In this document: positions 1 to 64,000 of the stretch, one piece after another | How the letters are laid out: the number at the start of each line of letters is the position of its first letter | Position numbering within the stretch: position 1 is the stretch's first letter | Assembly: GCA_963920705.1 (NCBI GenBank) | Contig: OY987232.1 | Span: forward strand, 10,381,318 to 10,445,317 | Direction: 5' to 3' | Length of the DNA: 64,000 bases | Source of the DNA: Odiellus spinosus | Lineage: Eukaryota > Arthropoda > Arachnida > Opiliones > Phalangiidae | Made by a program: the position numbers and the translations under genes | Notes under the pieces: model-generated | Told to the model about the DNA's origin: nothing | The model's database searches: none | The model's input: the letters and a program-made list of their open reading frames with translations, nothing else

Positions 1-947
1 TGGCTTTAGGCATAGACTCAAAGTTCTATGATCTGATCTCATACCTTAATTGGATAATGTTTTCTATGGATAATGTTTTATTATAACTCCTCGACTTTAG
101 TCGAGTCAATTCGTTCATGTTAGCTTATGAATGCTTATACAAGGAATTTAAAGGGAATAAAAATTCCCCATATTTTAATTTTTAATTTAGGTTGCAAACG
201 AACAAACCTAATCCATGGATAATGTTTTATTATAGCTCCTAGTAACTAATTAGTTGTCCCTTATGGAAATCATCATTTAAATTGTACGGTTTTAATGAAA
301 AGAAAAATGAAAGTATTACAATTTATTTAAAAACCTTATCCGCTCTAAAATTCGTCGCTTTGAAATTCTCTTCCCTTGCGCGCACAATATAGCTTTGAAA
401 GTACAAATTGTTGTGGTTTGCGTCGTCTGCTAAGTTAGAAAAGAAGATGACTTTAAAGGGGCTTTAAAGAACACATTTCCCTTTATCATATACCCATTCC
501 AATAAACCGGCGAGTATTTTTAACGATCCGTTCAATTGCGAGTCGTGGAAATTCGGGTTAAATTAAGAAAACATAAAGTGGACTCGCGTTATACTGAAAA
601 ATAACAGTTCAATACACGTTTTCCCTGAAAAATAATTAAGCGAAATTTAATGTTAAGCGTCAGTGGGAGAAAATCGTCTGTTATGTTTTTTCTTAAATAT
701 TTCCGAGTGAATAAAATCATTTGTTTTTAAATTTGAAACTCTAAATCGTGCCAGATTGTGATTATATTTAAATTTCGTTTTAAAAGAAAATCTAATTATA
801 TTTAAATTTCATGTTTTAAAAGAAAATTTAATTGTATTTAAATTTAATGTTTTAAAAGAAAATTAAATATCTGTCACTTCAGACATTCAAGGCCATAACA
901 TGTCCTTCTGGGTCTTTGTTCGCAAAGACATTTTTGATATAATCAAA
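1..947 (+). repeat. Dispersed repeat E2, copy 1 (cut by window start)
   Basis: The same sequence recurs at 60,520-61,592 (same strand) and at 55,737-56,830 (reverse complement). It ends in ...GACATTTTTGATA followed by TA, as in the other copies. The end section (about 723-865) contains three diverged copies of a 38-40 bp A/T-rich motif around TTTTAAAAGAAAAT. The complete copy at 55,737-57,189 shows that this end is one of two inverted termini of about 320 bp, so this is probably a non-autonomous DNA transposon. I see no coding potential. Confidence 0.75.
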
Positions 948-2006
948 TATATATATTAAAACAGAAAGTGAATAATACGCCGCCTTTCCTACCTTTTTCA
1001 AAGGAAAACATGAAAAGATAGGGGCAAGGGGGGGGGGATGACAGGGGCGGTTGATCCGCCTCATTTTCAACTACCAATCAAATTCGAACTAGGTTAGCTC
1101 ATTGGAAACGTCATTTACGTGATGTAACAAACCGAAAATAGTTTTGGTACGCTAGCGGCTCCTGGCGAGTCCCGGGAGTGTTAGGGAACTAGGAAGTTAG
1201 AATTCGTCTGCTCAACTAGGCTAAAGTTCGTATTTTTGTTTAACGGTTTCTTTTGCCAACTTGCCTTATCGCGCGTCTCTTTAATTAAGTTTAATTGATA
1301 CCGAGACTGTGTTGTGTTTGTTATTGAAATGCCTCGAAAAAAAACAGCAGAACAGATAGCTTTTTCAGCCCAAAAGCCGAAAAATCAGAGCACCCAATAT
1401 AATTTCTACGCAAAAGTTGGCCGGAATGTTGGTTTACAGACAATGGAAATATCAAAATATTCAAAGTCTAAAACAGATTTTCGTAATGTGGCAGTCCAGT
1501 TTGATACCCTTGTAATGAAATGTGACAAAGAAGTGGGAACTGTAAATCGAGTCTATAACGAAATTGGAATCCAAAGTGAAACACGTAATTCAGATGCAAA
1601 GACTATGACTATTTAAGTTTTCCATCTTTATCAATTATAAAAAACTCATCCTTTTCGTAATTTTCTAAAATACTTGCTAAATTAATCTCTGACATTCTGA
1701 TTCTGACTAGCCACCTTAGATCACATCACATTAAGCCTTGGAACTAAATTATCACAGACCGCCCGGCAGACGACGCGAAAGTAAAAAAATAAGTGAAGTT
1801 AGGGAACTACATTTTTTGGCATATTTACGCATGTACCTTGTGTAAAACTACGCGACAGTAAATCTCCGCCGCGGCGAATGACCAACTCCTCCCGTCACTC
1901 TGTATGGGGTCGGAAATATTGAGCCGACTATTGGAAAACTATCTTTTCATGTTATGGGTTAGGCGCCGTGTTATTCACGTTCTGTTTTAATATATATTTT
2001 TGATAT
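939..2006. mobile_element. TIR element of about 1.07 kb with one small ORF
   Basis: The two ends are inverted copies of each other. The left end (about 939-1,020) reads ATATTAAAACAGAAAGTGAA and later AACATGAAAAGAT. The complement of the right end (about 1,935-2,006) reads ATATTAAAACAGAACGTGAA and later AACATGAAAAGAT. The element abuts the end of the E2 repeat, and its right end also carries TTTTTGATATAATCAA, so it may have inserted into or next to an E2 terminus. Superfamily not recognised; no transposase motif seen. Confidence 0.6.
1329..1616 (+). CDS. Small ORF of unknown function inside a TIR element
   Basis: An open frame from the first ATG (1,329) to TAA at 1,614-1,616 encodes 95 residues beginning MPRKKTAEQIAFSAQKPKNQ. 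It is basic and hydrophilic at the N-terminus, with no signal peptide or membrane segment. I do not recognise a domain. It lies in the middle of the 939-2,006 TIR element, so it could be a remnant of an element-encoded protein, a captured exon, or chance. The frame could extend upstream only without an ATG. Codon use is A/T-rich like the surroundings. Confidence 0.3.
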   Translation: MPRKKTAEQIAFSAQKPKNQSTQYNFYAKVGRNVGLQTMEISKYSKSKTDFRNVAVQFDTLVMKCDKEVGTVNRVYNEIGIQSETRNSDAKTMTI

Positions 2007-2014
2007 AATCAATT

Positions 2015-2500
2015 TAGAACCGCTTAATAAAGCTCGGCTAGGTTTATGTTATAACCTTTTCGTAACCTATTCAGGTACCTTTCTCTCTACTACTTATTGA
2101 AATCTTTTTTTAAACTCGATTAAAACTACACTTTCTCTCTATTAACTCGAATTCAATGGATATTCCTTATCATTATACTGTTTAAGAAATAAAAATTTTG
2201 TTTATCATTTTGAAGCAATAAATAAAGGTCGGCTAAGCTTATGTTTTAACCCTTTGTAACCCATTCAGACACCCTACTTTCTATTACTTCATATACCTTA
2301 TCAATCTATCATTATTGAATTCTGTGTTTAACTAGAGAAATTTTCGTACCCGAAAAAAGTCTTATCAAATTTTGTCAGAAGTACCTTTGTCTGTATTAAT
2401 TCGAATTCAGTGGACGGTGGGAAGAGGAATACGACGACGACGATTTCAGTTATCAAGCGCCGCGGGTCCATTGGAAAAAACATTACGGTTTCTGATGAAA
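2015..2500 (-). repeat. Dispersed repeat, inverted copy of 14,195-14,815
   Basis: The segment with TCTGTATTAATTCGAATTCA, the CGACGACGACG stretch and the GCCGCGGGTCCATTGGAAAA tail is the reverse complement of 14,210-14,400. The preceding part holds two diverged copies of a unit of about 143 bp (AGCTCGGCTAGG...CCTATTCAGG) that occurs three times in the partner copy. No coding potential seen. Confidence 0.7.
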
Positions 2501-2509
2501 TTCGAGTTT

Positions 2510-3700
2510 AGATAAAGGTTATAATACTTATATCGTGCCAGTCGTTTAAGAGAATATTAAACCCGCCGTTTGAGTAATTTCATTAAAAACTTTGGCGGAA
2601 TTTGGTCCAATAGGAATTCGGTCTAATGGGATTCGGCGCAATAACAATATACCTATATGCTCACTTAAAAAATAGACTATTTATCATTCCAGTTAACTCT
2701 TCCGGAGAGTAAATATAGATAATATTTGTATCCGTTTGTATCGGAAAATGATCTTAGAAAATTATACCAGTTCACTATCGAAAAAGAAATTTTGAAAATA
2801 TATTTTGGCCAAAAATAATAAATAAAATTTACGCATAATAAGCCTGGCTTTATTGTTCATTATCAGTGAATTTGAATAATAATTATTTTATTTTATCTGA
2901 ATTCTAACAAACGAGAATTATCTTTCGATTATCATACGTGTAAATACAATTAATTTGATAATAGATAAGGCTTCAAAATTTTAGGATAAACCTTACCCAT
3001 TTAACTAATATCTGAATTTACAAATTATATTTTTAAGTCAACAATAATTAATCCAAAAAGAATATTTTTTAAAATAAGAAAAAAATAAAGATATTGATTA
3101 TACGATTTCGAGGACTATTTATAATTTGAAATAGATCATAGAAAATATAATTTATCATGCCAGTAGTGGAAGCCATTTACTACCACTGTAAATGCTACCT
3201 TGTAATGCTTTTTCTAACTGGTAGCTTAAAGCATTTAAGCATAGCCTTGTTAACACTAAAATCCTTTTTTAAAAAGAGTCATGGTGATAATTGAGGAACC
3301 CTTGTGCAATCAAGTTTAACCTGTTTAGGAATTAACGAGCTATATACATATAATATTTTGAAATTAAATGTTTGAAATAAAGAAAAAAACTAAAAAGTAA
3401 TTGATTTACAGTTTAACAAATATTTAATCAAAAAACTTTTACTCGCAAATAAACAGAATAAAACTTAACTTGATATTTAACGCGATTACATTAAATGGTT
3501 AATAAGAGAGGAGGACGGTAAGTAAATTCAAATAGATGACGCGATTCGCGAAGCTATATGCGGGTCAAATCTCAACTATACGTGTATGCATAAGAAAAAC
3601 ATGATGTCACGTGGAAAATAAAGGATCAATTTTAATTTAAAATTTGGAAAACCCCGAAGATTAAAAAATTCTGTAATCTCTTTTAAGATTGTTTACAAGT

Positions 3701-3778
<78 letters not shown>

Positions 3779-4585
3779 GCGCATTTTTCCACGTCACGTA
3801 TCTACGGCCAGTAAGTGGTTTTCAATTTCTTCAAAACAATGGAACAGTTTCATGTTAAACGTCTTGTCGCTCCACTGCCCAGGCACCAGTTATCTTCGAG
3901 TTTTCGAAATGCGAGAAAAGCGAACTCTTCCTGATTACATCCTGTTTCCGTGACTATATTTGCTTTTTCTTCCGCAATTCCTGCTGTGAGTCATTTCGCT
4001 AACAGACCTTATTATAAAATAACCTTGGAAACGGATAAAAGAGTCGTTAAAAAGCACCCGTTTGTAATGAAGAAGTTGCCTTTATCTCTATAGGTTTCCA
4101 TTTGCCTCTCTAATTAATGTTGGTTTTGGCTTGCTTCCGTCTCTTTGTGAGGAGGACGTCTACTTGTAGTTTCCATGTGTCGTAATTTTCTTTTGTTAGT
4201 GCATAGATCCTGACGTGGTGAATTCCAGCCATGGTAGAATATTTAACGTAAAGATCTTCAAAACGCGTAACAATAAATCACGAATGCGACCGTTTTCAAA
4301 ACTAATAAATTACTCCGCAATTAAAACGTGCTGATCCCACAACTTGTTGCTTTATAAAGAACGACTACTATGTTGTCAATAACATTGTTTATTCGCAAGT
4401 GAAATACATTATCATAAAATATAGGTTTTTATATACACCATAAACAGTATAATCAAGGGATATTAATTCCATGTTATCAATAGACGAAAAAACATGAGCA
4501 GTTTACATTAAGAGATACCGTTTAAAAAAAGAATTTTAGGCTTTACAAATAAAATCACAATAGTCTCTTTGAACTGTCACAGTTA
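2510..4585. other. AT-rich stretch without recognised genes
   Basis: No ORF of note and no family match recognised. It contains the long AT microsatellite at 3,704-3,777; otherwise it looks like unconstrained A/T-rich DNA. Confidence 0.6.
3704..3777. repeat. (AT)n microsatellite
   Basis: About 37 perfect AT dinucleotides. A shorter (AT)n tract occurs near 7,067-7,092. Confidence 0.95.
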
Positions 4586-4589
4586 TCAA

Positions 4590-5184
4590 TAATACAAAAA
4601 ATAGGTTTCTTCGCACCCTTAAAAAGGGCTCTTTATTTAATTCGAGTCAAACACGTGAAGGGACACAAATTAAATGTTAGAGAAAGAGCAATTTAATATC
4701 TTTAATATTATAGTTAGTAGATTTAGTCTACTACTCCAAAGAATTTATTACTATTAAATATCTTCCAAAAAACGGATAACGATGGCCTAGGAAAAAGTAT
4801 TTCAAATAAATTTACTTTTAAATTTCTAAATTAAAATAAATAGCATTAGCGTTTCCATTATATAGAACACATAACCATTTGTATGACTAATGGATAATAT
4901 ACATATATATACATTAAAGGAACTTTATATTTGTGATATTGATAGAATTTAAATATAGCATCAATAAGAGAGGAAGGTTTCCTAGGTCGTCTTTATCAGT
5001 TTTTTGGAAAAATTTTAATAATAAAAAAATCTTGAAGTAGTAGACTAAATCAACTAACTATAATTTAAAGATATTAATTTGCTCTTTCTCAAACTATTAA
5101 TCTGTGTCCCTTCAGGGGTTTGACTCGAGTTAGATAAAAAGTCCTGTTTAACGGTGCGAAGCAACCTTTTTTGGTATAATTTCT
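4590..5184. mobile_element. Foldback element, GCGAAGCAAC family, copy 1
   Basis: The left arm (from about 4,590, TTCGCACCCTT..., through a GTGAAGGGACA motif, AGAGAAAGAGCAATTTAATA, TAGTAGATTTAGTCTACTAC and CCAAAAAACGGATAA) reappears as an imperfect inverted copy in the right arm ending near 5,184 (...GGTGCGAAGCAACC). Arms are nearly 300 bp each with little unique centre. Related foldbacks lie at 16,312-17,077 and, more distantly, 19,752-20,866; half a copy is at 28,985-29,160. No coding capacity, so presumably a non-autonomous element. Confidence 0.8.
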
Positions 5185-5379
5185 GTCCCTTTTTCACCAA
5201 AAATATACACCTTTTCCACATTTCACTAATTAAGTGAACTTTAATTCTTACTAATGCTAAATAAGAATTAAAGCGTATAATTGAGGCTTCAATCTATACG
5301 TAATTAAGAGCCTGGTACAAATATCGAAAGACAAAGATTAACTAAAATAACATTACCTAAAGTAGTAAAGCCGAATGAT

Positions 5380-5790
5380 CTAATTCGAGGGTTAACTAAT
5401 CTAACCTAATCTTACCTAAAATATTACAAGAGCGACGGGTTAGCCCGAGCTATAGATTACCTAGTTGGAGGGATGGGCTATTTCAAGGGATTAATTAACT
5501 TTACCTTAAAGATTACAATATGGACGGGGAAGCCCGACGGATTAACTAGTTGGAAGGATGGGCTAATTCGAGGGAAAATGTAACTTAAACTAGCCTTATC
5601 TAAAATATTACAAGAGTGACGGGCTAGCCCGAGCTAGGTATTAACTAGTTAGAAGGATGGGCTAATTAGAGGGATTAACTAACGTAACCTTACCTTACCT
5701 CAAAGATTATCAGATGGACGGGGTAGCCCGAGGTATTAACTAGTTGGAGGTATGGGCTTATTCGAGGGATTAACTAACCTTACCAAAAAA
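5380..5790 (+). repeat. Degenerate tandem repeat, unit about 95 bp
   Basis: Four diverged units share GGATGGGCTA (near 5,470, 5,556, 5,655 and, as TATGGGCTTA, 5,750), GACGGG...AGCCCGAG and ATTAACTAGTTGGA. The same family occurs in inverse orientation at 15,700-16,190 and about 17,425-17,555, close to foldbacks of the 4,590 family. Confidence 0.75.
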
Positions 5791-5799
5791 CATGATTGG

Positions 5800-6619
5800 T
5801 ACGGAAACCCGTGTTCAAATTCCGTGAATAAACGTTAAACAAAGTACAAAATAGGATTGGTCATTGTTCCTAGTTGAGACTTGTAAGTGATCGTCGTTTT
5901 GTTATCAAAGATTTTATAATTTTCACATTCTCGGCCATAAATTTTCCCTTTGATTTTTAATAAATTGGAGGAATCCCCCTTCAGTAAATGGTGTCCTCCA
6001 TTATTAAACTTTTATTCTAGTAAAACATCTCCAAGTTTGCCTTAAATATTTTCCATAACTCAAATACTAATTATTTAAAAAAATCTAATACTATACCTTA
6101 AATATATCAAAGTATCTGGTGATCATAAACTTTATATGGTTCCACTTTTATTCCGAAATAGATCACCACTACTACGAGGAGTATCTGTCCGGGCAATGTT
6201 CGGGAAAATGAAGATAGTTGGCGAGGATTTAAATTGCTGATAAAAAATACCAAGATAAAACGTTTATCGAAAACACGAATATATGAGCGTCGGTGCGATG
6301 AACCTGGTGTAGTATGTGTTCCGAAGTTAAGTACAAAATACACGTACTAATATAGAAAATCTCAACTTTGATAATGATGATTTAAATCCTTACATAAATG
6401 TTCTCTCCGATTATTGAAAACGGACACAGATGCGACGTAAATTCCAACGTATATTTCACAATAAATGTTTTTAGCAACACTGTGGTCGCGAAGAGATAAA
6501 GGCTGCTTTTCCTTAGCCTATATTTCACGAAATGAGGATAAACAAGTTTTAGCTACACCTATGACATTGAAAACAAGTTGGGAAACCAAAATATTACCTC
6601 TCCTCGTCCCAAGTCTAAT
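5800..6619. other. Unassigned stretch
   Basis: No coding region, repeat or structural motif that I can support. The open frames here are short, unconserved and start at arbitrary points. Confidence 0.5.
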
Positions 6620-6677
6620 TGTAAACAAGAAAACTAATGAAACCAGGTAGTCGATGTTAAAAATTGATTTTATAATT

Positions 6678-6814
6678 GGTATGATTATACTTTTGAGTGG
6701 GATCAGCCATAAGAGGCGAAATTCATCTCCTATCTACCGGAAACTATTTTTATAGTATCAGACCTTGATGACTTTCGGAAACCAAAAAAAATAAAAAAAA
6801 ATTTATTATATGGT

Positions 6815-6856
<42 letters not shown>

Positions 6857-7054
6857 CATTGGTGGGACCTAACCTAACCCAACCCAACCTAACCAAAGCC
6901 ATGTAAAAAAACTGAAAAAAAAAAACAAAAAAACTTTTTTTTTTTTGGTTTCCGGAAGTCGTCAAGGTCTGATATATACTATAAAATAGTTTCCGGTAGA
7001 TAGGCGGTGAATTACGCCTGTTACAGCTGATCCCACTCAAAGTATAATCTTACC
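6678..7054. mobile_element. Palindromic MITE with 8-bp target-site duplication
   Basis: The element starts GGTATGATTATACTTTTGAG and ends with its complement (...CTCAAAGTATAATCTTACC). Inverted arms of roughly 120 bp flank a poly-T tract and a CCTAA-like run. It is flanked on both sides by TTATAATT (6,670-6,677 and 7,055-7,062). The 8-bp duplication would fit a hAT- or P-type transposase, but the ends are not diagnostic. Confidence 0.85.
6864..6896. repeat. Short CCTAA-like run
   Basis: About six CCTAA/CCCAA pentamers in a row, resembling the arthropod telomere repeat (TTAGG)n read on the other strand. It sits in the centre of a MITE, so it is at most an interstitial relic. Confidence 0.4.
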
Positions 7055-7065
7055 TTATAATTAAA

Positions 7066-7097
<32 letters not shown>

Positions 7098-7739
7098 AGA
7101 AATAGGAGTGGCACACTTCTTGCTGTAAGGTTACTTATGCCGCCAGCTGGTAGAAAGTTACAGCATATTTATTTACAAAATAAAATGAAATTTAAATATG
7201 ATATTATGATAGCAGAAGACTAATACTATTTTATTAAGCATAACTGATACGAAAAAATCGTATTAAAATAACAAGAAAACTAATGAAACCAGGTAGACGA
7301 TGTTAAAAATTTATTTTATAATTTTTGGGTTAAAATAAGAAAGAGGAGTGGCACACTTCTTGCTATAAGGTTACTTTTGCCGCTACACTATTTACACGAT
7401 GAAACTAGTGTCACCTGTTGGTAGAACGTTTACATCATATTTATTTCCAAAATGAAATTAAATTTAAATATGATATTATGATAGAAGAAGACTAATACCA
7501 TTTTATTAAGCATAAATGATACGAAAAAATCGTATTAAAATAATTAGTCAAATTCTAATGACAATTAAAAATAGGAGCGACGTATTCAGCTACATGGTCA
7601 TGTTTAGTTTTATTTTCACTCTCTCGAAAGAGTCGAATATTCTACGAAGAGACCCCATGCTCCGTGCAAGCACGGACGCGCCATACCACTACCTTAATTT
7701 TCGAGCCTCTGTTATTTTACAGATACATAATAGTTGAAG

Positions 7740-8510
7740 TTTATCTTAAATTAAAATTATTCTAACCAAAAGTAAAACAAAAAACCATAATTAAATTATT
7801 TTCAAGCTATAGGACTAAATTAAACGTAATGATGATAGAATTCAATTAACTATGATTAAACAAATTGTAGTTGAAATGGATTTTACAAGAATAAACACAA
7901 CTGAATTTTTAGATTATTTATTATTAATTAATTTAAACCTAAGACTGAATTAAAGAGAATGATGTGATTAAACAAATTATAGAAAATGACTTAATGAGTT
8001 TGACCTTCCTTGACTGAAAGGTATTAAGGTAAGCTTTAAGCCGAGTTCGAGGGAAACTAGTGTCACCTACAGCATAAGCTACTAATTATTCCATGCTTAC
8101 AGATAGAAAGTTAATTTACAAAATATAATTAAATTTAAATATGATTTTTTGAGAGAGGACTAGAACTAATTATTATAGAATTTAAATCAAGCATAATTAA
8201 AGTTTTTAAAAAAACCGTACGCCTTTATTTCGTTATACTGCTGTAGTCCTACTTCCTACTAATCTAGCGTCACCTGTGACAAAAAGTTAACGTCAAATTA
8301 ATTTAATAAATATAATTAAATTTGAATATTATATTATGATCGTTTAAGACTAGTAATATTTTATTTTATAATGTAAATTACGAGTAATAAGCTTTTAAAT
8401 TTTTTTTTAATTGGATACATATATAAAGCATTATACGCGACGCTACTATTACACGGCCTGGCTTCCGTAAAGCACCTATCACAGATTTAAGATGTTTTTA
8501 TCTCAGATTC
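7740..8510. other. AT-rich stretch without recognised genes
   Basis: Contains weak, diverged echoes of the 7,100-7,500 duplication (AAATTTAAATATGAT, GACTAGTAATATTTTATT), suggesting an older tandem duplication. Nothing coding seen. Confidence 0.5.
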
Positions 8511-8514
8511 TACC

Positions 8515-8730
8515 ATGTACTTATAGCATAACCGCTAGCGCGTTGGCATGGCTATCCCAAAAGTTAACAGCGTCGAGCGCGGACAGTGACTGGGAGGGAG
8601 ACCTCCTGTGAGAGATTTTATTTGAAATGAAAATTTCAGAAATTGGAAATTGTACCGCCACCTATGAGAAGAGTGGTGAACTAAAATAGAATTTTCTTGC
8701 GATGACGTAATTGCGACCACTGCGAACGAC

Positions 8731-8772
<42 letters not shown>

Positions 8773-8970
8773 ACACACACGATCAGGACAGAACCTCTCC
8801 GTGAACTAAAGTTCACTCGGAGAGGTAAAAAGAGGCTGAAAGGAATGATGCTATAGCAGGGGCGTGTTTTGCATGCATAAATGCTCTTTAAACAATTTGA
8901 ATAGAGTCGTGAGATTCCTTTAAACACGAAGTTGTGGAAATTTCTCGAGCCGACGTGATGTTAGGGCCAT
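8515..8970. repeat. Hairpin-plus-CA repeat (family X), copy 1
   Basis: A (CA)n microsatellite at about 8,733-8,783 is followed by a hairpin at 8,794-8,826 whose arms are CCTCTCCG and CGGAGAGG around GAACTAAAGTTC. The same pairing of a CA/TG tract and a CCTCNCCG hairpin occurs at 10,143-10,215 and 22,264-22,317, which marks these as members of one family. The open frame on the minus strand is only a translation of the CA tract. Confidence 0.55.
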
Positions 8971-9079
8971 GTTTAAAATATATTCTTGTATCTATTATAT
9001 ATGCCTTTTAGGTGGTCTTCCTCCCGTGCTCGCGTAGCGCTCGATTCTGCATAACCTTACGGTCGAGTATCGGACGCTC

Positions 9080-9200
9080 TTTCACGTTACCACAGATTCT
9101 TAGTAAAGTATGAGAGACAAGTTGGGAAACCAAAATTTAACTTCCCCGACCCCGACGTTAAGGTAACATAATCTAACCTAACCCTACCTAATATAAAAGA
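9080..9200 (+). repeat. Dispersed repeat, inverted copy of about 13,660-13,800
   Basis: The motif ACAAGTTGGGAAACCAAAAT followed by a C-rich CCCCGACCCCGACG run and CTAACCTAACC matches the reverse complement of 13,660-13,730. A fragment with the same opening is at 6,576-6,620. Confidence 0.65.
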
Positions 9201-9317
9201 TGAAAAGAAATATAGAGTATTGGAAGAGTAGAAGAAACAGCGTGCATTTGATTCACACTGCTCTATTTCCCATCCACGTTACGGAGTATAAGTATTTTAC
9301 CTTAACCTCAAGGATTC

Positions 9318-9460
9318 AGAAAATGTAAAAGAGTGTGCTGCGTTAACAATAATTATAAGCGACAGGTCGTAGATTTCTTAATAGACACCAAATGAAATGT
9401 CCTGCGTTACCCATAATTATATGCGGCATGGCGTTGTTTTCTTAATAGACACACCAAATG
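9318..9460. repeat. Tandem duplication, unit about 75-80 bp
   Basis: Two diverged copies share CTGCGTTA, ATAATTATA, CTTAATAGACAC and CCAAATGAA. Confidence 0.6.
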
Positions 9461-10026
9461 AACTGTTTATTTTCAAAGTAAATATGTAAAATACAAATTC
9501 TTGTAACATAAATTAACACTTGAGCATAGGCTAATCTGTGTGATTATCTTTGATTATCCACTGATTTGATAAAGACGAAGGATTTAGTCTGGGATGGCAA
9601 GGAAGACAAGGAATTAAAACGACGACGACATGGTAGCAAGTTCCTCTTGGACAACCCGTAAAATATTCTAGACTGAATGTTCCATTTATCACCGATTGTC
9701 GGTAGATGATTGGCAATTACTTCCGGTACTAATAGAGGACCATTACTAACATTTTCATCATACGAGAGATCCCAGTCATTGGAAGAATCCAAGGATGGAG
9801 TTGGTCGAGAGGTTATTTTCCAAACCGGCTGACAAGACGTTAGATTCCACTCCTATGATAAAAAAAATCTTAAAGACTGAAAGTAGACTAATTCCCATAC
9901 CGTTAATATTAAAAACAGGCCAGCTGGCCTGTTTTATTTATAGGTGTCTCAAAATTTCATTAGAAAAGTCTATGGAGATTTGTCTTATGAGGTGGAATCT
10001 TTTTTGTCAATGATAACTGAGGTTTT

Positions 10027-10057
10027 CTCCTTCTTCTTCTTCTTCTTCTTCTTCTTC
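10027..10057. repeat. (TTC)n microsatellite
   Basis: About ten TTC trinucleotides. They create artificial poly-Phe and poly-Lys frames on the two strands. Confidence 0.9.
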
Positions 10058-10139
10058 GTCCGACCGCGAGTCCGTTTCATTGAGAGTTTGCATTCGAGAG
10101 AGAAAAATGTGTTAGGCTCGTGGGGGTACTCTATATTTT

Positions 10140-11830
10140 TACCTCCCCGACTGAACTTTAGTTCAGGGGGAGGTGTTACACTGATCGTGTCTGTGTGTCT
10201 GTGTGTGTGTGTCACTTCTCACTTCCTGTGTAAACGGAAGTCACGTGACCTGGCTCGTGGAGCCAAAAGTCTAGAGACGTAATCATACCAGCTTATCGTT
10301 CAATTCCGGGGAATTACCTCCTTTAAGCACATCATCGCCTTCCACCATCCACTTTATGGTCGAACCTCGATGCTGAACAGGCGAAGGCGATTACAAGCAG
10401 TGGGACGTCTCCCACTGTCATAATCACCTCCGACCATCCCCACAACAAGGTCCAACCTCCAGTTTCCGATCTCAGCGTTCCATACTAGCGAGGCGTCCCC
10501 CACTAGTACAGTTCACATCAACCTTCCACTGACTCCAAACATCGCCCCACCAATGGGTAACTTGCGTCGCCAAGCGCCTAGAGATCAAGAATCAGCAAGA
10601 CATTGAAAGGGGGGGGGGTTTTCCCCCTAACTTCATGGCCACCACGCACGGTTACTTCAATTAATATAGGCCTTCGAACGGTTTATATAGCATCTTTTTG
10701 GAACGAATGCAAATTAGCCTCATGGTGTGATATCGATAGGGAAATGAAACACAATATTAATTTATATTATAAATAAAAATATCGGGATGGTTAAATTTAA
10801 TCTAATTAATAAGAAAGTCGAAAAATTAATTTAAAATTCGAGATAGTTTAGAAGTTATTTGAGAATTTGTGCAAAAATTTAAAGAAATTTGACCGATTAA
10901 TGGCAGTTTGAGTTGGCAGCATGCGCCTAAGCTATTTTCCATATATATCATTTACTCGAAAAAGCAAAGGTATAACGGGTAGTATAGGCTTATCTCTGGT
11001 GCAAACTTAGGGTGGATTGAAGAATATAAATAAAGGTGCGTTTACACGGGTATGGAAGATTGAAATGACATAATTTAGATAAGCGATAAAGGCGCGTTCA
11101 CAGGGATAAATTTATGATTATAAGGACATTGGAAATTGTTATTAATATATTTTTGGTTCATTTCGATTGAATTATAAGGGAATCAGCTTTATTTACCGGG
11201 ATAAACTGTTTTCTTCTAGCGAAGTTGGAAACAGTATGTAGGAACTTGGCTATAAAAAGAAGTTTCTAGCTCGCATTTTCAATTAAAGTTTTTCAATTTC
11301 TCGCCCGTTTCCGATACTGCATAAAGCACTAAAACTTCGTTAATGAGTTCGATTTCTCGCTCATTTGCGAAAATGTCGCGTGTACGTGAGGGTATAATTC
11401 ACGAGAAACGCTGGATTTGCAGTAAATTCTTCATTAATGTTTGTAATTTCTCGCCAGTAAATGTCTAAGTGACTTCCTTGCCTCTATCTGTTCATTAGTA
11501 TGCGCAAAATAAAGTCGCTTAATCTGATTGGATATGTCATAAATTCGCGCCAGACTTTTATTTTGACGTTTAATTTCGACCTTTAGAGTATACTTAAAAA
11601 CGAGGCAAATGGTGAGGCAGGGTTAAAATTCTAATTAATTGATTGGAACTTAATAAGAGCTTCGATTTTACTCGATTCAACTTTAACCAGTTCAAGGGGA
11701 ATTGCAATACACCATGGTGTATAAGATTTAAAGGTGAGGCTGATTGATACAAAATGTTAAACCACTTAAGAAAAATTATAGTCGTGAAACTCTCCTTGAA
11801 CAGAAGTAGAGTAGGTTTCACGTGTATTTG
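10140..11830 (+). repeat. Dispersed repeat (family X), long copy
   Basis: It begins with a hairpin (CCTCCCC...GGGGGAGG around GAACTTTAGTTC) and a TGTCTGTGTG tract, then runs through GGAGCCAAAAGTCTAGAGAC and a G/C-richer stretch. It continues to CAGCATGCGCC, GGTATAACGGGTA and, at 11,710-11,820, GATACAAAATGTTAAACCAC. An inverted copy lies at 21,295-22,325, shorter because the part equivalent to about 11,060-11,710 is missing. Base composition at 10,300-10,620 is clearly more G/C-rich than the surroundings, but no conserved frame survives in both copies. Confidence 0.7.
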
Positions 11831-11839
11831 TGACTAGCG

Positions 11840-13640
11840 TAAAATCGAGTTTGCCAGCACGCGAGTATGTTTAACTCCCTAAATTTAAAGTCGGAAACCC
11901 TTTTCTCAAGAATATCAAAATCGCTTTGATATTCTTGGGAGAATCAGCTTTATGTATGGGGAATTACTGTAATCTTTGGCAAACTTGCGAACAGTAGCGT
12001 AAGAATTGGTTTTAAGAACTAGCACGGTCTTTCAAATTATTTTGTAGAATTCTCGCGCGTGTGCAGATCGAACCAGGTAATTCGTGCCATAATTTACAGT
12101 TGACGAACTTTCTTAAACCGGATTGACATTGAAATTTCTCGTGTTTTATTTGGTATATCTGATATGGTTGACCATAGAGTGAAATGTAGAAAGAGTGGGG
12201 AAGAGAGTCATGTGATTGGATCTCTTAATAAGTTTTAACTAAATTTCATACATTTCTGCACATGAATTTAATGTTAATCTCAGTAGAACACGGCTTTTAA
12301 GGCCTACTGTCGTGTATTTCCGGGAACGTTTTAGCTAGTGTGGAGTCACGTAAAATGACATTTGTTTCACAACTTGGTATATTTTTACTCAGGTCCACCC
12401 TGTCAGAAAAAAATTATAAAAAATTGATGGTGGGGCCAAAAAAGAGACATCCCTTCCTCACTCAAAGCATTATACCTCAAAAACATGCGTTTTAAGACGT
12501 GGGCTTATAAGGTATCTGTAGGTCGTGTAGCACCAAAAAGCGAAATTGTACGTCACAGTCCGTAGTATAGCGTGTTATGCGGAAAGCTAATTCGTTAATT
12601 GTTTTTTATTGAATGTGTTTACTTATTGTTATTTAGGCGATACCGAGGTAAAACTTGATTTTGATCAAACATTTTGCCTAATAGCGTTACTTGGGCGACA
12701 AATACTCTAGTTTTCTAAACGGCGATATGTTTTTACTGGAAGACCTTGACCTTGCTTATCTAAATTTAAATTTATTGAACGTTAAAATCGTTTCATTTTT
12801 TTTTGAAATCTTCGACTAAGCTTGTTCTCTCGAGATTTTGCTGGTTGAAATTTTAAACTGAGTTTCATTGGTTTGAATACGATTTATTGGTAAGAAAAAA
12901 TTTTGAATTTGAATTTTTTTTTTTAATGTTATAGATTTTAATACATTAAAATATCCATTTCTTAGGATATTTTCGTTCAATCGAGTTGTACAAAGATTAC
13001 CCTTTATTGAAAAATTTAAATTTGTTATATTATTATTCTATTGTTTTGAACTCACTCTTTAGTAGTGGTAAGAGACATATTTTTGATTTGTTTTACTTCG
13101 TTCATTTGATATTTTATTTGATAATTTTTCTGCGCTTAAATTGTTTCGTGTAAAGGCTAATTTTACACATTACTGAAGATTGCTAATTTCATTTGTTTAG
13201 TTTTAATATTGTTTTTGGGACTGGAATATTTATTTTGAAATCAAAGCGGTTATCCGATTTATTTTTCCTCTTATTTTCTAGTTAATTTTGGTTTTGCGTA
13301 GTCAGTAATTTTACGCATTATTGAATCTCCGATTTATTAATTGATGGATTTGAATATTTTACCTCAACCACCTTGATAAAATAGTAGGCAAGTTTTTCTC
13401 CTATTTTGAGATCAATTTTTTTAAACTTCTATATATTAGCGAGATTCGGGACTCCCTGACTTAATTTCGCTGTAGCCGAGGCGTTTACGCTAGCGGTGAA
13501 CACTCTCGCTTGTGCGAGAAAAATAAAAACTTGCTCGCTCCTGCCAAGCGAGATACCGTTTTTATTAAAGCGAGTTTTGTCAAGGTTAGTTAAAACCTTT
13601 TTGGCTTCCAATGTTAATCTTGCTCCCTATGCACAGACAC
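11840..13640. other. Unassigned A/T-rich stretch
   Basis: No supported gene or repeat. It includes a short inverted motif (11,907-11,940, AAGAATATCAAA / TTTGATATTCTT). The 60-residue minus-strand frame near 13,430-13,610 has no family resemblance I recognise. Confidence 0.5.
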
Positions 13641-13659
13641 ACTTTTCGTCAATTTTAAT

Positions 13660-13860
13660 AATGTAGGTAAGGTTAGGTTAGATCACGTGGGTGTCGGGGA
13701 GGTACTATTTTGGTTTCCCAACTTGTTCTATACGTTTCGGACTGAGATAACAAAAGCTGTAGATAAGGTTGAAACACCGTGAAAGACGGCGTTTCATTGG
13801 GAGTTTGCATTAGAAAGAGAGAAATATTTTAGATTTACAAGGGTGTTCTATTATATTTTT
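13660..13860 (-). repeat. Dispersed repeat, inverted partner of 9,080-9,200
   Basis: GGTAAGGTTAGGTTAG, a GTCGGGGAGG run and TTTGGTTTCCCAACTTGT are the reverse complement of 9,118-9,195. The tail TTCATTGGGAGTTTGCATT also resembles 10,075-10,100 next to family X. Confidence 0.65.
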
Positions 13861-14194
13861 ATTATACTTTTATTATGTTGAATACTAAGACTGAATAACA
13901 GTAGCTTTGATTACGTTGGATAGGAAGACGGATAAAAAGATAACGTTGGTGTATGAAGTTGAATAAAAAACTTGTGTCTAATTAAATATAAATAATAAAG
14001 CAGAACGCGAGAGATACAAACGATATATGTTTTGGTTTAAAAGATATAGGACGATGCCTAGAATTCTACGTATTGAGTCTAATGCAAAACAGTGTTTTTA
14101 ACGTTTATAGTGCGTATTGAATTTTTTTTATCAATGATTATAAGCCGCAGGGTACATAAACTTGGGTATTAGGATAAACACGTTCGTGTTTATC

Positions 14195-14815
14195 CCTTTA
14201 TCTAAACTCGAATTTCATCAGAAACCGTAATGTCTTTTCCAATGGACTCGCGGCGCTTGATAACTGAAATCGTCGTCGTTTCCCTCTTCCCACCGTCCAC
14301 TGAATTCGAATTAATACAGACAAAGGTACTTTTGAAAAAATTTGATAAGACTTCGATCAGGTACAAGAGTATCTCTAGTTAAACACAGATTTCAATAATG
14401 AAATGTTGATTAAGTATATGAAGTAATAGAAAGTAAGGTGCCTGAATGGGTTACAAAAGGGTGAAATCTTAAGCTTATCCGAGCTTTACTAATTGCTTCA
14501 AAATGATAAACAAAAATTTTATTTCTTAAACAGTAGAATGATAAGGAATATCCATCGAATACGAGTTAATAGAAAGCAAGGTGCCTGAATGGTTTACAAA
14601 AGGGTGAAATCATAAGCTTAGCCGAGCTTTATTAATTGCTTCAAAATTGTAAACAAAATTTTATTTCTTAAACAGTAGAATGATAATGAATATCCATCGA
14701 ATTCGAGTTAATAGAGAGACAGATGCCTGTATGGGTGACGAAAAGGGTAAAACATATAACTAGCCGAGCTTTATTAATTGGCTTTAAATTGATTAACAAA
14801 AATTGATTTTATTAA
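14195..14815 (+). repeat. Dispersed repeat with three 143-bp tandem units
   Basis: Inverted counterpart of 2,015-2,500. Within it a unit of about 143 bp (AGGTGCCTGAATGG...CCGAGCTTTA...AAACAGTAGAATGATAA) occurs at roughly 14,430, 14,573 and 14,716. The last unit is the most diverged. Confidence 0.75.
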
Positions 14816-14829
14816 ACAGTTGATAAGCT

Positions 14830-15699
14830 TTTTTTTAATGGCATTTTTTATCGTTAACGGAAAATTGCATTTATTGGGTTCTTTTACTAGGGTAGCCCTC
14901 TTCAGCCGTCTAATTTTGACTATTATGTCATATCATGAGTATCCCATTATATTCACCCTAATTCACCGTAATTAAAAAGTTGGCATGATTTTCTTATCGG
15001 CCTATATAAACGAGATTTGCAGATTCAGTACTCACAGATGCACTGTACCAATGCGTGGTTTACGTTAGCGTTTAAAATTGAGGCGAGCCCTCTCGTTTGT
15101 GCAATGGTGACGTCTTCGATTGTTTAGGCAATCGTTTCTCACCTATATTTCGGTGATAAGAGACTCATTTCTCACGATCTTTTGGGTAGAGCACTCGAAT
15201 AAACCGAGGCGATTGAATGTAAATCGCCTTAGAAATGTGGCCAATATAATATAGTAAGTCACTGTAAAAACATTTCACAATGAGAGTTCTAGGGATTAAA
15301 TATCACTCGAGTTGGACTTCATATCCTGCCAAGTGCTCGATTACGCATGAAATTTATAGTTTAACGTTCTCAATCTCTACTTTATTTTTTAAAATACTTG
15401 AGTTTTGCGACTAGGATGTGCTTTAGATCCAATAGCTTCGTCATTACAACTACGTAATAACGTAGCTATTAAGTAGTTGGTCAATTATTGAAGTCTGTAT
15501 CTAAAGCACGTCTAACTTAATTATAATAAAAAATAAAGATTTAGAATGATAAATAGGATATACGAAACGGAAATTGATGTCGGCGAGTTAAATAAACGGC
15601 CACATACTTCTGGTCTCCAGAATTATGTGCTCATGCTGCTTTAAAGAATTGTTTCGCTTTCCATGCTCATTTTTTGTCGATGCGATTCAATATTATAAA
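14830..15699. other. Unassigned stretch with one hairpin
   Basis: No gene supported. A hairpin with perfect 11-bp arms (GTGCTTTAGAT at about 15,418 and ATCTAAAGCAC at about 15,500) surrounds about 70 bases that themselves contain TACGTAATAACGTA. It could be a miRNA-like precursor or a decayed MITE; sequence alone cannot decide. Confidence 0.4.
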
Positions 15700-16190
15700 T
15701 TTAATCTCTAGCTCGGTCTAGCCCGTCCCTCTTGTAATATTTTAGGTAAGGCTAGGTTAGTTTATCCCTCGACCTCCCCCGTCCATCTGGTAATCTTTAA
15801 GGTGAGGTTAGGTTAGTTAATCCCTCTAATTAGCCAATCCCTCCAACTAGTTAATCCTTAGCTCGGGCTATTTGTAATATTTTAGGTAAGGCTAGGTTAG
15901 GTTAGTTAATTCCTCGAATTAGCCCATCGTTCCAACTATTTAATCCCTCGGGTTGCCCATTCCATCAAGTAATCTTTAAGGTTAAATTAGGTTAATTAAA
16001 CCCTGGAAATAGCCCATCCGTCCAACTAGGTAATCCCTATAACTCGGGCTAACCCGTTCATCTTGTAGTATTTTAGGTAAGATTAGTTTAGGTTAGTTAA
16101 TCAATTGAACTAGCCCATCCCTGTTTTTCAACTTAGGTAAGGTTAGGTTAGTTAATCTCTGCCTTTCAGGGTCTCAATTACGAATAGATT
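15700..16190 (-). repeat. Degenerate 95-bp tandem repeat, inverse orientation
   Basis: About four units with TGTAATATTTTAGGTAAG, GGTTAGTTAATCCCT and AGCCCATCC are the complement of the 5,380-5,790 array. A further partial array lies at about 17,425-17,555. Confidence 0.75.
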
Positions 16191-16311
16191 GAAGCCTCAA
16201 TTAAACGCTTTAATTTTTATTCAGCATTAGTAAGAATTAAGGTTCAATAAACCTATAAAGCAAAATAGTGAAATGTGGAAAAGGTGTATATTTTTGGAGA
16301 AAAAAGGACAG

Positions 16312-17077
16312 AAATTATACAAAAAAGATGTTGCTTCGCACCCTTAAAAAAACTCTTTATCTAACTCGAATCAAACCCGTGAAGGGACAGGAATTATTTG
16401 TTAGAGAAAGAGCAATTTCATATCTTTAAAATTATAGTTAGTAGATTTAGTCTACTACTTCAAAGATTTTATTACTATTATATATTTTCCAAAAAACGGA
16501 TAAAGACGACCTAGTTAACCGTCCTCTCCCATTAATGTTTATTTTAAATTCTATCAGTATCACTAATAAAATTAGCTAAAGATGGAGTTCCTTTAATGTA
16601 TATATATTTATCATTAGTCCTAGGTCGTCTTTATCCGTTTTTTGGAAAATATATAATAGTAATAAAATCTTTTAAGTAGTAGACTAAATCCAGAAATAGA
16701 TGAACCGAAATTATCAACGAGCTATTCCTCTAACGCCACAGGCAAGTTCTCCGTTTCCCCTCTCTAAAACGACAGTTATAGCCCCCTCCCCCTCGGAATT
16801 TCGCCTAGCCGAGAAACGTTGAATGCGCCACCTGCCTTAGTTTGCAGCCGTCGCTACGTGGGGCGATCAGTTTCCCAAGATCCTCCTCGGTATTTCCCAA
16901 TCTAAGCTCTCGTTGATAATTTCGGTTCATCTATTTCTGCTAAATCTACTAACTATAATTTTAAAGATATGAAATTGCTCTTTCTCTAACAAATAATTCC
17001 TGTCCCTTCACGGGTTTGATTCGAGTTAGATAAAGAGTTTTTTCAAGGGTGCGAAGCAACCTCTTTTTTGTATAATT
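16312..17077. mobile_element. Foldback element, GCGAAGCAAC family, copy 2
   Basis: The left end (TTATACAAAAAAGATGTTGC, TTCGCACCC) and right end (GGGTGCGAAGCAACC...TTTTTTGTATAA) are inverted. So are the internal GAAGGGACAGGAATTA, GAGAAAGAGCAATTTCATAT and CCAAAAAACGGATAAAGACG motifs. A separate MITE (16,691-16,939) is nested in the right arm. Arms are much better matched than in the 4,590 copy, suggesting a younger element. Confidence 0.85.
16691..16939. mobile_element. MITE nested in foldback, 7-bp TSD
   Basis: A 249-bp element with inverted ends CAGAAATAGATGAACCGAAA / complement, about 30 bp long. It is flanked by CTAAATC on both sides (16,684-16,690 and 16,940-16,946). The CAGAA...TTCTG tips and 7-bp duplication match the MITE family at 23,680, 28,027 and 36,086, so one transposase type may mobilise both. 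Confidence 0.85.
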
Positions 17078-17254
17078 ATACATTAGCCCAAATGGTATAT
17101 AACGGTGAGATTTTGAAATGTCTTAGAAAATGGACTCTGAGACTGAAGTACAATAAATTGATTTAGTTATAAAAGTTGGCGGGAAATTTAAATGATGCTG
17201 CAGAATTTAAAGGAGTCTAGAAAGGATACGGATATAAGAACAAAATAGGACACA

Positions 17255-17405
17255 CGCGCGATAGGACACAATAACGATGGGATATAATCTCGATGGGACG
17301 CAATCTCGACAGAACATAAGGTCGATGCGACACAATCTTGATAGACCGTAATCTTCATGTACATAATCTCAAGTGGAATCTTTATCGATAGTTCACAACC
17401 TCGAA
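17255..17405. repeat. Degenerate minisatellite, unit about 20 bp
   Basis: Units vary around (G)ATGGGACGCAATCTCGAT. The open frame across it on the minus strand is repeat-derived. Confidence 0.65.
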
Positions 17406-17559
17406 TGGACATTTTGTTTCCTTGCCCTTCTTGTAATATTTTAGGTAAGGTTACGTTAGTTAATCACTCGAACTACGTCATCCCTCCAACTAGTTAAACA
17501 CTTGCTCTAACCCATTCCTCTTATAATATTATAGGTAAGGTTTCGTTAGTAGAGTGCAA

Positions 17560-19745
17560 CAGTCTCAGTCTGATTTAGTTGCAGTCGACGCGAAGTCAGC
17601 CCCTTTTGAGTATTCGAACTTTCGGTACTATCACGTGTTCGACATAACGAACTTTCGGACTCGTCGTCCAATTCTTACAATGGGATGTAAATACGTTTTT
17701 CAGTTGGCCTATCGCCAGTAGGCCAAATCCGTTTTTTAAGGGACGTCGACGTAGTTTTTCGAGAGATAAAAGTCATTTGCGCCTATGGATAGAACACATT
17801 CTCTCTCTGTCATTCATGCGTTCAACATCGTGTAAAAAAAAGTTAACGTCTCTAGCCTGCTGCAGAGGTGGAAGTTCCGTGGTGACGCCTAGAATGTCCT
17901 AGCCTTCAAGGATTAGGATAGGCCAAGTAGAGGACAAGTAGTGGATAGATGCCTGGGGTCATAAATCCTGTACATCTCTTGGACAGCAGAGTAAAGGAAG
18001 ACTTACGTTTCTTTAGGAACAGTGAGGAGGACTTGGCATAGTTTTTTGCAAATATGTTCTTTAACGCGATGTTGTTTTTACGACTTCGTTTGCTTTATTT
18101 TTGCAGGGCTCTTTGAATTTATGAGAATTATACTTGTAATAATAAAGTTTAATGTTTATTCTGGTCTCGATCGTCTCGTTAATTCTCGAGTAGATATTTT
18201 AGTATCTTAGTGGATGTTCATGGTAATCACTTTTCGTTATCTTTAAGTTAGCAGATTAAAACAACGCTAATAAGGTCACGTCAGGCTAGTATATTTTATC
18301 ACTCGAATTAGCCAATATACCTTTAGCTAGTAAACCCTTGGTATCACCCTTCTCTCTTATAATTGACGAGTTCGGAATTGAAGCGAATCTTCCAGACCCA
18401 AATTCGTTATGCGCGGATTTGTTACGAGGTGCCGCTTTCGTCGTTCTTATTCTAAACTAAGCGTAGTGGATGAATAAATGGATGGAAACAAAGAAAGAGT
18501 CATCATATTATATGTAACGGCAAATTCGGACTTTATTTATATTTTCTTATATAACCTTTAAAATCTTTGACTCCTACCCTTTAATTCGTAAATACTTTTA
18601 TTAGTAAACGGCAGAGACTCCCACCCCCCTCCCTAGAACAATTACAGTCGTAGGGTGTTTTTTCTTTTAGGTCTTCCGATACGCGTATCTAGCTAGCGCG
18701 AGGTCGGAGGTTAGAGTTGTAATGGTTTTTCTTGCACATGGACTTCCTTTTTTTATAAATCGGTCCCATGTGTACTCAATTTTAAGAAAACTTTAAATTC
18801 CTTTTAGTTGCCATGGCCGCGTATGCCGCGACATGGTACCAATTATATATTTTCCTACTTACTGGTATCCTGAGGTTGGACTGGAGACTTAAAAGCGAGA
18901 GGTCATAATTTTTAAATTGAGTTTAAATCTACGGAGTAAGAAAAAGGCTTGATCGCCATGTACAAAATAAAATCTAACCGGGCAATCAGATGATTCGAAA
19001 TCACGCGATGAGGAGACGTCAGCGACCAGTATTCTGTATACATTTCAATCTTTAATTGTCCACCATTATTTGTGCGCGTCGTGTAACGCGTCCTCACAGG
19101 AAAACGAGTGAGTTCAAAGCTATTTTAAAAGGGTACCAATTAATTAGGTCAAAACTATTAATCTAATAGCCCATGAGGTGCACCATGGCAGACCAGTATT
19201 TATTAAGTGTTGTTAATAATTTTCATTAACCGGCAAATAAACTGAATGGTTTCATTTTAAATCTAAGTGAAAAATGAAAATTAAACGGTATAAACCATCA
19301 AAATGAAAATAACGGCTTAAGCGATGTTAATATTCATCTAAATCGAAAGCACTTCTGAATTAAACTGTGTGAAATGAAATTTAAGAACTATAGTTTTATG
19401 CTGAGAGTATTGACGTGTTCGTTCTGCGGGAGATCGAGGGAATATTTTTGAAAATGGCAAAAACAAGAACTTAATCAATTTACTTTTAAAAAGATTGAAT
19501 AACGTGCTGCGATCGAGATTAAAAAAGATGTCGCGTGCACCATAGGATATTTAATCTTAAACCACAGTTATAGGGCCCCATAATTTAGAACAACAATAAC
19601 CGATTATAAAGTTTGTACAATATAAAATAATCATATATATTAAATCATTTCAATTTAAACTTGTAAATTTGCAATTTTAATTCCTACCACTAAATAAAAA
19701 AAATGGGTTAATTGATTTACAAGTGTTTAATTTTTCCAAAAGCAA
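17560..19745. other. Unassigned stretch
   Basis: No supported gene. The segment 17,560-18,200 is richer in G/C and ends with AATAAAG and a GTCTCG-rich tail, which could be a solo LTR or gene remnant, but I see no TG...CA boundaries or duplication. The rest (18,200-19,745) is A/T-rich with only short frames. Confidence 0.4.
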
Positions 19746-19751
19746 ACACAA

Positions 19752-20866
19752 ATTATACAAAAACGTTGTTTTGCTTCGCACTTCAAAAAAGTGCATTTAT
19801 AGGTAAGAATTTCAAACCCGTGAAGGGACAGAAATTATAAATTCACAGTGAAAGAAATATGAAAGTCACAGTCTAAGAAATCATAAATCTATAATTATTA
19901 TACAAAAAAGTTGTTTTGCTTCGCACCTCAAAAAAGTGCATTTAAAGGTAAGAATTTCAAACCCGTGAAGGGACAGAAATTATAAATTCACAGTGAAAGA
20001 AATATGAAAGTCACAGTCTAAGAAATCATAAAGCTATAATTATAATAATTAATATGAATGAAAAATTTACAAAAAAATGACGTATAAATTCGGCCTATCG
20101 AAACTTTTAATTATGCAGAATTCATTCTGTTGTAGAATTCACTCTTGGTAAGGGTAACTAAAAGCCATCTATGCGTGGAAAGGTAGAATAGCATAATACC
20201 AAATAGTTCCTGCCCGCGTTTTTAAAATGTTTAGTTGTTAGGGTGGAGAATTATATTATCTTAAGAGGGGTTGCTGTTTAGATGAGACTTTTGATTTTTA
20301 AACATGTTTCACCACGGGGAATACACTAACAAACCTTTACTCGCGTGTTATCGTCATCTGACAGCTACTAAAGTTTAGTTGACTCTTACTTTTTCCCTTC
20401 TCCTAGACTCTAGAGTGGTGATATCGAATGGCGATGGTTGCAGTTTTCAGTTAGTAAAAGGAAACATTCGCCTCTTTATAAAGTTTCTAATCATTAAATC
20501 TACATAAGTAAAAGTTTCGATAGGCCGAAATTATACGTCATTTTTTTGTAAATTTTTTATTCGTATTAATTATTATAATTATAGCTTTATGATTTCTTAG
20601 ACTGTGACTTTCATATTTCTTTCACTGTGAATTTATAATTTCTGTCCCTTCACGGGTTTGAAATTCTTACCTTTAAATGCACTTTTTTGAAGTGCGAAGC
20701 AAAACAACGTTTTTGTATAATAATTATAGATTTATGTTTTCTTAGACTGTGACTTTCATATTTCTTTCACTGTGAATTTATAATTTCTGTCCCTTCACGG
20801 GTTTGAAATTCTTACCTATAAATGCACTTTTTCGAAGTGCGAAGCAAAACAACGTTTTTGTATAAT
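19752..20866. mobile_element. Foldback element with duplicated arms
   Basis: Each arm contains two tandem copies of a module of about 150 bp (TTATACAAAAACGTTGTTTT, TTCGCAC, AAAAGTGCATTT, CCCGTGAAGGGACAGAAATT, CACAGTGAAAGAAATATGAA). Left copies lie at about 19,752 and 19,905; right copies end at about 20,720 and 20,866. Inside, TTACAAAAAAATGACGTATA and CGGCCTATCGAAACTTTTA pair with 20,510-20,560. It shares the TTCGCAC / GAAGGGACAG end motif with the 4,590 and 16,312 foldbacks. No coding content. Confidence 0.85.
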
Positions 20867-20869
20867 TTA

Positions 20870-21290
20870 TACTTGAATAGCTCCTTTTATGTTTAGAATA
20901 ACGAGGCCTTATTAAGAACTGTCGAGCTTTTACTGACTGTAAGTATCTCATATGTCGAGTCCGAAAAAATTATCTGCTTGCATGTTTCCATTCTTCGTAG
21001 CCAGGCCGTCTCTTTCTTGTGATAAATGAAAGCGGTGTCGCTGCTCTGTTGACTTCAAATGGTGATGACATTCTGCGCTGGTTAATTTTCTCACTTAAGT
21101 CATTATAGCTCTCTTTCGTCTGGTCTCGTCTCGTCTTGTCTTGTCTTGTCTCCTGGTCTGCTAACGAAGTTCACTCAACACGGCTTCTTTTGATTATGAA
21201 AATAATCGGAAATGTTTCTTGGTTTTATAGTGGAGAAAACTGAAGCCTATTTTTTTCCAACATCAGATGTCCATTTTTTATTCAAAATTG
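20870..21290. other. Unassigned stretch with a pentanucleotide tract
   Basis: Holds a (TCTTG/TCTCG)n tract at about 21,119-21,151; otherwise nothing recognised. Confidence 0.5.
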
Positions 21291-21294
21291 TTGT

Positions 21295-22325
21295 TTTTTA
21301 AACACGGGAAAACCTACTGTACTTCTGTCCAAGGGGAGTTTTCACGACTATAATTTTTCTTAAGAGGTTTAACATTTTGTATCAATCCGCCTCAGCTTTA
21401 AATCTTATGTTGTTTCTATCTTGGATGCCCGTGTAAACGTACCTTTATTTAGATTCTTCAATCCACCCCAAGTTTTCAGCAAGCCTTAGCCTATTCTGCC
21501 CGTTATACCATTGCTTTTAGGACTAAGTGGTATATGCAAAACAGCTTAGCGTGTGGTGCCAACTCAAGCTGGTTATTAAACGGTCAAATTTCTTTAAATT
21601 TTTGGTCAATTTCTTAAATTTTAAATTGATTTTTCAGCTACATTATTAATTAGATTAAGTTGAACCATTTTGATATTTTTAATTATAATATAAATTAATA
21701 TTGCATTTCATTTACCTAAACGATATCACACCATAAGGCTCACTTGCATTCACTTCATAAAGGTAGTATATAAACACTTCGAAGGGCTTTGTTAATCGAG
21801 CAATGTGGCCATGAAGTTGGGAGGAAAACCCCCTCCCTTCAATGTCTAGACAATTCTTGATCTCTAGGCGCTTCGTATGCAAAGCTAATTTACCCATTGG
21901 TGGGGCGATGTTTGGAGAGTGGAAGGTTGATGTTGACCAAATTAGTGAGGGACACTGAGATCGGACACTGGGGGTTGGACCTTGGTGTGGGGATGGTCGG
22001 AGGTGATTATAACAGTGGGAGACGTCCCATCGCGTATAATCGCCTTCAACTGTCCAGCATCGAGGTTTGACCGTAAAGTGGATGGTGGAAGGTGATAATA
22101 TGCAATTGGAGACGTCCTGTTGCATATCATTGCACGACACTTGAAACTTAATGTTTAACGTAGGTAATTCCCGTTAAATGGAATTGAACCGTTATGATAA
22201 TATCTCTAGACTTTTGGCTCCACGAGCTCGGTCACGTGATATCCGCTTACACAGGAAGTGATACACACACAGACACACAGACACGACCAGTGTAAAACTA
22301 AAGTTCAGTCGGGGAGGTAAAAAGG
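21295..22325 (-). repeat. Dispersed repeat (family X), inverted partner of 10,140-11,830
   Basis: Reverse complement of the 10,140-11,830 copy along its length, ending in the hairpin remnant AACTAAAGTTCAGTCGGGGA at about 22,298-22,317 next to an ACACACAGACAC tract. The 142-residue minus-strand frame here is interrupted in the partner copy, so I do not call it a gene. Confidence 0.7.
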
Positions 22326-22577
22326 AAAGAAAAACCGGATTTATCTTAAAATTAATTAAAAAATATTACGGTATAGCAGTAGAAGAGTATCTTGTACTAC
22401 ATATATGACTCCATTCGATAACGCACGGTGGCGCTCTCATCCATAACCGCGGCACTTAAGGGAAATTTGCTCTATGGGGGCTCAGTCAAGTCCTGTTAGT
22501 AGTTTGTCGATGGTCTGACAGTAATGACAATGATTCGAAAAACATGATTCGAAAAACATGATTTCGAATCATCACGT

Positions 22578-23241
22578 ATGTGTGGAGTGTTCCTAGACCT
22601 ACGGAAGGCCTTCGATAGTATTGCGCATGTCAGACTTCTTAGTAAATTATATCGTATGGGAATCCGGGGAGTGGCGGGAGATTGGCTGAAAAGCTACTTA
22701 ACAGATAGACCATGTTACACGAGAGTAGGTGAAAAACTGGCTAATGTTTTATTGCAAAAATATGATACCTCGTAAAATTTTATTTGAGATTTACTACGCT
22801 CTATTCTACTCAGTAATGACATATGGTCTCCAATTCTGGGGATGTACATCCAATAATAACACTAATCGAATACAAATCCTACAGAAGAGAGTACTACGAA
22901 GTATTTTTAATCTCCCTTCTAGACACCATACTTTTGATTACTTCAAACGAGCAAAATTATTAAATGTTAACGAATGTTTTAAATATGTTAGTATTTGTTA
23001 TATATACGAAGAATTAAAATATGGCTCAAAAAACTTCATTAAGAGAGAAAAAACGAGAAACACGAGATATAAAGAGATGTTGAAAGTACCTTTATGTAAA
23101 ACCACAAAAAAACTAATTTCCCTTTACTATAATGGTGTAAAATTATTTAATTCGCTAACTGTAGTACTCCAAAGCTTAAAACAATCAATTAGATGTTTTA
23201 AGAAGCAGATAAGACAACTAATCTTGGGAGGAGAGCTGTAA
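22578..23241 (+). pseudogene. Non-LTR retrotransposon (LINE) reverse transcriptase fragment, internally deleted
   Basis: From 22,578 the frame reads [20 protein letters not shown] and on to [11 protein letters not shown], the palm motif region (F-LDL-KAFD, then the W-x-x-S-YL-x-x-R block) of Jockey/CR1-type reverse transcriptases. At about 22,765 the frame shifts and the sequence jumps to the C-terminal part (IYYALFYSVMTYGLQFWG, then RIQILQKRVLRSIFN), ending at TAA 23,241. The stretch between, which should carry the catalytic Y-x-DD box and thumb, is absent. This is a dead, 5'-truncated and internally deleted copy. Confidence 0.85.
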
Positions 23242-23414
23242 ATATAATTAGTTCAATACGAAAATTGCCTCCCTAATTTAATTTAGAAATTATCAAATTT
23301 TTAACTAATTTAAATATTATACTTTGTTAATCTTGCTTTATAATAAGCATATGTTAATATTATTATAATTATATAAATATTTAATTTATTTATCTTCTCT
23401 TCTACTATATACTA

Positions 23415-23448
23415 CGGGGCTTACAAGTCGCTTTGTGACTTAGCCCCG
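23415..23448 (+). other. 3' UTR hairpin of the LINE copy
   Basis: CGGGGCT...AGCCCCG arms with inner AAGTC/GACTT pairing lie about 170 bp after the LINE stop. Terminal stem-loops like this often serve as recognition sites for the element's own reverse transcriptase. Confidence 0.5.
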
Positions 23449-23479
23449 CGCCACCTTTGTGTTAATAATAATATTATCT

Positions 23480-24480
23480 GATTTAACAATCATTTCTAGC
23501 CTCTATTGATTTAATTTATTAGCTCGAACTTCTCATAAAGAACTTCACTTAATGCCCTATTGAAAAGAATGAATATAATTCTAATGATTTACTCGGCATT
23601 ATCCATATCGCGTATTTCTTTCGTATCGTCTATTTTATTTAAATTACAACTTATTGAAAGGAATAGAATACACTATTATCAGAAGCCGATGAAACCCTCC
23701 TTTGAAGTCTAAGTACTACTCTTATGTTCCATATAGCGCTCCTCTCTGTATGGGTAAAATTCACAATTTTACGAGATCGGAGGGGTCCTACTTCATACCC
23801 CCCGTCTACGGAAAATTGGAGATTCTCTCTCTCCACAAACGACGACGTTTGGTTGACGAACTACAAGGCTGCTAGAGATATTCGCTCGACGAACTCCCGC
23901 TCCGAAAATATCTACCGTTAGGAGGCGTACGAATCGCGCTTTTTGAAACTAACCCATACAGAGAGGGGTAAACGAGACCCGGGAGTAATAGACTTCAAAG
24001 GAGGGTTTCATCGGCTTCTGCTATTATTTTAATATCCGGCAACCAAAAATTTATATCGCGTTCGAATTTAAATTACTAATTTATTTTCGATTCAAATAAA
24101 ATGACAAATTTATATCCTATTCATGCAAATTACGAATTTATGTCCTATTCATTTAATGATTTAAATTACTTATTTCCTTTTCATATATTCATTTAAATTA
24201 CTTATTTCCTATTCATTGAAATAGTTTAAAAAGACGGGATAGTGCTACAATTTAGTTCAGATCCAAGGAAAGACTTTGAGATCGAATAAAATTCGTCATC
24301 TCAGTTTCTATCGTTTTACGAGCAAGTTTTTTCCTTTACCATTTTCATTTCCTTGTGTCTTAGATATTTACTATTATAATTCATTGCACACTGCAGCCCG
24401 GTGTGAAAGCCTAGTCTCAATTAGTTTAGTTATTAAATGTTCAATTAATTCCTCGTATAATGGGAAAATGGAATAATCTG
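23480..24480 (+). repeat. Segmental duplication upstream of unit 1 (partner 36,690-37,440)
   Basis: TATTGATTTAATTTATTA, TCTCATAAAGAACTT, ATATCCGGCAACC, AAAAAGACGGGATAGTGCTA and TTTAGTTCAGATCCA occur in the same order at 36,690-37,440, upstream of unit 3. The duplication therefore reaches well 5' of the microexon genes. Both copies contain a possible 5' exon with a splice donor: TTACGAG followed by CAAGTT (24,318) here and CGA|GTAAGT (37,332) in the other copy. Confidence 0.8.
23680..24020 (+). mobile_element. CAGAAGCC-family MITE, copy A
   Basis: A 341-bp element with inverted ends CAGAAGCCGATGAAACCC / complement, about 30 bp long. It is flanked by a 7-bp duplication CTATTAT (23,673-23,679 and 24,021-24,027). 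The paralogous segment at 36,865 has an uninterrupted ACACTATTAATTTTATATCC, that is, an empty site. Non-coding. Confidence 0.9.
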
Positions 24481-24758
24481 ATTAGCTAATGGGACAATAA
24501 TGCATTACACTTGATTGTCGACCCATAACATAGAACACTGGCGCGTTCTCTGTACAGTTTCTTCTTACGTTTCTTATAATCCCTATCAGGTGTGGTATTT
24601 TTTCTCCTTTATTCACTATTAAGGGATCTAGTTCATAATGCCCTTTAGCAGGGAAATTTTACATTCTCTAACACCTTACTGAGGAACGGGATTATCCGCG
24701 TTTAATAATTAGTTACTCTCTCGCCAAAGATTAGTATTTCAGCTCATCCGCTTCTGAT

Positions 24759-24766
24759 TATAAATT
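24759..24766 (+). promoter_or_regulatory. Unit 1 TATA box
   Basis: TATAAATT sits 104 bp before the ATG, inside the block TTCAGCTCATCCGCTTCTGA-TTATAAA that is conserved in front of all four units. A start site about 30 bp downstream would leave a short leader. A pyrimidine tract plus CAG just before the ATG in every unit could alternatively be a 3' splice site for an upstream non-coding exon. Confidence 0.5.
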
Positions 24767-24862
24767 AGAGAAATCGATTAAAAAGACAGAAGATTAATTA
24801 ATCTATAAATAAGGGATATAATAATTGCGTGTTTTTCTAATCCAGGTGTTAAAATCTGAAAG

Positions 24863-27428
24863 ATGCTATCCAACCAAATGATCCTCCGTTTTACATTACG
24901 CTTCATCGCGCTCATACTCTTGGCCCTTCTTTTGGCAAACGCAGTTCATTCTATGGGTAATTAAAAAGTCAAATCATATTTTTTGTTATGAAAATTAACA
25001 ATTTTTTGACATCTAACAATCTATTTCTAAACCATTTTTTAATTGTATCGTCAACTAATTCTGTAGCTGAACGTAAGTATTTTTTGCGAAGTACAATTAG
25101 ATTCAAAAGTATTCAACATCCTTTCATAATTGTCTAACCAATGGATTCTGCAGCTGGTGGGTATAATTTATTTATTAGCTAATATAATATTCAAATTTTA
25201 AAATGCACTAATCAATAACTAAAAATTGCATATAAATGGATTCTACAGATCGTAAATATAATTCATTTATTAGTTAATAATAATCTAATTATAATTGTAA
25301 ACCAATGATTACCTTTTCATATTTGTGTAACCAATGAATTCTGCAGGTGGTGAGTATAATTATTTATTAACCAATAATATGGAAATTTTAATTACGCACT
25401 AATATATACCTTTTTAAAATTGTATAAAAAATAGGCTCTGCAGGAGGTAAGTGTAATACATTTATTGGCTAATAATAATCCAATTTTAATGGGTTACCTT
25501 TTCATAATTGTATAACTAATGTATTCTGCAGAGAGTGAGTCTATTTATTAACTAATTATATTAAAATTTTAAAAATTGACTAATAAATACCTTTTAAAAA
25601 TTGTATTTTGCAGAATGTAATTAAAATTCAATTATTAGTTAATAATAATTATCAATTTTAAACCAATGATTACCTTCTCACAATTGTGTAACAAATGGAT
25701 TGTTCAGATCGTGAGTCTATAATATTCAAATTTTAAAAATTATCTAATCAAATAACTTTTTAATATTGTATGAAAATTGATTTTGCAGGATGTAATTAAA
25801 ATTCAATTATTGGTTATTAATAATCCAATTTTAGATGTGAACTAATTAATAACTACCTTAAATAATTGCGAAATCAATGGATGATGCAGATCGTGGGTCT
25901 AATTATTTATTTACTAAACATATTGAAATTTTAAAAATTCACTAATCAACATATTTTTAAAATTGTGTAAAATATGGATTCTGCAGAATGTAGGTATAAT
26001 CCGAGCCCTTGTTAATACAAATCCAATTAATTAATGATTAACTTATCATAATTGTGTAACCAATGGATTCTGCAGATCGTGGGTTTAATTTTTTATTAAC
26101 TAATAACATTCGAATTTTAAAAATGCACTAATTAATATATTTTTAAAATTGTATTAAAATTGGATTCTGCAGAATGTAAGTACAATTCATGTATGGGTTA
26201 ATAATAACCGAATTTAATTTAATATTAATATTAATAACTTTTAATAATCGTGTAACCAATGGGCTCTGCAGATGGTAAGTACAATTGATGTATTGGTTAA
26301 TAATAACCTAATTATAAATGTGAACTAATGATTACCTTTTCATAATTATGTAACCAATGGATTCTGCAGATCGTGGGTTAAATAATTTATTATTTAATAA
26401 TATTCAAATTTTAAAAATGCACTAATCAATACCTTTTTAAAATTGTAATTTAAAATGGATTCTACAGGATGTGAGTATAATTCATTTATTGGTTAAAAAT
26501 CTTAATTGATTATATTTTTCAAAATCGTGTATTCAATGGATTCTACAGATGGTGGGTGTAATTATTAAATAAATTATAATATTTAAATTTAAAAATTCAC
26601 TAATCAATATCATTTGAAAATTGCAGGTCGTAAGTATAGTTCATATATTATTTAATAATAATCTAATTTTAAATGATTACCTTTTCATAATTATGTAACC
26701 AATTAATTCTGCAGAAAGTGGGTCTAATTATTTATTAACTAATAATATTAAAATATTAAAAATGCACTAATCAATATCATTTTTAAAATTGAATGAAAAT
26801 GGATTCTGCAGGATGTAAGTATTCATGTATTGGTTAGTAATAATCCAATTTTAAATGTGATTTAATGATAACCTTTTTATAATAATGTAACCAATGTAAT
26901 TCTGCAGTGCGTGCGTATAATTCATTTATTGGTTAATTATAATCTAATTTTAAATGTGAACTAATGATTTCATTTTCATAATTATGTAACCAATGGATTC
27001 TGCAGCTCGTGCGTATAATTTATTTATCGGTTAATAGTAATCTAATTTAAAATACGAACTAATGATTACCTTTTCATAATTTTGTAACCAATCGATTCTG
27101 CAGATGGTAAGCATAATTAATTTATCGGTTAATAATTAGACCTGTTGATCGAGAGATAGCATCTAAATAAATACGTGTTTTAAATATAGTAGCTAATATA
27201 ATATTCAAATTTTCAAATTAAGCGGAAACGGGGCAAGGTTTAATTGTCGGTTTACGCGTTTTTGATTTCGCCGCGAGAATTTTAATTCTTTGTATTTCAT
27301 TACTCTGAATATTTAGCTGACTGAGATGATTGAAAATCAAGGATAGTTTTCGTTAGAGAAATGATGAAATATTTAATGATGAAATAGAGTTAGGACTAAA
27401 AATTTCACTCTCTTTTTCAGGGAAATAA
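24863..27428 (+). CDS. Unit 1: secreted peptide gene made of single-codon microexons
   Basis: Exon 1 (24,863-24,956, 94 nt) encodes a signal peptide: MLSNQM, basic FTLR, then a hydrophobic FIALILLALLLANA core. It ends in phase 1 at G|GTAATT. Exon 2 is CTGAAC at 25,067. Twenty-two 3-nt exons follow, each directly between AG and GT: 25,154; 25,249; 25,347; 25,444; 25,532; 25,614; 25,708; 25,789; 25,890; 25,987; 26,076; 26,173; 26,272; 26,370; 26,468; 26,549; 26,627; 26,715; 26,812; 26,908; 27,006; 27,104 (first bases). The last exon (27,421) gives Gly-Lys-TAA. Introns are 75-98 nt except the last (314 nt). The spliced frame has no stop and yields 57 residues. The secreted part starts AEPD, has a YRYQYQYDRY core and ends LPHGK, with no Cys. 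Function unknown; effector, structural or signalling peptide are all possible. Inferred from splice motifs only. Confidence 0.75.
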
Positions 27429-27433
27429 TAAAT

Positions 27434-27526
27434 GCCTTCAGCCAAGGGGAATCATCAATATTGCACATTGGGACAAGATACAGTTACTGCAGACGCCACG
27501 ATGATTCCACACCTTTATTTCGCACC
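27434..27526 (+). promoter_or_regulatory. Conserved 3' UTR stem-loop block, unit 1
   Basis: Starts GCCTTCAG six bases after the stop and ends CTTTATTTCGCACC. GGAATCATC (27,448-27,456) pairs with GATGATTCC (27,500-27,508) across a 43-nt loop containing TTGCACATTGGGACAAGATA and CTGCAGACGCCA. The same block with the same loop length follows units 2 and 3 and is better conserved than the mature peptides. It suggests a structured RNA element controlling localisation, stability or 3' processing. Confidence 0.7.
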
Positions 27527-27548
27527 TTTTAATTATATTAAATTTTGA

Positions 27549-27554
27549 AATAAA
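27549..27554 (+). terminator. Unit 1 polyadenylation signal
   Basis: AATAAA about 23 bp after the conserved 3' UTR block; unit 3 has one in a comparable place (39,711). Confidence 0.6.
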
Positions 27555-27599
27555 TTGTTGAAGGAGTTTTCACCTTTCAACTAATTAACTTGAAGGTCA

Positions 27600-28020
27600 A
27601 TTATTAATGTAGAAGCTGTCGGTTGTATAAAATATTGGCTAGAACAGTTTCAAGCGTTCAACAATAGCTTAGCATTTTAATTCAGCACGTTCATTATCGA
27701 AGTAGTAACCTTATAATATTGACTTTTGCTAATTGATAATAAGCTTATCTATTTCGATTGGTCGCTTATAAAATTGAACATTAATTTTAAAAACAATTTG
27801 GTCAAAGATAAAATAAGCGTTTAAAATTTCCGATTTATTTCTTGTTCTAGGTACCAATTTTTGTGGCCCTTTGAAGCGGTGCACTTCGGGACCATGATCC
27901 ATAGGACGTTTTTTATCTACCAACAAATTACTGGTATTCAAACGTATAACGATGGATAAGAAAATTCACATTTAAGAATTAGTCTAAAATATAAGAAATA
28001 TATTTCAAACTCACTTTTAA
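27600..28020. other. Spacer between units 1 and 2
   Basis: The first part (AACTTGAAGGTCAATTATTA, ATGTAGAAGC) matches sequence after unit 3 (39,790-39,830), so it belongs to the duplicated gene block. The remainder is unassigned; the 70-residue minus-strand frame has no support. Confidence 0.5.
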
Positions 28021-28026
28021 TTCGAA

Positions 28027-28413
28027 CAGAAGCCGATAAAACTCTTCTTTGAAGTCTACTACTCTAATGTTCCATATAGCGCGCCTCTCTGTATTGGTAA
28101 AATCAGAAGCCGATGAAACCCTCCTTTGAAGTCTACTACTCTAATGTTCCATATAGCGCTCCTCTCTGTATGGGTAAAATTCCCGATTTTACGAGATCGG
28201 AGGGGTCCTACTTCAAACCACCCTGTCTACGGAAAATTGGAAATTCTCTCTCTCCATAAACGACGACGTTTGGTTGACGAACTCCAAGGTTGCTCCGAAA
28301 ATATCAACCGTTAGGAGGCGTACGAATCGCGCTTTTTGAAACTAACCCATACAGAGAGGGGTTGACAAGACCAGGGAGTAATAGACTTCAAAGGAGGGTT
28401 TCATCGGCTTCTG
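28027..28413 (+). mobile_element. CAGAAGCC-family MITE, copy B, with duplicated left end
   Basis: Flanked by ATTCGAA on both sides (28,020-28,026 and 28,414-28,420), a 7-bp duplication. The first 77 bp are a partial tandem copy of the left end; a full-length copy follows from 28,104. Since the duplication flanks the whole, the doubled end was there at insertion or arose inside the element later. Confidence 0.88.
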
Positions 28414-29261
28414 ATTCGAAGAATATAAAATAAAACAACGAAATTAAGATTATAAATCATGTTTTTATTCGTTGTCATATTCACAAAGAGCAGTTTAGTT
28501 TTATTATCGTTGTACGAATAAGCGAAGTAATGAGATTATAATTGCTTTCATACGCAGAGTATACGTCAATGCTTTTTAATTCTCTTAACTTTAACAATTA
28601 ATTATAATTGTAAATGTACTACATAAAAAGCGGCTTCTCAAGTCGAGTAAAATCATCTGTAGCTTTCGTTTCGCGTCGTTTAGAAGTTTTAATATCAAAA
28701 CCGTGAGTTTTTAAATTATTTTTCTTATTTTCGAAAAATATAGTTATCCATTTTGATTACGAATTATCCGTTATCCCAAAATTTCAGTTAAAATGAATTT
28801 AAATACGAATGAATTTTATTAGACTGCTATGGAATAGGCCCGCAGTACCCTCGTATAGATAATTCATCAACAATTATTTTAGATTAGGAAAACAATGGCT
28901 TTTAAACTCCGCGTATAACTAGTGATGTTGTTTCCTTAATGTTAAACATAGGAAGAATAGCAATCGAAAATTGGAAGAGCCGTCTTCTCCTACCAAAAAA
29001 CACCATTTTGTAAGAAGATCTCATTATCCGATTCGGGTCAAACCCGTGAAGGAAACAGAAATTAATTGTAGGAGAAAGAGCAATTTAATATTTTTAAAAC
29101 TATAGTTCTAGATGATTAAAAAGTTTCCAAAAAACGGATTAAGTCGAACTTGGAAACCATTCTATTCTTTCGTTGTTAATTTTAAATTCTTGTAATTATG
29201 ACTAATGTAAATAGCTCATGATGGAGTTATATGATGGTCCATACCTTGTGTCACAAGTTGT
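28414..29261. other. Spacer with half of a GCGAAGCAAC-type foldback
   Basis: At 28,985-29,160 the series CAAACCCGTGAAGG, GAGAAAGAGCAATTTAATAT and CCAAAAAACGGATTAAG matches one arm of the foldbacks at 4,590 and 16,312; the second arm is missing. Nothing coding is seen in the rest. Confidence 0.55.
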
Positions 29262-29361
29262 TTGGCAGTTAAGGGATCTAGTTCTTAATGCCCTTTAGCA
29301 ATGAAATTTGAAATTCCTTAATACCTTATACCGAGGAAGGGGATTATCCACGTTTAATAAG

Positions 29362-29616
29362 GTAAGGTTCCAAATGCGCAGTTACCTTTTGCGCAGTTTT
29401 CCATTTCCACAGTTTCCATTTGCGCTTTTTTCATTTGCGCAGTGTTCATTTGCAGGTTATGATAGGTTACGTTAGTTAATCACTTGAACTAGCCTGTCCC
29501 TCTTGTGAACAGCTCGAATAGCAAACTGCGCAAATGGGAACCGCGCAAATGGAAATGCGCAAATGGTAAACCGCGCAAATGGCTACTGCGCAAATGAAAA
29601 TGCGCAAGCGGACGCA
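29362..29616. repeat. Palindromic TGCGCAAATGG minisatellite insertion
   Basis: Many copies of TGCGCAAATG and its complement CATTTGCGCA in both orientations around a short centre. They interrupt the promoter-proximal block that is continuous in unit 1 (24,690-24,700). A related cluster is at 35,800-35,876. Confidence 0.75.
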
Positions 29617-29700
29617 AACCTTTAATAATTACTCTCCAGCCAAAGATTATCGTGTTGAACAATAATTGCAGTATTGTATTTAAGCTCATCCGCTTCTGAT

Positions 29701-29708
29701 TATAAAAT
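29701..29708 (+). promoter_or_regulatory. Unit 2 TATA box
   Basis: TATAAAAT, 95 bp before the ATG, in the same AGCTCATCCGCTTCTGAT context as in the other units. Confidence 0.5.
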
Positions 29709-29795
29709 AGAGCAAATCGATTAAATTAATTAATCTAGAAATAAGGGAACCTAATGATGGCGGGTTTTTTTAATCCAGGTTTTAGAATCTGAAAG

Positions 29796-32700
29796 ATGCT
29801 ACCCAACCAAATGGTACTCCGTTTTACTTTAGGGTTCATCGTGGTCATACTGCTGGCAAACGCAGTTGGAACTATGGGTAATTTAAAAAAATCAAATCAT
29901 ATTTTTTGAGCACATTTCTATTTTTTCAGCGATTTGAAAATTTCAAAATATTTTTTTCTAAACTTCCCGGTTCCTAAATAGTCCGTAACCATCGTTATTA
30001 AGGGGATGGCTCGTTTGCGGTCACTACGGAAATTCATTCCATAGTCACTAAAGAACAAACGTTATCAAAAGGTCACTTAGACCAGAAAATTTCTATATAT
30101 TTAGTTATAACTAAATTGACTTACTGAAACGAAAACGATATTATTATAGCTAAAATAATTAAAGGGAGAATGCAAACTAATTACAAGTGATTTTTTATCG
30201 ATTCCTTATCGTTTAAATAGACCTAATCCACCGATAAAAAGTTTACAATACAAATATTAAACTAGAAATAAATTTAAAACTTACCATGAAAATAGGCTTA
30301 GCGGGATTCATAGAGATCCTGAATCGCGTCCGTGTAAGGTCTAGCGACCAATGGATTAAGCCTATTTAAACAATAAGGAATCGATAAAAAATCACTTGTT
30401 GTTAGGTTTCATTCTCCCTTTAATGGTTGAAGGTTTAAACGTGACAGATACAAAAGCACCCGCCCCAATCTGTAAAATCATCCTGCAATTGGGTATTTAG
30501 GTACATACATAAGTATTCCCAGTGTATCCTTTCTTGATATGGATGAAAATTAACATTCTTTTGAAATCTAACAAACTATTTTAAATCATTTTTTAATTGT
30601 ATCGTCTACTAATTTTACAACTGAACGTAAGTACATTAAGTGAATTACAATTAGCTTCGGTAGCATTCAAATTTTAAGGAATCAATATCTTTTCATAATT
30701 GCGTTACCAATGGATTCTGCAGGTGAGTTAATTATTTATTATCTAATATTGAAATTTTAAAAATGCAATACATTTACTGGTTAATAATAATAATCCAATT
30801 TTAAATGTGTGCCAATGATTACCTTTTCATAATTGCAAAACTAGTGGATTATGCAGCGAGTGGGTCTAAACACTTTTTAACTAATAATATAAAAAAATGG
30901 ACTAATCAGTACCTTTTTAAAATTGTATATAAAAATGGATTCTGCAGCAAGTAAATAAAATTCAATTATTGGTTAGTAATTATCAAATTTTAAACCAACG
31001 ATTACCCATTCTCAATTGTGTAACAAATGGATTGTGCAGAGCGTGATTCTAAGCGTGAGTCTAATTATTTATTAACTCATAATATTTAAATTATAAAAAT
31101 GCACTAATCAATATCTTTTTAAAATTGAATAAAAATTAATTTTGCAGGTGGTAAGTATAATTGATTTATAAACTTATAATATTAAAATTTTCAATACATT
31201 CTATGCCTAATCAATACATTTCTAATATTGAATAAAAATGTATTCCGTAGACCGTGAGTATAATTCATTTAGTAGTTAATAATAATCTAGTTTTAAAAGT
31301 AAACTAATGAATACTTTTCTCATAATTGTGTAACCAATGGATTCTGCAGCTGGTGGGTATAACTATTTATTAACTAATAATATTTAAGTTTTAATACATT
31401 CTAATCAATATCTTATTAATATTTTTTAAAAATTAATTCTGCAGGACGTAAGTATAATTGATTTATAAACTAATAATATTAAAATTTTTAATATATTCTA
31501 ATCAATACATTTTTAATATTGAATAAAAATTTATGCTACAGCATGTAAGTACAATTCATTTATGAACTAATAATATTAAAATTTTTAATACATTCTAATC
31601 AATATATTTTTAATATTGAATAAAAATGTATTCCGTAGACCGTGAGTATAATTCATTTAGTAGTTAAAAATAATCTCGTTTTAAAAGTAAACTAATGAAT
31701 ACTTTTCTCATAATTGTGTAACCAATGGATTCTGCAGTAGGTGGGTATAACTATTTATTAAATAATAATATTTAATTTTTAATACATTCTAATCAATATC
31801 TTATTAATATTTTATAAAAATTAATTCTGCAGGACGTAAGTATATTTGATTTATAAACTAATAATATTAAAATTTTTAATACATTCTAATCAATACATTT
31901 TTAAAATTGAATAAAAATGTATGCTACAGCATGTAAGTACAATTCATTTATGAACTAATAATATTAAAATTTTTAATATATTCTAATCAATATATTTTTA
32001 ATATTGAATAAAAATGTATTCCGTAGACCGTGAGTATAATTCATTTAGTAGTTAATAATAATCTAGTTTTAAAAGTAAACTAATGAATACTTTTCTCATA
32101 ATTATGTAACCAATGGATTCTGCAGCTGGTGGGTATAACTATTTATTAACTAATAAAATTTAAGTTTTAATACATTCTAATCAATATCTTATTAATATTT
32201 TTTAAAAATTAATTCTGCAGGACGTAAGTATAATTGATTTATAAACTAATAATATTAAAATTTTTAATACATTCTAATCAATACATTTTTAATATTGAAT
32301 AAAAATGTATGCTACAGCATGTAAGTACAATTCATTTATGAACTAATAATATTAAAATTTTTAATATATTCTAATCAATATATTTTTAATATTGAATAAA
32401 AATGTATTCCGTAGACCGTGAGTATAATTCATTTAGTAGTTAATAATAATCTAGTTTTAAAAGTAAACTAATGAATACTTTTCTCATAATTGTGTAACCA
32501 ATGGATTCTGCAGCTGGTGGGTATAACTATTTATTAACTAATAATATTTAAGTTTTAATACATTCTAATCAATATCTTATTAATATTTTTAATAATTAAT
32601 TCTGCAGGACGTAAGTATAATTGATTTATAAACTAATAATATTAAAATTTTTAATACATTCTAATCAATACATTTTTAATATTGAATAAAAATGTATGCT

Positions 32701-35304
32701 ACAGCATGTAAGTACAATTCATTTATGAACTAATAATATTAAAATTTTTAATACATTCTAATCAATATATTTTTAATATTGAATAAAAATGTATTCCGTA
32801 GACCGTGAGTATAATTCATTTAGTAGTTAAAAATAATCTAGTTTTAAAAGTAAACTAATGAATACTTTTCTCATAATTGTGTAACCAATGGATTCTGCAG
32901 TAGGTGGGTATAACTATTTATTAACTAATAATATTTAATTTTTAATACATTCTAATCAATATCTTATTAATATTTTATAAAAATTAATTCTGCAGGACGT
33001 AAGTATATTTGATTTATAAACTAATAATATTAAAATTTTTAATACATTCTAATCAATACATTTTTAATATTGAATAAAAATGTATTCTACAGCATGTAAG
33101 TACAATTCATTTATGAACTAATAATATTAAAATTTTTAATACATTCTAATCAATATATTTTTAATATTGAATAAAAATGTATTCCGTAGACCGTGAGTAT
33201 AATTCATTTAGTAGTTAAAAATAATCTAGTTTTAAAAGTAAACTAATGAATACTTTTCTCATAATTGTGTAACCAATGGATTCTGCAGTAGGTGGGTATA
33301 ACTATTTATTAACTAATAATATTTAATTTTTAATACATTCTAATCAATATCTTATTAATATTTTATAAAAATTAATTCTGCAGGACGTAAGTATATTTGA
33401 TTTATAAACTAATAATATTAAAATTTTTAATACATTCTAATCAATACATTTTTAATATTGAATAAAAATGTATGCTACAGCATGTAAGTACAATTCATTT
33501 ATGAACTAATAATATTAAAATTTTTAATACATTCTAATCAATATATTTTTAATATTGAATAAAAATGTATTCCGTAGACCGTGAGTATAATTCATTTAGT
33601 AGTTAATAATAATCTAGTTTTGAAAGTAAACTAATAAATACTTTTCTCATAATTGTGTAACCAATGGATTCTGCAGATGGTGGGTATAACTATTAATTGA
33701 TAATATTATTTTTTTTTAATACATTCTAATCAATACCTTTTTAATATTGAATAAAAATGTATGCTGCAGGACGTAAGTATAATTCATTTAGTAGTTAATA
33801 ATAATCTAGTTTTGAAAGTAAACTAATAAATACTTTTCTCATAATTGTGTAACCAATGGATTCTGCAGATGGTGGGTATAACTATTAATTGATAATATTA
33901 TTTTTTTTAATACATTCTAATCAATACCTTTTTAATATTGAATAAAAATGTATGCTGCAGGACGTAAGTATAATTCATTTAGTAGTTAAAAATAATCTAG
34001 TTTTAAAAGTAAACTAATGAATATCTTTCTCATAATTGTGTAACCAATGGATTCTGTAGAGCGTTCGTATAACTATTTATTAACTAAAAATATTGAAATT
34101 TTTAATACATTCTAATCAATACCTTATTAATATTAAATAAAAATGTATTCTGCAGATGGTGCGTATAATTAATTTAGTGGTTAATAATAAACTAGTTTTA
34201 AAAGTAAACTAATGAAAACCTTTCTCATAATTGTGTAACCAATGGATTCTGCAGAAGGTGGGTATAAATATTTTTTAACTAATAATATTGAAATTTTTAA
34301 TACATTCTAATCAATATCTTATTAATATTGTATAAAAATTAATTCTGCAGGACGTAAGTATAATTGATTTATAAACTAATAATATTAAAATTTTCAATAC
34401 ATTCTAATCAATATATTTTTAATATTGAATAAAAATGTATTCAATATGTATGAGTATAATTCATTTAGTAGTTAATAATAATCTACTTTTAAAAGTAACC
34501 AATGGATTCTGCAGATGGTGGGAATAACTATTTATTAACATGCACTAATCAATACCTTTTTAAATTTGTATTAGAGCAGGTGTAGAAGTATACTTCTATT
34601 ATAATTTTAATTGTGAACTAACAATTAATTTTGTTAATTGTGTAACAACGATCGATTCTGTTACTATAAAATATTTACTGGTTAATACTAGAAACGCATT
34701 CTCTACAAATTAAAGGGAGAATGGAACCCCATAACAAGTGTTTTTTTATCGATCCCTCTTGTATGAAGAGGTAGAAAACTACATATAACTATAAAGTAGG
34801 CTTAAACAGAATCCATCAACACAGGCTTAGCTGGATTCATGGAGATATCCTGAATTCCCAATAGAAGGATCAATGACATTATATGGGGAATGTAGGATCT
34901 CCATGAATCCAGCTAAGCCTATTTTGATAGTAAGTTTGAAATTCATTTCTAGTTTAATATCTTTTTAATTGTTTTACTGGTGCATTATATTTATTTAAAC
35001 GATAAAGAATCGATAAAAAAATCGCTTGTTAGGTTGCTTTCTGCCTTTAAAGGCTAAATTTTCACTGATCCATTTTCGCCGTGGTCTTGAAACAAAATTT
35101 TGTTTTACGGCGCAATCTTTCATTAGTAATCTTGTCAGGACAACTTAATTTAGATAAATGTTAATACTTTTTTAGAATCTGTACACTGTCTTGGCGGGTG
35201 AGAAACGGACACGGGGGGGGGGGCGGTGCATTAGAGAAATTACTCAAAACATTTAAGTGGAGTTACGACTAAAAATTTGACTCTCTTTTTCAGGGAAACT
35301 GTAA
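29796..35304 (+). CDS. Unit 2: microexon gene encoding a PGPY/LGPY repeat peptide
   Basis: Exon 1 (29,796-29,877) encodes a 27-residue signal peptide (MLPNQMVLRF... FIVVILLANA), phase 1. The exon-2 equivalent (30,621, CTGAAC) has lost its AG, and the next module (30,721) has no bases between AG and GTGAGT. About 38 3-nt exons follow, starting at 30,857, 30,948, 31,040 (3 or 15 nt), 31,148, 31,251, 31,350, 31,445, 31,542 and then every 90-97 bp to 34,351, plus 34,515. The last exon (35,294) gives Gly-Lys-Leu-TAA. From 31,350 to 33,580 the exons cycle CTG or TAG, GAC, CAT, ACC; in phase 1 that is Pro/Leu-Gly-Pro-Tyr six times, then a His/Gly-rich tail. Total about 68 residues. A Pro/Gly/Tyr-rich secreted repeat suggests a structural, adhesive or effector peptide; that is conjecture. 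Module at 34,440 is degenerate. Confidence 0.7.
30163..30419. mobile_element. TTAA-flanked MITE in unit 2 intron 1
   Basis: Ends AGGGAGAATG...CATTCTCCCT, flanked by TTAA at 30,159-30,162 and 30,420-30,423, with internal TTATCGATTCC / GGAATCGATAA arms. TTAA duplication is typical of piggyBac- and Kolobok-type transposases. Confidence 0.8.
30721..30728 (+). promoter_or_regulatory. Zero-length exon: AG directly abutting GTGAGT
   Basis: In this module the acceptor CTGCAG runs straight into GTGAGT with no exon between. This is the layout of a recursive (ratchet) splice site, and it could arise by loss of a 3-nt exon. Confidence 0.5.
31249..33600 (+). repeat. 390-bp higher-order repeat of four microexon modules
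   Basis: ACC exons recur at 31,251; 31,639; 32,027; 32,415; 32,802; 33,190; 33,578, a period of 387-388 bp. Within each period the four introns are nearly identical between copies. Each period equals one tetrapeptide. This is recent tandem amplification of a four-exon block inside the gene. Confidence 0.9.
34714..35046. mobile_element. TTAA-flanked MITE in last intron of unit 2
   Basis: Same family as 30,163-30,419 (AGGGAGAATGGAAC end, ATCGATAAAAAAATCGCTTG near the other). TTAA lies at 34,710-34,713 and 35,047-35,050. The arms contain GGCTTAGCTGGATTCATGGA and its complement. Confidence 0.8.
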
Positions 35305-35306
35305 AA

Positions 35307-35396
35307 GCCTTCAGCCCCGTGGAATCATCAAACATGCACATTGGGACAAGACACATTTACTGCAGACGCCATGATGATTCCACACCTTTATTTCGC
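35307..35396 (+). promoter_or_regulatory. Conserved 3' UTR stem-loop block, unit 2
   Basis: GTGGAATCATC (35,319-35,329) pairs perfectly with GATGATTCCAC (35,373-35,383); the loop is 43 nt, as in units 1 and 3. No AATAAA follows directly; the downstream sequence instead matches the more distal part after unit 3 (about 39,845 on), pointing to a small deletion. Confidence 0.7.
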
Positions 35397-35419
35397 ACAT
35401 TTCTCTACATTTGTTTGTA

Positions 35420-36085
35420 TCCCAAATTAAGAGAAAGCTAATATTGTATTATTATACTATGCATTTTATTATAATATAAAATCAGAAATTAGGAAAACAT
35501 TTATTGTAATTTATTTTTCTTATCATAAAACAATCGAGGGGAATGAGAGTTTAAAGCTTACTTTGGAACCAAGGGGAAAAATATACGATGAAATATTCTA
35601 GTAAATAACAAATCTGGGAAATTGAGAAATCAACGGAAGCGTATTATTCGAAGCAGTTTAAAAATAAACAGCAACCAATTATTAACTTGCATTGTAAGAA
35701 ATTCACCGTACTTTTTACTGCCTAACCTTACTTATTACGTTGCCCCCTCCTCCATCTAGAAGGGAAAGCTATTTGTTACAAAATTAAAATGGAAACCTGC
35801 GGAAATAGAAAACTGCGCAAATGAAAAACTGCGCAAAAGGAAATGCGCTTGTGGGAACTGCGCAATTGGAACCTTATCTTTCAAACCGCCTCAGATTTTC
35901 TCATCCTGCAAACTTCTCTTGAACTTAGGAAAAGGCCAGCTATCGTTCATTTAGGTACTAATAAAAAATATTTTTAAATTACATTTTAGGGAGATATCTC
36001 CTTTTCTTTTTAGCTTGAAACAGGCCGTCGTAAAAGTTGTTTGATCCCTTAAAAGGGTGGTAAAATGGTGGCTGACGACTATAAT
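35420..36085. other. Spacer after unit 2
   Basis: Homologous in part to the region after unit 3 (CCAAATTAAGAGAAA, ATACTATGCATTTTATTATA, TCAACGGAAGCGTAT). A TGCGCAAATG-type minisatellite lies at 35,800-35,876. No gene seen. Confidence 0.55.
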
Positions 36086-36434
36086 CAGAAGACGATGAAA
36101 CCCTCCTTTGTAGTCTATTACTCCCGGGTCTTGTCTACCCCTCTCTGTATGGGTTAGTTTCAAAAAGCGCGATTCGTACGCCTCCCAACGGTAGATATTT
36201 TCGGAGCGGGAGTTCGTCCAGCGAATATCTCTAGCAGCCTTGGAGTTCGTCAAAAAAAAAAAAAAAAAACGTCGTCGTTTGTGGAGAGAGAGAATTTCCA
36301 ATTTTCCGTAGACAGGGGGGTATGAAGTAGGACCCATCCGATCTCGTAAAATCAGGAATTTTACCCATACAGAGAGGAGCGCTATATCGAACATTAGAGT
36401 AGTAGACTTCAAAGGAGGGTTTCATCGGCTTCTG
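36086..36434 (-). mobile_element. CAGAAGCC-family MITE, copy C
   Basis: Full-length, opposite orientation to copies A and B, with an internal A tract at about 36,252-36,270. Flanks CTATAAT and CAATAAT match at six of seven positions, consistent with an old 7-bp duplication. The open frames here are MITE sequence. Confidence 0.88.
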
Positions 36435-36689
36435 CAATAATTATATATAACGAATGTTTAGCTTCCTTACTGATGTTCCTACTCTGTTTTTCCTTATGGC
36501 ACCTATTAATTAATCAACTGAAAGCTCCACTTTAAAAATTACAAAAATTGCGATTTTAAATGTACTTTTATCGTTGTATGTTTAGAATCGTTTTTCAATG
36601 AATTTTCCGAAAATGCTACTCAATTTCCATTTGGAGGTAGTTAATGAAAAATCCGTTACAGCCTCACTTATTAGAAGTCCATAGTACGA

Positions 36690-37440
36690 TTTAACAATAA
36701 TATCTAGCCTTTATTGATTTAATTTATTATTGTGTATTTCTCATAAAGAACTTAATTTAATGCCTTTTAGAGAAGTAGGATTATAATTCTAATGATCCAT
36801 AACGCGTTATTCTTTCGAATCGCCGATTTTATTTAAATTACAACTAATTGAATGGAATAGAATACACTATTAATTTTATATCCGGCAACCGAAAATCTAT
36901 ATCGTGTTCGATTTTAAATTACTTATTTATTTCCGATTCATTGAAATCACAAATTTATTCCCTATTCATTTAATAAAATTACGAATTTATTTCCTATTCA
37001 TTTATTTAATAAAATTACTAATTTATATCCAATTCATTTATTTAAATTACTTATTTATCCCCTATTCATTTATTCATTTAAATTACTTATTTATCCCCTA
37101 TTCATTTATTCATTTAAATTACTTATTTATCCCCTATTCATTTATTCATTTAAATTACTTATTTATCCCCTATTCATTTATTCATTTAAATTAGAAATTT
37201 ATTTCCTATTCATTGAAATGGTTTAAAAAGACGGGATAGTGCTACAATTTAGTTCAGATCCACGGAAAGACTTTGAGATCGAAGTATACTCTTAGAATAA
37301 AATTCGTCATCCCAGTTTCTATCGTCTTACGAGTAAGTATTTTGCTTTATCATTTTCATTTCGTTGTGTTTTCTAGATGCTTATGAAAGTGTCTTTTATT
37401 ATAATTCATTACACATAGTAGCTTGGCGTTAAAGCCTCGT
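36690..37440 (+). repeat. Segmental duplication upstream of unit 3
   Basis: Collinear with 23,480-24,480 and lacking MITE copy A, so it shows the empty site at 36,865-36,885. It includes a 36-bp tandem repeat expansion and a CGA|GTAAGT donor candidate at 37,332. Confidence 0.8.
37043..37190. repeat. 36-bp tandem repeat, four copies
   Basis: Unit TATCCCCTATTCATTTATTC plus ATTTAAATTACTTATT. The 36-bp period keeps one frame open and yields a spurious 12-residue repeat, not a gene. Confidence 0.85.
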
Positions 37441-37645
37441 CTCAATTAGTTTAGTTTTTAAATACGTAATAACTGCGCATAATCATTACATACTATATTT
37501 AAGGGATATAGTTCATTAAGTCCTTTAGCAGTTAAAGAAATTCTCTAACACCTTATACCGAGGAAGGGATCATCCGCGATTCATAATTAGTTTATCTCGT
37601 TGAACAATCATTTCAGTAGTGTATTTCAGCTCATCCGCTTCTGAT

Positions 37646-37653
37646 TATAAAAT
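37646..37653 (+). promoter_or_regulatory. Unit 3 TATA box
   Basis: TATAAAAT, 97 bp before the ATG, in the conserved TTCAGCTCATCCGCTTCTGA context. Confidence 0.5.
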
Positions 37654-37742
37654 ATACGAATCGATTAAAGAGACAGAGGATTAATTAATCTATAAATTCA
37701 ATGATCGCGTGTTTTTCTAAATCAGGTATTAAAATCGAAAAG

Positions 37743-39608
37743 ATGCTATCCAGCCAAATGGTCCAACGTTTTTCATTGCGATTCGTCGCGTTCACAGCCA
37801 TGGCCCTTCTTCTGGCAAAAGCTGCTTATTCAGGTAATTAAAATGACAAACCGATCAAATCAAATCATATTTTTGGTGCACTTTTATAATTATATTCCCC
37901 GAGTCCCCCGACAGGTCGTAGTCTCAAATTTTAGCGGATAAAATTTTTTAGCTAATTCGATTTATAGACATTTCATTATTTAATATATCTAATAATAAAT
38001 AGTTTCGCGAAAAAGCCTTTAAATAAACCAGAAAACCTGGGTTCGAGAATTTCGAGTTAAAACTGATAATACAACAATTTTGGTCAAAAATTGTGTCCAA
38101 AAGTTTTTCCAAATAATGGTAGTTTAGATGACTGCAAACGTGTTCCCCACTAAATAATGCCAGAAAAATCGATTGCAAGTTTTCAAATGTCCATCTTAAT
38201 GCCCAACAAACTAGCCTGAATTCCCGGTTCCTATCCATTACCATCGATATTTAGTTTGCAGTCCTACACCCTACTAATTCAATAGCCAATCACAGAACAG
38301 CATTAGTCACGTGAGCTTAAGACGTTATCAAATGGCGAGCCAGTTAGGGTCCCCATTACCAAGTTAGGTTATACGCTAGGGCTCGTTTTGTAACCGTGGC
38401 TGCGCAAAAGGTGTTGGTCAAAGAGGGCTGAAAACGCGTTGAGTGGCTGGGTGATGAACCTATAGACATCTTTCCAAAAAGTGTACCAAGTAAGGGGGCT
38501 CCTACCCTAACCATGTGAACTAATATTGACCTTTTCATAATTGTGTAACCAATGGATTCTGCAGGTCGTAAGTATAATTATTATCTAATGTATTAAAATT
38601 TAATATGCACTAATCAATACCTTTTTAATTTTGTATGAAAATGGATTTTGCTAATAATAATCTAATTTTAAATGTGAACTAATATTTAACTTTTCATAAT
38701 TGTGTAACCAATGGATTCTGCAGAAGGTAGGAATTATTCATTTATTGGTTATTAATAATCTAATTTTTAATGTTGACTAATGATTACCTTTCCATTATTG
38801 TGTAGCCAATGAATTCTGCAGATTGTGCGTATAATTATTTACGAACTAATAATATTGAAATTTTTCATACGTACTAATGAATACCTTTTTTAATATTGTA
38901 TAAAAATGGATTCTGCAGATGGTATTATTCATTTATTGTTTAATAATAATCGAATTTTAAATGTGAATTAATGTTTACCTTTTATTAATTGTGCAACCAA
39001 TGGATTCTGTAGGAAATTGGTCTAGTTATTTATTGAAAATAATATTATGGATTAACGGGAATCCATACATATTTTTCACTAAACTAAATGCCATTCCCTC
39101 AGTGTTGCCAAACACTTGTGAGCGCAAATTGAAGCGTATTAGTTTGCTCTAAACTGCGCTCACAAACTCCTGGCAGCCCTACAATGAAAGGAAAGCTGGG
39201 AATGAGGGGTATAATTTTATTTTGTCCCTTTATCAAAAACTACGTATATAGTGTGTTTAAAATCTCGTCGTTAACGAGTCTACGGCCAATCAAGCGAGAT
39301 TCGCGCGATTTACCCTGACAGTAAAAGATTGAAACTCACCTCGGCTCTCTGTTAAGCTTTGTTTCTATGTTTTAAATAGTCTTATTTCTTATAATAATTT
39401 GTAAATGTTTTCTAGTGAATTAGGATTATTTAAAACAGGTTAGATCCCCACCGCAAAATTGCCTAGTACACAGGCACTCGAAAGGGAGGGAGCTCTAGAG
39501 AGCAAGGGGGGGCTCAAAAAGTTACAAAAACGAGAAAACTGAAAACCTGTAAGTGGAGTTACGACTAAAAATCTGAAAATTCTCTCTCCATTTCTTCTGG
39601 AATATATT
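37743..39608 (+). pseudogene. Unit 3: microexon paralog, probably decayed
   Basis: Exon 1 (37,743-37,833) is an intact signal peptide (MLSSQMVQRFSLRF, then a VAFTAMALLLAKA core) ending phase 1 at TCA G|GTAATT. Only four intact 3-nt exons remain: GTC 38,565, AAG 38,724, ATT 38,822, ATG 38,919 (in phase: Gly, Gln, Asp, Tyr). The module near 38,641 lacks its splice sites, the one at 39,013 has lost its donor GT, and the last acceptor reads TTCTGG where units 1 and 2 have TTCAGG (39,596-39,601). Intron 1 contains about 600 bp of other sequence. The 3' UTR block is nevertheless intact. It may be a pseudogene or may use other sites. Confidence 0.6.
39088..39205. mobile_element. Small palindromic MITE in unit 3
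   Basis: CAGTGTTGCCA...TTGTGAGCGCA on the left and TGCGCTCACAA...TGGCAGCCCTA on the right form a foldback with a spacer of about 28 bp. CAGTGTTGCCA resembles hAT tips, but I cannot find a convincing target duplication. Confidence 0.6.
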
Positions 39609-39613
39609 AAACG

Positions 39614-39706
39614 GCCTTCAGGCCCGTGGAATCATCAACCTTGCACATTGGGACAAGATACATTTATTGCAGACACCACGATGATTCCACACCTTTATTT
39701 CGCACC
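39614..39706 (+). promoter_or_regulatory. Conserved 3' UTR stem-loop block, unit 3
   Basis: GTGGAATCATC (39,626-39,636) pairs with GATGATTCCAC (39,680-39,690); loop 43 nt. It is as well conserved as in unit 1 despite decay of the coding part. Confidence 0.7.
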
Positions 39707-39710
39707 TTAT

Positions 39711-39716
39711 AATAAA
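39711..39716 (+). terminator. Unit 3 polyadenylation signal
   Basis: AATAAA directly after the conserved 3' UTR block. Confidence 0.55.
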
Positions 39717-39759
39717 TTGAAGGCTATTATATTACATTGAAATAACTTGTTAAAGGAGT

Positions 39760-41100
39760 TTTCCTCCTAGTTTCATCTTTCGACTAATTAACTTTAAGGT
39801 CAATTATTAATGTAGACGTCGGTTAACTAAAGTCACCATCCCACTACATTCATTGTATTCCAAATTAAGAGAAACCTAATATTGTATTATAATACTATGC
39901 ATTTTATTATAATATTAAATCAGAAATAAGGAAAATATTAATTGGAATTTATTATTTCTTACCATAAAACAGTCGAGGGAAATGAGTTTCAAGCTTACTT
40001 TGGAACCAAGGGTTAACTACACTATTAGGTATTCTAATATTTAACAAATCTTGTAAATTGAGATATCAACGGAAGCGTATACTTCGAAGCAATTTAAAAA
40101 TAAACAAGCAATTATTAACTTGCACTGTAAGAAATACATCGTAACTTTTAGTGTCTAACCTTATTATTACGCCGCCAAAGATATTTTATCCATTAATTCA
40201 AAAAAGGTTGGGGCGCCCAACTACTAAGAAAAAGCTATTTGTGACAGTTATTAAAACTCAGAATGGACAGATAATAACATCTTGGAATGGACAGATGCAA
40301 TTAATTTCAACTGAGAGTTTACAGATATCAAATTTTGAAATCAGCGCAATTCAGTCAAACTATTTCTGCCCTTCAAAAGAAATATTCCCCTTTATTCAAA
40401 CGAAGTCACTGCCTTAGGAGACAATAGTCAGAAGATACTCAGTTTTATACGAGTAAACTTATATTTTCATTTCTTATATAAAACCAAATCCGAACAAGAA
40501 CTTTCCAATCATTAATATCACGGGTAAATCATGCTTCAAGTTTACAACCAGGCATATTACGATTGGTTTGTGGTTATGAAAGTTTTGTCGTCAGAGCTTA
40601 ATTTCGCCCGAGAAGATAGGACAAAATACAAAAACTCTAAACGGTCGAGATAGGGAATTCGAAATTGCTCTCTCTAGCGGTTGAGATTGGAACTAACTTG
40701 TAAGTAGGCGGTGCTAATATCGCGCTGAACAAACATGGATGGCTCTAGATTTGTACCACGTGATCATTCGAGATTTTATATTTTTAAAATTCGCCATTTG
40801 AGGTAGATCTCTAGGGAAAGTAGCGAGAAATATTTCTTGAGAATGAAATTCACGTATTTGACGCGAGATAAATTAGAGAAGGCCCGAATTGAGTCAGATT
40901 GCGTCTACTTTAACAATATTTTTGCACCATCTATAATATTTTATCCAAACGCCGAGGCATTGCCATAGCGACAACTATCCTTCAACCTGAATCATACGAT
41001 TTTTTGTTGTTTCAAGGACTTGGAAAACCAAATCATCTGGAATGATTTTTACTAGAATACGTGACTGTTTTTGATGTAATAATATTCCAAACAAAAAACG
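39760..41100. other. Spacer between units 3 and 4
   Basis: The first 350 bp are homologous to sequence after units 1 and 2. An 88-residue frame at 40,151-40,417 has no recognised relative and does not start with a signal peptide; I leave it uncalled. The rest is unassigned. Confidence 0.5.
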
Positions 41101-41106
41101 CGTTGG

Positions 41107-41190
41107 TATAAATAGCAGCGTATCTGTAGTAACCGAAAACTATTGGTTTGCCCGTATTTCTCAACAGACAGGCACTCATTCCGCTGAAAA
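41107..41190 (+). promoter_or_regulatory. Orphan TATA box and 5' exon with splice donor
   Basis: TATAAATAG (41,107) is followed about 80 bp later by GCTGAAAA|GTAAGT (donor at 41,191). Possible acceptors are TATTTCAG at 41,359 (before the mini-ORF at 41,365) or the pyrimidine tract plus CAG just before the ATG of unit 4 (42,138). It could be the real first exon of unit 4 or of an older unit. Confidence 0.4.
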
Positions 41191-41364
41191 GTAAGTGATA
41201 TCTCGAACCATTCCTCTTTAAACACCAACAATAGGCTTTATTCTAATTATAAAATAGTTCAACTAGTACGTCATCTTTTTTAACCATTCATTACGAACTT
41301 CATTCGCGTCGCTATTAATTCAAATTGAAACGATAGAAATAGGACCAGGAGTATTTCAGTAACA

Positions 41365-41418
41365 ATGGCAGAAAGGGTTTTACGTTTAACCGCATTAGTA
41401 TTTTTATTTGCAATATAA
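41365..41418 (+). CDS. Mini-ORF resembling a signal peptide
   Basis: Good start context (AACAATGG). It encodes MAERVLRLTALVFLFAI then TAA (17 residues): a basic start and a hydrophobic core as in the signal exons of the microexon units, but not similar in sequence. It lies behind an acceptor-like CAG and downstream of the orphan TATA box. It may be the remnant of another secreted-peptide gene whose donor was lost. Confidence 0.3.
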   Translation: MAERVLRLTALVFLFAI

Positions 41419-41756
41419 GTTTCGGAACCAATTAATTCATTACAGACTTCGATCATTCTAGATTTAAATTATGAAAACGGGTTTTAGATTTTCAGTTACA
41501 ATTTTGCATAATTCCACCAATTAACCGTTCACTTCCCCCTTAACATATCGACACGTTACTTGAATCAATTTAATCTCCATAATGAGGATATTTTTAAGGT
41601 TATTTTCCGAAAGAAATCCATATAGGAGTTTGATTTGTACGACATTAGCGAAAACCTTGGGGAAATAAAGTAGACGAATCAACAACTGTTTCAGTATTTC
41701 GAAAAATCTACTTGGCGCAGTAGAATTTTATATCTTATATTTTAATATTTGTAATA

Positions 41757-41917
41757 CGTTTTTTTGACGAACTCCAAGGCTACTAGAGATATTCGCTCCG
41801 AAAATATCTACCGTTAGGAGGCGTACGAATCGCGCTTTTTGAGACTTAACCCATACAGAGAGGGGTAGACAAGACCCGGTAGTATTAGACTTCAAAGGAG
41901 GGTTTCATCGGCTTCTG
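41757..41917 (+). mobile_element. CAGAAGCC-family MITE, copy D, truncated
   Basis: Right half only: from TTGACGAACTCCAAGG through AGGAGGCGTACGAATCGC to the complete right terminus GGGTTTCATCGGCTTCTG. Confidence 0.85.
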
Positions 41918-42048
41918 ATATAATTACACCCTTTTGGGGGACTATAGAATAAGCAAATTGGAGGGTTTGAAAATATTTCTCGCGCTAAGAAACATGGTCG
42001 GGGGCTCATCATTGCGGTACAGTGAACTTCAGCTCATCCGCTTCTGAT

Positions 42049-42056
42049 TATAAAAT
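42049..42056 (+). promoter_or_regulatory. Unit 4 TATA box
   Basis: TATAAAAT, 96 bp before the ATG, in the conserved TTCAGCTCATCCGCTTCTGA context. Upstream homology to the other units stops near 42,025. Confidence 0.5.
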
Positions 42057-42144
42057 AGAACAATCGAATAAAAAGACAGAGGATTACTTAATTTAGAAAT
42101 AAATGCGACCTAATAATTACGTGTTTTTCTAATTCAGGTGAAAG

Positions 42145-42962
42145 ATGCTATCGAACAAAATGATCCACCGTTTTACTTTACTCTTCATCATGTTCATGAT
42201 CTTGACCCTTCTACTTGCAAACTTAGCCGATTATCTGGTTAATTAAAAAGACAAAATTTGACCCGCCCCAATATGAAAAAAATATCCTACAAAGGGATAT
42301 TTAGATACATAAGAATACCCTTGAAAACAATTGAATTCTATATAACTACGGGTAAAATTAAATCCTACGTTTTTCTAACTTTACAATTAATTAATTCCGC
42401 AGATGGTAAGAATGATTTAACTCGGATATTAACATTGTCTCGTTATTTAACCACCATTTTCTAAACCGTTTCTTAATTTTATCGTCTACTAATTCTGCAG
42501 CTGGCGGTAAGTATATTTTGTGAATTAGTTTCGGTAGTATTCAAATTTTAAAAATGAACTAACTAAACCTTTTCAAAATTGTGTAACCAATGGATTCTGC
42601 AGCTAAAATTGATGGTAAGTAATCAAATTTTAAAAAAGTACTAATGAATATATTTCAATTATTCTGCAGTTGGTGAGTATAATTTAATGGTTAATAACAA
42701 TGTAGATGAACTAAAAAATACCTTTTCATAATTGTGTAACCAATGGATTCTGCAGCTAAAATTGATGGTGTGTATAACTTATTTATTAGCTAAAAGAAAT
42801 CAAATTTTAAAAAAGCACTAATGAATACCTTTTCATAATTGTGTAACTAATGGATTCTGCAGCTCGTAAGTATAATTTATTTATTGGTTAATATTAATCA
42901 ATATTAAATGTGAATTAATAAATACCTTTTCATAATTGTGTAACCAATGGATTCTGCAGCTC
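42145..42962 (+). CDS. Unit 4: microexon paralog, 5' part
   Basis: Exon 1 (42,145-42,238) encodes MLSNKMIHRF and a FIMFMILTLLLANLA core. Its donor is changed from G|GTAATT to G|TTAATT; a GT one base upstream would shift the phase, and reading through meets TAA at once. Microexons: ATG 42,403; CTGGCG 42,501; a 12-nt exon 42,603-42,614; TTG 42,670; the same 12-nt exon 42,756-42,767; CTC 42,863; CTC 42,960. In phase 1 the 12-nt exons give Ala-Lys-Ile-Asp and the whole reads without a stop. The array is cut at about 43,001 by a giant element and resumes at 61,594. Probably crippled, unless the shifted donor and a long intron are tolerated. Confidence 0.55.
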
Positions 42963-43000
42963 GTAATTTATTTATTGGTTAGCAATTATCAAATAGTAAA

Positions 43001-43930
43001 TTCGGAAAACCCGGTAGGGTTCTATGTTATGGGCTGATCATCATCTGTAATGCAATTTTGATTTCCTTAAAAAATTGGACCTTTAGCCAATCAGAACGCT
43101 CCATTTCCACATTGAAATAACATTAAAATCGACTCTTTCGAGGACATGTCCCGTGCATAGCAGAACTAAAAGAGGAATTATTTGTTACGGTTAAAATCAA
43201 TTTTAAGTGGTAGAGCAAGGTTCGAATGTTGAACTTTTCAAGTTTCATTTAAAAATATTAAGTCTAAGTATTTTAAAATTAATTCTGAAGTTGACCCTTT
43301 TTTTGGTACTTAGCTGGTTTCGCGCATGGCCAAACTCGTAATGTTATTCTATGGGATTCGGTTTTTTGAAAGTGGCTTACCTTTCAGGTTTATTTTCTAA
43401 TACTTCCGGATATTTTTAAAACTTGGATTTTCCGTGTGGTATGAATTAAGTTTCGAGCTTTATTTTAAGACTAATTTCATAGTTTTACACCAATTAGTTG
43501 GCCCACAATCTATTTATGAAAACGGACGAAAAATTAAAGCGGAGAAATTGAGTGAGCAAAAACCTAAGCCTTATTTGACAAATTAGGCTTAGGTTTTCTA
43601 TAGCTTTTTAATTTCACGTGCAGGAGCGCGCTTGGGTATTGAGCGCTAATGACTTAATTTCTCCTCCTTCATATTTTTGCCGTTTTTATAAATAGACTGT
43701 GGCCAAACTAATCGTTGTAAAATTATGAAATTAGTCTTAAAATAAAGCCCGAAAAATATCTGGAATCATTAGAAAATAAATCTGTAAGGTAAGTCTCGTA
43801 CAAAAAATCTAAATCCCATAGAATAACATTAAGTTTCAATTTCTCCGCCTTAAAATTTAAAAGTACTCTCCTTTTTAAAAATGTGAAAGTCCGAACGACT
43901 TGGCATTTCGAAAGGCAATAAGGAAGGAAT
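43001..43930 (+). repeat. Left arm of the giant element
   Basis: Matches 62,070-62,980 directly and 60,430-59,510 inverted. It contains the near-palindrome AACCTAAGCC...GGCTTAGGTT (about 43,560-43,597), AAAGTCGACT-like and GGTAGAGCAAGGTTCGAATG segments, and the boundary motif CCGAACGACTTGGCATT just before the satellite. No frame is conserved between the copies. Confidence 0.85.
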
Positions 43931-46900
43931 TAACATCCAAAATAATGAAACAAATAATTTAAATTTAAATTAAAGGGTAATGGGAAAAATATGAATATTT
44001 CGCTGCAGCTGTCGGAGGTATTAACATCAAAAATTATGAAAAAATTATTTTAAATTTGGTTTAAGGGCAATGGGGAAAATATAAAGATTTCGCTGCGGTT
44101 GACGGAGGTATTAACATCAAAAATGATGAAAAAATAAATTTTAATTGGGATTAAAGGGCACTGGTAAAAATGTAGAGATTTGACTGGAATCAAGTGCGGC
44201 TGCCGGAGGTATTAACATAAAAAATTATGAAAAAATTAATTTTAATTGGGATTAAAGGGCACTGGTAAAAATGTAGAGATTTGACTGGAATCAAATGCGG
44301 CTGCCGCAGCTATTAACATCAAAAATTATGAAAAAATTAATTTTAATTGGGATTAAAGGGCACTGGTAAAAATGTAGAGATTTAACTGAATCAAGTGTGG
44401 CTGCCCCAGCTATTAACATCAAAAATAATGAAAAAATTAATTTTAATTGGAATTAAAGGGCACTGGTAAAAATGTAGAGATTTGACTGGAATCAAGTGCG
44501 GCTATCGGAGGTATTAACATCTAAAATTATGAAAAAATTAATTTTAATTGGGATTAAAGGGCACTGGTAAAAAAGTAGAGATTTGACTGAATCTAGTGCG
44601 GCTGCCCCATCTATTAACATCAAAAATTATGAAAAAAATAATTTTAATTGGGATTAAAGGGCACTGGTAAAAATGTAGAGATTTAACTGAATCAAGTGTG
44701 GCTGCCCCAGCTATTAACATCAAAAATAATGAAAAAATTAATTTTAATTGGAATTAAAGGGCACTGGTAAAAATGTAGAGATTTGACTGGAATCAAGTGC
44801 GGCTGTCGGAGGTATTAACATCTAAAATTATGAAAAAAATTAATTTTAATTGGATTAAAGGGCACTGGTAAAAATGTAGAGATTTGACTGGAATCAAGTG
44901 CGGCTGTCGGAGGTATTAACATCAAAAATTATGAAAAAATTAATTTTAATTGGGATTAAAGGGCACTGGTAAAAATCTAGAGATTTAACTGAATCAAGTG
45001 TGGCTGCCCCGCTATTAACATCAAAAATAATGAAAAAATTAATTTTAATTGGAATTAAAGGGCACTGGTAAAAATGTAGAGATTTGACTGGAATCAAGTG
45101 CGGCTGTCGGAGGTATTAACATCTAAAATTATGAAAAAATTAATTTTAATTGGGATTAAAGGGCACTGGTAAAAATGTAGAGATTTGACTGAATCAAGTG
45201 CGGCTGCCCCAGCTATTAACATCAAAAATTATGAAAAAAATAATTTCAATTGGGATTAAAGGCACTGGTAAAAATGTAGAGATTTAACTGAATCAAGTGC
45301 GGCTGCCCACGCTATTAACATCAAAAATAATGAAAAAATTAATTTTAATTGGGATTAAAGGGCACTGGTAAAAATGTAGAGATTTGTGTGGAATCAAGTG
45401 CGGCTGTCGGAGGTATTAACATCTAAAATTATGAAAAAAATTAATTTTAATTGGATTAAATTGCACTGGTAAAGATGAAGAGATTTGACTGGAATCAAGT
45501 GCGGCTGTCGGAGGTATTAACATCTAAAATTATGAAAAAATTAATTTTAATTGGGATTAAAGGGCACTGGTGAAAATGTAGAGATTTGACTGAATCAAGT
45601 GCGACTGCCCCAGCTATTAACATCAAAAATTATTAAAAAAATTTATTTTAATTGGGATTAAAGGGCACTGGTAAAAATGTAGAGATTTGACTGAATCAAG
45701 TGCGGCTGCCCCAGCTATTAACATCAAAAATAAGGAAAAAAGTAATTTTAATTGGGATTAAAGGGCAATGGTAAAAATGTAGAGATTTGACTGAATCAAG
45801 TGCGGCTGAACCAGCTATTAACATCAAAAATAAGGAAAAAAGTAATTTTAATTGGGATTAAAGGGCAATGGTTAAAATGTAGAGATTTGACTGAATCAAG
45901 TGCGGCTGCCCCAGCTATTAACATCAAAAACAATGTAAAAATTAATTTTAATTGGGATTAAAGGGCAATGGTAAAAATGTAGAGATTTGACTGAATCAAG
46001 TGCGGCTGCACCAGCTATTAACATCAAAAATTGTGAAAAAATTTATTTTAATTGGGTTTAAAGGGCAATGGTAAAAATGTAGAGATCTGATTGAATCAAG
46101 TGCGGCTGCCGCAGCTATTAACATCAAAAATTATGAAAAAATTAATTTTAATTGGGATTAAAGGGCACTGGTAAAAATGTAGAGATTTGACTGAATCAAG
46201 TGCGGCTGCCGCAGCTATTAACATCAAAAATTATGAAAAAATTAATTTTAATTAGGTTTAAAGGGCAATGGTAAAAATGTAGAGATCTGACTGAATCAAG
46301 TGAGGCTGCCGCAGCTATTAACATTAAAAATTATGAAAAAATTAATTTTAATTGGGATTAAAGGGCAATGGTAAAAATGTAGAGATTTGACTGAATCAAG
46401 TGCGGCTGCACCAGCTATTAACATCAAAAATTGTGAAAAAATTTATTTTAATTGGGTTTAAAGGGCAATGGTAAAAATGTAGAGATCTGACTGAATCAAG
46501 TGCGGCTGCCGCAGCTATTAACATCAAAAATTATGAAAAAATTAATTTTAATTGGAATTAAAGGGCACTGGTAAAAATGTAGAGATTTGACTGGAATCAA
46601 GTGCGGCTGTCGGAGTTATTAACATCTAAAATTATGAAAAAATTAATTTTAATTGGGATTAAAGGGCACTGGTAAAAATGTATAGATTTGACTGAGTCAA
46701 GTGCGGCTGCCCCAGCTATTCACATCAAAAATAATGAAAAAATTAATTTTAATTGGGATTAAAGGGCAATGGTAAAAATGTAGAGATTTGACTGAATCAA
46801 GTGCGACTGCCCCAGCTATTAACATCAAAAATTATGAAAAAATTAATTTTAATTGGGATTAAAGGGCACTGGTAAAAATGTAGAGATTTGACTGAATCAA

Positions 46901-49900
46901 GTGCGGCTGGCCCAGCTATTAACATCGAAAATAAGGAAAAAAGTAATTTTAATTGGGATTAAAGGGCAATGGTAAAAATTTAGAGATTTGAATGAATCAA
47001 GTGCGGCTGCCCCAGCTATTAACATCAAAAATAAGGAAAAAAGTAATTTTAATTGGGATTAAAGGGCAATGGTAAAAATGTAAAGATTTGACTGAATCAA
47101 GTGCGGCTGCCCCAGCTATTAACATCAAAAATTGTGAAAAAATTTATTTTAATTGGGTTTAAAGGGCAATGGTAAAAATGTAGAGATCTGACTGAATCAA
47201 GTGCGGCTGCCGCAGCTATTAACATCAAAAATTATGAAAAAATTAATTTTAATTGGGATTAAAGGGCACTGGTAAAAATATAGAGATTTGACTGAATCAA
47301 GTGCGGCTGCCGCAGCTATTAACATTAAAAATTATGAAAAAATTAATTTAAATTAGGTTTAAAGGGCAATGGTAAAAATGTAGAGATTTGACTGAATCAA
47401 GTGCGGCTGGCGCAGCTATTAACATCAAAAATTATGAAAAAATTAATTTTAATTGGGATTAAAGGGCACTGGTAAAAATGTAGAGATTTAACTGAATCAA
47501 GTGCGGCTGCCCCAGCTATTAACATCAAAAATAATGAAAAAATTAATTTTAATTGGGATTAAAGGGCACTGGTAAAAATGTAGAGATTTGACTGGAATCA
47601 AGTGCGGCTGTCGGAGGTATTAACATCTAAAATTATGAAAAAATTAATTTTAATTGGATTAAAGGGCACTGGTAAAAATGTAGAGATTTGACTGAATCAA
47701 GTGCGGCTGCCCCAGCTATTAACATCAAAAATAATGAAAAAATTAATTTTAATTGGGATTAAAGGGCAATGGTAAAAATGTAGAGATTTGACTGAATCAA
47801 GTGCGACTGCCCCAGCTATTAACATCAAAAATTATGAAAAAATTAATTTTAATTGGGATTAAAGGGCACTGGTAAAAATGTAGAGATTTGACTGAATCAA
47901 GTGCGGCTGCCCCAGCTATTAACATCAAAAATAAGGAAAAAAGTAATTTTAATTGGGATTAAAGGGCAATGGTAAAAATGTAGAGATTTTACTGAATCAA
48001 GTGCGGCTGCCCTAGCTATTAACATCAAAAATAAGGAAAAAAGTAATTTTAATTGGGATTAAAGGGCAATGGTAAAAATGTAGAGATTTGACTGAATCAA
48101 GTGCGACTGCCCCAGCTATTAACATCAAAAATTATTAAAAAAAATTATTTTAATTGGGATTAAAGGGCACTGGTAAAAATGTAGAGATTTGACTGAATCA
48201 AGTGCGGCTGCCCCAGCTATTAACATCAAAAATAAGGAAAAAAGTAATTTTAATTGGGATTAAAGGGCAATGGTAAAAATGTAGAGATTTGACTGAATCA
48301 AGTGCGGCTGAACCAGCTATTAACATCAAAAATAAGGAAAAAAGTAATTTTAATTGGGATTAAAGGGCAATGGTAAAAATGTAGAGATTTGACTGAATCA
48401 AGTGCGGCTGCCCCAGCTATTAACATCAAAAACAATGTAAAAATTTATTTTAATTGGGTTTAAAGGGCAATGGTAAAAATGTAGAGATCTGATTGAATCA
48501 AGTGCGGCTGCCGCAGCTATTAACATCAAAAATTATGAAAAAATTAATTTTAATTGGGATTAAAGGGCACTGGTAAAAATGTAGAGATTTGACTGAATCA
48601 AGTGCGGCTGCCGCAGCTATTAACATTAAAAATTATGAAAAAATTAATTTTAATTAGGTTTAAAGGGCAATGGTAAAAATGTAGAGATCTGACTGAATCA
48701 AGTGAGGCTGCCGCAGCTATTAACATTAAAAATTATGAAAAAATTAATTTTAATTGGGATTAAAGGGCAATGGTAAAAATGTAGAGATTTGACTGAATCA
48801 AGTGCGGCTGCACCAGCTATTAACATCAAAAATTGTGAAAAAATTTATTTTAATTGGGTTTAAAGGGCAATGGTAAAAATGTAGAGATCTGACTGAATCA
48901 AGTGCGGCTGCCGCAGCTATTAACATCAAAAATTATGAAAAAATTAATTTTAATTGGAATTAAAGGGCACTGGTAAAAATGTAGAGATTTGACTGGAATC
49001 AAGTGCGGCTGTCGGAGTTATTAACATCTAAAATTATGAAAAAATTAATTTTAATTGGGATTAAAGGGCACTGGTAAAAATGTAGAGATTTGACTGAGTC
49101 AAGTGCGGCTGCCCCAGCTATTCACATCAAAAATAATGAAAAAATTAATTTTAATTGGGATTAAAGGGCAATGGTAAAAATGTAGAGATTTGACTGAATC
49201 AAGTGCGACTGCCCCAGCTATTAACATCAAAAATTATGAAAAAATTAATTTTAATTGGGATTAAAGGGCACTGGTAAAAATGTAGAGATTTGACTGAATC
49301 AAGTGCGGCTGCCCCAGCTATTAACATCGAAAATAAGGAAAAAAGTAATTTTAATTGGGATTAAAGGGCAATGGTAAAAATTTAGAGATTTGAATGAATC
49401 AAGTGCGGCTGCCCCAGCTATTAACATCAAAAATAAGGAAAAAAGTAATTTTAATTGGGATTAAAGGGCAATGGTAAAAATGTAGAGATTTGACTGAATC
49501 AAGTGCGGCTGCCCCAGCTATTAACATCAAAAATTGTGAAAAAATTTATTTTAATTGGGTTTAAAGGGCAATGGTAAAAATATAGAGATTTGACTGAATC
49601 AAGTGCGGCTGCCGCAGCTATTAACATTAAAAATTATGAAAAAATTAATTTAAATTAGGTTTAAAGGGCAATGGTAAAAATGTAGAGATTTGACTGAATC
49701 AAGTGCGGCTGGCGCAGCTATTAACATCAAAAATTATGAAAAAATTAATTTTAATTGGGATTAAAGGGCACTGGTAAAAATGTAGAGATTTGACTGAATC
49801 AAGTGCGGCTGCCCCAGCTATTAACATCAAAAATAATGAAAAAATTAATTTTAATTGGGATTAAAGGGCACTGGTAAAAATGTAGAGATTTGACTGGAAT

Positions 49901-52900
49901 CAAGTGCGGCTGTCGGAGGTATTAACATCTAAAATTATGAAAAAATTAATTTTAATTGGATTAAAGGGCACTGGTAAAAATGTAGAGATTTGACTGAATC
50001 AAGTGCGGCTGCCCCAGCTATTAACATCAAAAATAATGAAAAAATTAATTTTAATTGGGATTAAAGGGCAATGGTAAAAATGTAGAGATTTGACTGAATC
50101 AAGTGCGGCTGCCCCAGCTATTAACATCAAAAATAAGGAAAAAAGTAATTTTAATTGGGATTAAAGGGCAATGGTAAAAATGTAGAGATTTGACTGAATC
50201 AAGTGCGGCTGAACCAGCTATTAACATCAAAAATAAGGAAAAAAGTAATTTTAATTGGGATTAAAGGGCAATGGTAAAAATGTAGAGATTTGACTGAATC
50301 AAGTGCGGCTGCCCCAGCTATTAACAACAAAAACAATGTAAAAATTTATTTTAATTGGGTTTAAAGGGCAATGGTAAAAATGTAGAGATCTGATTGAATC
50401 AAGTGCGGCTGCCGCAGCTATTAACATCAAAAATTATAAAAAAATTAATTTTAATTGGGATTAAAGGGCACTGGTAAAAATGTAGAGATTTGACTGAATC
50501 AAGTGCGGCTGCCGCAGCTATTAACATTAAAAATTATGAAAAAATTAATTTTAATTAGGTTTAAAGGGCAATGGTAAAAATGTAGAGATCTGACTGAATC
50601 AAGTGAGGCTGCCGCAGCTATTAACATTAAAAATTATGAAAAAATTAATTTTAATTGGGATTAAAGGGCAATGGTAAAAATGTAGAGATTTGACTGAATC
50701 AAGTGCGGCTGCACCAGCTATTAACATCAAAAATTGTGAAAAAATTTATTTTAATTGGGTTTAAAGGGCAATGGTAAAAATGTAGAGATCTGACTGAATC
50801 AAGTGCGGCTGCCGCAGCTATTAACATCAAAAATTATGAAAAAATTAATTTTAATTGGAATTAAAGGGCACTGGTAAAAATGTAGAGATTTGACTGGAAT
50901 CAAGTGCGGCTGTCGGAGTTATTAACATCTAAAATTATGAAAAAATTAATTTTAATTGGGATTAAAGGGCACTGGTAAAAATGTAGAGATTTGACTGAGT
51001 CAAGTGCGGCTGCCCCAGCTATTCACATCAAAAATAATGAAAAAATTAATTTTAATTGGGATTAAAGGGCAATGGTAAAAATGTAGAGATTTGACTGAAT
51101 CAAGTGCGACTGCCCCAGCTATTAACATCAAAAATTATGAAAAAATTAATTTTAATTGGGATTAAAGGGCACTGGTAAAAATGTAGAGATTTGACTGAAT
51201 CAAGTGCGGCTGCCCAAGCTATTAACATCGAAAATAAGGAAAAAAGTAATTTTAATTGGGATTAAAGGGCAATGGTAAAAATTTAGAGATTTGAATGAAT
51301 CAAGTGCGGCTGCCCCAGCTATTAACATCAAAAATAAGGAAAAAAGTAATTTTAATTGGGATTAAAGGGCAATGGTAAAAATGTAGAGATTTGACTGAAT
51401 CAAGTGCGGCTGCCCCAGCTATTAACATCAAAAATTGTGAAAAAATTTATTTTAATTGGGTTTAAAGGGCAATGGTAAAAATATAGAGATTTGACTGAAT
51501 CAAGTGCGGCTGCCGCAGCTATTAACATTAAAAATTATGAAAAAATTAATTTAAATTAGGTTTAAAGGGCAATGGTAAAAATGTAGAGATTTGACTGAAT
51601 CAAGTGCGGCTGGCGCAGCTATTAACATCAAAAATTATGAAAAAATTAATTTTAATTGGGATTAAAGGGCAATGGTAAAAATGTAGAGATTTGACTGGAA
51701 TCAAGTGCGGCTGTCGGAGGTATTAACATCTAAAATTATGAAAAAATTAATTTTAATTGGATTAAAGGGCACTGGTAAAAATGTAGAGATTTGACTGAAT
51801 CAAGTGCGGCTGCCCCAGCTATTAACATCAAAAATAATGAAAAAATTAATTTTAATTGGGATTAAAGGGCAATGGTAAAAATGTAGAGATTTGACTGAAT
51901 CAAGTGCGGCTGCCCCAGCTATTAACATCAAAAATAAGGAAAAAAGTAATTTTAATTGGGATTAAAGGGCAATGGTAAAAATGTAGAGATTTGACTGAAT
52001 CAAGTGCGGCTGAACCAGCTATTAACATCAAAAATAAGGAAAAAAGTAATTTTAATTGGGATTAAAGGGCAATGGTAAAAATGTAGAGATTTGACTGAAT
52101 CAAGTGCGGCTGCCCCAGCTATTAACATCAAAAACAATGTAAAAATTTATTTTAATTGGGTTTAAAGGGCAATGGTAAAAATGTAGAGATCTGATTGAAT
52201 CAAGTGCGGCTGCCGCAGCTATTAACATCAAAAATTATAAAAAAATTAATTTTAATTGGGATTAAAGGGCACTGGTAAAAATGTAGAGATTTGACTGAAT
52301 CAAGTGCGGCTGCCGCAGCTATTAACATTAAAAATTATGAAAAAATTAATTTTAATTAGGTTTAAAGGGCAATGGTAAAAATGTAGAGATCTGACTGAAT
52401 CAAGTGAGGCTGCCGCAGCTATTAACATTAAAAATTATGAAAAAATTAATTTTAATTGGGATTAAAGGGCAATGGTAAAAATGTAGAGATTTGACTGAAT
52501 CAAGTGCGGCTGCACCAGCTATTAACATCAAAAATTGTGAAAAAATTTATTTTAATTGGGTTTAAAGGGCAATGGTAAAAATGTAGAGATCTGACTGAAT
52601 CAAGTGCGGCTGCCGCAGCTATTAACATCAAAAATTATGAAAAAATTAATTTTAATTGGAATTAAAGGGCACTGGTAAAAATGTAGAGATTTGACTGGAA
52701 TCAAGTGCGGCTGTCGGAGTTATTAACATCTAAAATTATGAAAAAATTAATTTTAATTGGGATTAAAGGGCACTGGTAAAAATGTAGAGATTTGACTGAG
52801 TCAAGTGCGGCTGCCCCAGCTATTCACATCAAAAATAATGAAAAAATTAATTTTAATTGGGATTAAAGGGCAATGGTAAAAATGTAGAGATTTGACTGAA

Positions 52901-53961
52901 TCAAGTGCGACTGCCCCAGCTATTAACATCAAAAATTATGAAAAAATTAATTTTAATTGGGATTAAAGGGCACTGGTAAAAATGTAGAGATTTGACTGAA
53001 TCAAGTGCGGCTGCCCAAGCTATTAACATCGAAAATAAGGAAAAAAGTAATTTTAATTGGGATTAAAGGGCAATGGTAAAAATTTAGAGATTTGAATGAA
53101 TCAAGTGCGGCTGCCCCAGCTATTAACATCAAAAATAAGGAAAAAAGTAATTTTAATTGGGATTAAAGGGCAATGGTAAAAATGTAGAGATTTGACTGAA
53201 TCAAGTGCGGCTGCCCCAGCTATTAACATCAAAAATTGTGAAAAAATTTATTTTAATTGGGTTTAAAGGGCAATGGTAAAAATATAGAGATTTGACTGAA
53301 TCAAGTGCGGCTGCCGCAGCTATTAACATTAAAAATTATGAAAAAATTAATTTAAATTAGGTTTAAAGGGCAATGGTAAAAATGTAGAGATTTGACTGAA
53401 TCAAGTGCGGCTGGCGCAGCTATTAACATCAAAAATTATGAAAAAATTAATTTTAATTGGGATTAAAGGGCAATGGTAAAAATGTAGAGATTTGACTGAA
53501 TCAAGTGCGGCTGCCCCAGCTATTAACATCAAAAATTGTGAAAAAATTTATTTTAATTGGGTTTAAAGGGCAATGGTAAAAATATAGAGATTTGACTGAA
53601 TCAAGTGCGGCTGCCGCAGCTATTAACATTAAAAATTATGAAAAAATTAATTTAAATTAGGTTTAAAGGGCAATGGTAAAAATGTAGAGATTTGACTGAA
53701 TCAAGTGCGGCTGGCGCAGCTATTAACATCAAAAATTATGAAAAAATTAATTTTAATTGGGATTAAAGGGCACTGGTAAAAATGTAGAGATTTAACTGAA
53801 TCAAGTGCGGCTGCCCCAGCTATTAACATCAAAAATAATGAAAAAATTTATTTTAATTGGGATTAAAGGGCACTGGTAAAAATGTAGAGATTTGACTGGA
53901 ATCAAGTGCGGCTGTCGGAGGTATTAACATCTAAAATTATGAAAAAATTAATTTTAATTGG
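43930..53961 (+). repeat. 100-bp satellite array with higher-order repeats
   Basis: Monomer of 100 bp with landmarks CAAGTGCGGCTGCCCCAGCT, ATTAACATCAAAAATTATGA, TTAATTTTAATTGGGATTAA and AGGGCAATGGTAAAAATGTA. Diagnostic monomer ACTGAGTCAAG...CTATTCACATC recurs at about 46,691; 49,093; 50,994; 52,795, defining higher-order blocks of about 2.4, 1.9 and 1.8 kb. The outermost monomers (43,980-44,110) are the divergent GGGGAAAATATAAAGATTTC subtype. Confidence 0.95.
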
Positions 53962-53969
53962 ATTAAAGG

Positions 53970-54999
53970 TAGGGCTGGGCGAGTAGTACTTTTAGGGTAC
54001 CGAGTCGAGTATCGAGTACCAAAAATTTTCGTTGTCGAGTACCGAGTCGAGTATTAAATGTTGTGTCGAGTATCGAGTAGTTGGGCCTTGGTTAATTTTC
54101 ATGCACTCGAGTACTCGCGAGTATTAACTAATTAAGGAGTGAGCTTAGGTTTAACCATTCCACATTAACAATAACAATATAAAGAAAATCATATTTTAAA
54201 CTTTTACAACTGTTAACGCTTTTTGTGTTATATCACATTACATGAAGTAGAGATCAGTCAGAACAAAAGTTAGAAAATTTCACTGTTTAGATTCAGGAAC
54301 TTTTAGATTTTCATGTAGAAATAATCAGTGCTTGCAAAGAAAGTTCCAGTTTCCCACCTTACGACCCAAAAGTAAAAATCCAAAAGAATATAAGCTCAAT
54401 TGCCTGCAGGATTTGTATTAAAACTTCAGAAGACAGAAATCCAAACTAAAACTAAAACGCTTGCAGGGTCCAGGCAGGTCCTATCCCGCCAAAAAATTCC
54501 ATTTCACCGCCTGGAGAGGTAAGAAAGTCTAGAGAGGGGTTGTCAGGTGGCAGTTATAATTTTTAGTAAAAATTGATGGAGCAGACGACGCGATAGAGGC
54601 GCTATTTTCAATTTTCAAATAGCCTCTATCGCGTCGTCCGCACCATTAATTTTCCCAAAAAATATAACTGTGCTACTTGACAACCCCTCTCTAGACTTTT
54701 GTATCTCTGCAGAAGGCGGCGAAGAGCCAGCCTGAGCATTTTCATGTCCATTATTTTTTTTCTTAACTTTCCTTTGTGTACGAATTCGATATTAATTTCT
54801 ATTTACTAGCCTTGCCGAGCTTCTAATGGGTTCCGCGAATTCTTATCGCGAATGCTTATCGAGTAGTTTGTCGAGTAGTAAAACCAATACTCGATACTCG
54901 TCACGAGTAGTAAAATGAGGTCGATCGAGTACCGAGTCGAGTACTCGACTCGGTACTCGATCGAGTTACTCGAATCAATCGAGTACTCGCCCAGCCCTA
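53970..54999. mobile_element. hAT-like non-autonomous element in the satellite
   Basis: Tips TAGGGCTGGGCGAGTA / TACTCGCCCAGCCCTA (16-bp inverted), with an 8-bp duplication ATTAAAGG at 53,962-53,969 and 55,000-55,007 taken from the monomer. Subterminal regions are packed with CGAGTACCGAGTCGAGTA-type motifs. The centre holds another palindrome (54,524-54,699). Tips and duplication length fit the hAT superfamily. No transposase frame. Confidence 0.92.
54524..54699. mobile_element. Palindrome inside the hAT-like element
   Basis: AAAGTCTAGAGAGGGGTTGT...GACGACGCGATAGAGGC on the left and GCCTCTATCGCGTCGTC...ACAACCCCTCTCTAGACTTT on the right. This is either an older MITE captured by the element or its own foldback core. 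Confidence 0.75.
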
Positions 55000-55518
55000 A
55001 TTAAAGGGCACTGGTAAAAATGTAGAGATTTGACTGAATCAAGTGCGGCTGCCCCAGCTATTAACATCAAAAATAATGAAAAAATTAATTTTAATTGGGA
55101 TTAAAGGGCAATGGTAAAAATGTAGAGATTTGACTGAATCAAGTGCGACTGCCCCAGCTATTAACATCAAAAATTATAAAAAAATTAATTTTAATTGGGA
55201 TTAAAGGGCACTGGTAAAAATGTAGTGATTTGACTGAATCAAGTGCGGCTGCCCCAGCTATTAACATCAAAAATAAGGAAAAAAGTAATTTTAATTGGGA
55301 TTAAAGGGCAATGGTAAAAATGTAGAGATTTTACTGAATCAAGTGCGGCTGCCCTAGCTATTAACATCAAAAATAAGGAAAAAAGTAATTTTAATTGGGA
55401 TTAAAGGGCAATGGTAAAAATGTAGAGATTTGACTGAATCAAGTGCGGCTGACCCAGCTATTAACATCAAAAATAATGTAAAAATTAATTTTAATTGGGA
55501 TTAAAGGGCAATGGTAAA
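55000..55518 (+). repeat. 100-bp satellite array, continuation
   Basis: About five monomers in the same orientation as before the hAT-like element, ending abruptly in AATGGTAAAA at the E2 repeat. Confidence 0.9.
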
Positions 55519-57189
55519 ACATTAAATTTAAATACAATTAAATTTTCTTTTAAAACATGAAATTTAAATACAATTAGATTTTCTTTTAAAACGAAATTTA
55601 AATATAATCACAATCTGGCACGATTTAGAGTTTCAAATTTCAAAACAACTGATTTTATTCACTCGGAAATATTTAAGAAAAAACATAACAGACTATTTTC
55701 TCCCATTGACGCTTAACATTAAATTATATCAAAAATGTCTTTGCGAACAAAGACCCAGAAGGACATGTTATGGCCTTGAATGTCTGAAGTGACAGATATT
55801 TAATTTTCTTTTAAAACATTAAATTTAAATACAATTAAATTTTCTTTTAAAACATGAAATTTAAATACAATTAGATTTTCTTTTAAAACGAAATTTAAAT
55901 ATAATCACAATCTGGCACGATTTAGAGTTTCAAATTTCAATACAACTGATTTTATTCACTCGGAAATATTTAAGAAAAACATAACAGACGATTTTCTCCC
56001 ATTGACGCTTAACATTAAATTTCGCTTGATTATTTTTCAGGGAAAACGTGTATTGAACTGTTATTTTTCAGTATAACGTGAGTCCACTTTATGTTTTCTT
56101 AGTTTAACCCGAATTTCCACGACTCGCAATTGAACGGATCGTTAAAAATACTCCCGGTTTATTGGAATGGGTATATGATAAAGGGAAATGTGTTTTTTAA
56201 AGCCCGTTTAAAGTCACCTTCTTTTCTAACTTAGCAGACGACGCAAACCATAACAATTTGTACTTTCAAAGCTATATTGCGCGCGCGAGGGAAGAGAATT
56301 TCAAAGCGACGAATTTTAGAGCGGATAAGGTTTTTAAATAAATTGTAATACTTTCATTTTTCTTTTCATTAAAACCGTACAATTAAAATGATGATTTCCA
56401 TAAGGGACCACTAATTAGTTATTAGGAGTTATAAAAAAAACATTATCCATGGATTAGGTTTGTTCGTTTGCAATCCAAATTAAAAATTAAAATATGGGGA
56501 ATTTTTATTCCCTTTAAATTCCTTGTATAAGCATCCGTAAGCTAACATGAACGAATTGCCTCGACTAAAGTCGAGGAGTTGTAATAAAACATTATCCATG
56601 GATTAGGTTTGTTCGTTTGCAACCTAGATTAAAAATTAAAATATGGGGAATTTTTTTCCCTTTAAATTCCTTGATAAGCATTCATAAGCTAACATGAACG
56701 AATTGCCTCGACTAAAGTCGAAGAGTTATAATAAAGCATTATCCATAGAAAACATTATCCAATTAAGGTATGAGATCAGATCATAGAACTTTGAGTCTAG
56801 CCTAAAGCCAAAGCTAAATTAAGTATATTTTTCTATCGAACGAAAAGTTTCCTTTTGTTTGACACGTAATCCCTGAAAAATAATCATGCGAAATTTAATG
56901 TTAAGCGTCAATGGGAGAAAATCGTCTGTTATGTTTTTCTTAAATATTTCCGAGTGAATAAAATCAGTTGTATTGAAATTTGAAACTCTAAATCGTGCCA
57001 GATTGTGATTATATTTAAATTTCGTTTTAAAAGAAAATCTAATTGTATTTAAATTTCATGTTTTAAAAGAAAATTTAATTGTATTTAAATTTAATGTTTT
57101 AAAAGAAAATTAAATATCTGTCACTTCAGACATTCAAGGCCATAACATGTCCTTCTGGGTCTTTGTTCGCAAAGACATTTTTGATATAA
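55519..57189. mobile_element. E2 repeat, complete copy with 320-bp inverted ends
   Basis: The complete copy is 55,737-57,189: both ends read ATATCAAAAATGTCTTTGCG outward-in, followed by about 300 bp of shared sequence with the TTTTCTTTTAAAACAT triplicate. TA may be the target duplication. 55,519-55,736 is a second, partial copy of the left end. The centre matches 1-650 and 60,520-61,290 in inverse orientation. Confidence 0.8.
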
Positions 57190-57239
57190 TATCTGTCACT
57201 TCAGTCTAACACGAAAGTGTTAACTTCTATATTAAAAGA

Positions 57240-59505
57240 CTAGCCCTTTAAAAAGTGATTCAGTCAAATCTCTACATTTTTACCATTGCCCTTTAAACCC
57301 AATTAAAATAAATTTTTTCATAATTTTAAATGTTAATAGCTGCGGCAGCCGCACTTGATTCAGTCAAATCTCTACATTTTTACCATTGCCCTTTAATCCC
57401 AATTAAAGCTAATTTTTTCATTATTTTTGATGTTAATAGCTGCGGCAGCCGCACTTGATTCAGTCAAATCTCTACATTTTAACATTGCCCTTTAATCCCA
57501 ATTAAAATTAATTTTTTCATTATTTTTGATGTTAATAGCTGGGGCAGCCGCACTTGATTCAGTCAAATCTCTACATTTTTACCATTGCCCTTTAATCCCA
57601 ATTAAAATTAATTTTTTCATTATTTTTTATGTTAATAGCTGGGGCAGCCGCACTTGATTCAGTCAAATCTCTACATTTTTACCATTGCCCTTTAATCCCA
57701 ATTAAAATTAATTTTTTCATTATTTTTGATGTTAATAGCTGCGGCAGCCGCACTTGATTCAGTCAAATCTCTACATTTTTACCATTGCCCTTTAATTCCA
57801 ATTAAAAAAAATTTTTACATTATTTTTGATGTTAATAGCTGGGGGAGCCGCACTTGATTCAGTCAAATCTCTACATTTTAACATTGCCCTTTAATCCCAA
57901 TTAAAATTAATTTTTACATTATTTTTGATGTTAATAGCTGGGGCAGCTGCACTTGATTCAGTCAAATCTCTACATTTTTACCAGTGCCCTTTAATCCCAA
58001 TTAAAATTAATTTTTACATTATTTTTGATGTTAATAGCTGGGGCAGCCGCACTTGATTCAGTCAAATCTCTACATTTTTACCATTGCCCTTTAATCCCAA
58101 TTAAAATTAATTTTTTCATTATTTTTGATGTTAATAGCTGCGGCAGCCGCACTTGATTCAGTCAAATCTCTACATTTTTACCATTGCCCTTTAATTCCAA
58201 TTAAAAAAAAATTTTACATTATTTTTGATGTTAATAGCTGGGGGAGCCGCACTTGATTCAGTCAAATCCCTACATTTTAACATTGCCCTTTAATCCCAAT
58301 TAAAATTAATTATTTCACAATTTTTGATGTTAATAGCTGGGGCAGCCTCACCTGATTCAGTCAAATTTCAACATTTTTACCAGTGCCCTTTAATTCCAAT
58401 TAAAATTAATTTTTTAATTATTTTTGATGTTAATAGCTGGGGCAGCCTCACTTGATTCAGTCAAACCTCTACATTTTTACCAGTGCCCTTTAATCCCAAT
58501 TAAAATTAATTTTTTCATTATTTTTGATGTTAATAGCTAGGGCAGCCGCACTTGATTCAGTCAAATCTCTACATTTTTACCATTGCCCTTTAATCCCAAT
58601 TAAAATTATTTTTTTCATTATTTTTGATGTTAATAGCTGCGGCAGCCGCACTTGATTCAGTCAAATCTCTACATTTTTACCATTGCCCTTTAATCCCAAT
58701 TAAAATTAATTTTTACATTATTTTTGAAGATAATAGCTGGGGCAGCCGCACTTGATTCAGTCAAATCTCTACATTTTTACCATTGCCCTTTAATTCCAAT
58801 TTAAAAAAATTTTTACATTATTTTTGATGTTAATAGCTGGGGGAGCCGCACTTGATTCAGTCAAATCTCTACATTTTAACATTGCCCTTTAATCCCAATT
58901 AAAATTAATTTTTACATTATTTTTGATGTTAATAGCTGGGGGAGCCGCACTCGATTCAGTAAAATCTCTACATTTTTACCAGTGCCCTTTAATCCCAATT
59001 AAAATTAATTTTTTCATAATTTTTGATGTTAATAGCTGCGGCAGCCGCACTTGATTCCAGTCAAATCTCTACATTTTTACCAGTGCCCTTTAATCCCAAT
59101 TAAAATTAATTTTTTCATAATTTTTTATGTTAATACCTCCGACAGCCGCAGCGAAATCATTATATTTTCCCCATTGCCCTTTAAACCCAATTAAAATGAA
59201 TTTTTTCATCAATTTTGATGTTAATACCTCCGAGAGCCGCAGCGAAATCATTATATTTTCCCCATTGCCCTTTAAACCAAATTTAAATTAAATTTTTCAT
59301 CAATTTTGATGTTAATACCTCCGACAGCCGCAGTGAAATCTTTATATTTTCCCCATTGCCCTTTAAACCAAATTTAAATTAATTATTTCAGCAATTTTGA
59401 TGTTAATACCTCCGACAGCCGCAGCGAAATCTTTATATTTTCCCCATTGCCCTTTAAACCAAATTCCAATTAATTTTTTCATTATTTTTGATGTTAATAC
59501 CTTCC
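57240..59505 (-). repeat. 100-bp satellite array, inverse orientation
   Basis: About 22 monomers read as the complement (CTACATTTTTACCATTGCCC, TTAATCCCAATTAAAATTAA, AGCTGNGGCAGCCGCACTTG). The last four (59,130-59,505) are the divergent CCCCATTGCCC/CCTCCGACAGCCGCAGCGAA subtype, mirroring the outer edge of the left array. Confidence 0.93.
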
Positions 59506-59509
59506 TTAT

Positions 59510-60430
59510 TGCCGTTCGGAATGGCAAGTCGTTCGGAATTTCACTCATTTTTAAAAAGGAGAGTACTTTTAAGGCGGAGAAATTGAAAATTAATGTTATT
59601 CTATGAGATTTAGATTTTTTGCAAGAGACTTACCTTTCAGATTTATTTTCTAATGCTTCCAAATATTTTACAGGCTTTATTTTAAGACTAATTTCATAAT
59701 TTTATACCCATTAGTTTGGTCACAGTCTATAAACGGCAAAAATATGAAGAAGGAGAAATTAAGTCATTAGAGTTCAATACCCATAGCCTCCAAATCAAGC
59801 GCGCGCGCTCGTGCTCGTGATTTTAAAAAGCCATATAAAACCTAAGCCTAATTTGTCAAATTAGGCTTAGGTTTTTGGCGAATCTATTTCTCCGCCTTAC
59901 TTTTTCCTCCGTTTTCATGAATAGACTGTGGGCCAACTAATCGGTGTAAAATTATGAAATTAGTCTTAAAATGAAGCTCGAAACTTAATTCATACCACAC
60001 GGAAAATCCAAGTCTGAAAAATATCCGGAAGTATTAGAAAATAAATCTGAAAGGTAAGCCACTTTCAAAAAACCAAATCCCATAGAATAACATTACGAAT
60101 TTGGCCATGCGCGAAACCAGCTAAGTACCAAAAAAAGGGTCAACTTCAGAATTAATTTTAAAATACTTAGACTTAATATTTTTAAATGAAACTTGAAAAG
60201 TTCAACATTCGAACCTTGCTCTACCACTTAAAATTGATTTTAACCGTAACAAATAATTCCTCTTTTAGTTCTGCGATGCAAGGGACATGTCCTCGAAAGA
60301 GTCGATTTTAATGTTATTTCAATGGGGAAATGTAGCGTTCTGATTGGCTAAAGGTCCATTTTTTTAAGGAAATCAAAATAACATTACAGATGATGATGGG
60401 CCCAATACATAGAACCCTACCGGGTTCTAA
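59510..60430 (-). repeat. Right arm of the giant element
   Basis: Inverted copy of 43,001-43,930. It includes the palindrome AAACCTAAGCCTAATTTG / CAAATTAGGCTTAGGTTT near 59,839-59,876 and ends CCTACCGGGTTCTAA at the tip. Confidence 0.88.
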
Positions 60431-61593
60431 GAATTTCGCTTAATTATTTTTCAGGGATTACGTGTCAAACAAAACGAAACTTTTCGTTCGATAGAAAAAT
60501 ATACTTAATTTAGCTTTGGCTTTAGGCATAGAATCAAAGTTCTATGATCTGATCTCATACCTTAATTGGATAATGTTTTCTATGGATAATGCTTTATTAT
60601 AACTCCTCGACTTTAGTCGAGGCAATTCGTTCATGTTAGCTTATGAATGCTTATACAAGGAATTTAAAGGGAAAAAAAATCCCCATATTTTAATTTTTAA
60701 TTTAGGTTGCAAACGAACAAACCTAATCCATGGATAATGTTTTGTTATAACTCCTCGACTTTAGCCGAGGCAATTCGTTCATGTTAGCTTATGAATGCTT
60801 ATCAAGGAATTTAAAGGGAAAAAAATTCCCCATATTTTAATTTTTAATCTAGGTTGCAAACGAACAAACCTAATCCATGGATAATGTTTTATTATAACTC
60901 CTAATAACTAATTAGTGGTCCCTTATGGAAATCATCATTTTAATTGTACGGTTTTAATGAAAAGAAAAATGAAAGTATTACAATTTATTTAAAAACCTTA
61001 TCCGCTCTAAAATTCGTCGCTTTGAAATTCTCTTCCCTTGCGCGCACAATATAGCTTTGAAAGTACAAATTGTTATGGTTTGCGTCGTCTGCTAAGTTAG
61101 AAAAGAAGGTGACTTTAAACGGGCTTTAAAAAACACATTTTCCTTTATCATATACCCATTCCAATAAACCGGCGAGTATTTTTAACGATCCGTTCAATTG
61201 CGAGTCGTGGAAATTCGGGTTAAACAAAAAGTGGACTCGCGTTATACTGAAAAATAACAGTTCAATACACGTTTTCCCTGAAAAATAATTAAGCCAAATT
61301 TAATGTTAAGCGTCAATGGGAGAAAATCGTCTTTTATGGTTTTTCTTAAATATTTCCGAGTGAATAAACCAGTTGTTTTGAAATTTGAAACTCTAAATCG
61401 TGCCAGATTGTGATTATATTTAAATTTCGTTTTAAAAGAAAATCTAATTGTATTTAAATTTCATGATTTAAAAGAAAATTTAATTGTATTTAAATTTAAT
61501 GTTTTAAAAGAAAATTAAATATCTGTCACTTCAGACATTCAAGGCCATAACATGTCCTTCTGGGTCTTTGTTCGCAAAGACATTTTTGATATA
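60431..61593 (+). repeat. E2 repeat, copy 3 (one end only)
   Basis: Starts inside one E2 terminus (TTATTTTTCAGGGATTACGT), continues with the sequence found at window position 1 on (TGGCTTTAGGCATAGA) and ends GACATTTTTGATAT at the microexon array. The TCGACTTTAGTCGA / CCATGGATAATGTTTTNTTA segment is present twice. Confidence 0.8.
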
Positions 61594-61648
61594 TTAAAGG
61601 TGAACTAATCAAAATCTTTCATTATTGTGTTACCATTGGATTCTGCAG

Positions 61649-62037
61649 GTTGTAAGTATGATTCGCTTATTGGTTAATAATTATCTAATATTAAATGAGA
61701 ACTAATGCTTACCTTTTCATAATTGTATAACCAATGGATTCTGCAGTAGGTGGGTATTCTTATTTATTAACTATTAATATTAAGAGTTTAAATATGCACT
61801 AATAAATACCTTTCTAAAATGGTATAAAAATGCAATCTGTAGGTGGTAAGTAGAATTCATTTATTGGTTAATAATAACCTATTTGTAATGTGAACTAATG
61901 ATTACCTTTTATAATTGTGAAACCAATGGATTCTGCAGGTGGTGGGTATAATTATTAAATAACTAATAATATTGAAATTTTGTTTATGCACTAATCAATA
62001 CCTTTCTAAAATTGTTTAAAAATGGATTCTGCAGTAT
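61649..62037 (+). CDS. Unit 4: microexon array, 3' part
   Basis: Five further modules in the same orientation: GTT 61,649; TAG 61,747; GTG 61,843; GTG 61,939; TAT 62,035. The first four have good donors; the last reads TAT|GATTTA, so its donor is lost. The flanking intron text joins smoothly with 42,963-43,000 if the insert is removed. In phase 1 they continue the frame of the 5' part (Arg, Leu, Gly, Gly, Val). Cut at 62,070 by the second giant element; no terminal exon is visible in the window. Confidence 0.5.
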
Positions 62038-62069
62038 GATTTATTTATTGGTTAATAATAACCTAATTC

Positions 62070-62985
62070 TTAGAACCCGGTAGGGTTCTATGTATTGGGC
62101 CCATCATCATCTGTAATGCTATTTTGATTTCCTAAAAAATTCAGTCTCTAGCCAATCAAAACGCTCCATTCTCCCATAGAATAACATTAAAATCGACTCT
62201 TTCGAGGACAAGTCCAGTGATTGACAGAACTAAAAGAGGAATTATTTGTTACAGATATAATCACTTTTAAATGGTAGAGCAAGGTTCGAATGTTGAACTT
62301 TTCAAGTTTCATTTAAAAATATTAAGTCTAAGTATTTTAAAATTAATTCTAAAGTTGACCCTTTTTTTGGTACTTAGCTGGTTTCGCGCATGGCCAAATC
62401 GTAATGTTATTCTATGGGATTTGGTTTTTTGAAAGTGGCTTACCTTTCAGATTTATTTTCTAATACTTCCGGATATTTTTCAGACTTGGATTTTCCGTGT
62501 GGTATGAATTAAGATTCGAGCTTTATTTTAAGACTAATTTCATAATTTTACACCAATTAGATGGCCCACAATCTATTTATGAAAACGGAGGGAACAACAA
62601 GGCGGAGAAATAGATTCGCCAAAAACCTAAGCCTAATTTGACAAATTAGGCTTAGGTTTTATATGGCTTTTTAAAATCACGAGCACGAGCGCGCGCGCTT
62701 GATTTGGAGGCTATGGGTATTGAACTCTAATGACTTAATTTCTCCTTCTTCATATTTTTGCCGTTTATAGACTGTGACCAAACTAATCGGTATAAAATTA
62801 TGAAATTAGTCTTAAAATAAAGCCTGTAAAATATTTGGAAGCATTAGAAAATAAATCTGAAAGGTAAGTCTCTTGCAAAAAATCTAAATCCCATAGAATA
62901 ACATTAATTTTCAATTTCTCCGCCTTAAAAGTACTCTCCTTTTTAAAAATGATTGAAATTCCGAACGACTTGCCATTCCGAACGG
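62070..62985 (+). repeat. Arm of a second giant satellite-bearing element
   Basis: Begins with the perfect tip hairpin AGAACCCGGTAGGGTTCT, then runs collinear with 43,001-43,930, with the AAACCTAAGCC palindrome at about 62,622-62,660 and the CGAACGACTTGCCATTCCGA boundary. The rest of the element is beyond the window. Confidence 0.85.
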
Positions 62986-64000
62986 CAATAAGGAAGGTAT
63001 TAACATCAAAAATAATGAAAAAATTAATTGGAATTTGGTTTAAAGGGCAATGGGGAAAATATAAAGATTTCGCTGCGGCTGTCGGAGGTATTAACATCAA
63101 AATTGCTGAAATAATTAATTTAAATTTGGTTTAAAGGGCAATGGGGAAAATATAAAGATTTCATTGCGGCTGTCGGAGGTATTAACATCAAAATTGCTGA
63201 AATAATTAATTTAAATTTGGTTTAAAGGGCAATGGGGAAAATATAAAGATTTCACTGCGGCTGTCGGAGGTATTAACATCAAAATTGATGAAAAATTTAA
63301 TTTAAATTTGGTTTAAAGGGCAATGGGGAAAATATAATGATTTCGCTGCGGCTGTCGGAGGTATTAACATCAAAATTGATGAAAAAATTAATTTTAATTG
63401 GGTTTAAAGGGCAATGGGGAAAATGTAGAGATCTGACTGAATCAAGTGAGGCTGCCCCAGCTATTAACATCAAAAATTATGAAAAAATTAATTTTAATTG
63501 GGTTTAAAGGGCAATGGTAAAAATGTAGAAATTTGACTAAATCAAGTGCGGCTGCCCCAGCCATTAACATCAAAAATTATGAAAAAATTAATTTTAATTG
63601 GGTTTAAAGGGCAATGGTAAAAATGTAGAAATTTGACTAAATCAAGTGCGGCTGCCCCAGCTATTAACATCAAAAAAATGTAAAAATTAATTTTAATTGG
63701 GATTAAAGGGCAATGGTAAAAATGTAGAGATTTGACTGAATCAAGTGCGGCTGCCCCAGCTATTAACATCAAAAATAAGGAAAAAATTAATTTTAATTGG
63801 GATTAAAGGGCAATGGTAAAAATGTAGAGATTTGACTGAATCAAGTGCGGCTGCCCCAGCTATTAACATCAAAAATTATGAAAAAATTAATTTTAATTGG
63901 GTTTAAAGGGCAATGGTACAAATGTAGAGATCTGACTGAATCAAGTGCGGCTGCCCCAGCTATTAACATCAAAAATAATGTAAAAATTAATTTTAATTGG
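62985..64000 (+). repeat. 100-bp satellite array of the second element
   Basis: The first four or five monomers are the edge subtype (GGGGAAAATATAAAGATTTC, GCTGCGGCTGTCGGAGG). From about 63,420 they change to the main subtype and continue to the window end. Confidence 0.93.

Follow-up and report, generated by a model that had tools for sequence, protein, structure and literature searches.

The gene at positions 24863-27428 of the window, the 64,000-nt stretch of DNA analyzed here (C8:10381318-10445317), is very probably an intact member of a multicopy protein-coding family in which most exons are a single codon long and are probably spliced stepwise. In this family, the sequence pattern strongly suggests that the triplet exons are spliced in. 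That this is a real gene of consecutive 3-nt exons, as a preliminary description had proposed, is supported by the reading phase, the absence of stops, exon lengths in multiples of three and the decay of copies without a signal exon.

Anatomy of the Window Gene

Re-reading of 24863-27428 confirmed the anatomy that had been put forward, namely a signal-peptide exon, a 6-nt exon, 22 triplets and a terminal exon, as well as the uninterrupted frame obtained by joining them. The joined exons amount to 174 nt, corresponding to 57 codons and a stop, and end in GG AAA TAA. The features of the gene are the following, each of the 3-nt exons being located between AG and GT.

24829..24845, + strand, probable 3' splice site of a 5'-UTR intron (putative acceptor: pyrimidine-rich stretch and CAG upstream of the ATG)
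24863..24956, + strand, exon 1, 94 nt, start codon and signal peptide, ending 1 base into a split codon, donor GTAATT
25067..25072, + strand, exon 2, 6 nt, CTGAAC, in the joined-frame model
25154..25156, + strand, 3-nt exon CTG
25249..25251, + strand, 3-nt exon ATC
25347..25349, + strand, 3-nt exon GTG
25444..25446, + strand, 3-nt exon GAG
25532..25534, + strand, 3-nt exon AGA
25614..25616, + strand, 3-nt exon AAT
25708..25710, + strand, 3-nt exon ATC
25789..25791, + strand, 3-nt exon GAT
25890..25892, + strand, 3-nt exon ATC
25987..25989, + strand, 3-nt exon AAT
26076..26078, + strand, 3-nt exon ATC
26173..26175, + strand, 3-nt exon AAT
26272..26274, + strand, 3-nt exon ATG
26370..26372, + strand, 3-nt exon ATC
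26468..26470, + strand, 3-nt exon GAT
26549..26551, + strand, 3-nt exon ATG
26627..26629, + strand, 3-nt exon GTC
26715..26717, + strand, 3-nt exon AAA
26812..26814, + strand, 3-nt exon GAT
26908..26910, + strand, 3-nt exon TGC
27006..27008, + strand, 3-nt exon CTC
27104..27106, + strand, 3-nt exon ATG
27421..27428, + strand, terminal exon, coding part GG AAA TAA (Lys, stop), acceptor TTTTTCAG, with at least 40 related places in the genome
27448..27508, + strand, hairpin-capable stretch in the presumed 3' UTR (GGAATCATC ... GATGATTCC), an inverted repeat seen in the six family copies matched by this pattern

The intron range of 75-98 nt given in the preliminary description applies to the 22 introns from the 6-nt exon to the last triplet, but not to the first intron (110 nt) or to the last one (314 nt). 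The triplet donors do resemble GTRRGT: this motif follows exactly after 16 of the 22 triplets, the six others being followed by GTAATT (2), GTGCGT (2), GTAAAT (1) and GTAAGC (1). A CTAAY branch-point-like motif was found 15-60 nt before the acceptor in 18 of the 24 introns, compared with a mean of 3.6 in mononucleotide shuffles, with the reservation that the modules are related by descent and that 24 introns are not 24 independent events. Its commonest positions were 41 and 58 nt upstream of the acceptor.

The predicted protein of 57 codons, MLSNQMILRFTLRFIALILLALLLANAVHSM then AEPDRGEKYRYQYQYDRYGQRLPHGK, starts with a hydrophobic, signal-like leader and contains no cysteine, and a search of a large protein collection returned no relative of it. 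Rfam gave nothing at the gathering threshold in 24500-36500, a region that includes the hairpin-capable stretch.

Spacing Between Acceptor and Donor

The constancy of the AG-to-GT distance, which the preliminary description had noted, was borne out by pattern searches. A loose AG-k-GT pattern run over the + strand of the window matched 57 times at k = 3 and 1-14 times at each other k in the range 0-15. Across the 443-Mb assembly, TTCTGCAG-NNN-GTRNGT returned 481 modules (349 forward, 132 reverse) against 9 for the reversed-pattern control, the positions listed being about the first hundred of these. The corresponding searches with k = 1-2 combined gave 4 matches (on C1, C12, and C14; control 189, which is unusually high) and those with k = 4-5 combined gave 13 (on C1-C16), as many as the control (13); C8 carries none of the 17 matches. 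At k = 6, there were 18 matches, 17 on C8 and one on C169, for a control of 9. Since k = 3 lies far over its control, k = 1-2 and 4-5 are at background and k = 6 falls in family loci, we conclude that a spacing of three is maintained and that six is also tolerated.

From 131 strict modules we derived a position weight matrix for the acceptor half and another for the donor half, and scanned 182,563 non-redundant bases with each independently. At the middle threshold, the spacers measured 3 nt (264 cases), 6 nt (12), 12 nt (4), and 0, 2, 9, and 15 nt (one each). The non-zero lengths were divisible by 3 in 282 of 283 acceptor-donor pairs, these pairs coming from 282 acceptors because one acceptor was read both as 3 and as 15 nt; 17 matches of 21-24 nt were omitted since the same acceptor already had a nearer donor. 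The only 2-nt module at this threshold is at C1:15579915, and lengths of 7, 8, 16, 22, 23, 25, 28, and 29 turned up in small numbers at the loosest threshold. The intron lengths (n = 202, including one value of -3 that comes from the doubly read acceptor) were distributed as 54, 72, and 76 across the residues modulo 3. Free variation of the spacing in relatives, which the preliminary description would have held against a gene of this kind, was not what we found among paralogues of the same genome: there the spacing changes by threes, with one exception in 283 and one zero-length module.

We also considered a compensation between the last base of the triplet and the donor (U1 pairing), which gave P = 8e-5 on the 264 modules and P = 0.37 on the 83 distinct triplet-donor combinations. 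As it had no significance on the latter, it was set aside as an effect of common descent.

Reading Phase and Frame

Chaining of neighboring modules up to 150 bp apart produced 48 chains with 250 exons. When the junction codons are read in the phase that the signal exon imposes (phase 1), none of the 231 is a stop, compared with 29 of 231 in phase 2. The 6 stops among 279 codons in phase 0 are TAG triplets of other arrays, which do no harm when read in phase 1. Shuffling led us to expect 12.5-14.7 stops in phase 1, where none was observed; because the modules are related by descent, such counts are not independent, and the P values assume independence except in one test. This test was added on account of the relatedness of the copies and used only distinct neighbor pairs (n = 92), which again contained no stop, the mean in re-paired sets being 3.4 (P about 0.014), although even these pairs can be related.

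The signal exon ends one base into a codon in all 29 copies recovered by its search and is open in 28 of them. Owing to this one-base overhang, the internal exons all begin at the second position of a codon. The residues read in phase 1 across the modules are mostly Tyr, Gly, Arg, Pro, Gln, Glu, Asp, and Ala, with neither Cys nor Trp in the scanned modules, and they form repeats such as GPYPGPYL in the adjoining gene (29796) and EPEPEPEPE in another copy.

The Gene Family Across the Assembly

Matches to the signal exon were recovered at at least 29 places in the assembly (19 on C8), and matches to the terminal exon at at least 40 (25 on C8). The copies on C8 form clusters at about 4.27-4.39, 6.60-6.62, 7.50-7.51, 8.69-8.70, 10.40-10.47, and 13.96-14.11 Mb, and further matches lie on C4, C6, C9, C10, C11, C82, C169, C200, and C275. 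In four of the 29 copies, the signal exon is 12 nt shorter, in frame. Upstream of the ATG, all 29 have an AG after a T-rich stretch, located farther away in L053 and L058 and present as AAG in L059. The window itself contains four signal exons, at 24863, 29796, 37743, and 42145, the last one not being among the 29. The second belongs to a neighboring family gene with the following features.

29796..29877, + strand, signal exon of the second family gene, 82 nt (12 nt shorter, in frame; L056)
30723..30723, + strand, zero-length module of the second gene, CTGCAG followed directly by GTGAGT, in the form of a recursive-splicing ratchet point
30857..34517, + strand, array of the second gene, 36 AG-NNN-GT modules by pattern match
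35294..35304, + strand, terminal exon of the second gene, coding part GG AAA CTG TAA

Part of this array is a 388-bp repeat of four modules that codes for Pro/Leu-Gly-Pro-Tyr. The second gene (29796-35304) has lost the acceptor AG of its 6-nt exon. The third copy of the window (37743-39620), with few recognizable modules and a broken terminal acceptor, is probably a pseudogene. The stretch 42145-43000 contains the fourth signal exon and, after it, exons measuring 3, 6, and 12 nt; at 61641-62034 there is another array of modules, for which no signal exon is visible. Elsewhere on C8, the array of one copy includes six 6-nt CTGAAC exons with a period of ~118 bp that read as Glu-Pro repeats (C8:14098716-14099302; L048, L065). 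A ~10-kb array of family modules followed by a terminal exon GG AAA TAG is located on the minus strand of C6:5293501-5303693. It could be read as a gene with about 100 modules; because of its many weak donors (such as GTTGTA and GTGGTA), we do not claim that it is intact. As many family loci look decayed, including the 37743 gene and the C6 array, much of the family may be untranscribed.

Other features were noted as well. Arrays of a 100-bp satellite, in both orientations, lie beside the gene cluster (window 44109-53969, 55000-55519, 57256-59499, and 62998-64000). An open frame of 170 aa at window 22729-23241 presumably corresponds to the end of a non-LTR retrotransposon reverse transcriptase, which it resembles. 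Several places on C17 carry incomplete COX1 copies interrupted by stop codons, which are probably mitochondrial DNA inserted into the nuclear genome.

Constraint Among Five Copies

We aligned the window gene (W) with four other copies, B (C8:13960530), C (C8:4385297), D (C8:7495600-7498500), and E (C8:8690500-8694700). W and C have both signal and terminal exons, B has a signal exon and a terminal exon known as a match only (C8:13963474), and D and E have no signal exon. The DNA of copy B is unrelated to the others from about 45-50 nt upstream of the ATG. The window copy is without one 97-bp module (triplet AAT) that is present in the four others.

Among W, B, and C, the columns of the AG, the GT and the exons vary in 1 case out of 164, compared with 77 out of 1682 for the intron columns (Fisher P = 0.005), and gapped columns number 0 in the former and 67 in the latter. 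All 23 internal exons are intact in each of these three copies. Their only exon change, ATG to ACG in C, converts TAT to TAC in phase 1 and is synonymous, both codons specifying Tyr. Variation is free at positions +3 to +6 of the donor among these three copies (10/92). Copies D and E lack this constraint: 5 of 157 AG, GT and exon columns vary compared with 48 of 1670 intron columns (P = 0.70; module 25249 left out), and in phase 1 both of their exon differences would alter the amino acid. Of the 23 modules, 3 are broken in D and at least 4 in E, the count of 4 scoring as intact an aligned AG-GTC-GT inside inserted DNA, where a direct search gave no ATC module. The contrast between the copies with and without a signal exon is what a coding, spliced gene predicts, although the numbers are small.

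Proposed Mechanism

In the model that we favor, the family product would be a small secreted peptide that, beyond the signal peptide and the last residues, is spelled by exons of 3 nt and sometimes 6-15 nt. Each triplet lies in intron phase 1: its first two bases complete a codon and its third base opens the following one. The introns, of ~95 nt with a consensus donor, a CTAAY branch-point-like motif and a CAG acceptor, would be removed by intron definition, one after another. We infer this stepwise removal because only one of two splice sites separated by three bases can be occupied at a time and because a 3-nt exon leaves no room for the machinery to assemble on both sides simultaneously. 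Insect introns under 100 nt are usually recognized across the intron. Each splice would add three bases to the growing upstream exon and enable the next donor, amounting to a recursive splicing that leaves three bases behind. The arrays grow or shrink as modules of ~97 bp, each an intron plus an exon, are duplicated in tandem or lost, one or several at a time, examples being the 97-bp module absent from the window copy and the four-module repeat of the 29796 gene; since the exon is one codon in phase 1-1, such gains and losses keep the frame.

We tentatively suggest that these expandable arrays with one codon per exon, requiring more than 20 ratchet-like splicings, might allow residues to be added, lost, shuffled or skipped in frame and might serve to diversify the peptides over evolutionary time, possibly even within one animal. 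The predicted peptides, which are small, presumably secreted, rich in Tyr, Gly, and Pro and drawn from a changing family, would be compatible with a role in saliva or other glandular secretions, in a structural material or in antimicrobial defense.

Provided that the triplets do become part of the mRNA, 24 splicing events would serve to produce a peptide of 57 residues, and introns would make up most of the primary transcript. The gene would be an extreme test of the minimal exon size and of the number of successive tiny exons, as well as a natural system in which to ask whether intron removal follows a strict order and how splice sites three bases apart avoid steric clash. It would open to study the evolution of a repeat protein codon by codon, via duplicated intron-exon modules. 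Exons under 8 nt are described as hard for annotation and RNA mapping (PMC8042270), so that whole gene families of this type may be overlooked.

Alternative Explanations

The triplets could be real exons that are included variably, skipping in any combination producing a mixture of peptides from a single locus. We regard this as a possibility to be taken seriously, albeit not the most probable one. All 22 triplets are in phase 1-1, which makes skipping neutral for the frame, and their donors differ, GTAATT and GTGCGT occurring beside GTAAGT. The alternative splicing of schistosome micro-exon genes points in the same direction. So do Drosophila micro-exons that come in multiples of 3 nt and change single residues when skipped or included (PMC8042270). 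Against this, copies W, B, and C have preserved the AG and GT of all 23 internal exons, which fits regular use of each.

It is unlikely that the family evolved as we propose and died recently, the window copy and most others being no longer expressed. Broken members do exist (D, E, the 37743 gene, and parts of the C6 array), but the window copy retains 23 of 23 internal exons together with intact signal and terminal exons, and W, B, and C are constrained.

We consider it quite improbable that the family is a very divergent lineage of bicycle genes whose exons shrank to single codons. The layout is common to both, a signal exon followed by many micro-exons starting at codon position 2 (PMC9168663), and the structure-only model published there, applied by hand, gave about +29.6 before the logistic step, far over the cut-off, of which 27.8 comes from the number of such exons alone. 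The window protein has no cysteine and hence no CYC motif, a point weakened by the acceptance in that paper of homologues without clear CYC, and the exons are far below the megacycle average of about 53 nt. The protein search gave no sequence relative. The mitochondrial protein of the assembly also does not look aphid-like.

A non-coding, satellite-like tandem repeat of ~97 bp, unspliced and with a conserved part that resembles CAG-NNN-GTRRGT by chance, is very doubtful. The modules are indeed in tandem with a period of about 97, the neighboring gene has higher-order units of 388 bp, and there are other satellites in the window. Such a repeat would leave unexplained the shared phase of the 29 signal exons, the 0 stops in 231 phase-1 codons, exon lengths that shift by threes while introns vary freely, the low variation of AG, GT and exons found only in copies with a signal exon, and terminal exons with a stop in the phase of the signal exon.

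That the triplets are only ratchet points of recursive splicing, subdividing one long intron and leaving incidental bases in the mRNA, is hardly credible despite the classical zero-length module at 30723 in the neighboring array, because the intron to be subdivided would measure only about 2.5 kb in total, because three bases are retained in 264 modules and none in a single one, and because the absent stops and in-frame 6-15-nt variants point to coding use.

Comparison With Known Systems

The micro-exon genes (MEGs) of Schistosoma have 10-20 exons of 6-81 bp according to the text (3-81 in the abstract), the majority of 15 bp, separated by introns of 0.1-5 kb (PMC10526429). Like them, the present family comprises multiple genes whose predicted secreted proteins are encoded by numerous tiny internal exons with lengths mostly divisible by three, the window gene having a signal-like exon of 94 nt and 23 internal exons. 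Unlike them, it belongs to an arthropod, 22 of the 23 internal exons of the window gene measure 3 nt and the introns between these are of 75-98 nt, so that exons mostly of 6-81 bp with introns of 0.1-5 kb are not its pattern. The COX1 contig is open in the invertebrate mitochondrial code and has what we take to be arthropod-type sequence and gene order, so that the genome is presumably not that of a schistosome.

The bicycle genes of aphids, phylloxerids, and coccids encode fast-evolving secreted micro-exon proteins with a signal peptide, and their internal exons start at codon position 2 (exon phase 2 in that paper); the megacycle genes exceed 100 micro-exons and have grown by internal tandem duplication, the one of M. 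sacchari having 118 exons for 2092 aa, about 53 nt per exon (PMC9168663). From these descriptions, they are the nearest system in an insect, being secreted, rich in micro-exons and with exons starting at codon position 2, as do the many micro-exons of the window gene. They differ in exon size (an average of about 53 nt in megacycle genes versus 3 nt here) and in the CYC motifs of typical, though not all, bicycle members, the predicted 57-aa window protein having zero cysteine.

That 3-nt exons are known elsewhere, as the preliminary description stated, is correct, and exons of 1-3 nt can be spliced. Isolated exons of 1 or 3 nt are reported in Arabidopsis APC11 (PMC4674806), Drosophila TnT (PMC8042270) and Drosophila homothorax (PMC7392893), and Dactylellina lipS has two 3-nt exons (PMC5639578). 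In these accounts there are one or two per otherwise ordinary gene, compared with runs of at least 22 here. With recursive splicing, the family shares the juxtaposition of acceptor and donor and a probably stepwise removal. Recursive splicing as described subdivides long introns and leaves nothing in the mRNA, whereas here each step would leave three bases; the AG directly before GT of a recursive splice site was seen in one zero-length module compared with 264 of three bases. Among the matches listed from searches of the open-access full-text literature, there was no description of a run of 3-nt exons. Micro-exon gene families are already known, and the unbroken run of 3-nt exons would be an extreme variation on them.
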